Shown: in pieces, positions 1 through 64,000 of the stretch
Layout: each line of letters opens with the position of its first letter
How positions within the stretch are numbered: the stretch's first letter is position 1
From: an uncultured Bacteroidales bacterium
GTDB taxonomy: Bacteria > Bacteroidota > Bacteroidia > Bacteroidales > UBA932
DNA: 64,000 nt
Assembly (NCBI GenBank): GCA_900317845.1
Contig: ONII01000007.1
Coordinates: 35,818-99,817 of the forward strand
Reading direction: 5' to 3'
Program-made: the position numbers and the translations under genes
The notes under the pieces: model-generated
What the model was told of the DNA's origin: nothing
The model's input: the letters and a program-made list of their open reading frames with translations, nothing else
Database searches by the model: none

Positions 1-1130
1 TGCTGGCCAAACACCCGGCCATGCGCTCGCTGGGCCTTGTGACGGTCATCGGCATGCTCACTGTGGTGGGGATGGCCTATTATCTGCCACCGCTTGTTTT
101 CCGCTGGCTCACCACCAAGGACGGAGCCCCGCGCAAAACGCCGCTCACCCTGAGGAATATGCTTCGGACCGCGTTTATCGGCATTACCATGGTTCTTTCC
201 ATGACGATTCTTACGCTGGTAACCGTCCTCCTGCCCAGCGGCTTGTTCTTCAACCGGCTCATCCGCCGCACCGCGTATCTGGCTATCCGTCTGATTCCGG
301 GCTGCCGCCATATCCTGAACAATCCTCACGGGGAAGACTTTTCCAAGCCGGCCGTTTATATTTGCAACCACCAGAGTCACCTGGATGTGCTGGCGCTGAT
401 TGCCCTGCAGCCCAAGCTCATTTTCATGACCAACGACTGGGTGTGGAAATTCCCGCTCTATGGTGCGGTCATCCGCAAAGCCGGCTATTTCCCGGCATCC
501 TGGGGCCTTTCCAGAAACAGCGCACATGTAAAAGAGCTGGTGGCCAAGGGCTATTCCATCGTCATTTTCCCGGAAGGAACCCGTTCGGAAGACGGCTCCA
601 TCCAGCGCTTCCACCGCGGCGCCTTTGCCACCGCCCAGGAACTGGGACTGGATATTCTGCCCCTGTGCATCCACGGCTTCCACAACGCCCTTCCCAAGCA
701 CGATTTCCTACTGCGGAAATGTCCGCTTTACCTGGAAGTGGGTCGGCGTGTGCAAGTTACGGGCGATGTGGCGGACTTTACCCGCAAGATGCGCCATATT
801 TACGTGGACTGGTACGCCCGCATCCGCGCTACGCGTGAAACCGCCGCCTGGATGGCACCTTATGTAAAGGAACAATATTTGTACAAAGGACATGATGCCT
901 TGTTGGAATGTCGCCGGGTGCTCCGCAAAGCCCGTTTCGCGCAGATTGACGCGCTGGAAGGGGAGTCGATGGAAATCCGGAATGCCGGTTGTGGTGTGGA
1001 AGCGCTGCTCATCGCCCTCCGGCATCCCAACATGAAAATTACGGCTTACGAAGCCAATGAAGAAAAATATTTGACGGCCACCCGTTGTGCCGCTATACCC
1101 GCGAACTTACATTATTTAAACAACGTATGA
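1..1130 (+). CDS. C-terminal part of an MMPL exporter fused to a PlsC-type acyltransferase (5' end outside window)
   Basis: The reading frame is open from base 3, so the gene starts upstream. The first ~35 residues are the last membrane segment of an MMPL/RND transporter and match the C-terminus of the separate exporter at 11004-13493 (both read HPA..S.GL.T.IGM). A further membrane segment follows, then a 1-acyl-glycerol-3-phosphate acyltransferase domain with the HX4D motif NHQSHLD and the glycerol-phosphate motif FPEGTR. The last ~55 residues hold a GCG-containing stretch resembling motif I of a class I SAM methyltransferase, but the fold would be incomplete. Seen: motifs and fusion. Known: PlsC domains move acyl chains onto lysophosphatidate or related acceptors. 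Inferred: export coupled to acyl transfer at the inner membrane. The stop overlaps the next start (ATGA). Confidence 0.8.
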   Translation, partial: LAKHPAMRSLGLVTVIGMLTVVGMAYYLPPLVFRWLTTKDGAPRKTPLTLRNMLRTAFIGITMVLSMTILTLVTVLLPSGLFFNRLIRRTAYLAIRLIPGCRHILNNPHGEDFSKPAVYICNHQSHLDVLALIALQPKLIFMTNDWVWKFPLYGAVIRKAGYFPASWGLSRNSAHVKELVAKGYSIVIFPEGTRSEDGSIQRFHRGAFATAQELGLDILPLCIHGFHNALPKHDFLLRKCPLYLEVGRRVQVTGDVADFTRKMRHIYVDWYARIRATRETAAWMAPYVKEQYLYKGHDALLECRRVLRKARFAQIDALEGESMEIRNAGCGVEALLIALRHPNMKITAYEANEEKYLTATRCAAIPANLHYLNNV

Positions 1131-1996
1131 AAAAGTATGTGCTGATTGGAACGCTGATGCTGCTTACGCTGGCAGCTATGGCGCAGGAAAAAATTTGGAA
1201 TGGAACCACGTGCCGGTCCCGGCAGGTCACCCTGAAGGAATATTTGCCGGAAGGGGAGCCCCGTGCCGCCATCATTGTGTGCCCGGGAGGCAGCTATCAC
1301 TGGCTGGATTCCGACAATGAGGCAACCATGGTGGCCGAATGGCTGGCATCTGAAGGCTATGCCGCGTATGTACTGCGCTATCGCACTGCAGGTAAGGTGG
1401 AATTCGTTGCCAAGTACCGCAGCGTGCTCCGCGGCCACCGGCATCCGGATATGATTTGCGACTTGCAGCGGGCCATTCAACTCATACGGGAACGATTCAA
1501 CGGCCCGCTCGGACTCATTGGTTTCAGCGCTGGTGGTCACCTGGTGATGACAGCAGCCGAATTCTACGACACCAATTTCCTGGCCCGTTACGAGATCGAG
1601 CCTCAGGTGTCCCTCCGGCCGGACTTCGTGGCTTCCATCTATCCGGTGGTCACGCTGAGCGATGAGCGCTACGTGCACAAGCGCTCCCGCCTGGGCCTGC
1701 TGGGCGAACGCAGCGTAAGGAAACAGGAGCTGCGGGATTCCCTTTCCCTGGAAAAACACGCACACCAGGGCGTTCCTCCTGTGTTCTTGCTCAATTGCGT
1801 GGACGACGATGTCGTAGATTACAACAATTCTGTCCTGCTGGATTCAGCCCTTACTGCCGCTCATGTGCCGCATCACTACATCCAGTATGAGCACGGCGGC
1901 CACGGATTTGGCGCCAACCCGGAGAAAATGCAGGAAGGTACTACGGATGGCTGGCAGGCCGCCTTTATTGAATGGCTGCACGGCATGTCGTTTTAG
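1127..1996 (+). CDS. Secreted alpha/beta hydrolase (acetyl-esterase-like)
   Basis: The 289-residue protein begins with a signal peptide (MKKYVLIGTLMLLTLAAMAQ) and is probably periplasmic. It has the alpha/beta-hydrolase layout of the BD-FAE/acetylxylan-esterase group: an oxyanion-hole HGG-like stretch (CPGGSYHWL) near residue 50, the nucleophile elbow GFSAGG with Ser134, a late Asp in the NCVDDDVV segment and a C-terminal His in HGGHGFG. The ATG at 1127 is chosen because it gives a clean signal peptide and overlaps the preceding stop as ATGA; the longer in-frame start at 1085 would put charged residues in front. The substrate cannot be read from sequence; small ester substrates on sugars are the usual ones. 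Confidence 0.82.
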   Translation: MKKYVLIGTLMLLTLAAMAQEKIWNGTTCRSRQVTLKEYLPEGEPRAAIIVCPGGSYHWLDSDNEATMVAEWLASEGYAAYVLRYRTAGKVEFVAKYRSVLRGHRHPDMICDLQRAIQLIRERFNGPLGLIGFSAGGHLVMTAAEFYDTNFLARYEIEPQVSLRPDFVASIYPVVTLSDERYVHKRSRLGLLGERSVRKQELRDSLSLEKHAHQGVPPVFLLNCVDDDVVDYNNSVLLDSALTAAHVPHHYIQYEHGGHGFGANPEKMQEGTTDGWQAAFIEWLHGMSF

Positions 1997-2026
1997 GAGA
2001 TACGCTCGCTTCGCTCGGTATGACAA
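1997..2026 (+). repeat. Dispersed 'GAGCGAAGCGAG' intergenic repeat
   Basis: Directly after the hydrolase stop lies a unit whose reverse complement contains ACCGAGCGAAGCGAGCGTAT. This matches a repeat scattered between genes in many Bacteroidetes, whose spurious translation reads SHTERSERI; here the antisense reading gives CHTERSERIS. Only one copy is present in this window. Function unknown. Confidence 0.6.
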
Positions 2027-2058
2027 GAGGAGAAATTGGTTTGACAAGACAGACCGAT

Positions 2059-3357
2059 ATGACAGATATTGAATTCAAGTCTCCGGAAGAGATCAAGGTA
2101 TTTCAGGAGGGGCTGCTGCAAGAGGCGCTGCAGTACCTTCAGGGGCATTCGCGCTATTATCAGCGGATGTTTGAGAAATACCATATAGACATTGACAAAA
2201 TCCGGACCATCGAGGACCTGCAGAAGATCCCCTTTACGGAAAAGAAGGATTTGCAGCTTTTTAACGAGGAATTCCTGTGCTGCCCCAAGGCCAAGGTGGT
2301 GGACTATGTGACCACTTCCGGAACACTGGGAGACCCGGTTACCTTTGGCTGCACGGAGAAAGACCTGCAGCGGCTTGCCTATAACGAAAAAAAGAGCTTT
2401 GCCTGCGCCGGTGTAAAACCCGGGGACATTGTCCAGCTCATGACCACCATTGACAAGCGCTTTATGGCCGGCCTGGCCTATTTTCTGGGCATCCGGGAGC
2501 TGGGCGCCAGCATTATCCGCGTGGGCAACGGCATCCCGGAACTGCAGTGGGACACCATCGAGCGCCTGAAACCGGACACCATCATGTGTGTGCCGTCGTT
2601 CATCCTGCGGCTGGTGCAGTATGCAGAGGAACACGGGATAGACTACAAGAACAGTTCGGTAAAGCGGATTATCGGCATTGGGGAGGGCCTGAGGGACCAA
2701 AACTTTAACCTGAACCTGCTGGGACGCCGCATCAAGGAGAAATGGGATGTGGAGCTCTTTGCCACGTACAGCTCTACGGAAATGGGCGCCACCTTCAGCG
2801 AATGCCCGTACGGCTGCGGGGGGCATGTACATCCGGAACTCATCATTGTAGAGATTATCGGCGAGGACAATATGCCCGTACCGGACGGCGAAGTAGGGGA
2901 GATTGTGGTTACTACGCTGGGCGTGGAAGGCATGCCGCTGCTGCGGTTCCGAACCGGCGACATGGCCGCCAAAATCACCGGGCAGTGCCGGTGCGGCCGC
3001 TACAGCTACAGGCTCACGCCGCTGGTGGGGCGCAAGAACAACATGATCAAGCTCAAGGGGACTACGCTGTACCCGCCGGCGGTGAACGACGTGCTGGACA
3101 ACACACCCTATGTGGAAAACTACGTGGTGATAGTGCAGGACAGCGACGCCGGCACCGACGATGTCCTGGTGCAACTGGGCCTGAAATACCAGCCGGAGTT
3201 CGACCCTGTGAAAGACCTCAAGGACCGTTTCCGCTCCCGCATTCGCGTGGCACCGCGCATCGAGGTGCTTCCCGCGGCGGAAGTGGCCGCCATCAACTTC
3301 CCGGCCAAATCCCGTAAACCCGTGAAATTCATTGACAAACGTGACAAACACATTTGA
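2059..3357 (+). CDS. Phenylacetate-CoA ligase-like adenylate-forming enzyme
   Basis: This 432-residue protein belongs to the PaaK-like branch of the ANL superfamily, which activates a carboxylate as the acyl-AMP and usually passes it to CoA. The phosphate-binding loop is TTSGTLGDP near residue 90, an SSTEMG stretch follows near residue 240, and the hinge region has RFRTGD. A Cys-rich element (GQCRCGRYSYRL) lies before the C-terminal lid, as in PaaK relatives. The ATG at 2059 is preferred over the upstream in-frame codon at 1972, because that extension would run through the intergenic repeat. Its position between acyltransferases suggests an acid substrate of lipid or aryl type, which is inference. 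It overlaps the following acyltransferase. Confidence 0.8.
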   Translation: MTDIEFKSPEEIKVFQEGLLQEALQYLQGHSRYYQRMFEKYHIDIDKIRTIEDLQKIPFTEKKDLQLFNEEFLCCPKAKVVDYVTTSGTLGDPVTFGCTEKDLQRLAYNEKKSFACAGVKPGDIVQLMTTIDKRFMAGLAYFLGIRELGASIIRVGNGIPELQWDTIERLKPDTIMCVPSFILRLVQYAEEHGIDYKNSSVKRIIGIGEGLRDQNFNLNLLGRRIKEKWDVELFATYSSTEMGATFSECPYGCGGHVHPELIIVEIIGEDNMPVPDGEVGEIVVTTLGVEGMPLLRFRTGDMAAKITGQCRCGRYSYRLTPLVGRKNNMIKLKGTTLYPPAVNDVLDNTPYVENYVVIVQDSDAGTDDVLVQLGLKYQPEFDPVKDLKDRFRSRIRVAPRIEVLPAAEVAAINFPAKSRKPVKFIDKRDKHI

Positions 3358-4459
3358 CGATATCCGCCCGTATCTGGACGAAGAAATCCCTGCAGCCATG
3401 CAGCGGATTGTCTCCCACAAGCACTTTCCCCAGGCCTGCGCACTTCTTTTCCCGGACCTGGAGCAAGCGGAAGTGGCGGAACGCATGCTCAGTTGCCACA
3501 CGGTAGATGCGTTCCAATGGCGCATCATGTACGAGCTCATCGGGTCCATTGTCCGCCGGACCACCCAAGGACTCACGGTAAGCGGACTGGACGCCCTGGA
3601 CAAGGACAAACGCTATTTGTTCGTGTCCAACCACCGGGACATTATGCTGGACGCCGCCTTCTTGCAAAAGTTGCTCGCCGATGCCGGCCTTCCTACGTCA
3701 GAAATCACCTTCGGGGCCAACCTCATGGATGGGCAGCTGCTGATAGACCTGGGACGCTCCAACAAGATGTTCCGCTTTGTAAGGCCCACCACGGCAAGCT
3801 CTTCCCGGGACTTCCTCATCCAAATCCGGCATGTATCGGCCTATATACGCTATGCCATTTGTCAGAAAGGGGAAAGCATATGGATTGCCCAGCGCAATGG
3901 CCGCACCAAGGACGGACTGGACATGACCGAACAGGGCGTCATCAACATGTTCTGCCTGAGCGGAGGCGAGGACAGGAGTCAGTCACTGGGAGAACTGCAT
4001 ATTGTACCCGTTGCCATTTCCTACGAATGGGAGCCCTGCGACAAACTCAAGGCGCTGGAACTCTTTGCCCGGGAAAGCGGAGAGCCGTATGTTAAAAAGC
4101 CCGGGGAGGACCTGAACAGCATCCTTACCGGCATTACCCAGCCCAAAGGAAGGGTGCACCTGGCTGCAGGCAAGCCCATTACCGAGGAAGAACTGCGCCC
4201 GTACAGCATGCTGCCAAACGGGGATTTCAACCGGAAAGCAGCCGGCATGATTGACGAGCGCATCACGTCCTTGTATCGGCTCTATCCCAACAATTACATT
4301 GCGGCATGGATGCTTAGCGGTAAAAAACTGGGCGACTTTACGCCGGAGCAGCAGCAAACATTTGAAGCGCATGTAGGAAAGCAGGTGCAAGGCTGCCCGG
4401 AAAAAGTGAAGGAAATTCTTCTCAAGATTTACGCAAATCCCGTGCTTCGGAACTTGTAA
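3341..4459 (+). CDS. Glycerol-phosphate/lysophospholipid acyltransferase family protein
   Basis: A 372-residue soluble-looking acyltransferase. The catalytic HX4D box is NHRDIMLD near residue 85, followed by RPTTASSS and a distal WIAQRNGRTKDG segment resembling the FPEGTRS motif of the PlsB/PlsC superfamily. No ATG is available; the start is GTG 3341 or TTG 3332, and either overlaps the end of the upstream ligase, indicating translational coupling. Known: the superfamily esterifies glycerol phosphate or related acceptors. Inferred: it acts in the same lipid pathway as the two preceding genes. The family is common in Bacteroidetes but its exact acceptor is not evident. Confidence 0.78.
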   Translation: MTNTFDDIRPYLDEEIPAAMQRIVSHKHFPQACALLFPDLEQAEVAERMLSCHTVDAFQWRIMYELIGSIVRRTTQGLTVSGLDALDKDKRYLFVSNHRDIMLDAAFLQKLLADAGLPTSEITFGANLMDGQLLIDLGRSNKMFRFVRPTTASSSRDFLIQIRHVSAYIRYAICQKGESIWIAQRNGRTKDGLDMTEQGVINMFCLSGGEDRSQSLGELHIVPVAISYEWEPCDKLKALELFARESGEPYVKKPGEDLNSILTGITQPKGRVHLAAGKPITEEELRPYSMLPNGDFNRKAAGMIDERITSLYRLYPNNYIAAWMLSGKKLGDFTPEQQQTFEAHVGKQVQGCPEKVKEILLKIYANPVLRNL

Positions 4460-4484
4460 ATTTGGGCGCATTGTACTATCTTTG
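4454..4484 (+). promoter_or_regulatory. Bacteroidetes-type promoter for the nucleoside kinase
   Basis: TTG at 4454-4456, inside the end of the preceding gene, is followed after 20 bases by TATCTTTG at 4477-4484, matching the TTTG / TAnnTTTG consensus. The kinase ATG is 18 bases downstream of the -7 element. Confidence 0.7.
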
Positions 4485-4502
4485 CGACTAAATTTTCTGC
4501 TC

Positions 4503-6158
4503 ATGGTACAGGTATACTGCAAGAACACCCAAGAGACCAAGCGTTTTCCGGAAGGGACGTCCCTTCTGCAAATGCTGTCGGAATTTGACTGTCATCGTCC
4601 CTATCCCATTGTGTCCGCCAAAGTGAACAATGTGTCCCAGGGGCTCAAGTTCAAGGTCTATCAAAATAAGGACATCGAGTTTATAGATGTCCGCGAATCG
4701 AGCGGCATGCGTGTGTATTGCCGCTCGCTTTGTTTCTTGCTGTACAAGGCCGCATCGGACATGTTCCCGGGCAGCAAGCTGTACATGGAACATCCCATCT
4801 CGCACGGCTATTTCTGCCACCTGCGCAAAGCGGACGATACGGAAATATCGGCCCAGGACCTTGTGGTGCTGGAGCGGCGCATGAAAGAGCTGGTAGAAAA
4901 AGACATGCCGTTCCATCGCTACGACGTACAAACGGAGCGTGCCATCAAGGAGTTCCGGAAGGCCGGTTATGAAGACAAAGTGAAGCTCCTGGAAACCAGC
5001 GGCGAGGCCTATACGGACTACTATACGCTGGGAGAAACCTCAGACTACTATTATGGCAAACTGGTGCCGTCCACGGGCTATCTGAAGGTATGGGGCATTA
5101 TGCCCTACCACGACGGCCTGCTCCTGCAGCTTCCCTCCCGCGAGGACCCTTCCAAGGTGGCCGATTTTGTGGACCAGCCGCGCACATACGAGATTTTCAA
5201 GGAAGCCCTGCGCTGGAACATCATCATGGGCCTGGCTACGGTTGGCGACGTGAACGAAGCCTTCCTGCACGGCCGTGCCAGCGAACTCATCCAGATTGCA
5301 GAAGCACTGCAGGAAAAAAAGATTGTCAAGATTGCAGAGGAAATCGACCGCCGGTACCGCAGCGAGCATCCGCTCAAAGTGGTGCTCATCACCGGTCCGT
5401 CGTCATCCGGTAAAACCACCTTCTGCAAGCGCCTGTCGGTCCAGCTCAAGGCCTGTGGCCTCAAACCCATGTCCATGAGCACGGACGACTATTTCGTGAA
5501 CCGGGCCGATACCCCCAAGTTCCCGGACGGCAGCTACGATTTTGACAATTTTGACACGGTAGACCATGCCCTCATGGAAAGCCACATTATGCAGCTCATT
5601 GGCGGGGAAGAAGTCAATGTGCCTGAGTATAACTTTGTTACGGGCCTGAGGGAATACAACGGTAAAAGGCTCAAGCTGGGAGAAGGGTGCATTCTGCTCA
5701 TCGAGGGCATCCATGCCCTGAATCCGGACCTTACGTCGGACATTCCGGAAAGCGCCAAATTCAAGATTTTCATCAACACGCTTACCGGCGCCAACCTGGA
5801 CAACCACAACTGGATTCCCACCAGCGACAACCGGCTGCTGCGCCGCATCGTGCGCGACTACAACAAAGGCGCCTATACGGCCCGTGAATCCATTTCCAAC
5901 TGGCAGAATGTGCTGGATGCGGAAGAAAAATGGATTTATCCTTTCCAGGAAACGGCGGACGTCATGTTCAACAGCGCCTACCTCATTGAGTTTGCGGTCA
6001 TGAAAAACCACGCAGAGCCCATCCTGCGCACGGTTCCGCAAAACTGCGCTGAATACGCAGAAGCCCACCGGCTCCTCAAGTTCATCCACTACTTTACCCC
6101 CGTCCCGGACAAAGAGATTCCGGCAACGTCGCTCCTCAGGGAGTTTATCGGCGGTTAA
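4503..6158 (+). CDS. Nucleoside kinase with N-terminal TGS and ThrRS-like domains
   Basis: The 551-residue protein has an N-terminal TGS ubiquitin-like domain (about residues 1-60), a segment related to the second additional domain of threonyl-tRNA synthetase (about 60-230, with HPISHGYFCH), and a C-terminal phosphoribulokinase/uridine-kinase domain. The P-loop GPSSSGKTTF begins near residue 298 and the STDDYF acidic motif follows. Known: this architecture is annotated as uridine kinase-like nucleoside kinase in Bacteroidetes and Firmicutes; the role of the synthetase-like part is unclear. The start at ATG 4503 is supported by the promoter just upstream; an earlier TTG lies inside the -7 element. 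It ends by overlapping the convergent acp gene by 4 bases. Confidence 0.88.
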   Translation: MVQVYCKNTQETKRFPEGTSLLQMLSEFDCHRPYPIVSAKVNNVSQGLKFKVYQNKDIEFIDVRESSGMRVYCRSLCFLLYKAASDMFPGSKLYMEHPISHGYFCHLRKADDTEISAQDLVVLERRMKELVEKDMPFHRYDVQTERAIKEFRKAGYEDKVKLLETSGEAYTDYYTLGETSDYYYGKLVPSTGYLKVWGIMPYHDGLLLQLPSREDPSKVADFVDQPRTYEIFKEALRWNIIMGLATVGDVNEAFLHGRASELIQIAEALQEKKIVKIAEEIDRRYRSEHPLKVVLITGPSSSGKTTFCKRLSVQLKACGLKPMSMSTDDYFVNRADTPKFPDGSYDFDNFDTVDHALMESHIMQLIGGEEVNVPEYNFVTGLREYNGKRLKLGEGCILLIEGIHALNPDLTSDIPESAKFKIFINTLTGANLDNHNWIPTSDNRLLRRIVRDYNKGAYTARESISNWQNVLDAEEKWIYPFQETADVMFNSAYLIEFAVMKNHAEPILRTVPQNCAEYAEAHRLLKFIHYFTPVPDKEIPATSLLREFIGG

Positions 6159-6388
6159 AGCTTTACCTGGTTCTGTTCCAGGTAGCCAACGACATCTGCC
6201 ACGGTTTCAAACTTGGCCAGGGCATGGTCCGGGATAACAATTCCGTACTGGTCCTCAATGCGCATCAGCAGTTGCAGGATATCCAGGGAATCGGCCCCGA
6301 GGTCCTTCTTGATGAGGCTTTGCGGGGTAATTTTGGCGGGGTCCAGCCGGAGCTGTTTGGCCAGGATGGTTTGTACTTTCTCAAACAT
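6155..6388 (-). CDS. acpP: Acyl carrier protein
   Basis: A 77-residue acidic protein with the phosphopantetheine attachment motif GADSLD (Ser near residue 34) on helix II and the general AcpP four-helix pattern. It is the last gene of the MMPL-fakA-fakB-GNAT-plsX-acp operon, 5 bases after plsX. Known: PlsX exchanges acyl groups between acyl-ACP and acyl-phosphate, so the adjacent ACP fits that reaction. It may be an accessory ACP rather than the main fatty-acid-synthesis one; the window cannot tell. Confidence 0.9.
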   Translation of the reverse strand: MFEKVQTILAKQLRLDPAKITPQSLIKKDLGADSLDILQLLMRIEDQYGIVIPDHALAKFETVADVVGYLEQNQVKL

Positions 6389-6393
6389 AGGGA

Positions 6394-7413
6394 TTAGTCT
6401 TCGTAATGTTCGTACTTGGCAATTTCTTGTTCAATTTGAGCGGACAGACGGCTTTTTTCCATGCGGTAGGCCTGCTCAATGCATTTTTCCACGGCAACGG
6501 CCTTGGAGGAGCCGTGTCCTTTAACCACCACCTTTGAAGTGCCCAGAAGCACGCTTCCGCCGTAATTCTGGTAGTTCATGAACGCTTTTTCCTCCTGGAA
6601 CATGCGCCTCATCAGCAGTGCGCCCAGCTTATAGAGCGTGCGGCTATAGATGTCTTTTTTGAGCTTTTTCAGGAGTTCCAGGGCTGTGCCTTCAGTGGTC
6701 TTTACCAGGACATTGCCACTGAAGCCGTCGGCCACCACCACATCATAGCTGCCGGATAGAAGGTCCCGGCTTTCCATATTGCCCACAAAATGCACAGAAG
6801 GGGTTTCCTGCAGAAGCTTGTATGTCTCCTGGCGGAGTTCATCGCCTTTCTCCGCCTCTTTTCCTACGTTAAGCAGCGCCACGCGGGGATGCTGTACGCC
6901 GTACACATTCTCCAGATACAGGCTGGCCATAATGGCAAACTGCCGTAGGTGAGCCGGGGTGACTTCTACATTGGCCCCACTGTCGCATACGCCCACAAGG
7001 CCCCCGTCCATGGTGGGAAGCAGGGGACAGAAGGCCGGACGGATGACGCCGGGGATGCGGCCCAGACGTACCAGGGCGCCGGTTACCAGGGCACCGGTGG
7101 AGCCGGTGGATACCATGCCGGCAATATCGTCCCGGTCCCTGAGCAGGATGATGGCTTTCATCATGGAGGAGTCCCGCTTGAGGCGCACGACGTCCGTGGG
7201 TTTTTCCTCACAGCCAATCACTTCCGGAGCATGGACAATTTCCAGACGGTTTTTGTCGAAGGATTTCCCTTCCAGCTCCTTTTGCAGGAGGAGCTTGTCG
7301 CCGGTGAGCATTACATGCAGGTCCGGGAAGGTGCGCAGCGCAGCCAAAGCGCCTTCTACAGGTGCCTGCGGGCTGTGGTCGCCGCCAAAACAATCTACCA
7401 GGATTTTAATCAT
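6394..7413 (-). CDS. plsX: Phosphate acyltransferase PlsX
   Basis: The 339-residue protein starts with MIKILVDCFGGDH, the typical PlsX N-terminus, and carries ASTGALVTGA-like (STGSTGALVTGA) and DGFSGNVLVKTTEG signatures. It converts acyl-ACP and phosphate to acyl-phosphate at the membrane surface, the donor for the first acylation of glycerol-3-phosphate, and can work in reverse on acyl-phosphate made by Fak. The ATG at 7413 overlaps the upstream stop as ATGA; the much longer upstream extension of the frame is an out-of-gene reading. Direct neighbours FakA/FakB and ACP form a coherent acyl-phosphate pathway. Confidence 0.95.
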   Translation of the reverse strand: MIKILVDCFGGDHSPQAPVEGALAALRTFPDLHVMLTGDKLLLQKELEGKSFDKNRLEIVHAPEVIGCEEKPTDVVRLKRDSSMMKAIILLRDRDDIAGMVSTGSTGALVTGALVRLGRIPGVIRPAFCPLLPTMDGGLVGVCDSGANVEVTPAHLRQFAIMASLYLENVYGVQHPRVALLNVGKEAEKGDELRQETYKLLQETPSVHFVGNMESRDLLSGSYDVVVADGFSGNVLVKTTEGTALELLKKLKKDIYSRTLYKLGALLMRRMFQEEKAFMNYQNYGGSVLLGTSKVVVKGHGSSKAVAVEKCIEQAYRMEKSRLSAQIEQEIAKYEHYED

Positions 7414-8537
7414 AGGCTCTTTACATATGCGCGATAGCGCTTGCATTCTACCCGCCGGAAACGGCGCCACTGGTTGAGGATAGCGTAGTTGTCTTCCAGG
7501 TTCAGGTTGGTGTCGGCCCACCGGAGAGAGGCATTGTCCCGGAGCATGCGCATGATGGCCAGCGAAAGAGCGCCCGAGACGCCGCGGTTCAGGTATTCCG
7601 GGTCTACGCCCACCAGACACAAGTCTATCACGTCCGGTTTTCTCAGGCACTGAAGGATGCGAAGGAGGGTTCGGGGCGTCAGGTGCCCGCGGGTACCTTG
7701 CAACGCCCGGTTGAGCGAAGGGATGGACAGGCCAAAGCACACGGGGTGTTCGTTCTCGTCCAGAATCATGGCCGCATATCTGGGGCTTAGCACCAGGCCA
7801 AAGTTATCCAGCACCAGCTGGCGCATGCCCGGCGTGAAGGGAACCGTTCCGTACAGGCCCTCATACGACTTGTCAACAAGGTCGAAGATGCCTTGGGCGT
7901 ATTTTTTCAGGAGTTCCTTGCCGCTTTTGGCAGTGCCAAAATGGAGTTTGTAGCGGCGGAAGATAAACTGCACCACCTGATCCAGCTCTTGCAGGGCCTC
8001 CTCGCTTTCCGGCCCGTAAAGCCGGCTGCAGGTCCAGTCTATCTCCTTGCGGAAGCCCAGCTGTTCTACGTGGGCTTTGTAATAAGGGAAATTGTAGGTT
8101 TGCTCAAAGGTGGAAGGTTCTTCAAAGCCCTCTACCAGCATGCCTTCCCTTTCCAGATCCGAGTAGTTCAGGGGGCCCACCAGCGTGTCCATGCCCTGTG
8201 CCCTGGCCCAGTCTTCCAAGGCCTGGAACAGGGCCCGGGAAACCTCCAGGTCATCGATGGCGTCGAAGCGGGTGAAGCGGCAGCGTTTTTCCTTGTTTTT
8301 AGCGTTGGCATCCTTCTGGATAATGCCCTGGATGCGCCCCACGGGTTTCCCATCCCTATAGGCCAGGAAGAAAACGCTGTCACAGGAAGCGTTGTACACG
8401 TAGTCTTTCCGGAACATCTTTTTCTCGTCGCTATACAGCGGCGGGATATAATAGGGGTTTCCGCTGTACAAATCCAGCGGAAAGTTCAGGAACGCCTTCT
8501 GCTCCTGCTTGGTGATGACAGTCCGGACCGTGACCAT
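7410..8537 (-). CDS. GNAT-fold acyltransferase-like protein of a Bacteroidetes family
   Basis: A 375-residue protein matching a conserved Bacteroidetes family annotated as GNAT N-acetyltransferase. Visible family features are the N-terminal FPLDLYSGNPYYIPPLYSDE stretch, GKPVGRIQGI near residue 70, VGPLNYSDLEREG near 125, and a C-terminal half with GVDPEYLNRGVSGAL resembling the acyl-CoA-binding turn of a second GNAT module. Its acceptor is unknown. The position between fakB (3-base gap) and plsX (ATGA overlap) suggests a role in acyl or aminolipid metabolism, which is inference only. Confidence 0.65.
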   Translation of the reverse strand: MVTVRTVITKQEQKAFLNFPLDLYSGNPYYIPPLYSDEKKMFRKDYVYNASCDSVFFLAYRDGKPVGRIQGIIQKDANAKNKEKRCRFTRFDAIDDLEVSRALFQALEDWARAQGMDTLVGPLNYSDLEREGMLVEGFEEPSTFEQTYNFPYYKAHVEQLGFRKEIDWTCSRLYGPESEEALQELDQVVQFIFRRYKLHFGTAKSGKELLKKYAQGIFDLVDKSYEGLYGTVPFTPGMRQLVLDNFGLVLSPRYAAMILDENEHPVCFGLSIPSLNRALQGTRGHLTPRTLLRILQCLRKPDVIDLCLVGVDPEYLNRGVSGALSLAIMRMLRDNASLRWADTNLNLEDNYAILNQWRRFRRVECKRYRAYVKSL

Positions 8538-8540
8538 GAT

Positions 8541-9407
8541 TTAACGGTGCATCGCGTGGAAACACACGCCTACGCCGTTGGGGCCGCAGTGGCTGCCGGC
8601 GGTGGGGTTCACGTCCACGTACACAATTTGCTGTTTGCCGTATTTTTCTTCTATCATCCGGCCCACCTCATGGGCAATCTCCGGGGCATCGCTATGGCCG
8701 ATACAGATGCGGTGGGCGGCAATGTCCTCGCCCAGTTCGCCCACTTTGTCCACCAGGAAATCCAGCGCTTTGGCACGTCCTTTGGCCGTTCCAATGCTCA
8801 CCATCTTGCCTTCCTCGCTCATGTAGATGAGGGGGCGTACGCCAATGAGGGTACCCATGGTGGCGGCAAGGCCGCTCACACGGCCGCTGCGGCGGAAGAA
8901 TTTAAGGTCATCGGCAAAAAAATACATGGCGAACTTGTCCACTTCCGTGCGGGCCCATTCCAGCACCTGGTCCAGTGTTTTCCCGGCTTTTACCAGGTCA
9001 CCCACCTCACGCACAATGGCATAGCTGAGGGTGGTAATGCCTTTGGTGTCTATCTCCTCGAAGCGCGTGCCGGGATATTTTTTCTTAAGCGTGGCAACGG
9101 CCTGGTCCATGGCGTCGAAGGTGTTGGTCATCGCGCGCGAGAAATGCACATACAGGATGTCGTTCCCAGCCACGAAGTCGCGGATGAAGTAGTTGATATA
9201 CTGCTCTTTGGAGATGGCGCTGGTGGTGGGAAGGACGCCTCCGCGAAGGGTGTCGTAGAAGGCGTGCGCATCGAAGCTGTCAAAATCCACATACGGATAC
9301 GTGGTTTTTGCGTCGATGCTGTAGGGCATCGAAATGAGCGTATAACCGTACTCGGCCGCCAGAGCGGGCGTCATGTCGGTATCGGTGTCGGTGTAAATCT
9401 TTAACAT
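8541..9407 (-). CDS. fakB: DegV/FakB fatty-acid-binding protein
   Basis: A 288-residue DegV family protein. It has the N-terminal DTDTDMTP turn, the TTSAISKEQY segment that lines the fatty-acid carboxylate site in FakB proteins, and the FFRRSGRVSG motif, then GVRPLI. Known: FakB binds a fatty acid and presents it to the kinase FakA for phosphorylation. It overlaps fakA by 7 bases, so the two are very likely co-translated partners. Only one FakB is seen here. Confidence 0.88.
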   Translation of the reverse strand: MLKIYTDTDTDMTPALAAEYGYTLISMPYSIDAKTTYPYVDFDSFDAHAFYDTLRGGVLPTTSAISKEQYINYFIRDFVAGNDILYVHFSRAMTNTFDAMDQAVATLKKKYPGTRFEEIDTKGITTLSYAIVREVGDLVKAGKTLDQVLEWARTEVDKFAMYFFADDLKFFRRSGRVSGLAATMGTLIGVRPLIYMSEEGKMVSIGTAKGRAKALDFLVDKVGELGEDIAAHRICIGHSDAPEIAHEVGRMIEEKYGKQQIVYVDVNPTAGSHCGPNGVGVCFHAMHR

Positions 9408-10999
9408 AATACCAGAATATAATCGTAAACGGGTTGTCCGCCATCAAGGAGAATGACCTCCGTACGCGGATAGGTTTTTTCGAGGGTGCTTTTGAGTTGT
9501 GCTGCTTCCGCCGAAGGGACCGGGGCCCCCTGCAGGAGCATGAGGATATCGGCACTGCCGGCGTTTAGCCTGGCGGCCAAATCCTGTGCCGCTTGTATGC
9601 GGCTGGGGTGGGCGGTCAGGATGTCTTTGCCGCTGAAGCCGATATAGTCTCCTTTGTGGGCTTCTGCCGTGTCACGGATGGCTTGGCAGATGTGGCCGGT
9701 GGTAACCGATGCGGCTGCCTCTGCGAGGGACTGAACCAGCTGGTCTGTAGGAAGTTCCGCATCCAGGTTGGCCAGGGAAAAATACCCTTCGCCGAGCGTA
9801 CGGGTGGGAATGACTTCTACGCGGGCATCTTTGTACAGGCTGGCGGCCTGCCTTGCGGTGAGAAGGATGTTGCCGTTGTTGGGGAAAACCAGGATGGTGT
9901 CTGCCGCGGCCTGGTCAAAGGCTTCCAGGAAGCGTTCTACCGGCGGATTCATGGTTTGACCGCCTTCGATGACCACATCGGCCCCCATTTCCTTGAAGGT
10001 TTCCGTGAGGCCTTTGCCGGCGGCCACGGTAACCGTTCCCAGGGCTTTGCGGCTGCGTTTGAAACGCGTTTCCATGTGGTTCTCATGGTGCTGAAGGGTC
10101 ATGTTCTCTACCTTGACGGTGAGAAATTCGCCCCACTCGCGGCACTTGCTGAGCACCGCGCCCGGGTCCTGGGTGTGGATGTGCACCTTTACGATGCTGC
10201 CGTCGCGGAAAAACACCAGGGAATCCCCTTGGGCTAGCAGCCAATCCTTGATGATGCGCTCGTCAAAGGTGTCAGGATTCACTTTGGCGCGCTGCAGGCG
10301 GAGGAGAAACTCCGTGCAGTAACCATACTCCAGGACACTGTCTTCCGTGAAGGCGTTCAAGTCCAGGCCGGGCATGGTGGGGGCGCCGCTTGCATTACCT
10401 ACGTCTTCGACCGGGTGTCTCCCTTCCAGCGCCATCCGCATCCCTTCCGCAATACACACAAGGCCTGCGCCGCCGCTGTCCACTACGCCGGCTTTTTTGA
10501 GCACATCCAACTGCTCCGGCGTGTGTTCCAGGGCCGTTTCCATAGCGGCAATCCACCGGTCCAGATAGGCTTCAAGGGTAGCGGCGTCCTGTGCGCCCGC
10601 AACGCCTTCCCGAAGCACGGTGAGGATGGTGCCTTCCACCGGCTGCGAAACGGCGCGATAGGCTTCATCCACAGCTTGTTGCATGGCGCTACAGAAGGTG
10701 GGCATATCGGCCTTATCCCTTCCTTTTACGCCTTTGGCGATGCCGGCAAAGATGCGGGAGAGGATAACACCGGAATTGCCGCGGGCGCCCAGCAGCATGC
10801 CACGGGCTACGGAATCGGCCATTTCCGTCAGGCTGGAACCGCAGGCATGGGTGCCGGCCTCTATGGTCATGAACATGTTGTCTCCTGTGTCTCCGTCCGG
10901 GATGGGGAACACATTGAGGTCGTTGATACGCTGGCGGTTCCGGGAAAGGTTGGCGGCACCGCCACAAATCAGGTTCAGGTACAGTTCTGCGTCCAGCAT
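9401..10999 (-). CDS. fakA: Fatty acid kinase FakA (DAK2/DhaL domain)
   Basis: A 532-residue protein with an N-terminal DhaL kinase domain carrying the Mg-ATP signature NVFPIPDGDTGDNM near residue 30 and ARGNSGVILS near residue 75, a middle linking domain, and a C-terminal DegV-like half with FPNNGNI. Length and order match FakA, which phosphorylates FakB-bound fatty acid. It follows the MMPL exporter by 4 bases. Together with FakB and PlsX it lets the cell activate free fatty acids without acyl-CoA. Confidence 0.9.
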   Translation of the reverse strand: MLDAELYLNLICGGAANLSRNRQRINDLNVFPIPDGDTGDNMFMTIEAGTHACGSSLTEMADSVARGMLLGARGNSGVILSRIFAGIAKGVKGRDKADMPTFCSAMQQAVDEAYRAVSQPVEGTILTVLREGVAGAQDAATLEAYLDRWIAAMETALEHTPEQLDVLKKAGVVDSGGAGLVCIAEGMRMALEGRHPVEDVGNASGAPTMPGLDLNAFTEDSVLEYGYCTEFLLRLQRAKVNPDTFDERIIKDWLLAQGDSLVFFRDGSIVKVHIHTQDPGAVLSKCREWGEFLTVKVENMTLQHHENHMETRFKRSRKALGTVTVAAGKGLTETFKEMGADVVIEGGQTMNPPVERFLEAFDQAAADTILVFPNNGNILLTARQAASLYKDARVEVIPTRTLGEGYFSLANLDAELPTDQLVQSLAEAAASVTTGHICQAIRDTAEAHKGDYIGFSGKDILTAHPSRIQAAQDLAARLNAGSADILMLLQGAPVPSAEAAQLKSTLEKTYPRTEVILLDGGQPVYDYILVLC

Positions 11000-11003
11000 A
11001 GGT

Positions 11004-13493
11004 CTACTGTTCAGGAATGCGGAATCCGCGACGGAAGAAGCGGTATTTGCACAGCTGACGGAAAATAAACGGTTGCAGGGAATAGGTGATCAGGATGGTG
11101 GAAGCCATGCCGATGAGCGTGATAAGGCCGATGGAATGGATGGCCGGATGCCGCGCAAAAATGAGCGCGAAGGTTACAATGGCCAGCACCATGGCACTGT
11201 AGAAAATGGCCACTTTGTGGTAGTTGAGCATGGATTTTTCTCCGCGCCGGGCCTCTGCCAGGAGGCCCTCCATCACAAAGATACTGTAGTCTACGCCAAT
11301 GCCGTATATGAAGGTAGAGATGACAATGTTGATGAGGTTGAACTCCAGGTGGAAGATGGCCATGTAGCCTTGCATCACGTACCAGCTCACGAACATGGGC
11401 AGGAAGGCGATAAGGGCAATCCAGAGGTTGCGGAAACTGAACAGCAGCACCAGGAGCACAAAGATACTGGAAATCCAGAGGGTGGTGTTGAAGTCTTCAT
11501 GGATGATTTCCACCATGTCGCGGCAGTAGAAGAACGGTTCCAGCACAATCACGTGATTGGCCTCCGTGATGGCATGCCAGACCCGGTTTTGGTCCTCACG
11601 CGGGTAGGAAACCTCCGTGAAGAACATTTGCCGGCCGCTTTCCTGCGACTCATAGAAGTTGGCCAGCAGGCCGGGAGGAACGATGCCTTCCTCAATGAGA
11701 TTGCCGGGTTCGTACTTTTGCCGGAGCAGCGCAAAGAAGGAATCGAACAGATTGGCAGGCAGCTGATAGGCCTTGGCCGATTCTGTTAAATCTTTGCGAA
11801 GCTGGGCTACACGGGCGCGGGTCCAGAACTGTTTCCAGGCTTGGATACGTACCTGCTGGTCCTGCGTGGAACGGAAAACCAGGCCGGAAATAGGGGAGTA
11901 ACCCTTGATGACGCCCGCCTGCTGGAGGGAATCCAGGTGTCGGTAAAAGTCTATGTTGTAGGCCATGGCCTTGTCTATGTCTTGCTCGTCCCAGGCGGCG
12001 AAGTAGGCGTGCGCAAAGCCATCGGCATTCTTGGTATTGTAAAGGTCCTGCGCTTCCTTGAGGGTGGCATTGTCGTAGTCCAGGTTGCCCAGATCGCTGT
12101 CGAATTTCACGCGCGGGCTCATCACAACACCAATGATGATCAGGAGAGTAAGGGACCCGATGAACCATTTGTTGCGGTCCCAGGGGAGGTTGTTGAATTT
12201 CTCCACCAGCGGGAAGCCGTGCGTGCGCTTGAAGATAATCTGGTCCTTGTGCAGGAAATGCGGCAGGAACACCAGGGCGAAGAAGGTGTTGCCAATCAGG
12301 GAGAAGGTGGCGAACAGGCCGAAGTCCCTGAGCAGGTCACTTTCCGTAAAGAGCAGGCCCATGAAGGCGCCTACCGTGGTAACACAGCCCATGAACACGG
12401 GTGTGCTTTCGTCCCTGAGGAGTTTTTCGGCATCGCCCACGTAGTAGTAGTGGATGAGCACATGCAGGCAGTAGCTGATGGCTACGCCCAGCACAATGGC
12501 GCTCAGGCCCAGGGCCATCAGGGACATGACGCCGCCCTTGATCCAGTACATGCAGGCCAGGGCAAAGAGGGCGCCGTATATTACGGGGACCACTTGCTGC
12601 CACACGAAGGAGAAGCGGTGGAAGCTCATGATGATGATAATCAGGATAAGGAGCATGGACAGGCCGATGGTCCAAACCAGATCACGCTTGATGGTGCTCG
12701 CATTGGACACACTGTCCAGCGGGGTGCCGTGTACCAGCACATGGATATCCGGATTGGCAGCCTCAAAGGTTTTTGCGCTTTGCTGGACGGCATGGACGAA
12801 GCGGGTGCCTGCACCGGAATCCAGGCCGTCGAAGGCCGGGGTCAGGAAGGCCAGGGCAACGGTTTTGTCCGGGCAGAACAGATGACCGTCTTCTATGGTG
12901 AGACCGCCCATGGAAGAACCGCCTTCCATGATGGAGTTCAGGAGCACGGAACGCAGGTTCAGGGGGTCCATGGCCACCATCTGGGTGGCTTCGCCGGTTT
13001 CATCGTTCTGGATAATCTGGAAGTTTTCCTCCATTTGCTCGTCAATGGCTTCCCGGGTGAGGGCCTGCTCAAAACCCGCATACAGGGAAGTATCCATGAA
13101 GGAAGGGAGATGCGCCAGCGCAAAATCCATGGCGTCCAGGGCCGTATCCACGTCCAGGGTATAGAAGATACCCGCAATGTAATGGGTTTCCTCGTCCTGC
13201 TTTTCCAGCATGCCGCAGAATTCCTCCATGGCTTCTCCCAGCCGGGCCGGTTCCACCGGATTCAGGGTGTCCTTGGAAGTGATTTGCAGGAACACTTTGT
13301 CCTTTAGGCCAATGTCACTGAAAGCCAGTTCATTGTCCGTTGAAGAGCGGGGGAGCAGCTTCACAATGTTTTCCTCATACTCCAGTTGGAGTCCGTAATA
13401 ACCGAACAGGAGCGTGGAAGCAATGAGCAGCAGGTACATGAGCACCTTGTGCTTCCGGAAAAAGTGGTATAGCGGCAGGAATATCCGATGCAT
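11004..13493 (-). CDS. MMPL/RND-superfamily exporter
   Basis: The 829-residue protein has the RND-like plan: one N-terminal membrane helix, a large periplasmic domain (about residues 40-260), a block of membrane helices, a second helix at about 430 and second periplasmic domain, then the C-terminal helix block ending in FRRGFRIPEQ. A GVDYSIFVMEG stretch in the second block carries the conserved acidic residue of the proton relay. Known: MMPL proteins export lipids or siderophore-like molecules. First gene of the fak-plsX operon and paralogous to the transporter half of the fusion at the window start, so a lipid or fatty-acid cargo is a reasonable inference. Confidence 0.85.
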   Translation of the reverse strand: MHRIFLPLYHFFRKHKVLMYLLLIASTLLFGYYGLQLEYEENIVKLLPRSSTDNELAFSDIGLKDKVFLQITSKDTLNPVEPARLGEAMEEFCGMLEKQDEETHYIAGIFYTLDVDTALDAMDFALAHLPSFMDTSLYAGFEQALTREAIDEQMEENFQIIQNDETGEATQMVAMDPLNLRSVLLNSIMEGGSSMGGLTIEDGHLFCPDKTVALAFLTPAFDGLDSGAGTRFVHAVQQSAKTFEAANPDIHVLVHGTPLDSVSNASTIKRDLVWTIGLSMLLILIIIIMSFHRFSFVWQQVVPVIYGALFALACMYWIKGGVMSLMALGLSAIVLGVAISYCLHVLIHYYYVGDAEKLLRDESTPVFMGCVTTVGAFMGLLFTESDLLRDFGLFATFSLIGNTFFALVFLPHFLHKDQIIFKRTHGFPLVEKFNNLPWDRNKWFIGSLTLLIIIGVVMSPRVKFDSDLGNLDYDNATLKEAQDLYNTKNADGFAHAYFAAWDEQDIDKAMAYNIDFYRHLDSLQQAGVIKGYSPISGLVFRSTQDQQVRIQAWKQFWTRARVAQLRKDLTESAKAYQLPANLFDSFFALLRQKYEPGNLIEEGIVPPGLLANFYESQESGRQMFFTEVSYPREDQNRVWHAITEANHVIVLEPFFYCRDMVEIIHEDFNTTLWISSIFVLLVLLFSFRNLWIALIAFLPMFVSWYVMQGYMAIFHLEFNLINIVISTFIYGIGVDYSIFVMEGLLAEARRGEKSMLNYHKVAIFYSAMVLAIVTFALIFARHPAIHSIGLITLIGMASTILITYSLQPFIFRQLCKYRFFRRGFRIPEQ

Positions 13494-13517
13494 ATTGTCT
13501 ACTTTGTGTTAAACACA

Positions 13518-13549
13518 CAAATATAAGGAATATTCCGCAACAAAACAAA
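13518..13549 (-). promoter_or_regulatory. Promoter of the MMPL-fak-plsX-acp operon
   Basis: On the minus strand TTTG (13549-13546), a 20-base spacer and TATATTTG (13525-13518) match the Bacteroidetes housekeeping promoter exactly. The expected start site lies about 18 bases before the MMPL ATG at 13493. Confidence 0.8.
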
Positions 13550-13566
13550 GTCCCCCTTTGGGGGAC
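13550..13566 (-). terminator. Hairpin terminator after the HhH/barrel gene
   Basis: GTCCCCC, TTT loop, GGGGGAC forms a perfect 7-bp stem. Read on the minus strand it is followed by the T-rich TTTGTTTTGTTG. It ends transcription from 13588-15228 just before the next promoter, which shares its edge. Confidence 0.7.
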
Positions 13567-13587
13567 CTTCAGCGACGGGGAGGGGAA

Positions 13588-15228
13588 CTACAGGTCGCAG
13601 TGGAGCTGGATGGCAAGGGCGGGGGTGGGCGGGCGCCCTACGCGGACCATCCAGCTGCCGCGGAGGTAGGCTTTGAGCGTGAGCCGGCGGAAGCGGTGCT
13701 TCCAGCCGCCCACCACCGACACCGCCCCGCCGCGGCCGGAGTAGGCCGGGACGGAGAAGTTCCCGGGCGCGTCCCGCTCGTATACGTAGATGCGGTCGTT
13801 CCACTGGTCGATCACAAATCCGGTAAGCCGGAGGTATGCACTCCAGGTTCCTTCGTCCTTGTAGCCGCACTCCCAGTAATTCAGCAAGCCAAACTTCTCA
13901 CACTGAACCACTTCCAGTCGTGAAACTGCATTCCACGGCCCCATCCCGAACTTCCCGTCCAGGCGGAAGTCGTGCCGCGGACGTTCGTAGTTCCGGTACC
14001 TTTCCGTAAACCGTACATCCAGGGACCAGGCCGATGCCACTTGCCACTGCCACCCTACGTACACCCTTAACTGGAAGCGCGAAGGCCCCACGGCGGGAAT
14101 GGGCAGAAGGGCCGCATCTACGGTCAAGGATGCCTGATGCCGGGGCACGCTGCTGCCAAAACCGGAACGCCCGGCCAAACCCACCCGCCGTTCGGAGGAA
14201 AACGCCCCACCCGTCGCCAGGGCATATTCCCCGTTCTTTTTCCCGGAAAAGCGGGAGGGTAGCACCCGCCCTTGAAAAGCCAGTTTGATGGGGCCGACAG
14301 GACCTCGGAATGCCGCCAGCCCCGCAATCGAACCATTCTTCCAGGCCACTTCTCCGGCGGCATCCCAGCCGCGCCAGTTCCAGCGGGTATCCACGGAAGC
14401 CGTCAGCGAGGCCGGCATTCCAAACGTATAAGAGACCGTCGTCCCCACTTGCCCGTGCCTTCCAAGCCATGCCGCATGCGCACCCACCAGCCCGTTTATA
14501 GCGCCAAAGGCCGTGGCTTGCCAATGCGTTCCACTATAGGAATAGGCCGCGCCCCGGTGCACCAGCTCCGAGGAATACGACCATACCGGCGAAATGCCCG
14601 GCGTCCGTCGGATAAACGCATCCACCGTGGATAAACTGCTCATGGAAAAGCCGCTCCAGAACGAGAGCCCCTGCCCGTAACGGGCGTTGAAATCGCCTAC
14701 CAGCAGCGTATGCCCCCGGAAACGGGTCTCTCCGTAAAATGTACCATCCTTGCCTCTCCAGGCGCCGCCTGCCCGCCACCAACTGCCTGATACCTTGGCT
14801 TTTCCGCCAATCGAAGACAGCGTTCCGCGCACCAGGGCCGATGCCCGCACGCGAACCGTATCGGCCACCCCGGGCAAGCGGTCCGACGCCAGCGACAGGA
14901 AGGGGCGCAGCACGGCGACAAGCTCCGCGGAAAAACCATCGACCAACGCCAGCTCTTCCCAAGAGAGAATGTCGCCGGCCGTCGCGCGGTAGTCGGATAG
15001 CGAGGCAATCTGGTATTCTGTCAGGAGCCCGTCGGAGCGGATACGTGCACTGTTAATCCGGATACGCCGGCCCTGTCGGGCTTCCAGCTGCGAAACCCAA
15101 TACGCGTCCACTTCTTCATCGGAGGAGGCGCCCGAAAGAAAGCGGGCCGCCCGGAGAACTTCCTCGTCCTGCGCCCATGCCCACCAGGCAAAGAGCAGGA
15201 AAACAGTCAAACACACAAGCCTTCTCAT
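13588..15228 (-). CDS. Helix-hairpin-helix plus beta-barrel-like exported protein
   Basis: The 546-residue protein has a signal peptide ending near Ala-Trp-Ala-Gln (MRRLVCLTVFLLFAWWAWAQ). Residues ~60-140 look like paired helix-hairpin-helix units of the ComEA type (LTEYQIASLSDYRATAG, LSWEELALVDGFSAEL). The rest alternates aromatic and small residues in short strands typical of an outer-membrane barrel and ends in LHCDL. Known: HhH proteins of this kind in Bacteroidetes are annotated as ComEA/HhH or hypothetical. Inferred: an outer-membrane protein with a periplasmic domain that may bind DNA. The ATG at 15228 is chosen because it places the signal peptide at the N-terminus. Confidence 0.65.
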   Translation of the reverse strand: MRRLVCLTVFLLFAWWAWAQDEEVLRAARFLSGASSDEEVDAYWVSQLEARQGRRIRINSARIRSDGLLTEYQIASLSDYRATAGDILSWEELALVDGFSAELVAVLRPFLSLASDRLPGVADTVRVRASALVRGTLSSIGGKAKVSGSWWRAGGAWRGKDGTFYGETRFRGHTLLVGDFNARYGQGLSFWSGFSMSSLSTVDAFIRRTPGISPVWSYSSELVHRGAAYSYSGTHWQATAFGAINGLVGAHAAWLGRHGQVGTTVSYTFGMPASLTASVDTRWNWRGWDAAGEVAWKNGSIAGLAAFRGPVGPIKLAFQGRVLPSRFSGKKNGEYALATGGAFSSERRVGLAGRSGFGSSVPRHQASLTVDAALLPIPAVGPSRFQLRVYVGWQWQVASAWSLDVRFTERYRNYERPRHDFRLDGKFGMGPWNAVSRLEVVQCEKFGLLNYWECGYKDEGTWSAYLRLTGFVIDQWNDRIYVYERDAPGNFSVPAYSGRGGAVSVVGGWKHRFRRLTLKAYLRGSWMVRVGRPPTPALAIQLHCDL

Positions 15229-15315
15229 GCCCACAAGGTACGAAGTCCAGGGCAAAAATAACAGCACCTGTTGATAACTTGTGTTGTTTCACATGATTTT
15301 TTGCTGTTTTTTAAT

Positions 15316-15323
15316 TATATTTG
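15316..15323 (+). promoter_or_regulatory. -7 promoter element for hpt-adk
   Basis: TATATTTG lies 19 bases before the hpt ATG at 15343. No convincing TTTG is seen at the usual distance upstream. Confidence 0.55.
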
Positions 15324-15342
15324 TACAATAATACAATTCCAA

Positions 15343-15891
15343 ATGGACAAAATTACCCTTCACGACAAAACTTTCCGTCGCTTTATTCCCAACGAGGAAA
15401 TCGAAAAAGCCATCGATTCCGTGGCGGAGCGTCTGAACAAGGACTATGCAAATTGCACGGATGAGGACCCCGCCATTTTCCTGTGCACCCTGAACGGGGC
15501 GGTCATCTTTGCCGCAGAACTGCTTAAACGGCTAACCTTCCCGCTTGTTCTCAAGGCCTGCAAACTCTCGTCCTATGAAGGCACCAGTTCCACCGGTGTG
15601 GTAAAAACGGAAGTGCCGCTTCCCACCAACCTGGAATGCCGGCGGGTAATCATTGTAGAAGACATTGTGGATACGGGCAACACCATCGTTGCCATGACAG
15701 AGCAGCTTAAGGAAAAGAAGGCAGAAGACATTCGCGTGTGCACCCTCCTGCTCAAGAAGGAAGTGTACAAGAAAGACGTGAAGCTGGACTACGTTGCCAT
15801 AGAAATTCCCAACCGGTTCATCGTGGGCTTCGGCCTGGACTATGACGAACTTGGGCGCAATATCAAGGACATTTACGTTTTAGACGACTAA
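15343..15891 (+). CDS. hpt: Hypoxanthine phosphoribosyltransferase
   Basis: A 182-residue type I phosphoribosyltransferase with the PRPP-binding signature VIIVEDIVDTGNT near residues 103-115 and the C-terminal VGFGLDYDELGRN purine-site region. It salvages hypoxanthine or guanine to the nucleotide in the cytoplasm. The ATG at 15343 is preferred because the upstream extension crosses the promoter. It is followed by adk after 4 bases, a purine-salvage pairing. Confidence 0.93.
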   Translation: MDKITLHDKTFRRFIPNEEIEKAIDSVAERLNKDYANCTDEDPAIFLCTLNGAVIFAAELLKRLTFPLVLKACKLSSYEGTSSTGVVKTEVPLPTNLECRRVIIVEDIVDTGNTIVAMTEQLKEKKAEDIRVCTLLLKKEVYKKDVKLDYVAIEIPNRFIVGFGLDYDELGRNIKDIYVLDD

Positions 15892-15895
15892 CCAC

Positions 15896-16468
15896 ATGAA
15901 GTATTATGTTCTGTTTGGGCCTCCGGGCGCCGGGAAAGGCACCCAGGCCGGTCAGATGGTAGAACGCTACCACCTGTGCCACCTATCCACCGGAGAACTC
16001 CTGCGCAGTGAAATCGCTGCCGGCACGGAGCTTGGGAAGCAGGCCAAAGCCCTGATCGACGCGGGCAATCTGGTCCCGGACGAGGTTGTGGAAGGCATGA
16101 TTGAGGCCAAATTCCGCAGCACCAAAGGGGTCGATGGCTTCCTGCTGGACGGCTTCCCGCGCACCATCGCCCAGGCGGAAGTCCTGGACCGCATGGTGGC
16201 TAAGTCCGGAGAAAGCGTAACCGCCTGTGTGTCGCTCATGATTCCGGACGCCCTCATCCACGAACGCATCGCCCACCGGGCCACCATTGAAGGCCGTGCC
16301 GATGACGCCCGAGAGGAGATTGTGGAAAACCGCATCAAAACCTACCACGCCAAAACCGAACCGCTCGTTGCCTTTTACAAGGAGGCCGGCAAGTACCATG
16401 AGATTGACGGTGTAGGCAGTATCGAGGAAGTCCGTGAGCGGATTTTCTCCGTGATGGACCGGTTCTAA
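15896..16468 (+). CDS. adk: Adenylate kinase (short form)
   Basis: The 190-residue protein has the P-loop GPPGAGKGTQ at residues 7-16, the NMP-binding STGELLRSEI and the DGFPRTIAQAE signature. It lacks a zinc-type LID insertion, as is usual for the short Bacteroidetes enzyme. It interconverts AMP and ATP with 2 ADP. Co-transcribed with hpt. A hairpin immediately downstream ends the unit. Confidence 0.95.
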   Translation: MKYYVLFGPPGAGKGTQAGQMVERYHLCHLSTGELLRSEIAAGTELGKQAKALIDAGNLVPDEVVEGMIEAKFRSTKGVDGFLLDGFPRTIAQAEVLDRMVAKSGESVTACVSLMIPDALIHERIAHRATIEGRADDAREEIVENRIKTYHAKTEPLVAFYKEAGKYHEIDGVGSIEEVRERIFSVMDRF

Positions 16469-16489
16469 GCGTTTCCCCTGTCACTTCAA

Positions 16490-16514
16490 AGCCCCGTCCC
16501 TTCCGGATGGGGCT
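16490..16514. terminator. Convergent terminator between adk and the transglycosylase gene
   Basis: AGCCCCGTCC and GGATGGGGCT form a 10-bp stem with one wobble pair around a 5-base loop. It overlaps the last bases of the convergent gene and can serve both strands. Confidence 0.65.
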
Positions 16515-17919
16515 ATTTGCGGGAAACTTTGAGTTTCTGGCCCACGGAGAGGCGGTCGTTCTTGAGTTTGTTCCAGTTCATGAGCTGCTTAACGGTGCAG
16601 TGATTGCGGCGGGCGATTTTACCCAGGGTGTCGCCGGACTTCACCTTATAGATTACCCATTGGCCTGTGGAACCGGGACGGGCAGTGGCCACAGGGCGGC
16701 CGGAAACCACGGCCCGGCCATCTTTCACGGCATCCGTGAAGAGTTCCGCCTTGCGGTAGGCGTACACCGAATCCGCCAAATCCAGGAACGGGGAAGTGTA
16801 GTTGAACGGCAGACGCAGGATTTCATCTCCGGAGGCGCCCGGAACAATGTCTTTGTGATACTGCGGATTCAGGTCCCGAAGGTCGTCCATGGGAATGCCC
16901 AGGAGCTCGCTTACCTGCGCAAAATGGAGGTTCCTGTGCACGTGAACCGTGTCCACATAGATGGGCATGGACATGGGCTCTGCGACCAGCCCGTACTCCG
17001 AGGCATAGCGGAAGGCGTACATGGCGCCCACCATGGCCGGCACGTACCCGCGCGTTTCCCGCGGCAGGTACTCGTACACGTCCCAGAAATCGGTTTTTCC
17101 GCCGGCCCGCTTAATGGCTTTGTTCACATTCCCGGAGCCGCAGTTATAGGACGATATGGCCAGCGGCCAGTCCTGGAAAATGCGGTAGGCGTCCCGCAGA
17201 TAGCGGGCAGCGGCATCTACCGCCAGTATGGGATCCATGCGCTCATCGACAAAAGAATCGATCCGGAGTCCGTAGCTTTTGGCGGTACGATACATAAACT
17301 GCCACTGGCCCAGAGCGCCCACACGGGACTCTGCCCGCGGATTGAGCGCACTCTCAATCACGGCCAGATACTTCAGTTCTTCCGGGAGGTCGTAGCGGCG
17401 GAAAGTTTCCTCGTAGATGGGCATATAATACTCCGACAGGCCCATCATCTCTCCCATCTTCCGGGGCATCTTCTCCGAATAAAGAATCATGTAATTCTTT
17501 ACCGTCTCATTGTAGGGGAGCGTAATGAACGAATTCATGGCCGTCAGCCGCCGCATGAGCACCGAATCCGGGACATCCGTGGTAAAACGCACGGAATCCA
17601 TATTGTACTGTTCCCGGGCCGATGAACGGCTCCTGCGGTGCATATACCACTGGCCCAGCAGGGTATCCGTGCTGGAAGTATAGTCCTCCAGCGCAGCCGC
17701 AACCTTGTTCTCGTTTTCTCCGGAAAGTTCTGTCTCGATGGTGGCCCGCTCGGAGGCATCCGTGCGGTACCCCTCCAATTCCGCTTCCAACTGCTCGATG
17801 CGTTGGAGCAGCGCTGCGTTTTCTTTCTGCAGTTGTTTGCGGTTTTTATGGTTCTGTGCACCGGCCCAAAACGGAGAAACCAGAAGCATAAGTGCCAGAA
17901 AGACAAACGTTTTTTTCAT
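16513..17919 (-). CDS. mltD: Membrane-bound lytic murein transglycosylase with LysM domain
   Basis: The 468-residue protein has a signal peptide (to about AGAQ, residue 21), a coiled-coil-like stretch at 25-60, an SLT/MltD catalytic domain around residues 140-320 with the catalytic Glu in AVIESALNPRAES and the GALGQWQFM signature, and a C-terminal LysM repeat (VIYKVKSGDTLGKIARRN). It cleaves glycan strands of peptidoglycan in the periplasm. Fourth gene of the parA-parB-DUF5683-mltD order conserved in Bacteroidetes. Confidence 0.9.
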   Translation of the reverse strand: MKKTFVFLALMLLVSPFWAGAQNHKNRKQLQKENAALLQRIEQLEAELEGYRTDASERATIETELSGENENKVAAALEDYTSSTDTLLGQWYMHRRSRSSAREQYNMDSVRFTTDVPDSVLMRRLTAMNSFITLPYNETVKNYMILYSEKMPRKMGEMMGLSEYYMPIYEETFRRYDLPEELKYLAVIESALNPRAESRVGALGQWQFMYRTAKSYGLRIDSFVDERMDPILAVDAAARYLRDAYRIFQDWPLAISSYNCGSGNVNKAIKRAGGKTDFWDVYEYLPRETRGYVPAMVGAMYAFRYASEYGLVAEPMSMPIYVDTVHVHRNLHFAQVSELLGIPMDDLRDLNPQYHKDIVPGASGDEILRLPFNYTSPFLDLADSVYAYRKAELFTDAVKDGRAVVSGRPVATARPGSTGQWVIYKVKSGDTLGKIARRNHCTVKQLMNWNKLKNDRLSVGQKLKVSRK

Positions 17920-17924
17920 ACCAA

Positions 17925-18845
17925 CTAAAACTTTATTCCAATTCGCATCCCCACGGCCGGCGTGGACGGGACAGAGAAACTGGTAGCATAATTAACGGGA
18001 ATTACAGAGGGCTCTATACGCATGGAAATGTCGTCCGACACCTCAAAATCCTGCATATAGGCAAATACGTTGGCATCGATGACCTGCAGCAAATACGAAA
18101 CGGCGAACGCCAGAATGGAGTAGTCCCGGTACCTGCGATAAACGTCTCTGTAGTATTTGGCATTGTCTCCGGACCAGGGCGGGGTGTCCGTCACCTGTTT
18201 TTCTGTAGAAGTGGCCTGGTTGTGAATCCATTTCCAGCGCTGGTACTGGCGCGAATTGTCTACCCAGAAATGAATGCTGCCGGCCATCAGGCCCCAGTAG
18301 ATGGGCACCTTCCAGGCCTCGCCGTTGTAGATTTGTCCCAAACCGGGGAGCAGCAAAGAATACACCGTGGCCTTGGCCGGGTCCGGCTTTTTGTCGCTCT
18401 TGAACATGATGGCTCCGTCCATGAGGGAGCCCCAATAGAACAAGCCCGCCCCGACAAAGGATAAAATACTGTATGTCTGGTATTTGCTGTCCTGCGTACT
18501 CTTATACAGCTGATTGCAGCGGATGCCGCCGTAAATGCCGGCGCCGATGCCGCCATACACGATGGGCAGCTTCCAGTATTGCCGGTTGTAAATTTGATTG
18601 GAGCCGATAAACACCGCCGAGCCAATGGTGAGCGTTTTGAGCGAAGCCTTGTTCTTGCCGGCGAGCCCGCCAAAGAATTCCTTGAAACTGAAGAGGGCCG
18701 ATGAGTCCGTGGTGGCTTTCTGGGTGGTATCCGCATAGGTCTGCGTAAAGGCATCGCGCTTGAATTGGTCGTCCCGGTATTGGGCGGCCAGCGGCAAGGC
18801 GACAAACAGGCTCAGCGCAGTAATGACCAGGCGGTACAGTTTCAT
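17925..18845 (-). CDS. DUF5683 family exported protein
   Basis: A 306-residue protein with a signal peptide (MKLYRLVITALSLFVALPLAAQ) and the DUF5683 pattern: Gly-rich hydrophobic stretches (LTIGSAVFIGSNQIYNR) and the LLPGLGQIYNGEAWK motif near residue 165. Its function is unknown. Start overlaps the parB stop (ATGA) and it is followed by mltD after 5 bases, so it belongs to the chromosome-segregation operon. Confidence 0.85.
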   Translation of the reverse strand: MKLYRLVITALSLFVALPLAAQYRDDQFKRDAFTQTYADTTQKATTDSSALFSFKEFFGGLAGKNKASLKTLTIGSAVFIGSNQIYNRQYWKLPIVYGGIGAGIYGGIRCNQLYKSTQDSKYQTYSILSFVGAGLFYWGSLMDGAIMFKSDKKPDPAKATVYSLLLPGLGQIYNGEAWKVPIYWGLMAGSIHFWVDNSRQYQRWKWIHNQATSTEKQVTDTPPWSGDNAKYYRDVYRRYRDYSILAFAVSYLLQVIDANVFAYMQDFEVSDDISMRIEPSVIPVNYATSFSVPSTPAVGMRIGIKF

Positions 18846-19777
18846 CGCGGATCCAGCGCTTTTAAGAATTCCTCCGCCTGGGAGTCCGAGGCAAAACGAA
18901 TGGTGATGGCGCTCTTGCCATCCTTGCTACGGCGCAGCGAGAGGCTGTTTTCGCCCACATATCGACCCAGGTTTTCCAGGAGCCGATAATACATCTGCGG
19001 CAGTTCCACGGGCTCTGCGGCGGCTTTGGGCGTGGCCGATTTGGTGTTGCCCAGGGACTGGATTTTCTCTTCCAGCTGGCGCACGGAAAGACCGTGCTTG
19101 ACGATGGCGTCGCACAGGGCCTCCTGCAGGGCCGGATTCTCTACGCCCAGCAGCACCTTGGCGTGCCCGACGCTCACCAGGCCCACTTTGAGGTCATGCT
19201 GCACCTTGGCAGGGAGCTTGAGCAGCCGCAGCTGATTGGCCACGGACGCGCGTTTTTTGCCCACACGGTCGGCCATTTGCTCCTGCGTGAGACGGCATTC
19301 CTCCATGAGGCGCTGATAGCTCATGGCCACCTCTATGGGATCCAGGTTTTCCCGCTGGATGTTTTCCACGATGGCCATTTCCAGCATGCCCTGTTCCGAG
19401 GCGTCGCGAATGTACGCGGGAATCATGTCCATGCCGGCCATGATGGAAGCCCGGTAACGGCGTTCACCGCTGATAATCTGATATTTGCCGTCTCCTTTGC
19501 GCCGAACGGTGATGGGCTGAATGAGCCCGAAGGTACGGATGGAGTCGGCCAGTTCCCGCAGGGCCTCGTTGTCAAAATTCATACGGGGCTGGTACGGGTT
19601 GGGCTCGATGAGTTCCACGGGGATGCGCAGTACGTCCGAGGTGTCCTTGGGTTTGTCCTCGGCCGTAACCACTTGTTTATTGATGTATCCGACAGGCTTT
19701 CTGAGTTCTGTAAGGTCTTCTCCGCCCAGAAGGGCGCCCAGGCCTTTTCCCAGGCCAAATTGCTGTTGCTTAGCCAT
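18842..19777 (-). CDS. parB: Chromosome partitioning protein ParB
   Basis: The 311-residue ParB/Spo0J protein has the N-terminal GLGKGLGALLG motif, the CTPase box region (ISGERRYRASIMAG near residue 100), a helix-turn-helix region (TQEQMADRVGKKRASVANQLRLL) and a C-terminal dimerisation part. It binds parS and spreads as a CTP-dependent clamp, working with ParA. It overlaps parA by 8 bases. No parS site of full consensus was found in the window. Confidence 0.94.
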   Translation of the reverse strand: MAKQQQFGLGKGLGALLGGEDLTELRKPVGYINKQVVTAEDKPKDTSDVLRIPVELIEPNPYQPRMNFDNEALRELADSIRTFGLIQPITVRRKGDGKYQIISGERRYRASIMAGMDMIPAYIRDASEQGMLEMAIVENIQRENLDPIEVAMSYQRLMEECRLTQEQMADRVGKKRASVANQLRLLKLPAKVQHDLKVGLVSVGHAKVLLGVENPALQEALCDAIVKHGLSVRQLEEKIQSLGNTKSATPKAAAEPVELPQMYYRLLENLGRYVGENSLSLRRSKDGKSAITIRFASDSQAEEFLKALDPR

Positions 19778-20549
19778 TATAGTTCACGTTTTTGTCCAGG
19801 ACTTCCTTGGCCAGGTTCATGTAGTTGGCCGTACCGTTGTTCATGACATCGTACAGGATGATGGGCTTCCCGTACGAGGGGGCCTCGCTGAGGCGGATGC
19901 TACGGGCGATTACCGTATTGAACACCATATCTTTGAAGTGGTCCCGGAGTTGGGCCACCACCTGGTTGTGCACCTTGGTGCGGCCGTCGAACATGGTAAC
20001 CACAAAGCCCTCGATGGCCAGGGACGGGTTGATGCCGTTTTGGACCAGGCGGATGGTCTGGATGAGCTTGGCCAGGCCCTCCAGCGCAAAGAACTCCGGC
20101 TGCACGGGGATAATCACGGAATCTGCCGCCGTAAGGCAGTTCACCGTAATGAGGCCCAGGGAAGGGGAACAGTCTATAATGATGAAGTCATAGTTGTCCC
20201 GGATGGGCGCCAAGGCCTTTTTAAGCACCGATTCGCGGTCACTCACCTCCAGCAGTTCAATCTCTGCGCCCACCAGATTGATGTGCGAGGGAATCATGTG
20301 CAGCTTGGGCAGTTCCGTCTGGATGAGGGCGTCCTCTGCGCGCAGTTTGCCGATAAGGATCTCATACAGCGTGCGATGGTCGCTGTTCTCCGGGTCAAAG
20401 TTAAGGCCGGAAGTGGTATTGGCTTGAGGGTCTGCGTCGATAACGAGGACGTTCTTCTCCAGAACGGCCAGGGACGCAGCCAGGTTGATGGCAGTGGTGG
20501 TTTTACCCACGCCGCCTTTTTGATTGGCGATGGCGATGATTTTTCCCAT
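19770..20549 (-). CDS. parA: Chromosome partitioning ATPase ParA
   Basis: The 259-residue protein has the deviant Walker A motif KGGVGKTTTAIN at residues 11-22, the Walker A' VIDADPQANTT and Walker B IIDCSPSLG. It is a Soj-type ParA that binds DNA non-specifically and moves ParB-parS complexes. First gene of its operon; a promoter with correct spacing lies upstream. Confidence 0.95.
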   Translation of the reverse strand: MGKIIAIANQKGGVGKTTTAINLAASLAVLEKNVLVIDADPQANTTSGLNFDPENSDHRTLYEILIGKLRAEDALIQTELPKLHMIPSHINLVGAEIELLEVSDRESVLKKALAPIRDNYDFIIIDCSPSLGLITVNCLTAADSVIIPVQPEFFALEGLAKLIQTIRLVQNGINPSLAIEGFVVTMFDGRTKVHNQVVAQLRDHFKDMVFNTVIARSIRLSEAPSYGKPIILYDVMNNGTANYMNLAKEVLDKNVNYNG

Positions 20550-20587
20550 ACAGTCAGGTTAAAGGGCATACGGCCCGATAAATCAGA

Positions 20588-20618
20588 CAAAATTAGTGAT
20601 AATTCCTGACACGCGCAA
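20588..20618 (-). promoter_or_regulatory. Promoter of the parA operon
   Basis: On the minus strand TTG (20618-20616), 20 bases, then TAATTTTG (20595-20588). The parA ATG lies 38 bases further on. Confidence 0.65.
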
Positions 20619-20688
20619 GAAATGTTCCACAAAAAGTTCCACACCTGAATACCTGCTGCAGGCAGGCGATAAATCGAAAGAAAAGTTT

Positions 20689-20696
20689 TATCTTTG
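20689..20696 (+). promoter_or_regulatory. -7 element immediately before priA
   Basis: TATCTTTG ends only 3 bases before the first possible priA ATG (20700), so transcription should start at or very near the start codon and the mRNA should be leaderless. Confidence 0.6.
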
Positions 20697-20699
20697 TCA

Positions 20700-22643
20700 A
20701 TGATGGACGAGAGCACCTTCATACAGGTCATTCTTCCGCTCAAACTGGAGTGGGAGCCCTACTATCTGGTGGAAACGCCGGTGGTAGTTGGGAGCCGTGT
20801 AAAGGTGGAATTCGCCGGGAAAGACTATACGGCCGTAGTCTCCGCGGTGGGTGTTACGCCCCCGGAACACCTGGTGGACAGAATCCTGTATATCAAGGCC
20901 ATAGAGCGGGAACTGCCGCCCGTTTTTGAACAGGAGATTGCCTTTTGGCGCTCGCTTGCCACGTATTATCTGTGCACCATCGGAGAAGTGTACAAAGCCG
21001 CCCTGCTAAGGGACCGTGTGGCTGCGGAACCGCCCAAGGCGGCATCGGAAGCGGGCAGGGAAGTGCAACTCTCCCGGGAGCAGGAGCAGGCCGCAGCTGC
21101 AGTGCGCGCAGCATTTGGCGCCGGTAAAACGGTGTTGCTGCACGGCGTCACCGGCGCCGGAAAAACGGAACTCTACCTGCAACTGGCCCGCGAAACCCTG
21201 GCAGAGGGAAAGAGTGTCCTCTTCCTGGTCCCGGAAATTGCCCTTTCCCGGCAGCTGGAGGACCGGGTGACCGCAGTATTCCCAGACACGCTGGTGTATC
21301 ACAGCGCAAAAACCTGGCCCCGGCGGGCAGCTGTGACCAAGGCCGTGCTGGAAGCTCCGCAATACCTGGTTCTGGGCACCCGGTCGGCCCTGTTCCTGCC
21401 GCACCGGAACCTGGGGCTCATCATTGTGGACGAGGAACACGACAACTCATTCAAGCAGGATTCCCCGGCCCCGCGTTACCATGCCCGCGAGAGTGCCATC
21501 ATGCTCTCCCTGGTGCAGGGAGCGCACGTCATCCTGGGCAGCGCAACCCCGTCTTTAGAGTCTCTATATAACGCTGAAAATGGCAAGTTTGTAAAGGTGG
21601 ACCTAAAGCAACGCTTCCATAAAGGCGAAGAAGCGGAAGTGCTCATCGTGGACACCGTGGCGGAGCGCCGGAAAAACGGTATGACGGGCAGCCTTTCGCT
21701 CAAGCTGCTAAAGGAGCTTTCCCGCACGCTGGACGCCGGCGGGCAGGCCGTACTGCTGCGCTCCCGCCGCTCGTATGCGCCCGCCGTCCAATGCACCGAA
21801 TGCGGCACCATTCCCAAGTGTCCGCACTGCAACGTTTCCCTGAGCCTGCACATTCACCCGGAACGCCTGGTGTGCCATTATTGCGGCCATACAGAGCCCT
21901 ATACAGGGAAGTGTGACCACTGCGGAGGCGCCCTGCAGCCACTGGGCGCCGGCACCCAGAAAATCGAGGAAGAGCTGCAGGCCCTTTATCCCCGGGCCCG
22001 TATTGCGCGGCTGGACAGCGACGCCACCCAGGCGGAGGCCCGGACCATCCGGCAGTTTGCCAAGGGAGAAATTGACATTCTGGTTGGCACACAGGTAGTT
22101 ACAAAGGGCTTTGACTTTGCCGGCGTGTCGCTGGTGGCAGTCATCCAGGCCGACAATATCCTGGGGCAGCAGGACTTCCGGGCCGACGAACACGCCATCC
22201 AGCTCCTGGAACAGTTCCGCGGCCGCAGCGGACGGCGGGGCACCCCCGGCCTTTTTCTCATCCAGACCCGGGAACCGCACCATCCCGTCTTCGCCCGCCT
22301 GGGAGAACAGGCAGACAACACCGCCCAGCTGCTGGAAGAGCGCAGGCTCTTTGGCTATCCGCCCTATACACGCCTGATCCACCTGACCCTGAAAGATGCC
22401 AACGAGAAGCGCCTGAACTACCTGGCCCGGGAGCTGGCACAAAGCCTGCCACTGCCCTCTGTGGGCCCGTATACACCCACCATAGACAAGATTGCAGACC
22501 AGTACATCCGGCAAATCCGTATCATGCTGCCGCGCGACAAATTCCTGCAGGAGCGGAAAAGACAGCTGCTGCAGGCCATCAACCTGTTTGAAAAAACGCA
22601 CAAGTATACCGGACACCTGACCATAGACGTTGACCCTATATAA
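20700..22643 (+). CDS. priA: Primosomal replication helicase PriA
   Basis: The protein of about 647 residues has the PriA plan: N-terminal 3'-DNA-binding domain (FIQVILPLKLEWEPYY), Walker A GVTGAGKTELY near residue 150, DEEHDNSFKQ, the zinc-binding Cys array (CTECGTIPKCPHC ... CHYCGH ... CDHCGG), then helicase motifs GTQVVTKGFDF and QFRGRSGRRG. It restarts stalled replication forks by loading the replisome. It is shorter than the usual 700-800 residues because the wing region after the DNA-binding domain is reduced. ATG at 20700 or 20703. It is 1 base before the GH3 gene. Confidence 0.93.
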   Translation: MMDESTFIQVILPLKLEWEPYYLVETPVVVGSRVKVEFAGKDYTAVVSAVGVTPPEHLVDRILYIKAIERELPPVFEQEIAFWRSLATYYLCTIGEVYKAALLRDRVAAEPPKAASEAGREVQLSREQEQAAAAVRAAFGAGKTVLLHGVTGAGKTELYLQLARETLAEGKSVLFLVPEIALSRQLEDRVTAVFPDTLVYHSAKTWPRRAAVTKAVLEAPQYLVLGTRSALFLPHRNLGLIIVDEEHDNSFKQDSPAPRYHARESAIMLSLVQGAHVILGSATPSLESLYNAENGKFVKVDLKQRFHKGEEAEVLIVDTVAERRKNGMTGSLSLKLLKELSRTLDAGGQAVLLRSRRSYAPAVQCTECGTIPKCPHCNVSLSLHIHPERLVCHYCGHTEPYTGKCDHCGGALQPLGAGTQKIEEELQALYPRARIARLDSDATQAEARTIRQFAKGEIDILVGTQVVTKGFDFAGVSLVAVIQADNILGQQDFRADEHAIQLLEQFRGRSGRRGTPGLFLIQTREPHHPVFARLGEQADNTAQLLEERRLFGYPPYTRLIHLTLKDANEKRLNYLARELAQSLPLPSVGPYTPTIDKIADQYIRQIRIMLPRDKFLQERKRQLLQAINLFEKTHKYTGHLTIDVDPI

Positions 22644-22644
22644 C

Positions 22645-24717
22645 ATGAAAACCATCCAACTTGCCTGCGCCGCCTTGCTCCTTGCAACGGCCTGCACCCA
22701 GACGCCTGAAAAGCGCGCCCAAAAACTGATTGCCCAACTTACCATCGAGGAAAAAGCCTCCCTGATGATGCACGATTCCCAGCCCGTGGAAGCGCTGGGC
22801 ATTCCCGCCTACAACTGGTGGAACGAGGCCCTGCACGGCGTGGCCCGCAACGGAAAAGCCACCGTGTTTCCCATGCCCGTTGCCATGGCGGCTTCTTTTG
22901 ACGAACCCCTTGTGAATAAGGTGTTTACCGCCGTCAGTGACGAGGCCCGCGTCAAGAATCGCCAGGCGCTGGAGAGCGGCCGGGTGGGCTGGTACCAGGG
23001 CGTCACCTTCTGGACGCCCAACATCAACATTTTCCGGGACCCGCGCTGGGGCCGCGGCATGGAGACCTACGGGGAAGACCCGTACCTGACCGGCACCCTG
23101 GGCATGGCCGTGGTCCGCGGCCTGCAGGGGCCATCGACCGCAGAAGTCCTCAAAGCGCACGCCTGCGCCAAGCACTTTGCCGTGCACTCCGGTCCGGAAT
23201 GGAACCGGCACAGCTATAACGCGGAAGTAAGCGAAAGGGACCTTCGCGAAACCTACCTTCCCGCCTTCAAAGACCTGGTTACCAAAGCCGATGTACAGGA
23301 GGTCATGATTGCCTACAACCGCTTCCGCGGAGAGCCCTGCGGCGCTAGTAACTACCTGGTAAACACCATATTGCGCGGTGAATGGGGCTACAAGGAAATT
23401 GTCCTTTCCGACTGCTGGGCCATTGCCGATTTTTACGAGGAAGGCCGTCACGGATTCAGCCCGGACGGGCCCCATGCGGCTGCGGCGGCCGTGCACAACG
23501 GCACGGATTTGAACTGCGGCGACACCTATCGTTTTATCCCGGAGGCCGTCCGGCAGGGCTTATTGGACGAGAAAGACGTAGACCGCAGCCTGGAGCGCCT
23601 GCTTGCCGCCCGCATTCGCCTGGGAGAACTGGACGGGAACGTGGAGCCTTGGGCCTCGCTTCCGGACGAGATCGTGGAAGGGGAGGAGCACCGTGCGCTG
23701 TCGCTGAAGATGGCGCAGGAAAGCATCGTCCTTCTGCAGAACAGGGACGATGTATTGCCGCTGGACCCCAAGGCGCGCATCGCCCTGGTGGGGCCCAACG
23801 CCAACGACCGCGAAATGCTCTGGGGCAATTACAACCCGGTTCCGGAGCATAGCGTCACCCTGCTGGATGCCCTGAAGGAACGCGTAAAGAACCTGGTCTA
23901 TTATAAAGGTTGCGAGCTGGTTGGTGACGATATCAGTGCCGAACGCCTGGATGAGTACGATGTCGTGGTGTTCGCCGGCGGCATTTCTCCCAAGCTGGAA
24001 GGGGAGGAGATGGACGTTCCGCTGCCCGGATTCAAGGGCGGGGACCGCGAGAGCATCGAACTGCCGGAAGTACAGCGTCATCTGCTGCAGGCCCTGCATT
24101 ATGCCGGCAAAAAAGTGGTGCTGGTGAATTTCTCCGGCAGTGCCATGGGCCTGGAGCCGGAAACCCAGTCCTGCGACGCCATCCTGCAGGCCTGGTATCC
24201 CGGACAGGAAGGTGGTACGGCCATCGCGAATGTGCTCTTTGGCGACGTAGCGCCTTCCGGGAAATTGCCCGTCACCTTCTATAAGAACGTGGAGCAACTG
24301 CCCGATTTTGAGGACTATGCCATGAAAGGACGCACCTATCGTTTCTTCGAGGGAGAGCCGCTGTTCCCCTTCGGCTTCGGCCTCAGCTATACCACCTTTG
24401 CCTACGGAAAGGCACAGGTAAAAGGAGACCAACTGGTGCTGGAGGTGAGCAACATCGGCCCTGTGGACGCAGATGAAGTGGTGCAGCTGTACGTGCGCCG
24501 TCCCGCCGACACGGACGGCCCCCGGAAAACCCTGAGGGCCTACAAACGCGTGCATGTTCCGTCCGGACAAAGCGTGGAAGTGAGCCTCCCGCTCACGGAA
24601 GAGACCTTCCTGTGGTGGGATGAGGCCCGGCAGCGCATGGTGCCGCAGAAAGGGGAGTGGGAACTGCTGTATGGCGGCAGCTCCCAGGACCTGGACACGC
24701 TCGCCTACACGCGCTAA
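22645..24717 (+). CDS. Glycoside hydrolase family 3 lipoprotein (beta-xylosidase/glucosidase type)
   Basis: The 690-residue protein begins with a lipoprotein-like signal (LLLATACTQ). The GH3 N-terminal barrel carries TPNINIFRDPRWGRGMETYGEDP and AKHFAVHSGPE; the nucleophile motif VLSDCW places Asp256 at the active site. A GH3 C-terminal alpha/beta sandwich (about 360-560) and fibronectin-like FN3 domain (about 590-690) complete the enzyme. The motifs resemble plant and Bacteroidetes beta-xylosidase/arabinofuranosidase members. It should release terminal sugars from plant oligosaccharides in the periplasm or at the surface. The start at 22645 gives the signal peptide. Confidence 0.9.
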   Translation: MKTIQLACAALLLATACTQTPEKRAQKLIAQLTIEEKASLMMHDSQPVEALGIPAYNWWNEALHGVARNGKATVFPMPVAMAASFDEPLVNKVFTAVSDEARVKNRQALESGRVGWYQGVTFWTPNINIFRDPRWGRGMETYGEDPYLTGTLGMAVVRGLQGPSTAEVLKAHACAKHFAVHSGPEWNRHSYNAEVSERDLRETYLPAFKDLVTKADVQEVMIAYNRFRGEPCGASNYLVNTILRGEWGYKEIVLSDCWAIADFYEEGRHGFSPDGPHAAAAAVHNGTDLNCGDTYRFIPEAVRQGLLDEKDVDRSLERLLAARIRLGELDGNVEPWASLPDEIVEGEEHRALSLKMAQESIVLLQNRDDVLPLDPKARIALVGPNANDREMLWGNYNPVPEHSVTLLDALKERVKNLVYYKGCELVGDDISAERLDEYDVVVFAGGISPKLEGEEMDVPLPGFKGGDRESIELPEVQRHLLQALHYAGKKVVLVNFSGSAMGLEPETQSCDAILQAWYPGQEGGTAIANVLFGDVAPSGKLPVTFYKNVEQLPDFEDYAMKGRTYRFFEGEPLFPFGFGLSYTTFAYGKAQVKGDQLVLEVSNIGPVDADEVVQLYVRRPADTDGPRKTLRAYKRVHVPSGQSVEVSLPLTEETFLWWDEARQRMVPQKGEWELLYGGSSQDLDTLAYTR

Positions 24718-24777
24718 AGTTCATTTCCCTGTTTATAAAAAAAGGTGGTTACAGTGCCACCGTTCAATTAAAAAGTG

Positions 24778-24785
24778 TATCTTTG
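24778..24785 (+). promoter_or_regulatory. -7 element for the barrel/peptidase gene group
   Basis: TATCTTTG lies 58 bases before the ATG at 24844, leaving a leader of about 50 bases. No clear upstream TTTG is seen. Confidence 0.55.
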
Positions 24786-24843
24786 CGAGGTTATATACCG
24801 CAAGATTACACTTTTTAGTTAGTAGTATCTAATTTTAACTTAT

Positions 24844-25515
24844 ATGAGAAACAAAGCTTTTTTGATTGTCGCTGTTCTCATGATGCTTCCTGTTGGGCTC
24901 CGTGCGCAGTGGAGGGTAGGCGTCATTGAGGGGGCAGTGTACAACATCCATTCGCAGGATGTGCACTACATGACCGACTTCAGCCTGAACGGCGCTTTCG
25001 GCCTTAATTCCGGCATTTCCGGACAGTATTCATTCAACAAATGGCTGGGCGTCCGCGCAGACCTTATCTTCGCACAGAAGAACTACAAGATGAGCCGTAC
25101 GGACCTCAACAACGTAGACTACAACTACCTGAACAACTACCTGCTCCTCCCGGTAATGGCATCGTTCAGTTTTGGCGGAGACAATTTCCCGCTGCGCGGT
25201 TTTGCCAACCTGGGCTATTATGGCGGTCTCTGGCTCACCAGCCATCGCTTTGGCACCGACTATAACGTCATGAGCGAGAAAACCTACGAATTTGCCGGCC
25301 CGGTGGCGTTCAATCAGGAAAGAGACAATCGCCTGGACATGGGCCTGGTTGGCGGTGTGGGCATGGAGCTCCGCTGCAACAAGCACCTGGGCGTTCAGAT
25401 TGAGGCCCGCTGCTACTACAGCCTTACCAGTCAGGTGAAAGAGTACATGAAGGTGAAAGACTACCGCTACGACACCACCATCGGCCTGCAAGCCGGCGTT
25501 TACTACATCTTTTAA
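24844..25515 (+). CDS. Outer-membrane beta-barrel protein (PorT-like)
   Basis: A 223-residue protein with a signal peptide (MRNKAFLIVAVLMMLPVGLRAQ) followed by alternating strands, Gly/aromatic-rich turns and a terminal aromatic residue (GVYYIF), the pattern of an 8-stranded OmpA/PorT-type barrel. It resembles the outer-membrane beta-barrel domain families common in Bacteroidetes. Cargo or partner is unknown. It is followed by two lipoprotein peptidases in the same direction, possibly one transcript. Confidence 0.75.
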   Translation: MRNKAFLIVAVLMMLPVGLRAQWRVGVIEGAVYNIHSQDVHYMTDFSLNGAFGLNSGISGQYSFNKWLGVRADLIFAQKNYKMSRTDLNNVDYNYLNNYLLLPVMASFSFGGDNFPLRGFANLGYYGGLWLTSHRFGTDYNVMSEKTYEFAGPVAFNQERDNRLDMGLVGGVGMELRCNKHLGVQIEARCYYSLTSQVKEYMKVKDYRYDTTIGLQAGVYYIF

Positions 25516-25529
25516 TTCGAGAAAGAGCC

Positions 25530-27101
25530 ATGAGAAACTATATCAAAGGAGCAGCCATCGCGACGATGATGGTATTTTCGCTCGCCTCCTGCCGCAAAGA
25601 AAGCGACACCGTCCGCAATTTTTCCTATTTGGATGTCGTAACCTGGGACAAGGCACAGAAGAGCTACGGCGAAAAATTCAAAATCCTGTGGGAAGGCCTT
25701 AATTCCAACTATGGCATCTGGGATTACGAGAAAGAACTGGGCCTGGACTGGGATGCCGTGTACGACAAATACTATCCCAAGTTTACGGAACTGGACACCC
25801 TTTCCAAGACGGGCAAAGTCACGGACGACAAGCTGAGGGAACTGGTTCAGGAAGTGGTGGACCCGCTGCACGACGGTCATTTGTTCATAATGGTACAAAA
25901 CCACATGACGGGCAATTTTATCGCGGTAAGCCCCAACAGTGACCGCAACAAAAAGGAGCGTGAAAAAGACTACAACGAGGCCCAGGTCGGTGGACAGAAT
26001 CTTAAGCCCAGTCTGACCTATTATTATAACACTCCGGGCAAACTGAAGGATTTCAAGACGGTAGATGCCACGGCGTCCACCCAGCTCCTGAGTGTGGTGG
26101 ATTCCCTCTCCGGCTGGTCCAAACGCATTCTGGATTCAACCTCCAGGAAAACCCTTGTCACGCAAGAAGAACTGATTAGCGAGTTCGTTGCCAAAACCAT
26201 GGAAAACGAGATTGACCAGGTGAGAGCCCTCAAGTCGAATGCGCAGATTATCGATGGCATCAACACACTTGCCCTGAAATACGCCTATCTGAATATTCCC
26301 GGCGTGCATGTACTGGACGAGAACCTGATAAAATCAGGCATCGACATGACCTATGCCCTCTTCGAGGGGAACATTGCCTATCTCCGCTTTGACAGCTTCA
26401 GCATTACCCCGTACCTGACCGCTTTCGTCACGGAGAAGAGTAAGCTTCAGCCTTATGCCCAGCAACTTTCCGCCCAGGTTGCCGAGGTCTGGTATTCCTG
26501 GTTCAACGCCATTCAGGAACTGCATAAAACCAAGCAACTGGGCGGTGTCATCATTGATGTTCGCGGCAATGGCGGCGGTATGGCCAGCGACTATGCCTGC
26601 GTTCTGGGTGCCCTGCTGCCTTCCGGTGGCCATCATGCGATGGACACCCGCATGAAAAGAGGCATCGGCCGGTACGACTATTCTCCGATACTTCCGCAGG
26701 TTATGCCCACTTACGAAGGAGCGCATGTAACCGTCACCGAGCCCATCGTCGTCCTCACTAACCTCCATTCCGTGAGCATGTCCGAGATGACCGCCGTAGG
26801 CGCCAAGGTGGTGGACAACGCCAAGGTGGTGGGGACGCGTACCTGGGGCGGCTTGTGCGGCCTTATGGGCAACGACGCCTACAGCGTCAACTATGCCGGC
26901 CATATCGGCGTAGAAGGGGAGACCCCGGTTTATGTTTACTGCCCTTGCGAGGCTTCCTTTACCAAGGATGGCCAACTCTTGGAGGGCGTTGGCGTTACGC
27001 CGGATATCGAGGTGCACCTGGACAAGACCGCCTGGAACAACGGTCTGGGCCCCGACTCCCAGCTGGACAGAGCCATCCAGTACATTACTACCGGTAAATA
27101 A
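25530..27101 (+). CDS. S41 family peptidase lipoprotein
   Basis: A 523-residue lipoprotein (lipobox SLASC at residue 21) of the tail-specific protease/CtpA group. The N-terminal domain is unusual and ~220 residues long; the S41 core has IIDVRGNGGGMASDY near residue 345 and the nucleophile in SVSMSEM, with Ser416 in the position of the catalytic serine. Further conserved GTRTWGGLCG follows. A canonical PDZ domain is not obvious. Known: S41 proteases degrade or mature exported proteins. Likely acts in the periplasm or outer membrane next to the downstream peptidase. Confidence 0.85.
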   Translation: MRNYIKGAAIATMMVFSLASCRKESDTVRNFSYLDVVTWDKAQKSYGEKFKILWEGLNSNYGIWDYEKELGLDWDAVYDKYYPKFTELDTLSKTGKVTDDKLRELVQEVVDPLHDGHLFIMVQNHMTGNFIAVSPNSDRNKKEREKDYNEAQVGGQNLKPSLTYYYNTPGKLKDFKTVDATASTQLLSVVDSLSGWSKRILDSTSRKTLVTQEELISEFVAKTMENEIDQVRALKSNAQIIDGINTLALKYAYLNIPGVHVLDENLIKSGIDMTYALFEGNIAYLRFDSFSITPYLTAFVTEKSKLQPYAQQLSAQVAEVWYSWFNAIQELHKTKQLGGVIIDVRGNGGGMASDYACVLGALLPSGGHHAMDTRMKRGIGRYDYSPILPQVMPTYEGAHVTVTEPIVVLTNLHSVSMSEMTAVGAKVVDNAKVVGTRTWGGLCGLMGNDAYSVNYAGHIGVEGETPVYVYCPCEASFTKDGQLLEGVGVTPDIEVHLDKTAWNNGLGPDSQLDRAIQYITTGK

Positions 27102-27120
27102 CACCTAAAGATTGAACAAG

Positions 27121-28788
27121 ATGAAAAAGATATACAGCATTTTCACTTCCGCCCTCGTGCTTCTTGTAGCCCTGCAAGGCTGCAACAAGACGTATTTGAA
27201 GGAAGTTGTCGATGAAAGTAAAAAACAAAACCAGGAAGTGCCGGTAATCGAGGACGATGAAATTACCAAAGTCCTCAGGGGCATCAAAGGCGTTTCCAAC
27301 GTTACCATCAGCCTGGCTGCCCTTCCCCAGGCCCAGACAAAAGCGGAGGGGGTGCCTGCCGGATATGTGAAGCAGTACTTCTTCTCCTATGCCCAGCCGG
27401 TGGACCACAACGACCCCGCCAAGGGTACCTTCTACCAGCGTGTGGCCATGCAGCTGACAGACCTCAAAAATCCCGTGGTTGTGGGAACTTTGGGATATGC
27501 CCTGACTATGACCGGCCAAAATAGTTTCCAGGAAGATCTGGTCACCTTCCTGAATGCCAACTACGTGGAAATCGAGTTCCGTTATTTTGGCGATTCCCAG
27601 CCGGAAGACATGAACAATGTGAACTTTACCTATCTGTACTCCGAACAGTCGGCCTGCGACATTCACGAAGTGGTAACCATGCTCAAGGCCAACCTGTTCA
27701 AGCAGAACAAGTGGGTAGCTACGGGCGCCAGCAAAGGCGGCATCACCGCCGCCCTGCACGCCTACTACGCCGACCAGAAAGGCTGGAAGGACTTTGACCT
27801 ATATGTCCCGTTCTGCGCCCCGTTCCTTGCCGGAACGGCCGATACCCCGCTGGATTCTTCCATGGGAAAATACATCTTCGAAAGCTGCGGTGCCGGTTAT
27901 CCCGCCGGTTCCAAAGAGGCCGTAGGCTATGCCAACCTGCGCAAAATCCTGCTGCAGTGCGAGAGCAAACCGGCCCTGCGGGACGCCGTGCTATGCCGCT
28001 ACCACAGTGCCTCCGTGGAACACTACCGGAACATCATGACCCAGTTTAAGGGTGCCACCGAAGCACATATGCTCTCCGGCTTCTATGTAGACTATATGGA
28101 AACCCTGATTGACCGCTTCATTTACACCCCGTTCAGCCAGTGGGCCCAGATGGTTCCCGACCCGGACCCCATCAAAGAGGGTGACAAGCCCGGTGTGACC
28201 ATCCTCATGAGCCCGCTGGACCAGGTTCTGCACTTCCTCTTCATGTCAGAGGAGGAGTTCAACGCGCTGGTTAAAGAAGCACAGGAAGAGGAAGAGGAAG
28301 AGGGCGATGACACCAAAGCCAGCACCCATACGGTCCAAGAGATGCAGGCCTTGCGGATTGACCCGAAGATGGACATGGCATACGGCGTTGCCACCGTGCG
28401 TGAACTGGGCACTGTGGGCGTGGATTTCTCCTGGCTGCCGGAGAAGGCCTTCTTCACCCAGGCACTCGGTTACGAAGTAGAAGAAAAGGCGGTTGGCCGC
28501 GCCCGTTCCTGGGATTACTACGAAGGTCAGTGGGATGGCGGCAAGCTCATGACGGACCTCCGCAACTGGGTAGCCACCGGCAAACAGAAAATGGTGTTTG
28601 TCTATGGCTCCAACGACCCTTGGACCGGTGGCGCAATTTCCGATGCCGCCGCCCAGGCAAATCCCAATGTGGTGAAGGTCATGAACTTTGGCGGCTGGCA
28701 TGACAACGCTTTCCTTCATGAAAACAATTACACCAAGGAAGCCAGTACGCAAATCCAAACTGCCGTGAAGGATTTCCTGAATAAATAA
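27121..28788 (+). CDS. S28/S37-like serine aminopeptidase lipoprotein
   Basis: The 555-residue lipoprotein (lipobox ALQGC) has an alpha/beta-hydrolase fold like the tripeptidyl-aminopeptidase (PS-10, S37) and S28 prolyl-carboxypeptidase families: VEIEFRYFGDSQP near residue 155, a GASKGG nucleophile elbow near residue 206, SNDPWTGGA with the likely Asp near residue 500 and GGWHDN with the His. An acidic EEEEEEGDD insert lies near residue 392. It would cleave short or proline-containing peptides. ATG 27121 is preferred over an upstream TTG. A strong hairpin follows the stop. Confidence 0.75.
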   Translation: MKKIYSIFTSALVLLVALQGCNKTYLKEVVDESKKQNQEVPVIEDDEITKVLRGIKGVSNVTISLAALPQAQTKAEGVPAGYVKQYFFSYAQPVDHNDPAKGTFYQRVAMQLTDLKNPVVVGTLGYALTMTGQNSFQEDLVTFLNANYVEIEFRYFGDSQPEDMNNVNFTYLYSEQSACDIHEVVTMLKANLFKQNKWVATGASKGGITAALHAYYADQKGWKDFDLYVPFCAPFLAGTADTPLDSSMGKYIFESCGAGYPAGSKEAVGYANLRKILLQCESKPALRDAVLCRYHSASVEHYRNIMTQFKGATEAHMLSGFYVDYMETLIDRFIYTPFSQWAQMVPDPDPIKEGDKPGVTILMSPLDQVLHFLFMSEEEFNALVKEAQEEEEEEGDDTKASTHTVQEMQALRIDPKMDMAYGVATVRELGTVGVDFSWLPEKAFFTQALGYEVEEKAVGRARSWDYYEGQWDGGKLMTDLRNWVATGKQKMVFVYGSNDPWTGGAISDAAAQANPNVVKVMNFGGWHDNAFLHENNYTKEASTQIQTAVKDFLNK

Positions 28789-28812
28789 ATGCGCATTGCC
28801 GCACATTGTAGC

Positions 28813-28855
28813 CGTGCATGGCTTTCGGAAGTTGTGAGTCCGGAGGCCATGCACG
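28813..28855 (+). terminator. Long hairpin after the peptidase gene
   Basis: CGTGCATGGC (28813-28822) pairs perfectly with GCCATGCACG (28846-28855), and the stem extends inward by seven more pairs including two wobbles, leaving a 9-base loop. It likely ends the upstream transcript, although the following T-run is weak. Confidence 0.6.
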
Positions 28856-28878
28856 TTCGGATAAATCAAAATTATTCT

Positions 28879-28886
28879 TAACTTTG
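28879..28886 (+). promoter_or_regulatory. -7 element for the amino-acid ABC transporter
   Basis: TAACTTTG lies 23 bases before the ATG at 28910. No obvious upstream TTTG at 19-20 bases. Confidence 0.5.
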
Positions 28887-28909
28887 AAAATTCAATAGCA
28901 CAAGTGTAG

Positions 28910-30355
28910 ATGACAATGAAAAAACTATTCGCAGGCCTCATGGCGCTTGTGACGCTGTTGAGCTGCGAACAAAAGAAAGACGAAACCCTGGTCCTGTATT
29001 CGGAGGCCGATTTTGCCGGCCTTCGGGTGGGCTGTTCGGCCGGCAGCTATTATGAGCAGCATCTTTCGCCCCGGGAAGATATCGACCTGTTTATCATTAA
29101 CACGGAGGCCGACGGCATGCAGGCCCTGATGCAAGACAAGGTGGATGTCTTTGTGACGGACGAAGTAATGCTCACGCCGGAATCCATGCGCATGTACGGG
29201 GTAAAAAAGGCCCTGCGCGGGGAAGAGAGCTTTGACGTAGCCGTGGCCGTACGAAAGGGAAATACCCAGCTTCTGGAGCAGCTCAACGCATTTATCGCCC
29301 AGCCCTACATTCCGGACCTTGTAAATAAGTGGACAGAAGGGGCCTCGGTCAAGCTTCCGCCCATTCCGGAGGTTCCCGGGAACGCCACCCCGCTGCTGTG
29401 CTCCGTATGCGTGAACCTGGAACCAATCAGTTATGTGGGCGAGGGAGGCGAGTGGACGGGCCTGGACCCGGAACTAGCCCGGCGTTTTGCCGCCAGCCTG
29501 GGCCGGCCGCTGGAAATCCACTTCCAGGAGATTAGCGCCGCCATGATCGCCCTGGAAACCGGCCAGGTGGACATGATTGTCTCCTGCCTGTTCGTCACGG
29601 AAGAGCGCAAGAAATCCGTGGATTTTTCCATTCCCTACTATCATTGCCACCCCGGCTATTTTGTAAAAGACAAAGACAGCACGCACCGGATCAGTTTCTC
29701 CGAGCGCCTGCACATGAATCTGGTCACCGAGAACCGCTGGACGCTCATTACAGACGGCCTCTGGAAAACCCTGGAAATCACCCTCCTGTCCATCCTGTTC
29801 GGCTCCATCCTGGGCGGTCTTGTCTGTGCCGCCAAGCGAAGCCGCCGCAAATGGCTCAAGGGCCTGGCAGAACTCTATGGCGCCTTTATTGAAGGCATTC
29901 CCACGCTGGTGCTCCTGCTCCTGATGTTCTATGTGGTATTTGCCAACATAGGACTGGATGCCACCACGGTAGCCATTGTCACGTTCAGCTGCTGCTTTGC
30001 AGCATCGGCCGGAAGTATTTTTGACACGGCCATTTCCACCGTTCCCCACGGGCAGACGGAAGCCGGCCTGAGCCTGGGCTTCACGCCCCTGAAAACCTTC
30101 ACGGGCATTGTGCTGCCGCAGGCTGTACAAAAAGGCCTGCCGCTGTATATCGGCGCCTGCGTATCCATGCTCAAAGAGACCTCCATTGTGGGCTACATTG
30201 CCATCCAGGACCTCACCCGCGCAAGCGACCTGGTTCGCAGCCGCACCTTCGACGCCTTTATTCCCCTGGGCGTTGTCACCATCCTGTATTTTGTTGTGGC
30301 ATGGGTCATCCGCACCCTGCTTAACCTGGCCCTAAGAAAGAAGCAACATGATTAG
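28910..30355 (+). CDS. Amino-acid ABC transporter: receptor domains fused to permease
   Basis: The 481-residue protein starts with a lipoprotein-like signal (TLLSC). Residues ~25-150 resemble part of a type 3 solute-binding domain ([15 protein letters not shown]), and ~155-260 a second partial one ([27 protein letters not shown]). From about residue 270 a polar amino-acid permease of the HisMQ family follows with about five helices and the EAA-type loop ([22 protein letters not shown]). Such receptor-permease fusions are known for Gln/Glu uptake. It overlaps the ATPase gene by 8 bases. The substrate is likely a polar amino acid. Confidence 0.85.
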
Positions 30356-31418
30356 CATCAAGCATTTAAGCAAAACTTTCACCAATCCGGACGGCACCAA
30401 AATCACCGTCCTCAAGGATGTGAACTGTGAGATTGAGAAGGGGGAGGTGATTAGCATCATCGGCCCTTCCGGAACGGGGAAAAGCACGCTTCTGCGGGCC
30501 ATCAACATGCTGGAGCCGCCCACCAGCGGAGAAATCTGGGTGGACGGGGAGAACATCATGGCCAAGGGCTACCATCTGGACAAACTGCGCCAGAAAATGG
30601 GCATGGTTTTCCAGAACTTCAACCTTTTTGACCATCTGACGGTGCTGGAGAACATTACCTATGCCCCCACGCGCCTGTTAAAGGTTTCTGAGGAGGAGGC
30701 AAAAAAAGAAGCCCTGGAGCTGCTCAACAAGGTAGGGCTGGCGCAAAAGGCCGACGTTTACCCTTCGTCGCTTTCCGGCGGCCAGAAGCAGCGTGTGGCC
30801 ATTGCCCGTTCGCTGGCCATGCATCCGGAGGTTATCCTGTTCGATGAGCCCACATCGGCCCTGGATCCCACCATGGTGGGGGAGGTGCTCAGCGTCATGC
30901 GCCAGCTGGCCAAGGAGGGGCTTACCATGCTCATCGTCACGCACGAGATGCGTTTTGCCCGCGACGTAAGTTCGCGCATTTTCTTCATGAACGAAGGCGT
31001 CATCTACGAGGACGGCACGCCGCAGCAGATTTTCGAGCATCCCCGGCGCAGTGCCACCAAAGCCTTTGTTAACCGCATCCAGAAGCTGGTCTTCGAGATT
31101 GACGACAACTTTGACTTCCTGAGTGGCGACACGGAGGTAAAACGCTTCTGCATCAAATACAACCTGGGCGCCAAGGCCGATTTGATTGCCGATATCTCCA
31201 GGGAGATGCTCTTCACGCACCTCAAGGACATCCGGCCCATCACCGTGCGGCTCACGCATACGGAGCTCACCTCGGAAACCGCCCTGGACTTTATGGTGGA
31301 AGGCGCCACGGCGTCCCCGCTGCCCCAAGGCGATACCCTGAACGGCATCCGCGAAAAAGTACAAGGCATTGTGGAAGAGCCCACCTCCCGCGGATTCCGC
31401 GTAAAAATCCTGCTGTAA
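30348..31418 (+). CDS. Amino-acid ABC transporter ATPase with C-terminal extension
   Basis: A 356-residue ATPase with Walker [10 protein letters not shown] (about residue 39), Q-loop VFQNFNLF, signature LSGGQKQR and Walker [14 protein letters not shown], closest to GlnQ/HisP-type subunits. Unlike ~245-residue GlnQ it carries ~110 extra C-terminal residues with mixed alpha/beta pattern, possibly a NIL-like or ACT-like regulatory domain as in MetN. Energises uptake through the upstream receptor-permease fusion. Confidence 0.88.
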
Positions 31419-31469
31419 CGATTCCCTCCCGGACAGCTGCGCCCAGCCCGCAAAGAAGGATTTCATACT

Positions 31470-31542
31470 CCACCCGCTGCGGGCAGCACCAACGGGTGGT
31501 ATAATACGGTGCACGGATTTGGGCTCAGCCCCAATGCGTGCA
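31470..31542 (+). terminator. Two consecutive hairpins after the ABC operon
   Basis: CCACCCG (31470-31476) pairs with CGGGTGG (31493-31499) around an inner CTGC/GCAG. A second imperfect long stem runs 31510-31542 with inner GGGC/GCCC. The 175-base gap holds no other recognisable gene. These may end the ABC transcript. Confidence 0.45.
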
Positions 31543-31580
31543 TGTAAATGTTTGTAAATTAGGGATTACAAAATTTTTAC

Positions 31581-31588
31581 TACCTTTG
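31581..31588 (+). promoter_or_regulatory. -7 element of the surface lipoprotein operon
   Basis: TACCTTTG ends 6 bases before the microprotein ATG at 31595. A TTTG at 31551-31554 is present but the 26-base spacing is longer than usual. Confidence 0.55.
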
Positions 31589-31594
31589 TAAATT

Positions 31595-31717
31595 ATGAGC
31601 ATGTCGGATAAAAGAACATACGTTGTACCCACGTGCCAGGAGATTCTTCTGGCCGCTGGTTCCGGTGTTCTCCGCGTGTCCGGGTCCACGGAGGATGTAG
31701 ACTATGAAGATTTGTAA
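31595..31717 (+). CDS. 40-residue microprotein preceding a fimbrillin-like gene
   Basis: The ORF begins MSMSDKRTYVVPTCQEIL and ends STEDVDYEDL, 40 residues, without a signal peptide. It overlaps the next gene by 14 bases in another frame. Its shape (Lys/Arg-x-Tyr-x-x-Pro near the start, Gly/Ser-rich middle, acidic Asp-rich end) matches the very small proteins often found ahead of surface-protein genes in Bacteroidales. Promoter position and translational overlap support a real gene; function unknown. Confidence 0.6.
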   Translation: MSMSDKRTYVVPTCQEILLAAGSGVLRVSGSTEDVDYEDL

Positions 31718-33371
31718 GTACATAGCCCCGCTTCTTGTGCTGCTTGCCGCCTGCCAGCGGGAGGGGAGTCCTGTTACGCCAGAGACGCCCGTTCTGCAGC
31801 TGGTGGAGCATACGCTGTATGCCTCTACGCCCGGCGAGGATGAGCCGGCAACCCGCACCGTTGTATCGGCCCTCAACGATAAAAAGATTCTCTGGAGCGC
31901 CCACGAGCGCATCTCCATCCTGTCCGGCGGTGTCAACTACCTGTTCCAGGGCGAAAACGACGCCCCTGCCGCTACAGCCAGTTTCACCGGGACGGGCCCT
32001 GTGGACCTTGGCAGCTACATTGCCCTGTATCCGTACAATCTATCGGCCACGTATTCAGAAGGGTACGTCTCTACTACGCTGCCGGCCTACCAGCTCGGCA
32101 AGGCCGGTTCTTTTGGCGACGGCTACCTGATAACCGCCGATGATGCAACGGGGAACAGCCTCTCTTTCAAGCACCTGTGCAGCGGGCTGCGGTTTATGGT
32201 GAACCGGGACGATATCAAGGCCGTGACCATCCGCGGCAACAACGGGGAAAAGATCGCCGGAGATTTCCGCTTCCGCTTTGCGTCGGAAGATACGCCCGTG
32301 GTAGAAGCCGGCACGGAGGAATACGTAACCTTGAGGCCGTCGTCCGGAAGCACTTTTGAAGCAGGAAAGTATTATTATATCATCGTTCTGCCCACGGTAT
32401 TCTCCAAGGGATTCACCCTCATGGCCGACAATGGCAGCCAGGTGGGCGAACTTCGGTTCAATTCCAGTGTAACCTTCTCTGCAGGCCTGTTTAAAAATAT
32501 CACCGGAAACCTGAATGAAAGAATGACGTGGACAACGCCCTCAAGCCAGGTCTATTACGGCTATGAAAACAGTTTCTGTCTTCGACCCGGAAAAACCATC
32601 CGCTTTGATGTGAATCCCCGGAAGATTTATGGCACCTGGCAGCGCAGCGGCCTGCTGGCATCGGCCCCTGTTCCGGATGAGGCCGCGGTGCTATGGGGCG
32701 ACGGGTCCATTTCATCGGCATCAGTATCAGTCTATGACGGCAGTTTGACCGTCACGGCTTCCACCACGCCCGGCAGTGCGCTGGTGGCCATCAAGAAGGG
32801 GAGTACCATCCTCTGGTCTTACCTCATATGGGTGACGGAATCGGCCCCGGCGGAAACCACCCTTCCCAGCGGTGCCAAGGCACTGCCTGCCCTGGGTGGC
32901 AACTGTTATTTCCAGTGGGGGAGGAAGGATCCGCTGCTTTCTTCAACCGAAAGAGTAGAAAACCCGGAGTCCGGCTGCCTGGCATATTCCATCTTACACC
33001 CGACAGCATACATCAAGTTTAACTCTTCTAATTATGACTGGACGGATGTTATCGACTGGACTTTATGGGGAGAAGGCGTAGCCAAAACCGTATGGGACCC
33101 ATGCCCAACAGGCTACAGAGTTCCGGCAAAAGAGGATTATTCAGCGATAACCGCGTCTTTTTTAACCGGCAATTTTGAAGCGCTTGGCTATATCACAAAT
33201 GATGGTTACCATCTTTCAGACTATTTTTATTGGACAAGAAGCACGGGCATTCAAGGTGATGTGAGAAAGCTCTCATGGAGTTTGTCTTGGTACTCTGGTA
33301 CATCTGAGTCAGATATTATTTTGACGGATTACCGATACCCGGCCTATCCTGTCCGCTGTGTAAAAGAATAA
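31704..33371 (+). CDS. Fimbrillin-like lipoprotein with C-terminal FISUMP domain
   Basis: The 555-residue lipoprotein (lipobox LLAAC at residue 17) has an N-terminal fimbrillin/Mfa-like beta domain: an early TRTVV segment, IALYPYN near residue 110 and the LSFKHLCSGLRF motif near 150. A linker follows, then a Fibrobacter succinogenes major paralogous (FISUMP) domain at about 440-555 with WDPCPTGYRVP and the terminal VRCVKE. Bases after ~32990, encoding the FISUMP domain, look clearly more AT-rich than the rest. Inferred: a surface-exposed adhesin or fimbrial-type subunit. Confidence 0.8.
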   Translation: MKICKYIAPLLVLLAACQREGSPVTPETPVLQLVEHTLYASTPGEDEPATRTVVSALNDKKILWSAHERISILSGGVNYLFQGENDAPAATASFTGTGPVDLGSYIALYPYNLSATYSEGYVSTTLPAYQLGKAGSFGDGYLITADDATGNSLSFKHLCSGLRFMVNRDDIKAVTIRGNNGEKIAGDFRFRFASEDTPVVEAGTEEYVTLRPSSGSTFEAGKYYYIIVLPTVFSKGFTLMADNGSQVGELRFNSSVTFSAGLFKNITGNLNERMTWTTPSSQVYYGYENSFCLRPGKTIRFDVNPRKIYGTWQRSGLLASAPVPDEAAVLWGDGSISSASVSVYDGSLTVTASTTPGSALVAIKKGSTILWSYLIWVTESAPAETTLPSGAKALPALGGNCYFQWGRKDPLLSSTERVENPESGCLAYSILHPTAYIKFNSSNYDWTDVIDWTLWGEGVAKTVWDPCPTGYRVPAKEDYSAITASFLTGNFEALGYITNDGYHLSDYFYWTRSTGIQGDVRKLSWSLSWYSGTSESDIILTDYRYPAYPVRCVKE

Positions 33372-33391
33372 TTTTTAAAACTCTATGTAAT

Positions 33392-34396
33392 ATGAAAACC
33401 AAAGTAGTTACTCTCGTTTCCATCCTCCTTCTTTCCTGCACGGCAGCGTTCGTTTCGTGCAAGAAAAATGATAACACCGGGGATTCGCAACAACAAGCAA
33501 CCATCAAATTCGACGATGCCACTTACATCATGGGCCAATTTGCCGAATGGGATGACGACGGCAACCTGTTATTCCGCACAAAAGGTTATACGCTGAATGA
33601 AGCGGACGACACCGAGGTCTCCCTTTGCGTAGAGACCTGGGGGGAGGCGCTGAGCATGTTCAAAGAATGGATGCCGGAGGGCGCAGACTATACTGAGACC
33701 GCTACCTCCCTTACGTGGAGAATGACCGACGGATTTGGCAAACCCCAAGGTGAGGCCGTCCTGAACAAGGTAACCAACGGCACAATGGTAGCCGAAGCCA
33801 AACTCCCGTCCAACATTCCCTTCGTCCGTACCATCCGCTTTATCCCCAAGGACAAATGGCCCGAAAATAAAAATGATTTCGTATTCTTCGATATTATCAG
33901 CGCTGACGACTTATTGGCAGACTACTGGGCCGGCAACATCGTCGAAATAGAGAAGCCGACTCATCACGGCACCGGTAAATTTGTGGTGATGCGTGACTTT
34001 GACAATGAAACCAATGAGAAAGGACTCCTCATGCGCCTCCCGAAAAACCATAAGTCCGACCTCGTATCCGAAACCCTTACCGGAGGTTGGGAGTCCATCC
34101 GAAACCGTTGCAGCAAAGTGGGTGTGGTGAAGACGCTGAGGGATATATACCGCGCTGATATGGATTTTTGGGATCCGATTATGGAAAAAGCCGATTTTGA
34201 CACCCGCGACTACCATTATTTCTGCTGGGACGGCGGATACCATTGGTGGTATGGATACCAATACCAGAAAGTTAACTTTAAAACAGGTGACCGCACAGAC
34301 CTTGATACCTGGCATCCCAATTTCAGAGAGTGCTGGGCCTACCATTTCTGGCTGGAAAAGGATAAAAATGGTGTACTTCAGCTGATTATCAAATAA
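33392..34396 (+). CDS. Unrecognised lipoprotein
   Basis: A 334-residue protein with a signal sequence and Cys at FVSC (residue ~23), followed by KKNDN. The body is rich in Trp, Tyr and charged residues, with repeated short strands, and includes FRTKGYTLNEADDTE and YHYFCWDGGYHWWYGYQYQ. No known domain is recognised. It lies between the fimbrillin-like gene and the 800-residue lipoprotein in the same direction (20- and 8-base gaps), so it is probably part of the same surface complex or transcript. Confidence 0.7.
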   Translation: MKTKVVTLVSILLLSCTAAFVSCKKNDNTGDSQQQATIKFDDATYIMGQFAEWDDDGNLLFRTKGYTLNEADDTEVSLCVETWGEALSMFKEWMPEGADYTETATSLTWRMTDGFGKPQGEAVLNKVTNGTMVAEAKLPSNIPFVRTIRFIPKDKWPENKNDFVFFDIISADDLLADYWAGNIVEIEKPTHHGTGKFVVMRDFDNETNEKGLLMRLPKNHKSDLVSETLTGGWESIRNRCSKVGVVKTLRDIYRADMDFWDPIMEKADFDTRDYHYFCWDGGYHWWYGYQYQKVNFKTGDRTDLDTWHPNFRECWAYHFWLEKDKNGVLQLIIK

Positions 34397-34404
34397 TCAC
34401 TCAA

Positions 34405-36807
34405 ATGAAAAGGTATTTTTCAGCTTGCATAACCGCCCTTTCCATCTTGCTTGTGGCGGCTTGCGGCAAGGAACCCCCTGTAAGCCCTGATACGGGAGAG
34501 TATCCGTATTCCCTCTCTGTCTGGAACGAAGACTACACGGAAGAGCTCGCCCTGAGCAAGATGGGATTGGTAGAGCTGTCTTCCGTGGAATCCACCCCTT
34601 CATGGATTGGAGGCATTACCCTCTCGCAGGATCCGGAGAAAGAAATCACCTTTGCCCGGATCGAAGTCAAACGCACCCTGGATCTGCCTTCCGAGCAGAA
34701 GGCGGATATCAAGCTCAAAATGAACAGTGGAGCTACCGCGACCCTCCATCTGGTCCAATGGCCGGCAGGCCCTGCCTCCAACGCGCCTGTAGAGTCTATG
34801 AATAAAGAATTCGAGAAAGACTGGGCAAGTGCAAAGACCATCTCCCTTGTGCTGAAAACAACGGATTTGAACGGACGCGCGCAGGTTGTGACCGAACCCG
34901 TCCAGCTTCCTTGGGCGGCCAATAACACCCATCACCTTCCCTACGGTGAGATAACCAAGATGCTGGAACATAAAGATGACTGGCGGATGGTCTTCAATCT
35001 TACCGGTGTGGAAGCCCTTCCCAAGCGGCACTACTTTGCTTTGTACAACCGCTATACCGGGGTGTTGCGTATATTTTACTATTGGCACAGTGAGGATATT
35101 CCCACGGACGGGAACGACCATCTTTGGTCTTTCGAGCTGGACCGCAGCGTCTCCGAACACCAGGCCACCCAGTTCGCAGTACCTTATGAGGAGACGGCGA
35201 CAGACGCATATAAAAGATATGCCGCAGACCCGGTGCTGTTAACCCCCTATGCCAGCAGGGCCGACGAAGCACAGGGAGGAAAACTCCTTCCGGCTGTGGG
35301 TTGGTGGGCTTTCGATGTGAATATGGCCGCATCACGTAAGCACGATTTCTTCAGTGAGGCGCCCAAGGAGTTTACCGCAAAGATTGCTCCCAATATCTAT
35401 CACGAAGACAATGTGGCTCTGAATTCCATCCTGAAAGGCACGCTGGATGGAGCGTTGAAAGGAAAGGTAAACCTTGACGCCATGTACCCCAAAGGCACTA
35501 CCGGTTGGGGAAATGTCTTGAATGTAGCAGGTTCTACCTTAGGCGGTGGAATGACGAGTAATTTTGTCCTGCAATCTGCTTTTGGTAAAGCCGGTGATGG
35601 AACCCCCGGAAAAAAAGTCGGAGGAAGCATTATGGCTTTTGTCGGCGCTGCTTTTTCCGCCGGAGGAAAACTTGCAGAGAAAGAGTTGAAAAAAACGGAC
35701 GTTCCTTCAGAATTGGGCGAAATCAACGCTTCTATCAACCTGGACCTCAACGCTACGATGACCACAACCGGAATCACCGGCGGCGCCCGTGCCACTACCA
35801 TCCCTCCCACCACCCTGGAGATGGGGAATTTCTGGCAGAAGACCCGTTCCGACGAGCCCACGGGTTTTGGAAAAGGCGTATGGAACCTGAGGAAGCATCC
35901 GGTGGTGTATGTAGTGACGGATGCATACTGGTGTGAAACGCAATTTTCCGTCAAGTCATCCGAAAAACTCTTCAGGAAAGACAAGAAAGATTACTACTGT
36001 TACAAAACGGCTTCAGACCCGGATCGTCCTGGTCTTCGCATTGTCAGTTTCCTGGACCCCACTTCCGTGGAAGGCATTTACCTGAACGACGACCTGTTCG
36101 ACGCAGGTATCAACTCTTGTGAAGTGGAACTTACCTATGGCATCTATCCTTCTTCGGAGGAGGGCTATACCAATGCCTTCAGGAGTTCTCTGGGGCTGAA
36201 TACGGACTTGTCCTGGCGCTTTTCCTACAAGAATAAGTTCGTTTCTTCCGACCAGTCTCAGATAGACTTCAAACTTTGTGAGAAGAAAAGGACCGATGCC
36301 ATTTTCGGCAGTACCGAGATTGAACCCGAACTTACAGACTACGTAGCTTACCGCCGGAGCGAAAAGATTATCTGCGACACGCTCATCCGCCGCTACTATG
36401 GTCCTTCCATGTTCTATACCAAGGAATTTGCAAATCCTTACCAGGTGGATGTGGTGCATTATGTCAGCGAACCCCAGATTGACGTTCCCTTCGACAATGT
36501 CGCCAAGGATGCCAAGCATAAGCCGGAAAAAATGATCATCGATCCCCAACTGCCGGATTTGGTGGTCACCGCCGTACTGAAGGTAGAGGGCATGGATCAC
36601 ACCGACGACGAAGAGCAGACCATGGTGAACACCCTCCGATTCGTTCCGGAAATCAAGTATATCAAGTTGTCCCAGCTGAACAGTATCTGCAATAGCATTG
36701 CGTCCCACCAGATGAAGAATATAACCGGGAAATCCATTGATGTGTCCTGGACATTCAAGGACGAGCAAATTAAAAAGATACAAGACTTTAGGAATGCATT
36801 TAAATAA
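34405..36807 (+). CDS. Large lipoprotein with BACON-like N-terminus, function unknown
   Basis: An 800-residue lipoprotein (lipobox LVAACGK). Residues ~30-125 have the look of a BACON domain (ESTPSWIGGITLS ... HLVQWP). A Gly/Ala-rich hydrophobic stretch lies around 365-430 (NVAGSTLGGGMTSNF, GGSIMAFVGAAFSAGG), flanked by strand-rich regions, which recalls a membrane-inserting segment. No catalytic motif is recognised. The stop overlaps the next start by 1 base (TAATG), showing tight coupling with the BMP-like gene. Confidence 0.7.
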   Translation: MKRYFSACITALSILLVAACGKEPPVSPDTGEYPYSLSVWNEDYTEELALSKMGLVELSSVESTPSWIGGITLSQDPEKEITFARIEVKRTLDLPSEQKADIKLKMNSGATATLHLVQWPAGPASNAPVESMNKEFEKDWASAKTISLVLKTTDLNGRAQVVTEPVQLPWAANNTHHLPYGEITKMLEHKDDWRMVFNLTGVEALPKRHYFALYNRYTGVLRIFYYWHSEDIPTDGNDHLWSFELDRSVSEHQATQFAVPYEETATDAYKRYAADPVLLTPYASRADEAQGGKLLPAVGWWAFDVNMAASRKHDFFSEAPKEFTAKIAPNIYHEDNVALNSILKGTLDGALKGKVNLDAMYPKGTTGWGNVLNVAGSTLGGGMTSNFVLQSAFGKAGDGTPGKKVGGSIMAFVGAAFSAGGKLAEKELKKTDVPSELGEINASINLDLNATMTTTGITGGARATTIPPTTLEMGNFWQKTRSDEPTGFGKGVWNLRKHPVVYVVTDAYWCETQFSVKSSEKLFRKDKKDYYCYKTASDPDRPGLRIVSFLDPTSVEGIYLNDDLFDAGINSCEVELTYGIYPSSEEGYTNAFRSSLGLNTDLSWRFSYKNKFVSSDQSQIDFKLCEKKRTDAIFGSTEIEPELTDYVAYRRSEKIICDTLIRRYYGPSMFYTKEFANPYQVDVVHYVSEPQIDVPFDNVAKDAKHKPEKMIIDPQLPDLVVTAVLKVEGMDHTDDEEQTMVNTLRFVPEIKYIKLSQLNSICNSIASHQMKNITGKSIDVSWTFKDEQIKKIQDFRNAFK

Positions 36808-37823
36808 TGCGATTTTCTTTCTCATACATTAGCACCGTTCTTCTCCTCCCGGTTCTGCTGGCCGGGTGCAGCAAGGGGCCGGTTTCCGAACCGGCGCCCC
36901 GGGAGCTGACGGTGCTTATCGGCACGGACGGCTACGGCGACGGAAGTTATAACGACACCATGTTGGAGGGCATCCTGGGCTTCTGCAAGGACCATCCGGA
37001 TGTGAGTCTGAGCCTCCAGCAGCCGGAGAGCATTGCCGATGCCGGGAAACGGCTGGATGCGTGGCTGGCAAAGGAGGGGAGCGGGGACCGCGCCCTTATC
37101 CTTGTCAGCAACACGTACGAGGATATCCTGAAGGGGAAACCGGCCCCCAAGAACGGCCGGGTGCTCATCCTGGAAACCGATGACGTTTTCCCCGGGCATT
37201 CCTCCTACGTCATCCGCCGCTACGGCGCCTCCTGGCTGTGCGGTGCCATGTCCCGCATCTTCGTGGGCATCATCGTCAAGGCCATGGACGGCAACGACAT
37301 GATTGAAGAGAGCGCCCGCGGCTTTGCCGACGGCCACAGCGCAGCTTCTGACCAGGAAACACACACCTGGACGCTGGCAAATGGCCCGGAAGGATTCGGC
37401 ATGCGGGACAGCACCTACCGTTTCGTCCACAAGAAGTATCAGGAGCTTTACTCCACCGGAGAATTCTTTGGCGACATTTTGTTTTTCCCCCTTTTGGGCG
37501 GGTCCCTGCCCGGCCTTTTTGACTATAGCCGGTACAACGGCTTTATCCATATCGCCGGGATGGACGTGGACTGTACGGCCTACAATCCCGGTGTTGTGCC
37601 TTACTCCCTGTGCGTGAATAATCATCTTGCCCTGAAGATGTATCTGGAGGACTGGCTCGCCGGAAAGTCCTGGCCGGAGCACCAGGAGTTCGGCCTGGAA
37701 AGCGAATATATTCAGGTTGTTTCAAACAAACAGTTCAATTTTGAGGGCCAGGACATGGCCGCCCTGTATGAAACATATTATTCCCAGGCCGTAGAAAAGG
37801 AGAAAGCGTATGAAAAGGAATAG
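36807..37823 (+). CDS. BMP-family (PnrA-like) periplasmic-binding lipoprotein
   Basis: The 338-residue lipoprotein (lipobox LLAGC at residue 21) resembles the basic membrane protein/Med family of type 1 periplasmic-binding folds: IGTDGYGDGSYNDTMLEGI near residue 40, a LVSNTYED turn near 100, and a hydrophobic-Gly hinge around residue 235. BMP proteins usually bind purine nucleosides for an ABC transporter, but no permease or ATPase is nearby, so a sensing or adhesive role is as likely. It overlaps the next gene by 14 bases. Confidence 0.65.
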   Translation: MRFSFSYISTVLLLPVLLAGCSKGPVSEPAPRELTVLIGTDGYGDGSYNDTMLEGILGFCKDHPDVSLSLQQPESIADAGKRLDAWLAKEGSGDRALILVSNTYEDILKGKPAPKNGRVLILETDDVFPGHSSYVIRRYGASWLCGAMSRIFVGIIVKAMDGNDMIEESARGFADGHSAASDQETHTWTLANGPEGFGMRDSTYRFVHKKYQELYSTGEFFGDILFFPLLGGSLPGLFDYSRYNGFIHIAGMDVDCTAYNPGVVPYSLCVNNHLALKMYLEDWLAGKSWPEHQEFGLESEYIQVVSNKQFNFEGQDMAALYETYYSQAVEKEKAYEKE

Positions 37824-39897
37824 ACTGCTACATGCCCTTGTTCCGCTCTTGCTGCTGTGCGCCTGTAGCGGGAAAGACCCGCTGGAGGTGGAGCAAAAAC
37901 TAAGCTCCTACAAGGTGGCCGTGGTGTTGCCGGAATCGGAGAAGGCGGAACTGTCCAAGATTGTGGACTGGGCGCAGGAAACCATCAAAGCCGCCCAGAA
38001 AGGGCAGGAGAGCCGGATAGAGCTGGAGCTGGAATGGATAGACGAGGATGGCGCCACCCTGGCCCGGGACATTGCACGGATTACCCACGACAATTCTTAC
38101 GCGGCGGTTATCGGCCCGCGGTACAGCCGTAACGCCCGCGTCATTGCCAAAGAAAGCCTTTCCTACCGCATGCCCGTTTTGGCGCCGTCGGTCACCTCTA
38201 CGGAATTCCAGCGCATCTACGCGGGAAGCAATATGGGGGAGCCCAATATCTTCTGCCTGGCCGAGAACGATATGGCGCAGTGCCAGGCCATGCTCTCCAA
38301 GGCCCGCGCCAACAACTATTCCCGCATCTCCCTTATCTCCAGGGACGGGAAAGCGGACGACTATGCCGCCTCCTTCCAGTCGTACTACGCCTACATGGCG
38401 CGCGAAATGGATATGGAGGTCGAGGAAACCTATTTCTATGAGAACAAGGCCGAGCTGGAAGCCGCTCTTCAGAAGGCCATCGCGGCCGAAGAAGAAGCGC
38501 CCTTTCCCGGCGTGCTCTTCTTTGTCCCTTCATCGGCCCGGGATATGCTGGATTTTGACGATGCCCTCAAGCTGAACGAGGAGAGCCAGTACCTTTCCAT
38601 CGTATGCACGGATATGGCCTACGACCTGTCCCTGGAAGGGAAACTGAAGAACTATGACTACGTGGGCACGGCCCTCTCTTCCAGGCCCGGAGAAGGATTT
38701 GACGTTGCCTGGAAAAACCGCTACGGAACGGTCCTTCCCGGCGGTTATGCCCAGCTTTACGACTGCTTTTATCTGCTGGCCATGGCGGCAGCCGTGGTAG
38801 AAAGCGGCGATGCGCCGTCCGTACGGGAAGCCCTTTTAAAACTCACATCGGGAGACAAGGCTTCTACGCCCATCTATCCCTGGACGACTTCCGGTATGCG
38901 GAATGCCTTCCAGGCGGCCAGGGCGGGGGATTACAAGCATATTACCGGCGTTTCCGGACCGTTGGAATTTGAAAGCCAGACGCATATCTGCCAACTGGGC
39001 ACCACCTACAGCACCTGGACCTATACGGACGGGAAATTTGTAGAGACCGGTCGATTTTCACGCGACTATACCGGCAGCGACCTCTGGAACTGGACCACCA
39101 GCCAGATTGAGGATATGTACGACGAGGAGGCGGTCGATCTCCCGTATCCGCCCCTTGAGGATCAGTTTGCGGTGGTGATAGCTACGTCTACCGGCCGCAA
39201 CAACTATCGGCACCAGGCCGATGCCCTGGCCCAGTACCGGATGCTGAAAGGCTTTGGCTACGACGACGACCATATTATCCTCATCCTGGAGGACGACCTG
39301 GGCTCCGACGTGCACGTCACCCCGGGCGGAGAGAACCTCCGTCCCGGCGCGGTAATCGACTACAAGACCAGCCGGGTAACGCCGGAAGACCTCCGGAACA
39401 TCTTCTCCGGCACGGTCACGGAGCGCACCCCCGAGGTGGTCCGGGGCGGCACCGGCACCAACGTCTTCCTTTTCTGGAGCGGCCACGGCGCCCGGGACAA
39501 TGTGATTATGTGGGCCGATGATAAATTGGAGGCAGAGACTTTCCGCGGCATCCTGGAGGCCGCCGAGGGGAATTACAGGAAACTACTGGCCGTCATGGAA
39601 ACCTGCTACAGCGGTTCCATCGGCAAGTACTGCGAAGGCCTGCCGGGCGTACTTTTCCTCTGCGCAGCCGGTAGCGGCGAAACCTCGCACGCAGACGTAA
39701 TTGAAGACGGCATTTACCTTTCCAACCGCTTTACGCGCGTGTTCCGCAGCGAAGTAGAGGCCAATCCGGCCATCTCCCTCCATCACCTTTACTACCAGCT
39801 GGCCACCCACACCACGGCCTCCCATGCCGGCCTGTACAACGACGCCTGCTATGGGAACGTGTATCGCAACACCGTGGAAGAGTTCCTGAAGCGATAA
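37810..39897 (+). CDS. Lipoprotein fusing a periplasmic-binding receptor to a C13 (legumain-like) protease domain
   Basis: The 695-residue lipoprotein has its lipobox LCAC at Cys19. Residues ~30-400 form a Leu/Ile/Val-binding-type receptor: KVAVVLPESEKAEL, AAVIGPRYSRNARVIAKE, MPVLAPSVTSTEF. Residues ~447-695 match peptidase family C13 (legumain, GPI transamidase): a FAVVIATSTGRNNYRHQ start, catalytic His559 in FWSGHGA and Cys599 in METCYSGS, 40 residues apart as in the family. Seen: both domains and the intact dyad. Inferred: a ligand-controlled surface or periplasmic Asn/Asp-specific protease or transpeptidase. Confidence 0.85.
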   Translation: MKRNRLLHALVPLLLLCACSGKDPLEVEQKLSSYKVAVVLPESEKAELSKIVDWAQETIKAAQKGQESRIELELEWIDEDGATLARDIARITHDNSYAAVIGPRYSRNARVIAKESLSYRMPVLAPSVTSTEFQRIYAGSNMGEPNIFCLAENDMAQCQAMLSKARANNYSRISLISRDGKADDYAASFQSYYAYMAREMDMEVEETYFYENKAELEAALQKAIAAEEEAPFPGVLFFVPSSARDMLDFDDALKLNEESQYLSIVCTDMAYDLSLEGKLKNYDYVGTALSSRPGEGFDVAWKNRYGTVLPGGYAQLYDCFYLLAMAAAVVESGDAPSVREALLKLTSGDKASTPIYPWTTSGMRNAFQAARAGDYKHITGVSGPLEFESQTHICQLGTTYSTWTYTDGKFVETGRFSRDYTGSDLWNWTTSQIEDMYDEEAVDLPYPPLEDQFAVVIATSTGRNNYRHQADALAQYRMLKGFGYDDDHIILILEDDLGSDVHVTPGGENLRPGAVIDYKTSRVTPEDLRNIFSGTVTERTPEVVRGGTGTNVFLFWSGHGARDNVIMWADDKLEAETFRGILEAAEGNYRKLLAVMETCYSGSIGKYCEGLPGVLFLCAAGSGETSHADVIEDGIYLSNRFTRVFRSEVEANPAISLHHLYYQLATHTTASHAGLYNDACYGNVYRNTVEEFLKR

Positions 39898-39912
39898 ATA
39901 CGCGATTCACGT

Positions 39913-40989
39913 ATGAGAGCGGGACTTCTTGGGATACTGGTTTTCTTTCTGGCTACAGTGGGCTATGTGGCCTGGCATCTTGGGCGCCTGACGCCCGGGG
40001 GCTGGGCCGCCAAATGGGGCGTAGCGCTCCTTTTTCTCCTATGGATGGCGGCGGCCTTCGCCAGTATGGGCCTCCGCAGCAAAGCTTCCATTTCCACCAT
40101 CACGGCGCTCTACGAAATCGGCCATCCCTGGATGATTGCCTACCTGTACCTGCTCATTGCTTTTCTGCTTGCCGATCTGGGCGTCCTTCTCCGGATTATC
40201 CCCAAAGGCTGGCTTACGGGAAACGGTTATACGATGGCGGGGCTGCTGGGGGTCATTGCCGTGCTGCTTGCCCTCGGCGGCATCCACTACAGGCACAAGT
40301 ACCGCGAGGAACTCACCATCCACAGCCCCAAGCCCCTCCCAAAGCCGCTGACGGTGGTTCTTGCCAGCGATTTGCATCTTGGCTACAGCAACCGGAAAGC
40401 GGAGCTTGCCCGCTGGATAGACCTTATCATTGCCGAACAGCCGGACCTGGTGCTCTTTGGCGGGGATATTGTGGACATTTCCCTCCGGCCGCTCCTGGAA
40501 GGGGACTATGCCAGTGAATTCGCCCGCATCCAGGCGCCCATTTACACGGTGCTGGGTAACCACGAATATATCGGCCATGAAGCCGATGCCGAACGGTTTT
40601 TTGCCGATGCCGGGATTACCCTCCTCAGGGACTCCACGGCCTGCGCAGAGGGGATTGCCATCATCGGCCGGGACGACAGGAGTAACCCCGGCCGGAAACC
40701 GTTGTCGGCGCTATCCGTCCCGCCGGAATGCTTTACCATCCTGCTGGACCATCAGCCCTACCATCTGGAAGAGGCCCAGGCGGCCGGTATTGACTTTCAG
40801 TTCAGCGGACATACCCACAGGGGACAGGTGTGGCCCCTTTCCTGGGTGACGGATGCCCTGTACGAGAAGTCCTGGGGACATCACCGGCGGGGCAGTACGC
40901 AGTATTACGTGAGTTCCGGCCTGGGCATCTGGGGCCCCAAAATCCGCATCGGCACCCGTTCCGAGTACCTGGTCCTGCATATCCAGTGA
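39913..40989 (+). CDS. Membrane-anchored calcineurin-like metallophosphoesterase
   Basis: The 358-residue protein has four membrane helices in the first ~130 residues and then a YkuE/YaeI-type metallophosphoesterase domain with the metal ligands in SDLHLGYS, GGDIVD, GNHEYIG and GHTHRGQ. The domain faces one side of the inner membrane; relatives hydrolyse UDP-diacylglucosamine or phosphodiesters. It starts 15 bases after the C13 gene, so it is probably the last gene of that operon. Confidence 0.88.
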   Translation: MRAGLLGILVFFLATVGYVAWHLGRLTPGGWAAKWGVALLFLLWMAAAFASMGLRSKASISTITALYEIGHPWMIAYLYLLIAFLLADLGVLLRIIPKGWLTGNGYTMAGLLGVIAVLLALGGIHYRHKYREELTIHSPKPLPKPLTVVLASDLHLGYSNRKAELARWIDLIIAEQPDLVLFGGDIVDISLRPLLEGDYASEFARIQAPIYTVLGNHEYIGHEADAERFFADAGITLLRDSTACAEGIAIIGRDDRSNPGRKPLSALSVPPECFTILLDHQPYHLEEAQAAGIDFQFSGHTHRGQVWPLSWVTDALYEKSWGHHRRGSTQYYVSSGLGIWGPKIRIGTRSEYLVLHIQ

Positions 40990-41142
40990 GCCACCTTGCC
41001 CGGCCATTCTTCGTCCAATCACGCCATTTGCACCGTAAAATTGGAATTGGCCTGCCTGACTGCTGATGGGTGGCAAAAAAATCGCTGCGTCTTTGGAACA
41101 CCGATAATCTTGCAGAATTGAGTACAAATCCATATCTCTGCC

Positions 41143-41220
41143 TTGATTTCGTGTAAAAATAGCACAACAACCAAGTTTGATTTCGTGTAGATTTTTGTAA
41201 AACCAAAGCTTGATTTCGTG
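41143..41220 (+). repeat. Three phased TTGATTTCGTG repeats before an ATPase remnant
   Basis: TTGATTTCGTGTA occurs at 41143-41155 and 41177-41189, and TTGATTTCGTG at 41210-41220, with 34- and 33-base periods. The third copy directly abuts the ATG at 41221. About three helical turns between copies would place them on one DNA face, as binding sites for a regulator. The rest of 40990-41142 shows no gene. Confidence 0.55.
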
Positions 41221-41497
41221 ATGAAAAGAAAGATATACGACCAGCTGCTTCTTTGGAAAAACAAACGCAAAGGCTAGTCAGCCATGATGATAGAAGGCGC
41301 CCGCCGCGTGGGCAAGAGCTACATCGTCAAGGAATTCGCCCAGAAAGAATACAAGAGCTACATCCTCATAGACTTCTTCAAGGTTGGGGACGACATCAAA
41401 GACCTTTTCAAGAACTACAAGGACAACCTGGACATGCTCTTCACATACCTGAGCACCTACTTCTCTACCAAGCTCTATCCCCGGGAGTCCATCATCG
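41221..41497 (+). pseudogene. Remnant of a DUF4143-type AAA ATPase
   Basis: The reading begins MKRKIYDQLLLWKNKRKG and continues after an in-frame TAG at 41275 with MMIEGARRVGKSYIVKEFA, the N-terminal Walker A region of the AAA/DUF4143 family usually ~400 residues long. Homology breaks off after LYPRESIIV at about 41497, where the sequence joins an unrelated gene end. Interrupted and truncated, it should not make a working ATPase. Confidence 0.75.
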
Positions 41498-41920
41498 TTT
41501 TGTCGTGGTTTCGAACTCATTTCAGAGGCATTCAAGGAACAAGGTCTCGAAGTCCCCACCCTGGTGGAAGAGCAGGGCGGCGTTCGTTTCATTATCAAGC
41601 GTAAACTCTTCTACGGCATCCAGCAAGGTGGTAGGATAGACCCCAAAACCGGCAGGCTCATCAAGGCCGATGACACCAAAAATGTCACCAATGATGTCAC
41701 CAAAAAGTTAACTGAAAGACAGCGAGTTATACTTGAAATGCTGCCTATCGGTGACATAGAAAATGTCACCAAAAAAGAAAGAGTAAACACAGTTATGTTA
41801 GCGGCTAGATTTGGAGTAGTCCTGCGCACTATTAAGCGTGACATGAAAGTCCTCCAGGACCTGGGGCTAGTAGAGCACGTTGGCCCATCTAACGGCGGCT
41901 ACTGGAAGCGCCTGAAATAA
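41498..41920 (+). pseudogene. C-terminal remnant of an AlbA/RecG-like DNA-binding protein
   Basis: In a different frame from the preceding ATPase remnant the sequence reads RGFELISEAFKEQGL, then VEEQGGVRFIIKR, then a winged-helix end with FGVVLRTIKRDMKVLQDLG and GGYWKRLK. This is the C-terminus of the AlbA_2/ATP-binding 'RecG-like' regulator family, whose N-terminal ~350 residues are missing. An ATG at 41564 could start a 118-residue remnant protein. A perfect terminator follows. Confidence 0.65.
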
Positions 41921-41929
41921 TCAATCCTC

Positions 41930-41955
41930 ATCCCCGGCCCGTCCGGGGATTTTTA
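41930..41955. terminator. Bidirectional terminator
   Basis: ATCCCCGG and CCGGGGAT (41930-41937, 41943-41950) form a perfect 8-bp stem around a 5-base loop, followed by TTTTTAT on the plus strand. The convergent WYL gene ends just inside it. Confidence 0.8.
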
Positions 41956-42855
41956 TATCTTCTGTATATACTTCTTATCGTACTTCTTGATATACTCCTG
42001 GAGCTTCTTCCCCTCCACAACCTTCACATCCGCCGCCAGTCCAATCACAAACCGTCCAACCCCTTCCAGGGCCTGCACGGTGGTCCGCAGAATCCACTTG
42101 CCGTCCTCGCGATGCAAATCCCTTTCCGCCAGCGGATATTCCTCCACCAGCAGCCCCTTCGCCCGCGTATTCAGCTCCAGCACCACCCGCATCGAAAGCG
42201 GCCCCGTCATCCGGAACACATCCGGCTTTTTGACCTCGTGCTTATCCTCGAATGCCCAGGGCGTTTCGGTTGCCTCAACGGAATGAATGCGCATCACCTT
42301 GAATACCCGGCAATCGGCCTTCTCCACATCATAGGCCCACACGTCAATCATATTCGCCGTAAAGGAGAACGGTTCCACCACGCGGTCGCGCGTCTCGTCG
42401 CTATGGGCCGATGCATACCCCTTCAGCACCACCTGCTTCTTGTGCTTGATGGCGTCGTTGAGCGCCTCGATGTTGGCCGCATTCGCCGGATTGTCGATGT
42501 AATTGGCAATGCTGGTGCAGTCATAGACGCTGGCAAGTTTCCGCTGCAGGTCCCGTTCCAGGGCGTTGTTATTGTCGATACCCTCGATCATCTTCGCTGC
42601 CAGGTAGGCCTCCTCGTCGGTGAAGTAGATGAGTTTCTTGAAATCGGTGAGGCCCCGGGAGACCTTGCCCATAGCGTACACGTTGCCGTAGAGTTTGTTC
42701 ACCACGAAGCCCGCCTCGCGGATTGTCTCGATGTAGCGGTACACCGTCCTGGGCGTGATGCCCAGTTCGCCCGACAGAGAGTCGATGGTGTGGCTCACGT
42801 TCCCGGTGAGCAGCTTCATCAGGCGGAGGAGTTTGGAGATTTTCGGGGTGTCCAT
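41953..42855 (-). CDS. WYL-domain transcriptional regulator
   Basis: A 300-residue regulator with an N-terminal helix-turn-helix (about residues 8-60, DSLSGELGITPRTVYRYIETI) and a WYL-type ligand-sensing domain at about 130-210 (VEPFSFTANMIDVWAYD ... FKVMRI), followed by a WCX-like C-terminal extension. WYL regulators often sit in defence islands and respond to nucleic acids or nucleotides. A 15-bp palindrome lies in its upstream region, suggesting autoregulation. Nearest coherent target is the adjacent restriction operon, which is inference. Confidence 0.83.
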   Translation of the reverse strand: MDTPKISKLLRLMKLLTGNVSHTIDSLSGELGITPRTVYRYIETIREAGFVVNKLYGNVYAMGKVSRGLTDFKKLIYFTDEEAYLAAKMIEGIDNNNALERDLQRKLASVYDCTSIANYIDNPANAANIEALNDAIKHKKQVVLKGYASAHSDETRDRVVEPFSFTANMIDVWAYDVEKADCRVFKVMRIHSVEATETPWAFEDKHEVKKPDVFRMTGPLSMRVVLELNTRAKGLLVEEYPLAERDLHREDGKWILRTTVQALEGVGRFVIGLAADVKVVEGKKLQEYIKKYDKKYIQKI

Positions 42856-42885
42856 AGGCTAGGGTTCTTTAATTATACATTTTTG

Positions 42886-42900
42886 TAGTTCCAGGAACTA
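42886..42900. promoter_or_regulatory. Palindromic operator candidate before the WYL gene
   Basis: TAGTTCCAGGAACTA is a perfect 7+1+7 inverted repeat 31 bases before the regulator ATG, in the right place for autoregulation. Confidence 0.5.
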
Positions 42901-42969
42901 GCCATTGAAACGGGTATTTCCGCAGAGGGTTATGACGGGGTATTTGCCAATCATATTATAAAAACGGTG

Positions 42970-44088
42970 TCAATGATTGATGAGTTTGCCGATAAATTCA
43001 CGGACAGATAGCTCATCTTTCCCGTGTTTAATGAGAAACTTAAATAGTTTTTCTTTATCTTCTTTGATGTCTCCAGTCTTAATAATTTGGAGATTATTGA
43101 GGCCGAACAACGTCGATAGATTCCAGTCTGTCATTCTCTCCAAAGATCTTTTGATTTGGAGTTCAGAAGCAGCATCACGAGTAAAGATTGTAATGTCTTT
43201 TCGGTGAGTATTGGCAAAGTTTGTTTGTTGGAGGAAAAAGGCCTTGAAGTACTGGCGGTCATTTTCGCCGATAGAATGGCCAAAGATAACGACTTCGTCA
43301 GCATCTTGCAGGTCAGCCACAAGAGCCGGAGGATTATATGACGGGTCAAAAGATTTCTGAAGGAAATCGTAGTTTTCTAAAATCTCCCTTTCATCACGTG
43401 TGCCAATGATTATTTTGCCATCGCTACAGCTACCATGCAGATAATGGATGTCAGCATCTTTGGCAGAATACACAAAATGCTTGACATTCGTATAGTTAAA
43501 GGAATATATGGCCACAGAACTTGTGCCTTCACTTTCAATTGCCAAGAATTGTAGAACTTGATATGCTACGGTATCTCTTGCTTCCCGCTCATACTTAAGA
43601 GCCTCCAGATATTTACAAAGACCCTCTCTAATCATTTGAAGAGCCTTTCTGTCTCGCCATACAGGGGATTGAGATAAGTCTTCCTTGTATGGAACATATA
43701 GCGAGCGAATAACGTTATTCGCGACGAGAATCACCCGCTTATCAACCAAGGACTGAACAATATCTACCTGGTCTCTGTACATTCCATAGTCCCACTTGTA
43801 TGGCTCGAAACCCTTCAAGAATTCTTTCTCCTCCTCAGTTATGAAGTCCTTGGGGTTGCTGGGAGAGGCCATGTCCATATAGTACTTCAGGAGTTCATTC
43901 TCAAGGTCATACCATTTAACGGCATCACGATTATCCGGCCAACACTGGTTCAGATGATGAATAAGCGGCGCAGGATAGTCTTTAGGGCAGAATTCAGACT
44001 CCCAAAAGTCTTTATATGACGTTTTGAGGCCGAGGTCAAGGTCAAAGCCATTACCAAGAATGAGGACTATTTTGCGGTGCTCGGACAT
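42970..44088 (-). CDS. AbiH-family abortive infection protein
   Basis: The 372-residue protein begins MSEHRKIVLILGNGFDLDL and continues GLKTSYKDFW, the hallmark of AbiH phage-resistance proteins, and has IYSFNYTNVKHF near residue 215, YLHGS after it and VVIFGHSIGENDRQYF near residue 275, the family's conserved spots. The mechanism is not established. ATG 44088 is preferred to TTG 44091. It lies 6 bases after hsdR and is visibly more AT-rich than the hsd genes, suggesting separate acquisition as a defence add-on. Confidence 0.83.
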   Translation of the reverse strand: MSEHRKIVLILGNGFDLDLGLKTSYKDFWESEFCPKDYPAPLIHHLNQCWPDNRDAVKWYDLENELLKYYMDMASPSNPKDFITEEEKEFLKGFEPYKWDYGMYRDQVDIVQSLVDKRVILVANNVIRSLYVPYKEDLSQSPVWRDRKALQMIREGLCKYLEALKYEREARDTVAYQVLQFLAIESEGTSSVAIYSFNYTNVKHFVYSAKDADIHYLHGSCSDGKIIIGTRDEREILENYDFLQKSFDPSYNPPALVADLQDADEVVIFGHSIGENDRQYFKAFFLQQTNFANTHRKDITIFTRDAASELQIKRSLERMTDWNLSTLFGLNNLQIIKTGDIKEDKEKLFKFLIKHGKDELSVREFIGKLINH

Positions 44089-44094
44089 CAATTG

Positions 44095-47000
44095 CTACAA
44101 GTATTCGAGGTTGTCGAGCATGCGGGTGATGAGGGTGCGGAAGCCGGCTTTGAAGGCGTCGTTCTGCTGGTATTCGCGGTAGAGGGACATGTCGCCTTTG
44201 CGCTTTTGGCGGATGATGCGGTCGATGATCATGGCCATAGCGGCTTCGACGGCTTGCTGGTCGGGGTTGCCGATGACGAGACTCTGGTAGTCGGCATCGT
44301 TGGCTACGGCTTTGGTGATGTTTACCAGTTTTTCCTTCTGATCGTCGGGGGTGGCTTCCCAGCCGCGGAACCAGTGCTCGTTGAATTCTTTGATGATTTC
44401 GTCGAGGGGGTCTTTGTTGGGTTCGTCGGTGGGGCCTGCATTTACCATTGTGGCCTTCAGGGGGTCGATGGTGGATTCGCCGGGGTCGAGGACGATGGTT
44501 TCGTTAAGGGCGGTGCGGCGGAGACCATAGGTGTTAAGGTCTACGGAATCCAGGAGGTCCTTGATGTCTTCCATGCCGGGGCCGGTGACGATGAGCTGCG
44601 GGATAAGCAGGCGGAGGAACCAGAAGAGTTTTTCCCAGTCCACTACCTCGTAGTCCATGATGGCGGCAACGCGGGAGTAGATCTTCACGAACTGCTTGCA
44701 CTTCATCTTGAAGTCGGCCTTGCCGTTCTCAGGCCATTCAATTTCGGTGTTGAAGCGGAAGGCGGCACGGTCTATGATGGGTGCGAACTCATCGGCGGGA
44801 GCACCATGGACGTACAGTTCTATAAAGGCGTTCACCTCGTCCATATCAAAGACGCCGAAGCTCAGGAGGGTTGTCTTGAGCTGGTGCAGGATATTGACAT
44901 CGGTGGCCTCGGAGAGCGTGGTTGCCGTGTAGAACGGGTCGAATGCTTCTTTGATGCCTTCCTTAGTGTTGTAGAAGTCCAGGATGAACAGATCCTCGCT
45001 CAATTTCCCAAGTTCCGGTGCGGAACGGTTGAGACGGGACAGAGCCTGCACGGCAAGTACACCGTCCAGGGGCTTGTCGATATACATGGCGGCCAGCTTG
45101 GGCTGATCGAAGCCGGTGATGTATTTGTTGGCCACTACGAGGATGCGGTTCTCGTCCTTATCGAATTCTTCGGCTGTCTTGGTATCCGGGAAGCCGTTAA
45201 TCTGGGCTTCTGTATAATCGCGCCCGCCAACATTCTTGGTGCCGGAGAAGGCGATGAGGATGTTGTAGGGCAGTTTCTTTTCTTTCCGAAGTTCGCTCAG
45301 GGCCATGTAGTATGAGATGGCACACTCGATGTCTTTAGTCACCACCAAGGCTTTTGCGTGGCCCTTTAGTTTGTGGTTACGGTACATTTTGGCATCGAAG
45401 TGCGTGAGCATCACCTCTGCCTTGGCCTTGATGGTCTTGGGCTCTCGTTCCACGTAGCGGCGCAGCATCTTCTGGGCACGCTCGGTTTCGTATTCCGGAT
45501 TACCCTCGATGCTCTTGGTGAGTTCGTAGTAACTGCGGTAGGTGGTGTAGTTAGTGAGCACGTCCAGGATGAATCCTTCCTCGATGGCCTGTTTCATGCT
45601 GTAGAGGTGGAAGGGATGGAACTTGCCTTCTTCATCCTCTGTGCCGAAGCGCTCCAGGGTTTCTTTCTTGGGCGTTGCGGTGAAAGCGAAATAGGAGCAG
45701 TTCTTGCTCATCTTGCGATCCTTCATCAATTTCTCCAGGAGGGCATCGGTGTCTCCTCCATCCTGGTCTGCATCTTTCTGTACGGCAGCATTCAGTTTGT
45801 CCGCCGCAATGCCGGACTGAGAGGAGTGAGCCTCGTCAATGATGATGGCGAAGTTGTGGTCGCTGACGTCAGCAATGGTGTCGCAGATGAAGGGGAACTT
45901 CTGGATGGTGGTGATAATGATGCGTTTCCCTTGCTCGATGGCCGTCTTCAATTCCTTGGAGGAATCTGCATGGGCGACAATCTTGTCGCTGTGACCGAAT
46001 GCCTTGATATTGCCGGTGATCTGTTTGTCCAGCAGGCGGCGGTCGGTGACCACGATGGCAGAATCAAACAGCGCCATATCCACCGCCTTTGCCCTGACGG
46101 CATCCATAGAATCCGGGCATAGGCCGATGAGTTTGTAGGCTAGCCAGGTGATGGAATTGGATTTGCCGGAACCGGCGGAGTGCTCGATGAGGTAGGTCTT
46201 GCCTACACCCACGGAGGCTACGTCTGCGTTCAGTTTTGATACGACATCCAGTTGGTGAAAGCGTGGGAAGATAAGGCGCTTGGCATTGCGCATGATATGC
46301 GGCACCACTTTTCCGGTCTTGGCTTCACCGTAGTCGAACATCACGTAGTTCATCAGGATGTCGGCGATGGTATCTTTCTGCAGGAAGTATTTCCAGATAT
46401 AGGAGGTTTTGTAAGAGCCGTCCTCGCTCACTGGATTACCTGCACCCTGACCATTAGGCAGACCCTTGTTGAAGGGCATAAAGAAAGTATCCTTTCCAGC
46501 CAACTTGGTTGTAAAGTACACTTCATCCTTGTCCAGGGTGAAATGTGCAAGGCAGCGGCCGTAGTTCAGCAGGGGCTCACGGGGATTCCGCTCTTCTTTG
46601 TATTGCTTTTGTCCGTTATACTTAGCCGTCTGGTAGGTCCAGGGATTCTTGAGTTCGAAGGTAAAGAGAGGCAGACCATTCAGGAATACCACCATATCTA
46701 TCTCGTATCCGGGGTTCAGCAGGGAGAAGGTCTGCTGGCGGGTAATGGAGAACTGGTTTTTGGCGTATTTGGCGTGGCTGGCCTGGCTATCGGCAGGTGA
46801 AGGTTTTGGGAAGAACAGGGTGAGGTGGATGTTATCCACGTCGATGCCTTCACGGAGGAGTTTGATGATGCCGAAGTTGGTAATGTCGCTGCTAATCTGA
46901 CGCTCAACGGCAGCCTTAAGATCCTTACCACGATAATCTGCTAGTACATCCTTCTGGGAGGATTCCAGGAAGGACCAGAGCCGACGGGTGTCGATGGCCA

Positions 47001-47169
47001 ACTTGCTGGGCATATCTTTGGGACGGCCCCAGTAGTACTGGTCCGCGCCCGGATGCTGAGCATCAATATCTTCAATGCCGGCGGCCTTCCGTTCCTCTAC
47101 GGTACTGCCCACCAATGCTTTTTCTATCAGGTATTCAAATGCCTGCTCGATGGTCTGTGAAAGCATCAT
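44095..47169 (-). CDS. hsdR: Type I restriction enzyme R subunit
   Basis: The 1024-residue HsdR has the N-terminal endonuclease core with the PD-(D/E)xK elements EIDMVVFLNGLP and FTFELKN near residues 155-175, then superfamily 2 helicase motifs: Walker A SAGSGKSNS near residue 330, DEAHSSQSG, TATPKK, and QALSRLNR. It translocates DNA and cuts when the HsdM-HsdS complex finds unmodified sites. Start overlaps the fic stop (ATGA). Confidence 0.95.
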   Translation of the reverse strand: MMLSQTIEQAFEYLIEKALVGSTVEERKAAGIEDIDAQHPGADQYYWGRPKDMPSKLAIDTRRLWSFLESSQKDVLADYRGKDLKAAVERQISSDITNFGIIKLLREGIDVDNIHLTLFFPKPSPADSQASHAKYAKNQFSITRQQTFSLLNPGYEIDMVVFLNGLPLFTFELKNPWTYQTAKYNGQKQYKEERNPREPLLNYGRCLAHFTLDKDEVYFTTKLAGKDTFFMPFNKGLPNGQGAGNPVSEDGSYKTSYIWKYFLQKDTIADILMNYVMFDYGEAKTGKVVPHIMRNAKRLIFPRFHQLDVVSKLNADVASVGVGKTYLIEHSAGSGKSNSITWLAYKLIGLCPDSMDAVRAKAVDMALFDSAIVVTDRRLLDKQITGNIKAFGHSDKIVAHADSSKELKTAIEQGKRIIITTIQKFPFICDTIADVSDHNFAIIIDEAHSSQSGIAADKLNAAVQKDADQDGGDTDALLEKLMKDRKMSKNCSYFAFTATPKKETLERFGTEDEEGKFHPFHLYSMKQAIEEGFILDVLTNYTTYRSYYELTKSIEGNPEYETERAQKMLRRYVEREPKTIKAKAEVMLTHFDAKMYRNHKLKGHAKALVVTKDIECAISYYMALSELRKEKKLPYNILIAFSGTKNVGGRDYTEAQINGFPDTKTAEEFDKDENRILVVANKYITGFDQPKLAAMYIDKPLDGVLAVQALSRLNRSAPELGKLSEDLFILDFYNTKEGIKEAFDPFYTATTLSEATDVNILHQLKTTLLSFGVFDMDEVNAFIELYVHGAPADEFAPIIDRAAFRFNTEIEWPENGKADFKMKCKQFVKIYSRVAAIMDYEVVDWEKLFWFLRLLIPQLIVTGPGMEDIKDLLDSVDLNTYGLRRTALNETIVLDPGESTIDPLKATMVNAGPTDEPNKDPLDEIIKEFNEHWFRGWEATPDDQKEKLVNITKAVANDADYQSLVIGNPDQQAVEAAMAMIIDRIIRQKRKGDMSLYREYQQNDAFKAGFRTLITRMLDNLEYL

Positions 47170-48341
47170 TTCGCTTCGTTTTTAAGTTCATTCACAAATG
47201 CCAGCCCTTTTGCTGTAAGCAAATACTTCTGGCGAGGATGGCGGGGGGAATCAGGATATAGCATCCTGACAAATCCTTTCCCAATAGCGGGTGAGAGGTA
47301 TAGCTTCAAAAAGCTTTCCCTGTCCTTTAATCCCATCTCTGCCAGCATTTCCTTGACAGACAACTGTTTGTCATTTATCGCATACACCAACTTAATGATA
47401 TTGGCATTGTCGGTGTGCAACTTATCGGGGGCTTGTCGGGTACTTGTCGGGTACTTGCCGGGTGACAATGCCGTGCTTGTCGGGTCTGCGAGATTGGGCT
47501 GAACGCTCCATTCCTGCGAAGGGTGGATATGCAGATAGCGGTTGCGCAAGTCCCACTGTTCGCCTAAAAGGAGGTTGCGGAAGAAGCGCTCCAGATAGAG
47601 CGGGGTGTAGTCAATCCCTTTCACGGCATTCCTGTAATTGGCACGGACCAAGGCATTGCGGAAGTACCAGGAATGGTTTGCAAACATATCGTTGTTTACC
47701 TGGAATCCGATATCCCGCAAATAAAGAATGGTAAAGACAGCTGTCGTACGTGTATTACCTTCGCAAAAAGCGTGGATTTGCCAAATTCCGGATACGAATT
47801 GCGTAATGTGGGATATCAGGTCATCCTTCGTCAGTCCTTTGTAACTGAAGCTGCGCTCCTGCTCGATGTCGTAATCCAATGCCCGGCGCAAGTCTTCCCA
47901 ATTCAGATAATGGACGGTATCGTTCTCCAACACCCATTCTTTTTTGGTGATATCATAATCACGGATTTTGCCGGCATGTTTAAATACGCCTTCAAAAATC
48001 CTCCGGTGCAATGCGATAATTCCTTGCGAGCTAAAGTCAAGGGACGCGGAGGAGAGGATCTTTGTGATGTTGGCCGATACTTTGTCGGCCTCCTGCATCT
48101 GCTCATCGTCCGGTTCACGGGATTGTTTGGACTGGTAGTAAGTTTTTATCAGTTCCCGGGCCTGGTCAATGTCTATCTCGCCTTCGATATGCTTACGGGC
48201 CGTTTCCTTCAGATACTCGGACGTCTTCAGCCCATCGACGGCCTGAAGGCCAATGGCGGTCCGCCAGAGAGTCGCTTTCTCCTTCTTGTCAGGTTCTCCT
48301 TGCCTGATATACTCGTCGAAATCTATGTAGCCGTCTTTCAT
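47166..48341 (-). CDS. Fic-domain protein inside the hsd operon
   Basis: The 391-residue protein has a Fic/DOC domain whose active-site loop reads HAFCEGNTRTTAVF (His190), matching HxFxxGNxR with Ala replacing the usual Pro and Thr replacing the usual second Gly. A C-terminal winged-helix-like region (about 310-391) follows. Fic enzymes AMPylate or otherwise modify proteins. Overlap of ATGA with both hsdS and hsdR shows it is translated as part of the restriction operon. Whether it modifies the Hsd proteins or a host target is unknown. Confidence 0.88.
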   Translation of the reverse strand: MKDGYIDFDEYIRQGEPDKKEKATLWRTAIGLQAVDGLKTSEYLKETARKHIEGEIDIDQARELIKTYYQSKQSREPDDEQMQEADKVSANITKILSSASLDFSSQGIIALHRRIFEGVFKHAGKIRDYDITKKEWVLENDTVHYLNWEDLRRALDYDIEQERSFSYKGLTKDDLISHITQFVSGIWQIHAFCEGNTRTTAVFTILYLRDIGFQVNNDMFANHSWYFRNALVRANYRNAVKGIDYTPLYLERFFRNLLLGEQWDLRNRYLHIHPSQEWSVQPNLADPTSTALSPGKYPTSTRQAPDKLHTDNANIIKLVYAINDKQLSVKEMLAEMGLKDRESFLKLYLSPAIGKGFVRMLYPDSPRHPRQKYLLTAKGLAFVNELKNEAK

Positions 48342-49636
48342 ACAACCTTGACTTTACCTGTAACTACGTCATTGATAATGATTTGCTTGCGCTCCTGAAG
48401 AACCTTAATGAATTCTTTATGGCGCTTCACGCCCTCATCCAACTTCACCACTCTTTCGGTTATATAGTCTGCGATTTCCTTCTGCTCATCAACAGGAGGT
48501 AAAACCACATTAGCGGAATTCAGAATTGTTTGCGTAATGCTGTAAACCTTCACACCATTCACCATGGAACGGAGCTGGCCACGCCAACCGGTGCTTGTGA
48601 AGAGATATGCCAGATAGGGGCCGTATTCTTCATTGTTTTTCTTTGCCAGAATCGTATGATAACCAGCATACACCGGTTCAGAATCAATAAAGACATTATT
48701 GCCGCATCCTTCGAAATCTTCGGAAGTGTCAGCAAATAAGAAATCACCAGGTATAGCCAGCGCCCCTTCTTTACCTTTGGTCAGTAATGCAGGTATATGA
48801 CGAATCAACTCCGGATTAACTGATGCACCCCAGTTATCTTTAGAATGAATCTGTCCATAACTAATAACTGGTTCTCCTTCCTCTTCCAGTTGAGCCTTAG
48901 TGAAAGTAATACCAGTTCTTGTCTTAAAGAGATAGCGGAATGTATTCTTTCTCCAGTGAGCTGGAACAAGACCTATCCAGTCATTTCCACTGTCAATCAT
49001 TTCCACGTCCGGGTTCAAACCATGCAATGCCGCCATGTCAATGATGACCTGCTTTCTTTCATTGAGCAGGTCTATCATGCGCTGCTGATGGGCGATGACT
49101 TCGTCTATCTTGGCGGTGGCGGCATCCAGATAATTAGCAATAGCATCCTGCTCATCTTTTGGAGGGATGGGGATAAGATTCTCGCGTAGCTTTCCATAGT
49201 CTATATTCTGTCCTTCACGAATGCCAGTTACCATCGACTTGAGGAGTTGGATAAAGACTGGAGACTTGCCAAAATACTTAAAATAATTTCCCCGGATGTG
49301 AATAGGGCGGAGTACCGTATAAGCCGGGCTGATTATGCCTCTCTCATGGCTATATTCAACCCCTCCTTGAAAAGACCTTAAACTGATTACAAAATCACCA
49401 ACTTCGACAAGTTTCAGTGTGTCTAACGCTTTTGTTGCCTCTACTGTTCGATTCTCATAATCGGACTTTTTAATCACGCCATGATTCTGAGTTGCGGCCA
49501 ACATCGGTAAAGAAGGAAATCCCTTCTCACTCCTCTCCGAGAAAGAATACTTCATTTTACGCAACTCCCAATGGTATGGAATCGCGCCAAGCCAATCCTG
49601 ATTGGACTCTTTGTATTCTGAATAGGAATTTGTCAT
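48338..49636 (-). CDS. hsdS: Type I restriction specificity subunit
   Basis: The 432-residue HsdS has two target-recognition domains, each followed by a coiled-coil spacer (IPPKDEQDAIANYLDAATAK near residue 170; LPPVDEQKEIADYITERV near residue 380), so it recognises a bipartite DNA site. ATG 49636 is used; the upstream TTG at 49651 would overlap hsdM. Only one specificity gene is visible; no inverted partial copy was found. Confidence 0.92.
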   Translation of the reverse strand: MTNSYSEYKESNQDWLGAIPYHWELRKMKYSFSERSEKGFPSLPMLAATQNHGVIKKSDYENRTVEATKALDTLKLVEVGDFVISLRSFQGGVEYSHERGIISPAYTVLRPIHIRGNYFKYFGKSPVFIQLLKSMVTGIREGQNIDYGKLRENLIPIPPKDEQDAIANYLDAATAKIDEVIAHQQRMIDLLNERKQVIIDMAALHGLNPDVEMIDSGNDWIGLVPAHWRKNTFRYLFKTRTGITFTKAQLEEEGEPVISYGQIHSKDNWGASVNPELIRHIPALLTKGKEGALAIPGDFLFADTSEDFEGCGNNVFIDSEPVYAGYHTILAKKNNEEYGPYLAYLFTSTGWRGQLRSMVNGVKVYSITQTILNSANVVLPPVDEQKEIADYITERVVKLDEGVKRHKEFIKVLQERKQIIINDVVTGKVKVV

Positions 49637-49637
49637 T

Positions 49638-51971
49638 CTACAACAGTTCAAACAGCGATTTGATGTAGCCCTGACTCTTCTGGTCCAGGTCTATAATATC
49701 GGCCTGGTTCTCCTCCAGCGTGCGCAGCGGAACGGGCTTGTAGAAGTACTTGTTGAAGGAAATCTCGCAACCAATCTTGGTGGGCGAGATATTGATCCAT
49801 GCGTCATCCACATAGGGACGGACCTCGCGCTGGAAATACTCGTAGATGTCTTCCTTCACGGGAATCTTCTCTGTATCCCGAAGGTCGGAATCCGGCTCGT
49901 ATTCAATGTACTTGCCCTTTGCTGCCGGGTGGTAGCCATAGTCGGCAAAACGCTCGTGGGGAACCTTGAAAGTGCTTTCCAATGCCTCCAGGTCTTTTGC
50001 ATCGGCCTTGAGTTCTTTCTTCACCACCGGCTTGGCCTCAGGATCTGTTTCCGACATAGCACGGGCAAGGGTCTTCAGCGCCGAAGCGGACAAGCCCAGT
50101 TTCAGTTTTTTGGCGGCAGCATCAATCTTGCCGGTGAAGACCGCATAGTCCATAAAGACATCGTTGCCTATCTCCTTGTGGAGTGCCTTAGCAGCCTCCA
50201 TCAAGGCTTTGCGCTCTTTCCACTTAGCAGCAGCCACAAGCCCGGCCAGTTTCTTGTCGGTGACCTTTATCTCGTTCTCCTGCAGGTATTCCTTGATGTC
50301 GGTCATCACGGATTCCAAGCCAGTGAAGACCTGGTCCTTGTAAGTTTCATACAGCCACTTGGAAAGTTCCAGGTTGCCCTTATCGAACAGCAGCTCATCT
50401 ATCTTGATGGCATTGAACTGGCTGCGGAGACGGAGCGGGCGCTCTATGGTGACGCTGTAGTAACGGAAGTCGTCGCCGTCAAAGACTTTGGATACAACTT
50501 TGTGGTCTCCCTCGACGATTTCTTCATCGGTAAAGTTCTTATGGGCACGGAGAATCATTTCGCGTGCCTTGGGGTCGATGGTGCAGTTGCGGCTGCCCTG
50601 GTTCTTCCGGAGTTTCTCGAAGGCCTGGGAGGCATCGATGAGCTGAATCTTATCTACGTGGTCCCACTGCTTCTTATTGGTGAGGAGCCAGACGTAAGTG
50701 GAGATACCGGTGTTGTAGAAGATGTTGTTCGGCAACTGAATGATGGCTTCCACCAGGTCACTCTCCACCAGGTGGCGGCGGATATTGCTTTCACCACTGC
50801 CGGCGTCTCCTGTGAAGAGGGAGGAACCGTTGTGGATGGATGCAATGCGGCTTCCCTGCGGCTGGAACTCGATGGGTTTCATCTTGTTCACCTCTTCCAG
50901 AATGAAGAGCAGCTGGCCGTCGGAAGTGCGTGGCGTACAATCCAGTACCTCGGCCTCACCTGCAAAGTTCAGGAGCGTAAGGCAGTAGCGGTCGTCCAGC
51001 AGGTCCTTCTCGTGGTATATCTTCTTTTTGTCCTCCTTCCAGGATTTGCCGTACGGAGGATTGGTGAGCATAAACCCGAAGGACTGGTCGGCGAAGTGAT
51101 TCTCGGTAATGGTGTTGCCCAGATGGATGCCTGAGGGGTCAACGCCTTTGATGATGGCGTCGGACTTACAGATGGCATAGGTTTCCGGGTTGATTTCCGT
51201 TCCTGAAAGTTGAATGGCATTTGGATTGACGCCTATGCTGACGAGATATTCCCAGCCCTCCGTGAGCATGCCGCCGGAACCGCAGGCAGGATCGTACAGG
51301 GAGATAATCTTGGGAAGGTTGTCCTTCACAGGTTCGAATACCAGGTGGGCCAGCAGGGTTATGGCGTCACGCGGGGTGAAGTGTTCTCCCGCTTCCTCGT
51401 TGTTTTCTTCGTTGAAACGGCGGAGGAGTTCCTCGAAGATGGTGCCCATGCCGATGTTGGTGAGGGCGGGTATCTTCAGGCCGTCGGGGCCCTTCACATC
51501 TTTATCGGTGAGATTGATGCGGGGGTCGGTGACGCGCTCGATGATGGCCAGCAGGCGGTCGTTATCGGCCAGTTTCTTTGCTTTGGTGAAATAATCGAAG
51601 TTTTTCAGAACGTCCCGGACATTCTCGCTGTAGCCGTTGAGGTATTCGGCAAAATTGTCGTACAAGAGGTCGTTGTTGTCGGTGGCCTGGGATTTCAGTC
51701 GGTTCAGCGTCCACTTGCTGGTGTTGAAATAGCTGAGGCCGGTGATATCCTTTATGGCATCCTCGTCCAGGACTTCCAGTTTCATTTCCTGCTGGGATTT
51801 CACTTCCTCGTCCACTTCTTCTTTTGTGGGCTCCAGGAGGGCATCCAGACGGCGGAGTACAACCATCGGGAGTATAACGTCACGGTACTGGCCACGGAGG
51901 AACACGTCGCGGAGCACGTCGTCCGCAATGTTCCAGATGAGGCTCACCATCTGACTGTGGGAACTTTCCAT
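49638..51971 (-). CDS. hsdM: Type I DNA methyltransferase M subunit
   Basis: The 777-residue HsdM has an N-terminal helical domain, the SAM-binding motif YDPACGSGGML near residue 225, and the catalytic NPPYGKSW motif near residue 305, indicating adenine-N6 methylation. A long C-terminal region (about 600-777), including YFQREVRPYVDDAW, exceeds the usual ~520 residues, as in the longer HsdM class of Bacteroidetes. First gene of the operon; a TAAATTTG element lies 46 bases upstream. Confidence 0.93.
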   Translation of the reverse strand: MESSHSQMVSLIWNIADDVLRDVFLRGQYRDVILPMVVLRRLDALLEPTKEEVDEEVKSQQEMKLEVLDEDAIKDITGLSYFNTSKWTLNRLKSQATDNNDLLYDNFAEYLNGYSENVRDVLKNFDYFTKAKKLADNDRLLAIIERVTDPRINLTDKDVKGPDGLKIPALTNIGMGTIFEELLRRFNEENNEEAGEHFTPRDAITLLAHLVFEPVKDNLPKIISLYDPACGSGGMLTEGWEYLVSIGVNPNAIQLSGTEINPETYAICKSDAIIKGVDPSGIHLGNTITENHFADQSFGFMLTNPPYGKSWKEDKKKIYHEKDLLDDRYCLTLLNFAGEAEVLDCTPRTSDGQLLFILEEVNKMKPIEFQPQGSRIASIHNGSSLFTGDAGSGESNIRRHLVESDLVEAIIQLPNNIFYNTGISTYVWLLTNKKQWDHVDKIQLIDASQAFEKLRKNQGSRNCTIDPKAREMILRAHKNFTDEEIVEGDHKVVSKVFDGDDFRYYSVTIERPLRLRSQFNAIKIDELLFDKGNLELSKWLYETYKDQVFTGLESVMTDIKEYLQENEIKVTDKKLAGLVAAAKWKERKALMEAAKALHKEIGNDVFMDYAVFTGKIDAAAKKLKLGLSASALKTLARAMSETDPEAKPVVKKELKADAKDLEALESTFKVPHERFADYGYHPAAKGKYIEYEPDSDLRDTEKIPVKEDIYEYFQREVRPYVDDAWINISPTKIGCEISFNKYFYKPVPLRTLEENQADIIDLDQKSQGYIKSLFELL

Positions 51972-52016
51972 ATTAAGGGGTTATGTGTGTCTGTGTTGTC
52001 GCGTTACTTATCCTTA

Positions 52017-52024
52017 CAAATTTA
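52017..52024 (-). promoter_or_regulatory. -7 element for the hsd operon
   Basis: TAAATTTG on the minus strand is 46 bases before the hsdM ATG. No standard TTTG is seen upstream. Confidence 0.5.
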
Positions 52025-52120
52025 ACTTTTTTTATGTAAATCCGTATAAGAAAGTGCAATAAAAAGAAATTGTTAAAGTAATTTGACGGACTGTTGTCAG
52101 AAATGCTGACTCCAAAACAC

Positions 52121-52151
52121 AAAAAGCCCCGACACGGTTGGGTGTCGAGGC
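52121..52151 (-). terminator. Intrinsic terminator after the S58 peptidase transcript
   Basis: On the minus strand GCCTCGACAC pairs with GTGTCGGGGC (one mismatch) around a 6-base loop, followed by TTTTTGTGTTTTGG. Confidence 0.8.
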
Positions 52152-52173
52152 GATGGGACAGGGCGGGGTGGAA

Positions 52174-52302
52174 TTACAGCGGCTCGTTGGCGCACTGGTT
52201 GATGCTGTCTATAATGCCGTCTACGTGGATGGTAATGGTCTCCTGGAGGAGGTGGCCTACCTGACAGGGGAGTTTGTTGGCTCTGCGCACGCGTTCTTTC
52301 AC
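52174..52302 (-). CDS. Possible 42-residue ORF between the S58 peptidase and its terminator
   Basis: From GTG 52302 the minus strand reads VKERVRRANKLPCQVGHL, then QETITIHVDGIIDSIN, ending ANEPL at TAA 52176-52174. The pattern looks protein-like, and the frame stays open further upstream into the peptidase gene. The start codon and reality are uncertain; it may be the end of a decayed gene. Confidence 0.3.
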   Translation of the reverse strand: MKERVRRANKLPCQVGHLLQETITIHVDGIIDSINQCANEPL

Positions 52303-52310
52303 GGGGAAGT

Positions 52311-53333
52311 CTATCGCAAAAGAAACGGTCCGGCAGAGTAAATTGCGTCTGCGATAGCCTCTTCCACCAGACTAGCCGAAAGGGCGCCCACGGCATTCAG
52401 GTTGGCCGGAACTTTTTCTTCATCAGGTCCGACGGAGATGGCATAAACGGTGTCTCCATCGGCCGTTGTAAAGGCGGGACTTATACTTCTTGCAAGGCCG
52501 GCCGATGCCATCTGGGAGAGGTGCTTGAGCTGGGCAGGGGTGAAGTCCCCGTTGGTGAATAGGGCAACAAGGGTGGTATTGGTGGTGCCGGAGGGGGTGC
52601 TGATAAACAGATTCTCTTCGGCCGTTTGCAGCAGCGTCGTGTAAGAATCGGCCTCGTCGGATTGCATTCCTGCTATTTTCTTTCCCCGGTAAAAGATATC
52701 TCCATAACTATTGAGGACCACTGCCACTCCTATCTGGAGGGGACCCATCTGAACGGCGGCATACCCGATGCCGGCTTTCTGGGCCAGCGCTAAACCGGCC
52801 GCCTTTCCTACGGTGGCACCTGTTCCGGAGCCTACGCTGCCGCTGAGGGGGTTATTTGCTGTAAAAGACGCCTCGCAGGCCGCATAGCCCATTTTCTCGT
52901 CCGGGCGAACGGTGGCGCTTCGATACCCCAGGTCATAGATGCAACTCTGGCACACGAGGGGTACCAGGGCGCTTCCGGTCTCGTATCCCACACCGTGCTC
53001 TTCCAGGCAGCGCACTACGCCGCCCGATGCCGCCAGGCCATAGGCCGAACCTCCCGAGAAGACCAGGGCGTTGATGGGGTGGTTCCGTTCTACGGCAATC
53101 ACTTCCGTTTCCCTGGAAGCCGGACCGCCGCCGAAAATTTCTACTGCGGCACGTCCCGGGACCGTCAGGCGAAACACCGTCACGCCCGTTCCCGCCGCGT
53201 CATCCTGCGCGTTTCCAACGCTGACTCCCCGAATATCCGAGAAGGGGATGGTCTTCAGGTTGGGAACCTGTCCCTGTACCATAAAGGCCGATACCAGCAG
53301 TACTCCCAAAAAGGTCGAAAGAATTTGTTTCAT
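52311..53333 (-). CDS. P1/DmpA-type (S58) aminopeptidase
   Basis: A 340-residue self-processing hydrolase of family S58 with a signal peptide (MKQILSTFLGVLLVSAFMVQG). Family marks are FSGGSAYGLAASGGV, GSVGSGTGATVGK, VVLNSYGDI and GTTNTTLVALFTN, the region of the cleavage/catalytic Ser-Asn-Thr cluster. S58 enzymes are N-terminal nucleophile hydrolases cut by themselves between alpha and beta chains; members remove D- or beta-amino acids. Secretion is suggested by the signal. ATG 53333 lies just after a promoter at 53357-53364. Confidence 0.85.
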   Translation of the reverse strand: MKQILSTFLGVLLVSAFMVQGQVPNLKTIPFSDIRGVSVGNAQDDAAGTGVTVFRLTVPGRAAVEIFGGGPASRETEVIAVERNHPINALVFSGGSAYGLAASGGVVRCLEEHGVGYETGSALVPLVCQSCIYDLGYRSATVRPDEKMGYAACEASFTANNPLSGSVGSGTGATVGKAAGLALAQKAGIGYAAVQMGPLQIGVAVVLNSYGDIFYRGKKIAGMQSDEADSYTTLLQTAEENLFISTPSGTTNTTLVALFTNGDFTPAQLKHLSQMASAGLARSISPAFTTADGDTVYAISVGPDEEKVPANLNAVGALSASLVEEAIADAIYSAGPFLLR

Positions 53334-53356
53334 AGCGAATATGTCGTATAATATGA

Positions 53357-53364
53357 CAAAGATA
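53357..53364 (-). promoter_or_regulatory. -7 element of the S58 peptidase gene
   Basis: TATCTTTG on the minus strand, 23 bases before the ATG at 53333. Confidence 0.6.
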
Positions 53365-53440
53365 CACATTTATCAGATATCTGGCTGCGACCGAAAAACT
53401 TTCACCTAAAGTTCTGCCGATGTTCATTACTTTCCACTTT

Positions 53441-54796
53441 CTACTCATCGTCTTCCGGCGGTTCCAGGGTTTTGTCAAACTGCTCCATGGCCTGGGCTTT
53501 GTCGGCTGCGGCAATGTCTATGTAGGGTTTCATGGACTGGTAGTCGCTGTGGCCGGTCCACCGCATCACCATGACAGGCGGGATGCCGATGGACAGGGCG
53601 TAGCAGATGAAGGTTTTCCGGGCGGCGTGGGTGCCCACCAGTTTCCATTTGGGAAAGACTTCTTCTATACGGTTGCCGTTCACGTACTTGCTTTTGCGGA
53701 TGGGCTCGTTGATGCCGCAAAGCTCGCAGAGATCCTTGAGGGCCGCGTTCATCTGCTGGTTGGTGACGACGGGGAGGGCTTTATCGGCCTTAAACTTACA
53801 ATCCTTGTATTTGTCCAGGATGGCACGGGAGTAGCTGTTGAGATTGATGGGAATGGCGTCGTGCGTTTTCTGCGTCACTACGTGGATATACTGCTCGTCG
53901 ATATCGCTTCGGCATAGCTTGAACATGTCCGAGAAGCGGAGCGACGTAAAGGCGCAAAAGCAGAACAGGTCGCGGGCCTTTTCGATACCGCCGGCTTCCT
54001 GGACGATTTTTGTGTAGGGCGTACCGTCCCAATCGACCAGCTTTACCTTGGTGCCGTTGGGCGGGATCTGGTAATGATAGACCCGCATCAATTCTTCCCG
54101 CGTAAGGAAGATGACGGGCTTCTGGATAAGCTTGAATTTGGGCTGATAGCGTTTGATATCGTCCTGTTTGGTGTATTTGTTCCTTAGCGCCCAGTTGAGG
54201 AACCAGACCAGGTTCTTGTACTGCTTTTTCACGCTAACCTCCTGCAACTGCGCTTTCTCGCGCAGGTATTTGATAAAGGCGGTGATGCCATCGGCATCAA
54301 AATATTCCAGGTCGTGCGCCTTGCCAAACTGGCGGACATGTTTCTGGAAGGTATGCATGGCATGACGGGTCGACAATTCCCAGCCGGCATTGCCGCCCTG
54401 CTCCCGGATGAACTTGTCAATCCATTGGTTCATGGAAAGATTGAGCGCCGGGTCCTCCCGCTGCAAAGCCTCCCGAACTTTCTGCCGAAGTTCTTTCGCC
54501 GTGGGACGAGCCTGGCACCGGAGCGCATATACATCCAGGAAAGCGACAATTTCTGCAAGGTCTCTATTGATCATTTCGGCAGGAATATGTTTGCTGTTTT
54601 CCGTCCCGGGAAGCACCCAGATGCTATTCCTGTGGTATGCGCCCGGATTGTCCCGGATGGCCGATATCCACTGCTGCGGCGAAACGCTGTAACCTACTGA
54701 GGTAGCATATCGTTTACCCATAATATAGGCCGATACCCGGACAGGGCATTCTCCGGCCCGGTTCATTTGTGCGGTAAGATAGAATTGTGTTGACAT
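53441..54796 (-). CDS. Tyrosine recombinase (integrase)
   Basis: The 451-residue recombinase has an N-terminal arm-binding/SAM-like part (about 1-200; FYLTAQMNRAGECPVRV) and a catalytic domain from about residue 225. Catalytic positions seen are Arg in FTSLRFSDMF, His-x-x-Arg in THAARKTF, His in TGHSDY and the nucleophile Tyr425 in KPYIDIA. It belongs to the Bacteroidetes transposon/invertase-related group. No attachment repeats were identified. It shares a divergent control region with the gene at 54896. Confidence 0.9.
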   Translation of the reverse strand: MSTQFYLTAQMNRAGECPVRVSAYIMGKRYATSVGYSVSPQQWISAIRDNPGAYHRNSIWVLPGTENSKHIPAEMINRDLAEIVAFLDVYALRCQARPTAKELRQKVREALQREDPALNLSMNQWIDKFIREQGGNAGWELSTRHAMHTFQKHVRQFGKAHDLEYFDADGITAFIKYLREKAQLQEVSVKKQYKNLVWFLNWALRNKYTKQDDIKRYQPKFKLIQKPVIFLTREELMRVYHYQIPPNGTKVKLVDWDGTPYTKIVQEAGGIEKARDLFCFCAFTSLRFSDMFKLCRSDIDEQYIHVVTQKTHDAIPINLNSYSRAILDKYKDCKFKADKALPVVTNQQMNAALKDLCELCGINEPIRKSKYVNGNRIEEVFPKWKLVGTHAARKTFICYALSIGIPPVMVMRWTGHSDYQSMKPYIDIAAADKAQAMEQFDKTLEPPEDDE

Positions 54797-54848
54797 GGCG
54801 TTTGAAATTTTTCGCAAAGGTCGCGCAATTCAAGTCCTCTTTCACTAT

Positions 54849-54865
54849 GAATACATGATGTATTC
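54849..54865. promoter_or_regulatory. Palindromic operator candidate between integrase and winged-helix gene
   Basis: GAATACATGATGTATTC is a perfect 8+1+8 inverted repeat between the two divergent starts (54796 and 54896). A CAACTTTG resembling the -7 box lies at 54878-54885, so a bound protein could control either direction. Confidence 0.5.
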
Positions 54866-54895
54866 GATTGGAATTGCCAACTTTGTTTTTTTTCT

Positions 54896-55360
54896 ATGAA
54901 TCACAGCAAATTTACCTTGGCCTTGTGGCATTTCTATGAACAGTTGTCGGAGGATGGTTTTCTGGATGAATTCCCGGTGGAATATATTGCCCCGGGGGAG
55001 ATAGAGGTCGATAAGCACCGGATTGTTTTTCCGAATGGGGCGCGCGTTGAACTGACGGCGATGGAACGCGCTATCTACAGGCTGTTCCTACGGCATCCGG
55101 GAGGCTTCCGGCTGGATATGCGCTGGCAATACTATTCGGAACTGCTGAAGATTTACGGCCGGGAGTCGGAATCTTCCGATATAGACTGGAAGGAAAGACG
55201 CATCGATGATTTGTGCGAGGACGATTCCGCCCACTTTTCCTCGCATATCTCCCACATCCGACGCAAGCTCCAGGCCGTCCTGAACCCCGTGGATGTAGAA
55301 CGCTTCTGCATCAAAAGGCACGCGGGCGGCATTTACCGAATAGGCGCCTTGAAGCGGTAG
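54896..55360 (+). CDS. Small winged-helix-like protein A
   Basis: A 154-residue protein without signal peptide. The C-terminal half has the look of an OmpR-type winged helix: AMERAIYRLFLRHPGGF, DLCEDDSAHFSSHISHIRRKL as the putative recognition helix region, and a terminal hairpin CIKRHAGGIYRIG. It shares the FLRHPxG plus helical layout with the convergent gene 7 bases away, suggesting two related regulators. The family has no assigned function known to me. Confidence 0.65.
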   Translation: MNHSKFTLALWHFYEQLSEDGFLDEFPVEYIAPGEIEVDKHRIVFPNGARVELTAMERAIYRLFLRHPGGFRLDMRWQYYSELLKIYGRESESSDIDWKERRIDDLCEDDSAHFSSHISHIRRKLQAVLNPVDVERFCIKRHAGGIYRIGALKR

Positions 55361-55367
55361 GGGATGG

Positions 55368-55958
55368 CTATTCCCACTCTACGTAAATTGTGCTGAGAGG
55401 TATTCTGCGAGGGTGGCCGTTGGAGCCTTGAACCTTATAGATGGGGGACTGTTCTTTTCCCAGAATCTCCTCCAACCTCTTGTTCAAGTTGGTGAGCTTT
55501 TCGCTGAAGGAATTGTCCAAAGGGGAGAGCAGGCGAACCATGCGTTGCTCCCGCACGGTTTCACTAGTCTCAGGAGAGATAACGGCATAGATGGACGAGA
55601 TTTCATCGGCATAATTGGCCCTGTCCTTCAGGCAGATACCTTCCGGATGACGCAGGAAGAAGATGAAAATGGTTTTTAACAGAGGCTGGAGCGGAAGCTC
55701 AATACCTCCGATGCGGATGTCATATTTTTTGCCGATATGGACGACGGTGGGCTCTCCGGAATGGTCTTCATCGGCCTCAATGCCTCTGGCTGCCAGGGTC
55801 TCACGGATTCTGCCCATAAGGTTGAACAGCTCCCTGGCTTCCAGCAACTCCAGCGCTTCGTAAGCATACGGGGAGCCTCCCTCCTCCAGGCAGTTCTTTC
55901 CCTCTCCAGTGAGCAGCGCCCATACAAGCCGTGCCTCAATGCCGATTCTTTCCATCAT
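55368..55958 (-). CDS. Small winged-helix-like protein B
   Basis: A 196-residue protein without signal peptide. An N-terminal helical part (to ~85) is followed by a region matching protein A in layout: PLQPLLKTIFIFFLRHPEGI, then RMVRLLSPLDNSFSEKLTNLNKRLEEIL and a final strand IYKVQGSNGHPRR. Sequence identity to A is low but FLRHPxG and the helix/strand order are shared. ATG 55958 is preferred over TTG 55967. Possibly a regulator or a partner of A. Confidence 0.6.
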   Translation of the reverse strand: MMERIGIEARLVWALLTGEGKNCLEEGGSPYAYEALELLEARELFNLMGRIRETLAARGIEADEDHSGEPTVVHIGKKYDIRIGGIELPLQPLLKTIFIFFLRHPEGICLKDRANYADEISSIYAVISPETSETVREQRMVRLLSPLDNSFSEKLTNLNKRLEEILGKEQSPIYKVQGSNGHPRRIPLSTIYVEWE

Positions 55959-56074
55959 TTCTAGCAAATTTTTAATGCGGTGAGTTCACCTGCAAAACCT
56001 CATTAGCCAAATGTGGGAATTTTCTTACAAAATACCAAATACTATCACTTCTCAGAACTTTTTTATAGTAATAC

Positions 56075-56149
56075 TATCGGCAAATCCAAGCGATTACAAG
56101 CTTGTAATTGGTTTTATTTCTGAGCTATTCACGCGATATTTGTCGAAAA
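56075..56149 (+). repeat. 75-bp direct repeat, copy 1, with palindromic operator
   Basis: The stretch begins TATCGGCAAATCCAAG and ends CGAAAA, and recurs at 57226-57300 with about six differences. It contains ATTACAAGCTTGTAAT (56093-56108), a perfect 16-bp palindrome, and ends in a GATATTTG resembling a -7 box just before the nuclease ATG. It therefore carries the promoter and probable operator of the following gene. Confidence 0.8.
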
Positions 56150-57168
56150 TGGACGAAATAACAACATATTCCGGTTATGATTCTCTCGTGGAGAGCATCG
56201 GCACACTGCTGGACGCTGCCCGTTCCCAGATTGCCACATCAGTCAATACTATTCTGGTCAAGACCTACTGGAACATCGGCAAGTATATTGTAGAGTTTGA
56301 GCAGGACGGTGCCCACCGTGCAGAATACGGCAGCAATCTGCTGAACCGGCTTTCAACCGATTTAACTCATCGATATGGAAAGGGCTTTAGCCGCAGTAAT
56401 ATCCTCTATATGAGGAAATTCTATGTCTGCTTCCCAAAAAGTGAGACGCTGTCTCACGTTTTGAGTTGGAGTCATTATTTCGAAATCCTCAAATCCGAAG
56501 ACCCGCTGGAAATCAGCTTCTACACCAAGGAGTGCGAGGCTCAGAAGTGGAGCGTCCGCGAACTAAAGCGGCAAAAGAGTACGGCGCTGTTCCAACGTTT
56601 CGCCATGTCCAAAGACAAAGAAGGAATCCTCCAATTAGCGAACCAGGGCATCGAGGTCCAGAAACCCGAAGACATCATACGAGATCCATTCGTCCTTGAA
56701 TTCACCGGCCTGCCGGAACTCCCCACCTGGAACGAGAATACACTGGAGGACGCCCTTGCCAGTAATCTCAGTATGTTCATGCTGGAACTGGGCAAAGGCT
56801 TTGCATTTGTGGGCCGGCAATATCACATCCCTCTTGGTGGACGGCACTTCCACGTTGACTTGGTGTTCTACAATGTAATTCTTAAGGCCTATTGCCTTGT
56901 GGACCTCAAAAAAGAGGGCGTTCAACATGAGGATATCGGCCAGATGAACCTCTATCTCAATTACTTCAAGCACGAGGTCTGTACCGAGGGAGACAACGAA
57001 CCCTTCGGCATCGTTCTGGGCGCAGAGAAAGACCGGCTCACCGTACAGTACGCCCTCGAAGGTATCAACAACCAGCTCTTCGTAAGCCGATACCAGCTCT
57101 ACCTGCCCGACAGGGATGCCCTAAGTCGCGAAGTTTACCGCATCATCGAAGCCCACGCCAAAGAGTAA
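56149..57168 (+). CDS. YhcG/DUF1016-type PD-(D/E)XK nuclease-like protein
   Basis: The 339-residue protein has the DUF1016 N-terminal helical region (YGSNLLNRLSTDLTHRYGKGFSRSNILYMRKFY) and the YhcG C-terminal nuclease-like domain: GRHFHVDLVFYN followed by YCLVDLKKEG near residues 235-260 supplies the D...(D/E)xK residues. Such proteins are found in defence islands and with type I systems. ATG 56149 sits right behind the repeat-borne promoter. The gene plus one repeat copy may be a small mobile or duplicated cassette. Confidence 0.8.
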   Translation: MDEITTYSGYDSLVESIGTLLDAARSQIATSVNTILVKTYWNIGKYIVEFEQDGAHRAEYGSNLLNRLSTDLTHRYGKGFSRSNILYMRKFYVCFPKSETLSHVLSWSHYFEILKSEDPLEISFYTKECEAQKWSVRELKRQKSTALFQRFAMSKDKEGILQLANQGIEVQKPEDIIRDPFVLEFTGLPELPTWNENTLEDALASNLSMFMLELGKGFAFVGRQYHIPLGGRHFHVDLVFYNVILKAYCLVDLKKEGVQHEDIGQMNLYLNYFKHEVCTEGDNEPFGIVLGAEKDRLTVQYALEGINNQLFVSRYQLYLPDRDALSREVYRIIEAHAKE

Positions 57169-57225
57169 AACCGGGATAGCCGAATCAGAGTTGAGTCAAG
57201 AAAGATTAGGGGTCAATAGAAGAAA

Positions 57226-57300
57226 TATCGGCAAATCCAAACGATTACAAGCTTGTAATTGGTTTTATTTCTGAGCCATTCACGCGACCTTTGCAGAAAA
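57226..57300 (+). repeat. 75-bp direct repeat, copy 2, with palindromic operator
   Basis: Same order as copy 1, offset by exactly 1151 bases, with the identical palindrome ATTACAAGCTTGTAAT at 57244-57259 and GACCTTTG as -7-like box at 57286-57293. It drives the phosphoesterase pair starting at 57311. Confidence 0.8.
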
Positions 57301-57310
57301 CGAAAGACTT

Positions 57311-58078
57311 ATGACTATTCAATATGCATCGGACCTGCATCTGGAATTTGCAGATAACCGGGACTTCGTGGAAAGGGGAGGCATCACGCCGGTAGGGGAT
57401 ATCCTGGTCCTGGCCGGAGATATTTCCTACCTTGGAGACCACAAGATGATGAAACGCCCCTTCTTTGACTGGTGCGCGGAGCATTTCCGCCAGACCTATA
57501 TCGTCCCGGGCAACCACGAGTATTATCATGGGTATGATATCGCCCAGACCATGGAGGACTTTGAGTTTGCCTATAGGGAGAATGTACGCTACTTGAACAA
57601 TAAAAGTGTGGTAGAAGGGGATACGGAGCTCTTTTTTACCACCTTATGGACCCGGATCAATCCGGTCTATTATTGGCAGATTCAGCGCGGAATGAACGAT
57701 TTCAGACACTGCAAGCTTGAGGGAACCCGTCTGAATGCCAATGATGTGGATTTGTTGCATGGCCGATGCATGGAGTGGATGCTGAAGGCGCTTGCGGCAT
57801 CATCGGCCACCAGAAAGGTGGTGGTTACCCATCATTGTCCCACCCTCCGTCCAGATTTCAACGGCTACCCGGGCGGGGCGCTGAATTCGGCCTTCCAGGT
57901 AGATTTGGACGCATTCGTCGAATCGGCCCATATCGATTATTGGATATACGGGCATACGCACTTCGCCGGCGGCTCAGGAAGCAGGATAGGGGATACCACC
58001 CTCCTTTGCAACCAGCTGGGCTATGTCTTCAATAACGAGCATTGCGCCTTTAATCGTCACGCTTTTATCGACCTATGA
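57311..58078 (+). CDS. Calcineurin-like metallophosphoesterase 1
   Basis: The 255-residue soluble protein has metal-binding motifs SDLHLEF, LAGDISYL, GNHEYYHG, THHCPTLRP and GHTHFAGG. It belongs to the general metallophosphoesterase superfamily that acts on phosphodiesters or phosphomonoesters; the substrate cannot be assigned. It has the same repeat-borne control region as the nuclease gene and overlaps the next phosphoesterase by ATGA, so the two are co-translated. Confidence 0.88.
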   Translation: MTIQYASDLHLEFADNRDFVERGGITPVGDILVLAGDISYLGDHKMMKRPFFDWCAEHFRQTYIVPGNHEYYHGYDIAQTMEDFEFAYRENVRYLNNKSVVEGDTELFFTTLWTRINPVYYWQIQRGMNDFRHCKLEGTRLNANDVDLLHGRCMEWMLKALAASSATRKVVVTHHCPTLRPDFNGYPGGALNSAFQVDLDAFVESAHIDYWIYGHTHFAGGSGSRIGDTTLLCNQLGYVFNNEHCAFNRHAFIDL

Positions 58079-58704
58079 ACCAGATTTATTTTACGGCCGA
58101 TCTGCACTTCGGACATGCAAATATCCTCAAGCATTCTCCCAGGCGGCCTTTTGCCGATGTCGTTGACATTAAAGCACATGATGAATGGCTGCTGGACAAA
58201 TGGCGTTCAACCGTTGACAAGCGGGATACGGTATATGTTCTGGGGGACCTTACCTTCCTCAAGAGTGAAGACGCCCGCCATCTGCTGGAAAAGCTTCCCG
58301 GGCAAAAGTTCCTGATTGAAGGGAATCACGACGGCTCCATCCGCGCCTACAAAAACTATTTCCGGGAGGTGTACCAGATTAAGGAGATGGTTTTCAAGCC
58401 CACTGTAGCGCCTTTCCTGAAAGAGGATTTGCAGGTTGTCATGTGCCATTACCCGATGGTCACCTGGAACAAAAAGCCTTATGGCGCCATTATGCTCCAC
58501 GGGCATTGCCACGGGAAACTGGACGAGCATAATGCCCAGTCCATGGATCTTCGTTTCGACGTGGGCATTGACGGGACGCTGGCTAATTTGGAATTCCTTA
58601 CCCTGGAGGACATCTATAACGCTGCCACAGAGAAGATCAGCCAGTACAAATGCAACAACTTTGCAGAGTATGCAAGGAACAATTATCGGTCGACGGCAAT
58701 GTAA
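58075..58704 (+). CDS. Calcineurin-like metallophosphoesterase 2
   Basis: A 209-residue protein beginning NQIYFTADLHFGHANIL; metal-site motifs DLHFGH, LGDLTFL, IEGNHDGS, CHYPMVTWN and HGHCHGK follow in order. It resembles the phage/plasmid-type small phosphoesterases found with nucleotide-ligase or defence genes. Overlapping its partner by 4 bases, it probably acts with it. No signal peptide, so cytoplasmic. Confidence 0.88.
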   Translation: MNQIYFTADLHFGHANILKHSPRRPFADVVDIKAHDEWLLDKWRSTVDKRDTVYVLGDLTFLKSEDARHLLEKLPGQKFLIEGNHDGSIRAYKNYFREVYQIKEMVFKPTVAPFLKEDLQVVMCHYPMVTWNKKPYGAIMLHGHCHGKLDEHNAQSMDLRFDVGIDGTLANLEFLTLEDIYNAATEKISQYKCNNFAEYARNNYRSTAM

Positions 58705-58814
58705 CACTGATAACAATGAAAAAATCGCTGGGAAAGTAGATTTCGACAATTTTACCCGTTGGAGCACAAAAACTGCTCTGAAAATAGAAAATTCCCTCCC
58801 CATATTTTTTGTAG

Positions 58815-58836
58815 GCCCCTCACGACCCTGAGGGGC
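58815..58836. terminator. Hairpin after the phosphoesterase pair
   Basis: GCCCCTCA pairs with TGAGGGGC around a 6-base loop. A clear downstream T-run is missing on either strand. Confidence 0.4.
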
Positions 58837-58870
58837 TGAAGTTCATATCTTTCCGCCTATTGTTCCCAAT

Positions 58871-59034
58871 TGTGAGGAAAAGATGCATAGGCGATTTGTG
58901 CGAGGACGATTCCGGTAACTTTTCCTCGCACATTTCCCACATTCGCAGCAAGCTTTCGGCCGTCCTGCCCCCGTAGATGTGGAACCTTTCTGCACGCTGG
59001 TGGCATTGACCGCATAGGCGCCTTGACGCGGTAT
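58871..59034 (+). pseudogene. Decayed copy of winged-helix-like gene A
   Basis: The sequence matches 55186-55360 base by base with scattered changes: TTTGTGCGAGGACGATTCC, then a readable CEDDSGNFSSHISHIRSKL, then a TAG and a frameshift. The shared ending is AGGCGCCTTGA.GCGGTA. Only the last third of the gene remains. The rest of the 535-base stretch 58705-59239 holds the hairpin above and otherwise no recognised gene. Confidence 0.75.
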
Positions 59035-59213
59035 GCTTTCAGTTTTGCTTGCCTGCTTGGGCGCCCGTTTGCCACGGCCGCGTTGACAAAAAAACAGCTT
59101 TCAGCGGCCTCGTTTCAAAGCCTTCCAGCTGTCAACGTGGCCTGGCCCCAACAGGAACATCCGTTTGTGGTGCTCCCGGCACCACTGTGTCCCAAAAACA
59201 GTAACAAAAAGAA

Positions 59214-59240
59214 ATAAGCCGCTGATTTTCAGCGGCTTAT
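59214..59240 (-). terminator. Terminator of tRNA-Phe
   Basis: ATAAGCCGCTGA and TCAGCGGCTTAT form a perfect 12-bp stem with a 3-base loop. On the minus strand it is followed by TTTCTTTTTGTT and begins at the tRNA CCA end. Confidence 0.85.
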
Positions 59241-59315
59241 GGTGGTGCTGGGAAGAATCGAACTGCCGACACATGGATTTTCAGTCCATTGCTCTACCAT
59301 CTGAGCTACAGCACC
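59240..59315 (-). tRNA. tRNA-Phe (GAA)
   Basis: The minus strand folds as a full tRNA: acceptor GGTGCTG/CAGCACC, D arm AGCTCAGATGGTAGAGC, anticodon loop CTGAAAA with GAA, T arm with GTTCGATTC, discriminator A and an encoded CCA. A TTTG-N19-TATCTTTG promoter precedes it. Confidence 0.96.
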
Positions 59316-59330
59316 ATCGTTTTGGGATTG

Positions 59331-59361
59331 CAAAGATAAGGCTTTTTTTAGAAACTGCAAA
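59331..59361 (-). promoter_or_regulatory. Promoter of tRNA-Phe
   Basis: On the minus strand TTTG (59361-59358), 19 bases, TATCTTTG (59338-59331), 15 bases before the tRNA. Confidence 0.8.
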
Positions 59362-59371
59362 CTTTTTTTGC

Positions 59372-59379
59372 TAACTTTG
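59372..59379 (+). promoter_or_regulatory. -7 element of the Nudix gene
   Basis: TAACTTTG, 16 bases before the ATG at 59396; divergent from the tRNA promoter. Confidence 0.55.
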
Positions 59380-59395
59380 GAAAAAATTTAAAGAT

Positions 59396-59953
59396 ATGGC
59401 ACTCATCCCAGAAGATAAAACCCGGCGGTGGAAGATTCTCTCCACTGAATACCTCATTCGCAGACCGTGGCTCACGGCCCGGAGGGACCAGGTGCAACTG
59501 CCGGACGGACGCGTGAATCCGGAATATTACGTAGTGGAGTACCCGGACTGGGTGAATGTGATTGCCATCACCACAGAGGGGAAATTCGTGATGGAGCGGC
59601 AGTACAGGCACGCCGTAGCCATGACCTGCTACGAACTGCCTTGTGGCGTTATGGAGGCAGGGGAGACGCCCCTGCAGGCTGCTCAGCGGGAACTGCTGGA
59701 AGAAACCGGCTATGGGAAAGGGGAGTGGAAGGAGATTATGACGCTCACCCCCAACCCCAGTTCCATGTCCAACTTTACGCACTGTTTCCTGGCAACCGGC
59801 GTCGAGCCCGTAGGCCCCACGCATCTGGATGCCACCGAGGAACTGGAAGTGCATCTGCTGGAACGGGAGGAGGTGCTCACGCTGCTGCGGGAGAACCGGC
59901 TCATTCAGTCGCTCATGATTTCCCCGCTGCTCAAGTATTTCTCCGGCATTTAG
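59396..59953 (+). CDS. Nudix hydrolase (ADP-ribose pyrophosphatase type)
   Basis: The 185-residue protein contains the Nudix box GVMEAGETPLQAAQRELLEETG (residues ~77-98) with all the metal-binding Glu residues, and a preceding VMERQYRHA stretch typical of ADP-sugar pyrophosphatases. It likely hydrolyses ADP-ribose or a related nucleoside diphosphate derivative. Ends overlapping mntP by 4 bases, convergently. Confidence 0.88.
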   Translation: MALIPEDKTRRWKILSTEYLIRRPWLTARRDQVQLPDGRVNPEYYVVEYPDWVNVIAITTEGKFVMERQYRHAVAMTCYELPCGVMEAGETPLQAAQRELLEETGYGKGEWKEIMTLTPNPSSMSNFTHCFLATGVEPVGPTHLDATEELEVHLLEREEVLTLLRENRLIQSLMISPLLKYFSGI

Positions 59954-60519
59954 GCCCCCAGGTGCTCAATCAGGATTCTGACGCCGATTCCCAGCAGGAT
60001 GATGCCGCCCAGCAGTTCCGGGCGCATCTTTCGGTTCACGGCATCGCCAAAACGGACGCCGATGGAAAAGCCCAACACGCTCATGCCAAAGGAAACCACG
60101 CCAATCAGCACCAGCGGCACTGTCAACTGTGCCAGCGTATTGTACCCCGTGCAGGCATAGGAAATGCCCACCGCAAGGGCGTCGATGCTGGTTGCCACCG
60201 CAAGCACCAGTTGCGTGCGCAAATCCCTGGGATTGACGGACTTATCGTCCTCTTCCTTAAACGAATCGGCAATCATTTTTCCGCCGATAAAGGCCAGCAT
60301 GCCAAAGGCGATCCAATGGTCCGCCGCCTGGATATAGGCGCTGAAACGGCTGGTGAGGAACCAGCCGATAAGCGGCATCAGCGCCTGGAAGAGCCCAAAG
60401 AAAAAGGCCAGGGTAAACATAGTACGGCCTTCATAGCGGCGAACGATGACGCCGCTGACCACGGACAACGCAAAGCAGTCCATGGCCAGGGCAAAAGCTA
60501 TAAGCAACGATTCAAACAT
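59950..60519 (-). CDS. mntP: Manganese efflux pump MntP
   Basis: The 189-residue membrane protein has six predicted helices in two repeated halves with the acidic metal-binding motifs ALAMDCFALS (residues ~12-21) and ATSIDALAVG (~115-124), the signature of MntP. It exports Mn(II) from the cytoplasm. Overlaps the upstream stop by 1 base. A Mn riboswitch was not seen. Confidence 0.92.
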   Translation of the reverse strand: MFESLLIAFALAMDCFALSVVSGVIVRRYEGRTMFTLAFFFGLFQALMPLIGWFLTSRFSAYIQAADHWIAFGMLAFIGGKMIADSFKEEDDKSVNPRDLRTQLVLAVATSIDALAVGISYACTGYNTLAQLTVPLVLIGVVSFGMSVLGFSIGVRFGDAVNRKMRPELLGGIILLGIGVRILIEHLGA

Positions 60520-62132
60520 TATTCCCAGTTCTTTAATTTGAGCATGCTCTTGACAGCAAGCAGGCCCATGTGTCTTTGATCACCACTCCGCAGCGTAGGA
60601 TAAGGCTGCATATCCGGATGGTGCTTGGTCAGTTCGTCCAGCGGGCCGTCGGTATAGCCCATCACAGCCAGTGCATGCATCCAGTGGAGGTGCTCCAGCG
60701 CCGCCAAATACTGCATTTGTTCCGTATTGGGCTGCCCCTTGGGCGTAAAGGCATAGAAGGTGGGCAGATACACTGCTCGTTCCACATCCATGGCTTGTTC
60801 GCGGCGCAGCTGCAACTGATTGCGAAGGTGATTCTTGCCGGGCTGGGAGAGGCGTTCCTTGCGCTGGTCCCAGGTTTCGCTGATACCCATGGCTTGCCGG
60901 TTCTCGTCAAAGAGCAAAGCCACGTTTTTGAGCCGTCGGCCGGAAATGACATCCGCCGTCCAGATATCCTTGGTGTTGCCGAAACAGTGAAGTGCGGAAA
61001 CGCCGAAGGCCTCGTTATAGGACTTGGTAATCTCCTGTGTCTTAGCGGTTTCCTGCCAGTAGCGCATGAGGATGAGCATAGAGGAAAGGTCCTGACCGGC
61101 ACGGGCGGCTGCCTGGAGCAGCGCCACGCCCATCTGCAGGTTTCGGGGGCCATCGTCCATGGCCACAATGATGTAATTGAAATGCGCCCTGGCGAATTCC
61201 TCCCAGAAAGCGACGCTTCCGGCTGACTCTGCGCACCAGGTAAAGGCCTTGTCTCCTTTCATTTGCGGGGCCGATTCCAGGAAAGCGCCCAGCTGGGCAT
61301 CCAGCGACGGGTCATAGACCTTGACGGACATGGGGGCGCGCTGGAAGTCCTTGCCCACAAAACTGCCGAATTCATAGAGGAAGCGTACGGCCTCCTGTCC
61401 GGTATTGCCAAAGCCGATGACCAGGGCATGGAGTCCTTCCGTTACATAGCCCAGCGGCTCTCCATCTGCACCGACGGCCTTTTTCACGTAATTGAACGGC
61501 ATGAGCTGGGGGCACTGCAGGGTGAGGTGGCGGAAGGCCATCTGGTGCGGATTGAGCGTACGCACGCGCGAACCGGTAGCGGCCACCAAGGCATCAAAAC
61601 CATTGGGGTCCGGGGAATAGTAGAAAATCTTGGCTTTGATGGAAGGATCTGCGGTGGCCTGGGTGAGCAGCTGCGCGTTCGCCTCCTGCGAATCGGCAAA
61701 CAGGTACAGGCTGGTGCGTTTGTTGACCAGCCACGAGCGCAGCCCGCGAAGCTTGAGGGCTTCTGCGGGCGTTGCATTGAAAAGACGCACCCGCTGGCTG
61801 CTGAGTTCGGCCCGTAACAAGCGCTCTGCCAGGGGATTGAAGCGGTCCGTAAGATTCACAAACAAGATGCGCCCCTGGTCCTTTTTCTTCTGTTCCTTTT
61901 CCCATTCGCGGAGCAAACTGGCCGCCATGAGCTTGGAATAGGGGCTAATCCCCACAAACACATGGTGTTTCCGGTTTTTCCGGCCGATAAAATGGAAGGG
62001 GATGGCCAGGCTCAGGGCGTCGCGGCGCCGGCTGGGCTTAACCAGAAACACGATGAGCCAGATGACAAGCGCCAACGCTGCCAGCCCGGCGAAAATAGTC
62101 AAAATGAAATGAAGCGGATTGGTAAGGTCCAT
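60519..62132 (-). CDS. Rossmann-fold membrane protein with C-terminal RyR-like domain
   Basis: The 537-residue protein has one N-terminal membrane helix (about 8-32), two nucleotide-binding-like regions, the second with a GFGNTGQEA dinucleotide motif at residue 240 as in TrkA-N/RCK domains, and a C-terminal ~60 residues resembling the bacterial RyR (ryanodine receptor repeat) domain: LEHLHWMHALAVMGYTDGPLD. It may sense a nucleotide and regulate a channel or transporter. Followed directly by mntP, so metal or ion homeostasis is possible, by inference. Confidence 0.72.
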   Translation of the reverse strand: MDLTNPLHFILTIFAGLAALALVIWLIVFLVKPSRRRDALSLAIPFHFIGRKNRKHHVFVGISPYSKLMAASLLREWEKEQKKKDQGRILFVNLTDRFNPLAERLLRAELSSQRVRLFNATPAEALKLRGLRSWLVNKRTSLYLFADSQEANAQLLTQATADPSIKAKIFYYSPDPNGFDALVAATGSRVRTLNPHQMAFRHLTLQCPQLMPFNYVKKAVGADGEPLGYVTEGLHALVIGFGNTGQEAVRFLYEFGSFVGKDFQRAPMSVKVYDPSLDAQLGAFLESAPQMKGDKAFTWCAESAGSVAFWEEFARAHFNYIIVAMDDGPRNLQMGVALLQAAARAGQDLSSMLILMRYWQETAKTQEITKSYNEAFGVSALHCFGNTKDIWTADVISGRRLKNVALLFDENRQAMGISETWDQRKERLSQPGKNHLRNQLQLRREQAMDVERAVYLPTFYAFTPKGQPNTEQMQYLAALEHLHWMHALAVMGYTDGPLDELTKHHPDMQPYPTLRSGDQRHMGLLAVKSMLKLKNWE

Positions 62133-62152
62133 TGTCTAGTCTTTTTACAGAA

Positions 62153-62183
62153 CAAAATTAGAAATTCCCGTCGACTTTTCAAA
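62153..62183 (-). promoter_or_regulatory. Promoter of the RyR protein-mntP unit
   Basis: On the minus strand TTTG (62183-62180), 19 bases, TAATTTTG (62160-62153). ATG follows 21 bases later at 62132. Confidence 0.75.
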
Positions 62184-62239
62184 CAGTTTTCGCGCGCAAG
62201 GATTTGGGATAAAATCACTGTCTCTACTTATTTCGCACG

Positions 62240-62683
62240 CTAATAAGCCCCCAGCAGGATGTTCCAAACAAAAAACCGAAGCGTTCTGCCCACCAGAAAA
62301 AGGAGGGCAGTGAGCCAGGGATTGGTCTTGTAGAAGCCCAGTGCAATGGTGAAAACATCTCCCACAAAGGGGAACCAGCTAACCAGGGCAAGCCAGATGC
62401 CGTATTTGTCAAAATAGACCTTCTGCTTTTCTAGTTGGGCGCGGGTCACTTTCGTATGCTTCTCAATCCAGTCCCACTTGCCCAGCCTTCCCAGGCCGTA
62501 AGTGGTCAGGTTCCCCAGCCAGTTTCCTAGTGCCGCCACCGCCAGGCAGGCCCAGGGGCTAGACGTCATTTGCAGCACCGTAATATACAGGACATCGGCA
62601 CTGAAAGGAACAATGGTCGCTGCCAGAAACGTCCCGATGAACAGGCCCCAGAGCCCCCAGGCCCCCAGGTCCGGGAGCTGCAT
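62240..62683 (-). CDS. DedA/YqaA-family membrane protein
   Basis: A ~147-residue membrane protein of the YqaA subgroup of the SNARE-associated/DedA family: GLWGLFIGTFLAATIVPFSADV (first 20 residues of the motif region, with the re-entrant pattern), GNWLGNLTTYGLGR, and FPFVGDVFTIALGF. Such proteins move lipids or act in membrane homeostasis. ATG 62683 is used; GTG 62725 is a possible earlier start and TTG 62749 unlikely. Confidence 0.8.
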   Translation of the reverse strand: MQLPDLGAWGLWGLFIGTFLAATIVPFSADVLYITVLQMTSSPWACLAVAALGNWLGNLTTYGLGRLGKWDWIEKHTKVTRAQLEKQKVYFDKYGIWLALVSWFPFVGDVFTIALGFYKTNPWLTALLFLVGRTLRFFVWNILLGAY

Positions 62684-62870
62684 CAGGCGCTCTGACAAAC
62701 TTGTTATGACAAAAAAGGCGGTCACTTTAAGCGGTAACCAGAAAAACAATCTCGTTCATCGTCACTCTACTGTCTCAAATTAAGCAAGCGCAAAGTTACC
62801 ATTCTTTTCGGAATTTTGCATAAGGATTGAAGATGCCAACTGCACAGCTGGTATAATCCCATAATTTTTG

Positions 62871-62878
62871 TAGATTTG
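62871..62878 (+). promoter_or_regulatory. -7 element of mutT
   Basis: TAGATTTG, 42 bases before the ATG at 62921. Confidence 0.5.
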
Positions 62879-62920
62879 CACCTGATAAACCGGGAAAGCC
62901 TATACCTTATTGTACCGCAG

Positions 62921-63325
62921 ATGAAAACAATAGAAGTCGTTGCCGCCATCATCCGTAAAGGAGATGCCATCTTCGCCACCCAGCGGGGCTATGGCGAATG
63001 GAAGGACTATTGGGAGGCCCCCGGTGGCAAGATTGAGCCGGGGGAGAGCCCCATTCAGGCACTTCGCCGCGAGATCCGGGAGGAACTGGACACGGAAATC
63101 AGTGTCGATAAATTCCTTACCACCATCGAGTGGGACTATCCCGAGTTCCACCTTACGATGCACTGCTATATGTGCTCCCTTCTCAGCGACTCCCTACACC
63201 TGAACGAGCATGAAGCCGCCCGCTGGCTGGGTGCCTCCGAGCTACGCTCGGTTAATTGGCTCCCGGCCGATGATCAGCTTCTGCCTCTCATTGAGCAGGA
63301 ATTACTCGCATCGTGGCAAATATAA
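62921..63325 (+). CDS. mutT: MutT-type Nudix hydrolase (8-oxo-dGTP diphosphatase)
   Basis: The 134-residue protein starts MKTIEVVAAIIRKGDAIFA and carries the Nudix box GGKIEPGESPIQALRREIREEL (about residues 36-58). It should remove oxidised dGTP from the nucleotide pool. ATG 62921 is preferred; the longer frame passes through the promoter. Its last codons run into the fragment of another gene, so the original C-terminus may have been altered by deletion. Confidence 0.88.
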   Translation: MKTIEVVAAIIRKGDAIFATQRGYGEWKDYWEAPGGKIEPGESPIQALRREIREELDTEISVDKFLTTIEWDYPEFHLTMHCYMCSLLSDSLHLNEHEAARWLGASELRSVNWLPADDQLLPLIEQELLASWQI

Positions 63326-63512
63326 TAGTGAATCCGATCCCTGCAAGATTTACATCCTTGAGGTCTATGCCGACAGGGAGGCTTACCAGGCTCATCTCCA
63401 AACCGCACACTTCCGCAAATACAAGGAAGGCACGGCCGATATGGTCAAATCCCTGAAACTCATTGACACCAATCCGCTTGTTACTGCGGAATTCCTCAAA
63501 AAGGCGCAGTAA
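63312..63512 (+). pseudogene. C-terminal fragment of an antibiotic-biosynthesis-monooxygenase (ABM/YgiN) gene
   Basis: In the third frame the sequence reads NSESDPCKIYILEVYADRE, AYQAHLQTAHFRKYK and MVKSLKLID, the C-terminal two thirds of a ~95-residue ABM domain. The N-terminal part and start codon are absent, and the fragment begins inside the end of mutT. It is a deletion remnant joined to mutT. Confidence 0.7.
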
Positions 63513-63851
63513 TGATGAAATAATGGACAGTTTTTGTCCTGAGTTATTTCCCGATGCAGGAAATAGGGAAAGTCTATAACTTATTGTAAATAAACACTTT
63601 AACTTTTTGACCTTTTCACGTTTGTCCCCCTGCTGTCCCCGAATATTTTGAGGCCCCAAACTTTTTTCGAGAAAAAGTCCTTCGGGGGACAAAAAAAGTA
63701 AAGGTGCGTCCCCGCATGGCAGCAGGGGCGCACCGGGTGTTAACAATAGAAGTCTGGCATCAGACCTCCGGGAGCAAAGGTACGAATAATCTTCGAGATG
63801 TTCTGCTTGTACCAGCCGGGATAGATATGGAAGCATGTCACCGAAAATGTG
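63513..63851. other. Noncoding stretch with hairpin
   Basis: No convincing gene is seen. A stem GGTGCG(T)CCCC / GGGGCGCACC occupies 63703-63734, and a short GTCC / GGAC hairpin flanked by A-runs lies at 63675-63698. The minus-strand open frame across it looks like chance. Confidence 0.4.
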
Positions 63852-63859
63852 TAACTTTG
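63852..63859 (+). promoter_or_regulatory. -7 element of the last lipoprotein gene
   Basis: TAACTTTG, 28 bases before the ATG at 63888. Confidence 0.5.
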
Positions 63860-63887
63860 CTTCGATAAATCGGGATCAAACGTTACA

Positions 63888-64000
63888 ATGCATAGATATA
63901 ATAGAATTCTTCTTTTTCTTTTCATAGCCGCTTTATCCAGCTGCAATCAATATAATCGCATCTTAGAAGATGTGTACGATAATGACCAGGCTGCACGTGA
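63888..64000 (+). CDS. Lipoprotein, 3' end outside window
   Basis: Begins MHRYNRILLFLFIAALSSC, a lipoprotein signal with lipobox ALSSC at residue 19, then NQYNRILEDVYDNDQAAR where the window ends. The LEDVYDNDQ start slightly resembles DUF6624, but too little is present to name it. Confidence 0.65.
   Translation, partial: MHRYNRILLFLFIAALSSCNQYNRILEDVYDNDQAAR

What the first reader, a model, noticed from the sequence alone, without database searches (positions are those of the whole stretch)
37810..39897. Receptor-protease fusion: LIV-binding-type domain joined to a C13 legumain/caspase-like domain in one lipoprotein
The N-terminal half reads as a type 1 periplasmic-binding receptor and the C-terminal ~250 residues keep the C13 dyad His559 (SGHGA) and Cys599 (ETCYSGS) with family-like 40-residue spacing. 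C13 enzymes are Asn/Asp endopeptidases or transamidases. A ligand-binding receptor on the same lipid-anchored chain suggests ligand-controlled proteolysis or transpeptidation at the bacterial surface. I know of no described bacterial system with this pairing.
Basis: partly seen in the sequence, partly recalled or inferred. Interest (0 to 1): 0.78.

Follow-up and report, generated by a model that had tools for sequence, protein, structure and literature searches.

The report
Two-part receptor-protease in rumen bacteria
Uncultured bacteria related to rumen gut microbes encode a lipid-anchored protein that joins a small-molecule receptor to a legumain-type protein-cutting enzyme, nearly always beside a second receptor-like lipoprotein and often among further lipoproteins, some of them pore-forming; it looks like a sensor-controlled protease, a combination I found no description of.

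Summary
Confirmed. ORF 37810-39897 is a predicted lipoprotein joining a type-1 periplasmic-binding half to a full C13 (legumain) domain with conserved His559/Cys599; Pfam, PDB profiles and an AlphaFold model agree. I mapped 44 such genes in Bacteroidales genomes, four in this one; named relatives are mostly rumen MAGs. The unit is a pair: in 39 of 40 mapped genes with upstream sequence, a BMP/PnrA-like lipoprotein gene lies directly 5'. And the pair sits in lipoprotein runs: the window's 800-aa partner family occurs in 5 of 9 fusion-positive and 0 of 52 fusion-negative genomes of the genus sample, and in three genomes all 7 MACPF (perforin-type) matches lie within 15 kb of a pair. The window's own partners have no known domain. 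The enzyme half is more conserved than the receptors. Best reading: a two-receptor sensor gating an Asn/Asp-cutting protease that matures or activates neighbouring lipoproteins, as C11 proteases do for Bacteroidales toxins. Anatomy and gene linkage are firm; activity, gating, surface location and substrates are inferred. Nothing on it was found in the held library.

The parts
37810..39897 (+). PBP1-C13 fusion lipoprotein, 695 aa (called C0 here)
37810..37866 (+). signal peptide to lipobox Cys19
   Evidence: read directly; Cys in 38 of 38 relatives aligned there
37897..39009 (+). type 1 periplasmic-binding half, about residues 30-400
   Evidence: ANF_receptor / Peripla_BP_6; LivK-type PDB matches
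39163..39846 (+). C13 peptidase domain, residues 452-679; only 16 residues follow it, no C-terminal prodomain
   Evidence: PF01650 E 2.5e-35; legumain fold
39202..39210 (+). N465-Y-R467, equivalents of legumain Asn42 (triad) and Arg44
   Evidence: R in 44 of 44, N in 40 and D in 4 of 44 covering rows; pairing seen in the alignment
39484..39486 (+). catalytic His559 codon
   Evidence: 43 of 43
39604..39606 (+). catalytic Cys599 codon
   Evidence: 42 of 42
36807..37823 (+). BMP/PnrA-like binding lipoprotein, 338 aa (C1); overlaps the fusion gene by 14 bases
34405..36807 (+). 800-aa lipoprotein, no known domain
   Evidence: no Pfam match, poor model; family found in 5 of 61 genus genomes, all fusion-positive; 5 of its 9 matches there lie beside a pair, 4 elsewhere
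33392..34396 (+). 334-aa lipoprotein of the cassette, unknown
31704..33371 (+). 555-aa lipoprotein, fimbrillin/FISUMP-like at most (below cut-offs; fimbrillin likeness is by eye)
   Evidence: homologue in L032 weakly RicinB_lectin_2, below cut-off

Best explanation
A two-subunit, lipid-anchored, sensor-gated cysteine endopeptidase. The BMP-like lipoprotein (36807-37823) and the PBP half of the fusion (37810-39897) bind small ligands (nucleoside-like and amino-acid-like, by family) and together control the C13 domain fused to the second. The C13 domain cuts after Asn or Asp and acts on lipoproteins made from the same operon, maturing or activating them, probably at the outer-membrane surface. 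In some arrays the partners include perforin-type (MACPF) proteins, as would suit an antibacterial weapon. Shown: both folds, conserved catalytic residues, the recurrent gene pair, co-divergence, the lipoprotein runs, partner families confined almost wholly to fusion-positive genomes, MACPF clustering in some arrays. Inferred: activity, Asn/Asp preference, ligand gating, complex formation, surface location, partner lipoproteins as substrates.
For: Folds and residues. Pair: C1 is directly 5' on the same strand in 39 of 40 mapped genes with upstream sequence; 30 of 36 pairs in the maps overlap (depends on the start picked). C1 and C0 distances correlate, r 0.94, 0 of 2000 permutations as high, 36 pairs. 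C13 half 48% mean identity, PBP half 33%, C1 27%: constant output, varied input. Partner linkage in the genus sample of 61 genomes: 800-aa family in 5 of 9 fusion-positive, 0 of 52 others (p 2e-5); array-lipoprotein family A5 in 4 of 9 against 1 of 52, that one (G037) holding an array remnant (p 0.001). MACPF: 7 of 7 matches in three genomes lie 2.0-14.9 kb from a fusion gene, same strand; 4 of 9 against 3 of 52 genomes, p 0.007. Legumain's C-terminal prodomain is absent, so something else must regulate. Precedent: C11 surface lipoprotein proteases cleave CDCL pore-formers and BcpT (PMC11169675, PMC9308784, passages).
Against: No activity, ligand or substrate is shown. MACPF was found in only 5 of 30 fusion-positive genomes and the window cassette has none; its 800-aa protein shows no MACPF relation beyond an N-terminal region (residues 2-128, probability 70%). 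4 of 9 matches of the 800-aa family in the genus lie away from any pair. Three MACPF-positive genus genomes lack the fusion; two of them (G029, G048) show no array. G000, G005 and G055 share one array type, so the genome counts are not independent. The window's own C1 has no Pfam match; 5 of 21 family members do. Co-divergence can follow from shared descent. One mapped locus (L136) lacks C1; in G122 and G189 C1 contains stops or is short. Several genomes keep only fragments.
Confidence: 0.42

Rival explanations
1. Adhesin or pilus maturation: C13 trims lipoprotein subunits so that they assemble, as gingipains do for type V pili (recalled); the receptors are assembly or quality sensors.
For: A fimbrillin-like/FISUMP-like lipoprotein (31704-33371) is in the window cassette, with homologues at L019, L022/L126 and L139; gingipains are clan CD too (PMC4357240, passages).
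Against: The fimbrillin likeness is by eye and below every cut-off; its cluster has 6 members in the loci mapped. Pilus anchor or usher genes were not searched for.
Confidence: 0.17
2. Nutrient scavenging: a peptidase with orphan binding proteins that captures peptides, amino acids and nucleosides.
For: Such binding proteins take nucleosides (PMC13325309, passages) or, by family, amino acids; a protein of a lipase-like cluster lies directly 3' of the fusion in 5 distinct loci, two of them over the LIP cut-off.
Against: The large unknown lipoproteins and MACPF proteins do not fit. No cluster shared between loci was recognised as an ABC permease, but most neighbours were not scanned, so this is weak. 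A narrow P1 preference would be poor for digestion (inference).
Confidence: 0.13
3. Transpeptidase: C13 acts as ligase or transamidase that joins surface proteins to each other or to a surface amine, like GPI transamidase or plant asparaginyl ligases.
For: Profile match to GPI transamidase 1.1e-45; legumain itself ligates near neutral pH (PMC9604545, passages); long lipoprotein runs are possible substrates.
Against: Legumain scores better; the candidate substrates are already lipid-anchored; a conserved sorting signal was not looked for.
Confidence: 0.12
4. A self-contained signalling module in which C13 cleaves the partner binding protein or itself to release a ligand-bound fragment.
For: Tight pairing and co-divergence of the two binding proteins.
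Against: Does not explain the partner lipoproteins; no conserved Asx site in the linker was shown.
Confidence: 0.1

Closest known systems
Legumain / asparaginyl endopeptidase (peptidase family C13, PF01650)
   Same: Fold, catalytic His and Cys, Asn42 and Arg44 equivalents
   Different: N-terminal binding-protein half and lipid anchor; no C-terminal prodomain; residue after Cys is Tyr (38) or Phe (4) in 42 rows, not Glu190; the legumain Asp231 site (numbering recalled) is Asn in 28 and Asp in 14 of 42
GPI transamidase catalytic subunit PIGK/GPI8 (family C13)
   Same: C13 domain, 1.1e-45 by profile
   Different: Only 16 residues follow the C13 match, so no C-terminal membrane helix; other transamidase subunits not searched for
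Fragipain/doripain C11 surface lipoprotein proteases of Bacteroidales
   Same: Lipid-anchored clan CD protease of Bacteroidales; those activate BcpT and CDCL toxins (PMC9308784, PMC11169675, passages)
   Different: C13, not C11; carries a receptor domain and is encoded with a second receptor and with its candidate substrates
BMP/PnrA nucleoside-binding proteins (PF02608)
   Same: The C1 profile matches 7x0r Lbp, 4pev, 9q1u BmpA, 4iil; the aromatic-Asn motif and the Asp-rich C-terminal motif are partly kept
   Different: Encoded with a protease
BSAP / MACPF lipoproteins of Bacteroidales
   Same: MACPF proteins with a [YFW]GTH...LG motif stand in some arrays
   Different: The outline of PMC12853789 mentions no receptor-protease pair; the window's own partners are not MACPF

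Membership tests
Peptidase C13 (PF01650) | Profile score over the curated cut-off | tested here: met
   122.7 bits against 22.8
Peptidase C13 (PF01650) | Catalytic His and Cys after core strands, in the legumain fold | tested here: met
   His559 after E550-557, Cys599 after E591-596; 43 of 43 and 42 of 42; Foldseek TM 0.84
Peptidase C13 (PF01650) | Cleavage or ligation after Asn/Asp | not testable with these tools
   Arg44 equivalent kept in 44 of 44; its S1 role is recalled, not from a call
Type 1 periplasmic-binding fold (PF01094/PF13458) | Profile score over cut-off and fold | tested here: met
   PF01094 25.7 against 25.4 bits, narrow; 18 and 11 of 20 members at E <= 0.01; 4mlc TM 0.74
Type 1 periplasmic-binding fold (PF01094/PF13458) | Binds a small ligand between two lobes | not testable with these tools
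   no assay
BMP/PnrA family (PF02608), gene 36807-37823 | Profile match | tested here: inconclusive
   window protein none at E <= 1; 5 of 21 family members match, best 1.5e-13; family profile to solved Bmp-type proteins 6.4e-6
BSAP / MACPF toxin, gene 34405-36807 | MACPF domain | tested here: not met
   no Pfam match at E <= 1; profile-profile match only over residues 2-128
C11 fragipain family | C11 domain | tested here: not met
   Pfam reports only PF01650 and PF01094
GPI transamidase | C-terminal membrane anchor | tested here: not met
   chain ends 16 residues after the C13 match
GPI transamidase | Partner subunits of the complex | not tested
   not searched for
Surface-exposed lipoprotein (LES) | C-X-K-(D/E)2-type or acidic motif after the lipid Cys | tested here: inconclusive
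   window is C-S-G-K-D-P; a looser K/R-(D/E) pattern in 20 of 34 C0, 13 of 32 C1, 11 of 19 and 4 of 12 in two partner clusters, against 7 of 64 other predicted lipoproteins, a control with spurious ORFs; rule from PMC5080379, passages

The most novel reading that the evidence does not exclude
A bacterial surface analogue of a danger-sensing receptor-protease-pore pathway: a two-receptor complex senses metabolites (for instance nucleosides and amino acids from lysed cells) and switches on a legumain-type protease that activates pore-forming and other effector lipoproteins encoded beside it, against competing cells.
Probability: 0.2. Interest if true: 0.92.

Novelty: new variant of a known kind. 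Interest (0 to 1): 0.72.

Why it matters
I found no description of a bacterial C13 enzyme of this kind in the held library. A legumain fused to a receptor, paired with a second receptor and set among lipoprotein arrays with pore-formers, would give a concrete, testable case of ligand-gated proteolysis outside the cytoplasm and would add a second protease class beside the C11 proteases that activate Bacteroidales toxins.

Tried and rejected
Chance C13-like motif? Rejected: full-length profile and fold matches. Assembly chimera? Rejected: 44 mapped genes, 27-96% identity among the first 28. Are all bacterial C13-like proteins like this? No: the weaker PF01650 matches (best 4.8e-14) show no PBP half at E <= 0.001. 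Strong C13 frames carry the PBP half, except contig-end pieces (L008, L038/L105), a flank piece (L087), and two cases that I first overlooked: L106 and L107, where C13 sequence follows C1-like sequence with the PBP half missing, like deletion remnants. Is the 800-aa window partner a hidden MACPF protein? Not supported; its model was too poor to search (pLDDT 44.6). Phage or plasmid origin? No match in either collection, none in PHROGs or PADLOC. The viral fold library gave mainly caspase-like or binding-protein folds; its best row spans most of the model at rmsd 18.9 and has no name, not followed. Recoded stops? Two fusion genes are listed with one TAG inside, but each has an unbroken frame of about 700 aa over both halves. 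Promoter: one TACCTTTG at 31581-31588 before the cassette; spacing to an upstream TTTG looks wrong; left open. Profile comparison of C0 with C1 aligned only signal peptides. VIA-align was not available. Papers: searches returned none; one search found 158 and listed 30, one search listed 2; no title or abstract start there concerns such a fusion. No search joined C13 with MACPF. Passages of six papers and one outline were read, no whole paper.
Full report
What is there. The ORF at 37810-39897 is a 695-residue predicted lipoprotein. Its N-terminal half is a type-1 periplasmic-binding domain and its C-terminal third a complete family C13 peptidase domain. A profile from 20 relatives finds legumain at 7.6e-57, GPI transamidase at 1.1e-45 and a LivK-type binding protein at 1.3e-8 among solved structures. 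An AlphaFold model from the same alignment has mean pLDDT 82.6 and matches legumain (TM by target 0.84) and branched-chain amino-acid binding proteins (0.74, rmsd 6.1). Only 16 residues follow the C13 match, so there is no legumain-like C-terminal prodomain.

Active site. Among 45 distinct sequences (44 genes, one split by a frame shift), the His is kept in 43 of 43 that cover it, the Cys in 42 of 42, the Arg44 equivalent in 44 of 44, and the Asn42 equivalent is Asn in 40 and Asp in 4. The triad Cys189-His148-Asn42 and the tuning roles of residues 190 and 215 are from passages of PMC9604545. Residue 190 is Tyr in 38 and Phe in 4 of 42 here; residue 215 varies, Thr in 20 of 42. The site matching legumain Asp231 (assignment recalled) is Asn in 28 and Asp in 14 of 42. 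This predicts an active enzyme with an Asx-type P1 pocket, but does not decide between protease and ligase.

Distribution. The genome has four such genes, E 8.6e-49 to 4.1e-36 for PF01650. PF01650 is matched in 9 of 61 genomes of the genus, 9 of 149 of the family, 8 over the cut-off, and 19 of 395 across the phylum, where all matches but this genome's are weak, best 2.3e-12. With the full-length profile, 37 of 398 family genomes match at 0.001; 28 of them at better than 1e-50, in five genera by my count of the table; two candidates per genome were scored, so copies are undercounted. In the order 14 of 247 match, two outside the family at full length, G932 and G926. Named relatives are uncultured Bacteroidales/Bacteroidia MAGs, most with RUG names (rumen, as recalled) or rumen in the title. 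No match in plasmid or phage records.

Fragments. Strong C13 frames carry the PBP half, apart from pieces at contig ends or locus edges and two remnants, L106 and L107, in which C13 sequence follows C1-like sequence and the PBP half is gone. In L108, L109 and L029-L031 only the last 40 or so residues of the domain remain. Weaker C13-like frames show no PBP half. The locus thus seems prone to loss.

The pair. The gene just upstream, 36807-37823, overlaps the fusion by 14 bases. Its family (C1) matches Bmp/PnrA PF02608 in 5 of 21 members at E up to 1, best 1.5e-13, though not the window's own protein, and solved Bmp-type proteins by profile. BmpA and BmpD use Phe27, Asn28 and Asp225 among others for nucleosides (passages of PMC13325309); C1 has an aromatic-Asn/Asp motif at the first place and an Asp-rich motif at the other, varied among members. 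Of the 44 mapped genes, 4 lie at contig ends without upstream sequence (L021, L069, L070, L076). Of the other 40, C1 is directly upstream on the same strand in 39: 36 from the gene maps, three (L024, L128, L129) by a profile search after my ORF picker had passed over them. 30 of those 36 overlap, as starts were picked. The exception is L136. In G122 and G189 the C1 frame holds stops or is short. Distances of C1 and C0 correlate at r 0.94 over 36 pairs, 0 of 2000 permutations as high, which shared descent can also give; in tandem C1-C0-C1-C0 arrays each copy keeps its own partner type. The C13 half (48% mean identity) is more conserved than the PBP half (33%) and C1 (27%).

The neighbourhood. 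In the window five lipoprotein genes run 31704-39897 with gaps of 20 bases at most, or overlaps. The copy on C28 has the same five kinds of gene in another order, and C37 has C1-C0-C1-C0 followed by lipoproteins of 449, 829, 825, 828 and 579 residues. G047 has more than ten same-strand genes, most of them predicted lipoproteins, around one pair. Third parts differ: a MACPF protein (PF01823, 3.1e-7) in L067, lipase-like proteins (PF03583) in L127 and L074 and below cut-off in L133, an N-acetylmuramidase lipoprotein (PF11860, 1.7e-55) beside the pair but on the other strand in L132, a Peripla_BP_4 protein in L127. No cluster shared between loci was recognised as an ABC permease, but most neighbours were not scanned.

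Are the partners tied to the fusion? The partner families were defined from loci fetched for the fusion, so I searched the genus sample for them. The 800-aa family occurs in 5 of 61 genomes (G000, G005, G023, G027, G047), all among the 9 fusion-positive ones; none of 52 fusion-negative genomes has it (Fisher p 2e-5). Of its 9 matches, 5 lie beside a pair and 4 elsewhere. The array-lipoprotein family A5 occurs in 4 of 9 against 1 of 52 (p 0.001). Relatedness of the genomes weakens these p values.

MACPF. Among 30 genomes with the fusion, 5 have MACPF matches. In G000, G047 and G932 the matches share a contig with a pair: 7 of 7 lie 2.0 to 14.9 kb from a fusion gene, same strand. In G005 and G055 they are on other short contigs and cannot be judged. 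In the genus sample 4 of 9 fusion-positive and 3 of 52 fusion-negative genomes have MACPF (p 0.007); three of the four share one array type. Of the three negatives, G037 holds the end of the same array as G000, with a shortened MACPF frame and no fusion gene, which suggests partial loss; G029 and G048 show no array in the stretches read. MACPF proteins here carry a [YFW]GTH...LG motif in 6 of the 11 frames looked at, some of which were the wrong or partial frames, show GTH in 8 of 8 rows of the alignment, and match complement C6 and perforin by profile. The window's own cassette has no MACPF protein.

Most likely working. I infer a two-receptor, lipid-anchored complex that gates an Asx-specific endopeptidase whose substrates are lipoproteins made with it. 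The best precedent is that C11 surface lipoprotein proteases activate CDCL pore-formers and BcpT in Bacteroidales (passages of PMC11169675 and PMC9308784), and that BSAPs are surface MACPF lipoproteins (outline of PMC12853789). Surface exposure is weakly supported: a K/R-(D/E) pattern after the lipid Cys in 20 of 34 C0, 13 of 32 C1, 11 of 19 and 4 of 12 of two partner clusters, against 7 of 64 other predicted lipoproteins of the same loci, a control set with false ORFs (motif from passages of PMC5080379).

Novelty. Both domains belong to known families; the fusion, the pairing and the arrays were not found described in the searches made (of only 30 of 158 papers were listed), and the held library lacks most subscription papers. 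I class it as a new variant of a known kind, clan CD lipoprotein proteases of Bacteroidales, with a bolder reading left open.

Noticed in passing
42970-51971 (-): Defence-like island after the cassette: AbiH protein (PF14253, E 1e-28), type I restriction HsdR (44095-47169), Fic protein (47166-48341, PF02661), then two same-strand ORFs of 437 and 777 aa not identified.
   Followed up: partly
41253-41920 (+): Short ORFs with the start of an AAA_14 ATPase followed by a helix-turn-helix piece: looks like a truncated gene remnant.
   Followed up: no
28910-31418 (+): An SBP_bac_3 domain fused to an ABC permease in one lipoprotein-like ORF (481 aa), followed by an ABC ATPase.
   Followed up: no
L177 11753-16862 (G037): Remnant of the C37-type array without a fusion gene; the first MACPF frame is shorter than in G000.
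   Followed up: partly
L029-L031 near 10000-10140, L108, L109: Only about the last 40 residues of the C13 domain remain, the same 3' end each time; repeated loss leaving the gene's tail is unexplained.
   Followed up: partly
L106 1501-3058, L107 1366-1866: C13 sequence directly after C1-like sequence, PBP half missing: internal deletions of the pair.
   Followed up: partly
L065 4239-5411, L023 6008-7087, L164 3496-4638, L167 9522-10664: A roughly 360-390 aa, membrane-type (by eye) protein recurs next to arrays in several genomes.
   Followed up: no
alignment A5; G047:C81 about 11000-46400: Large array lipoproteins of 700-870 aa with an FWDVVGQLV consensus and no Pfam domain over cut-off in the members scanned; 16 matches, fragments included, in G047.
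   Followed up: partly
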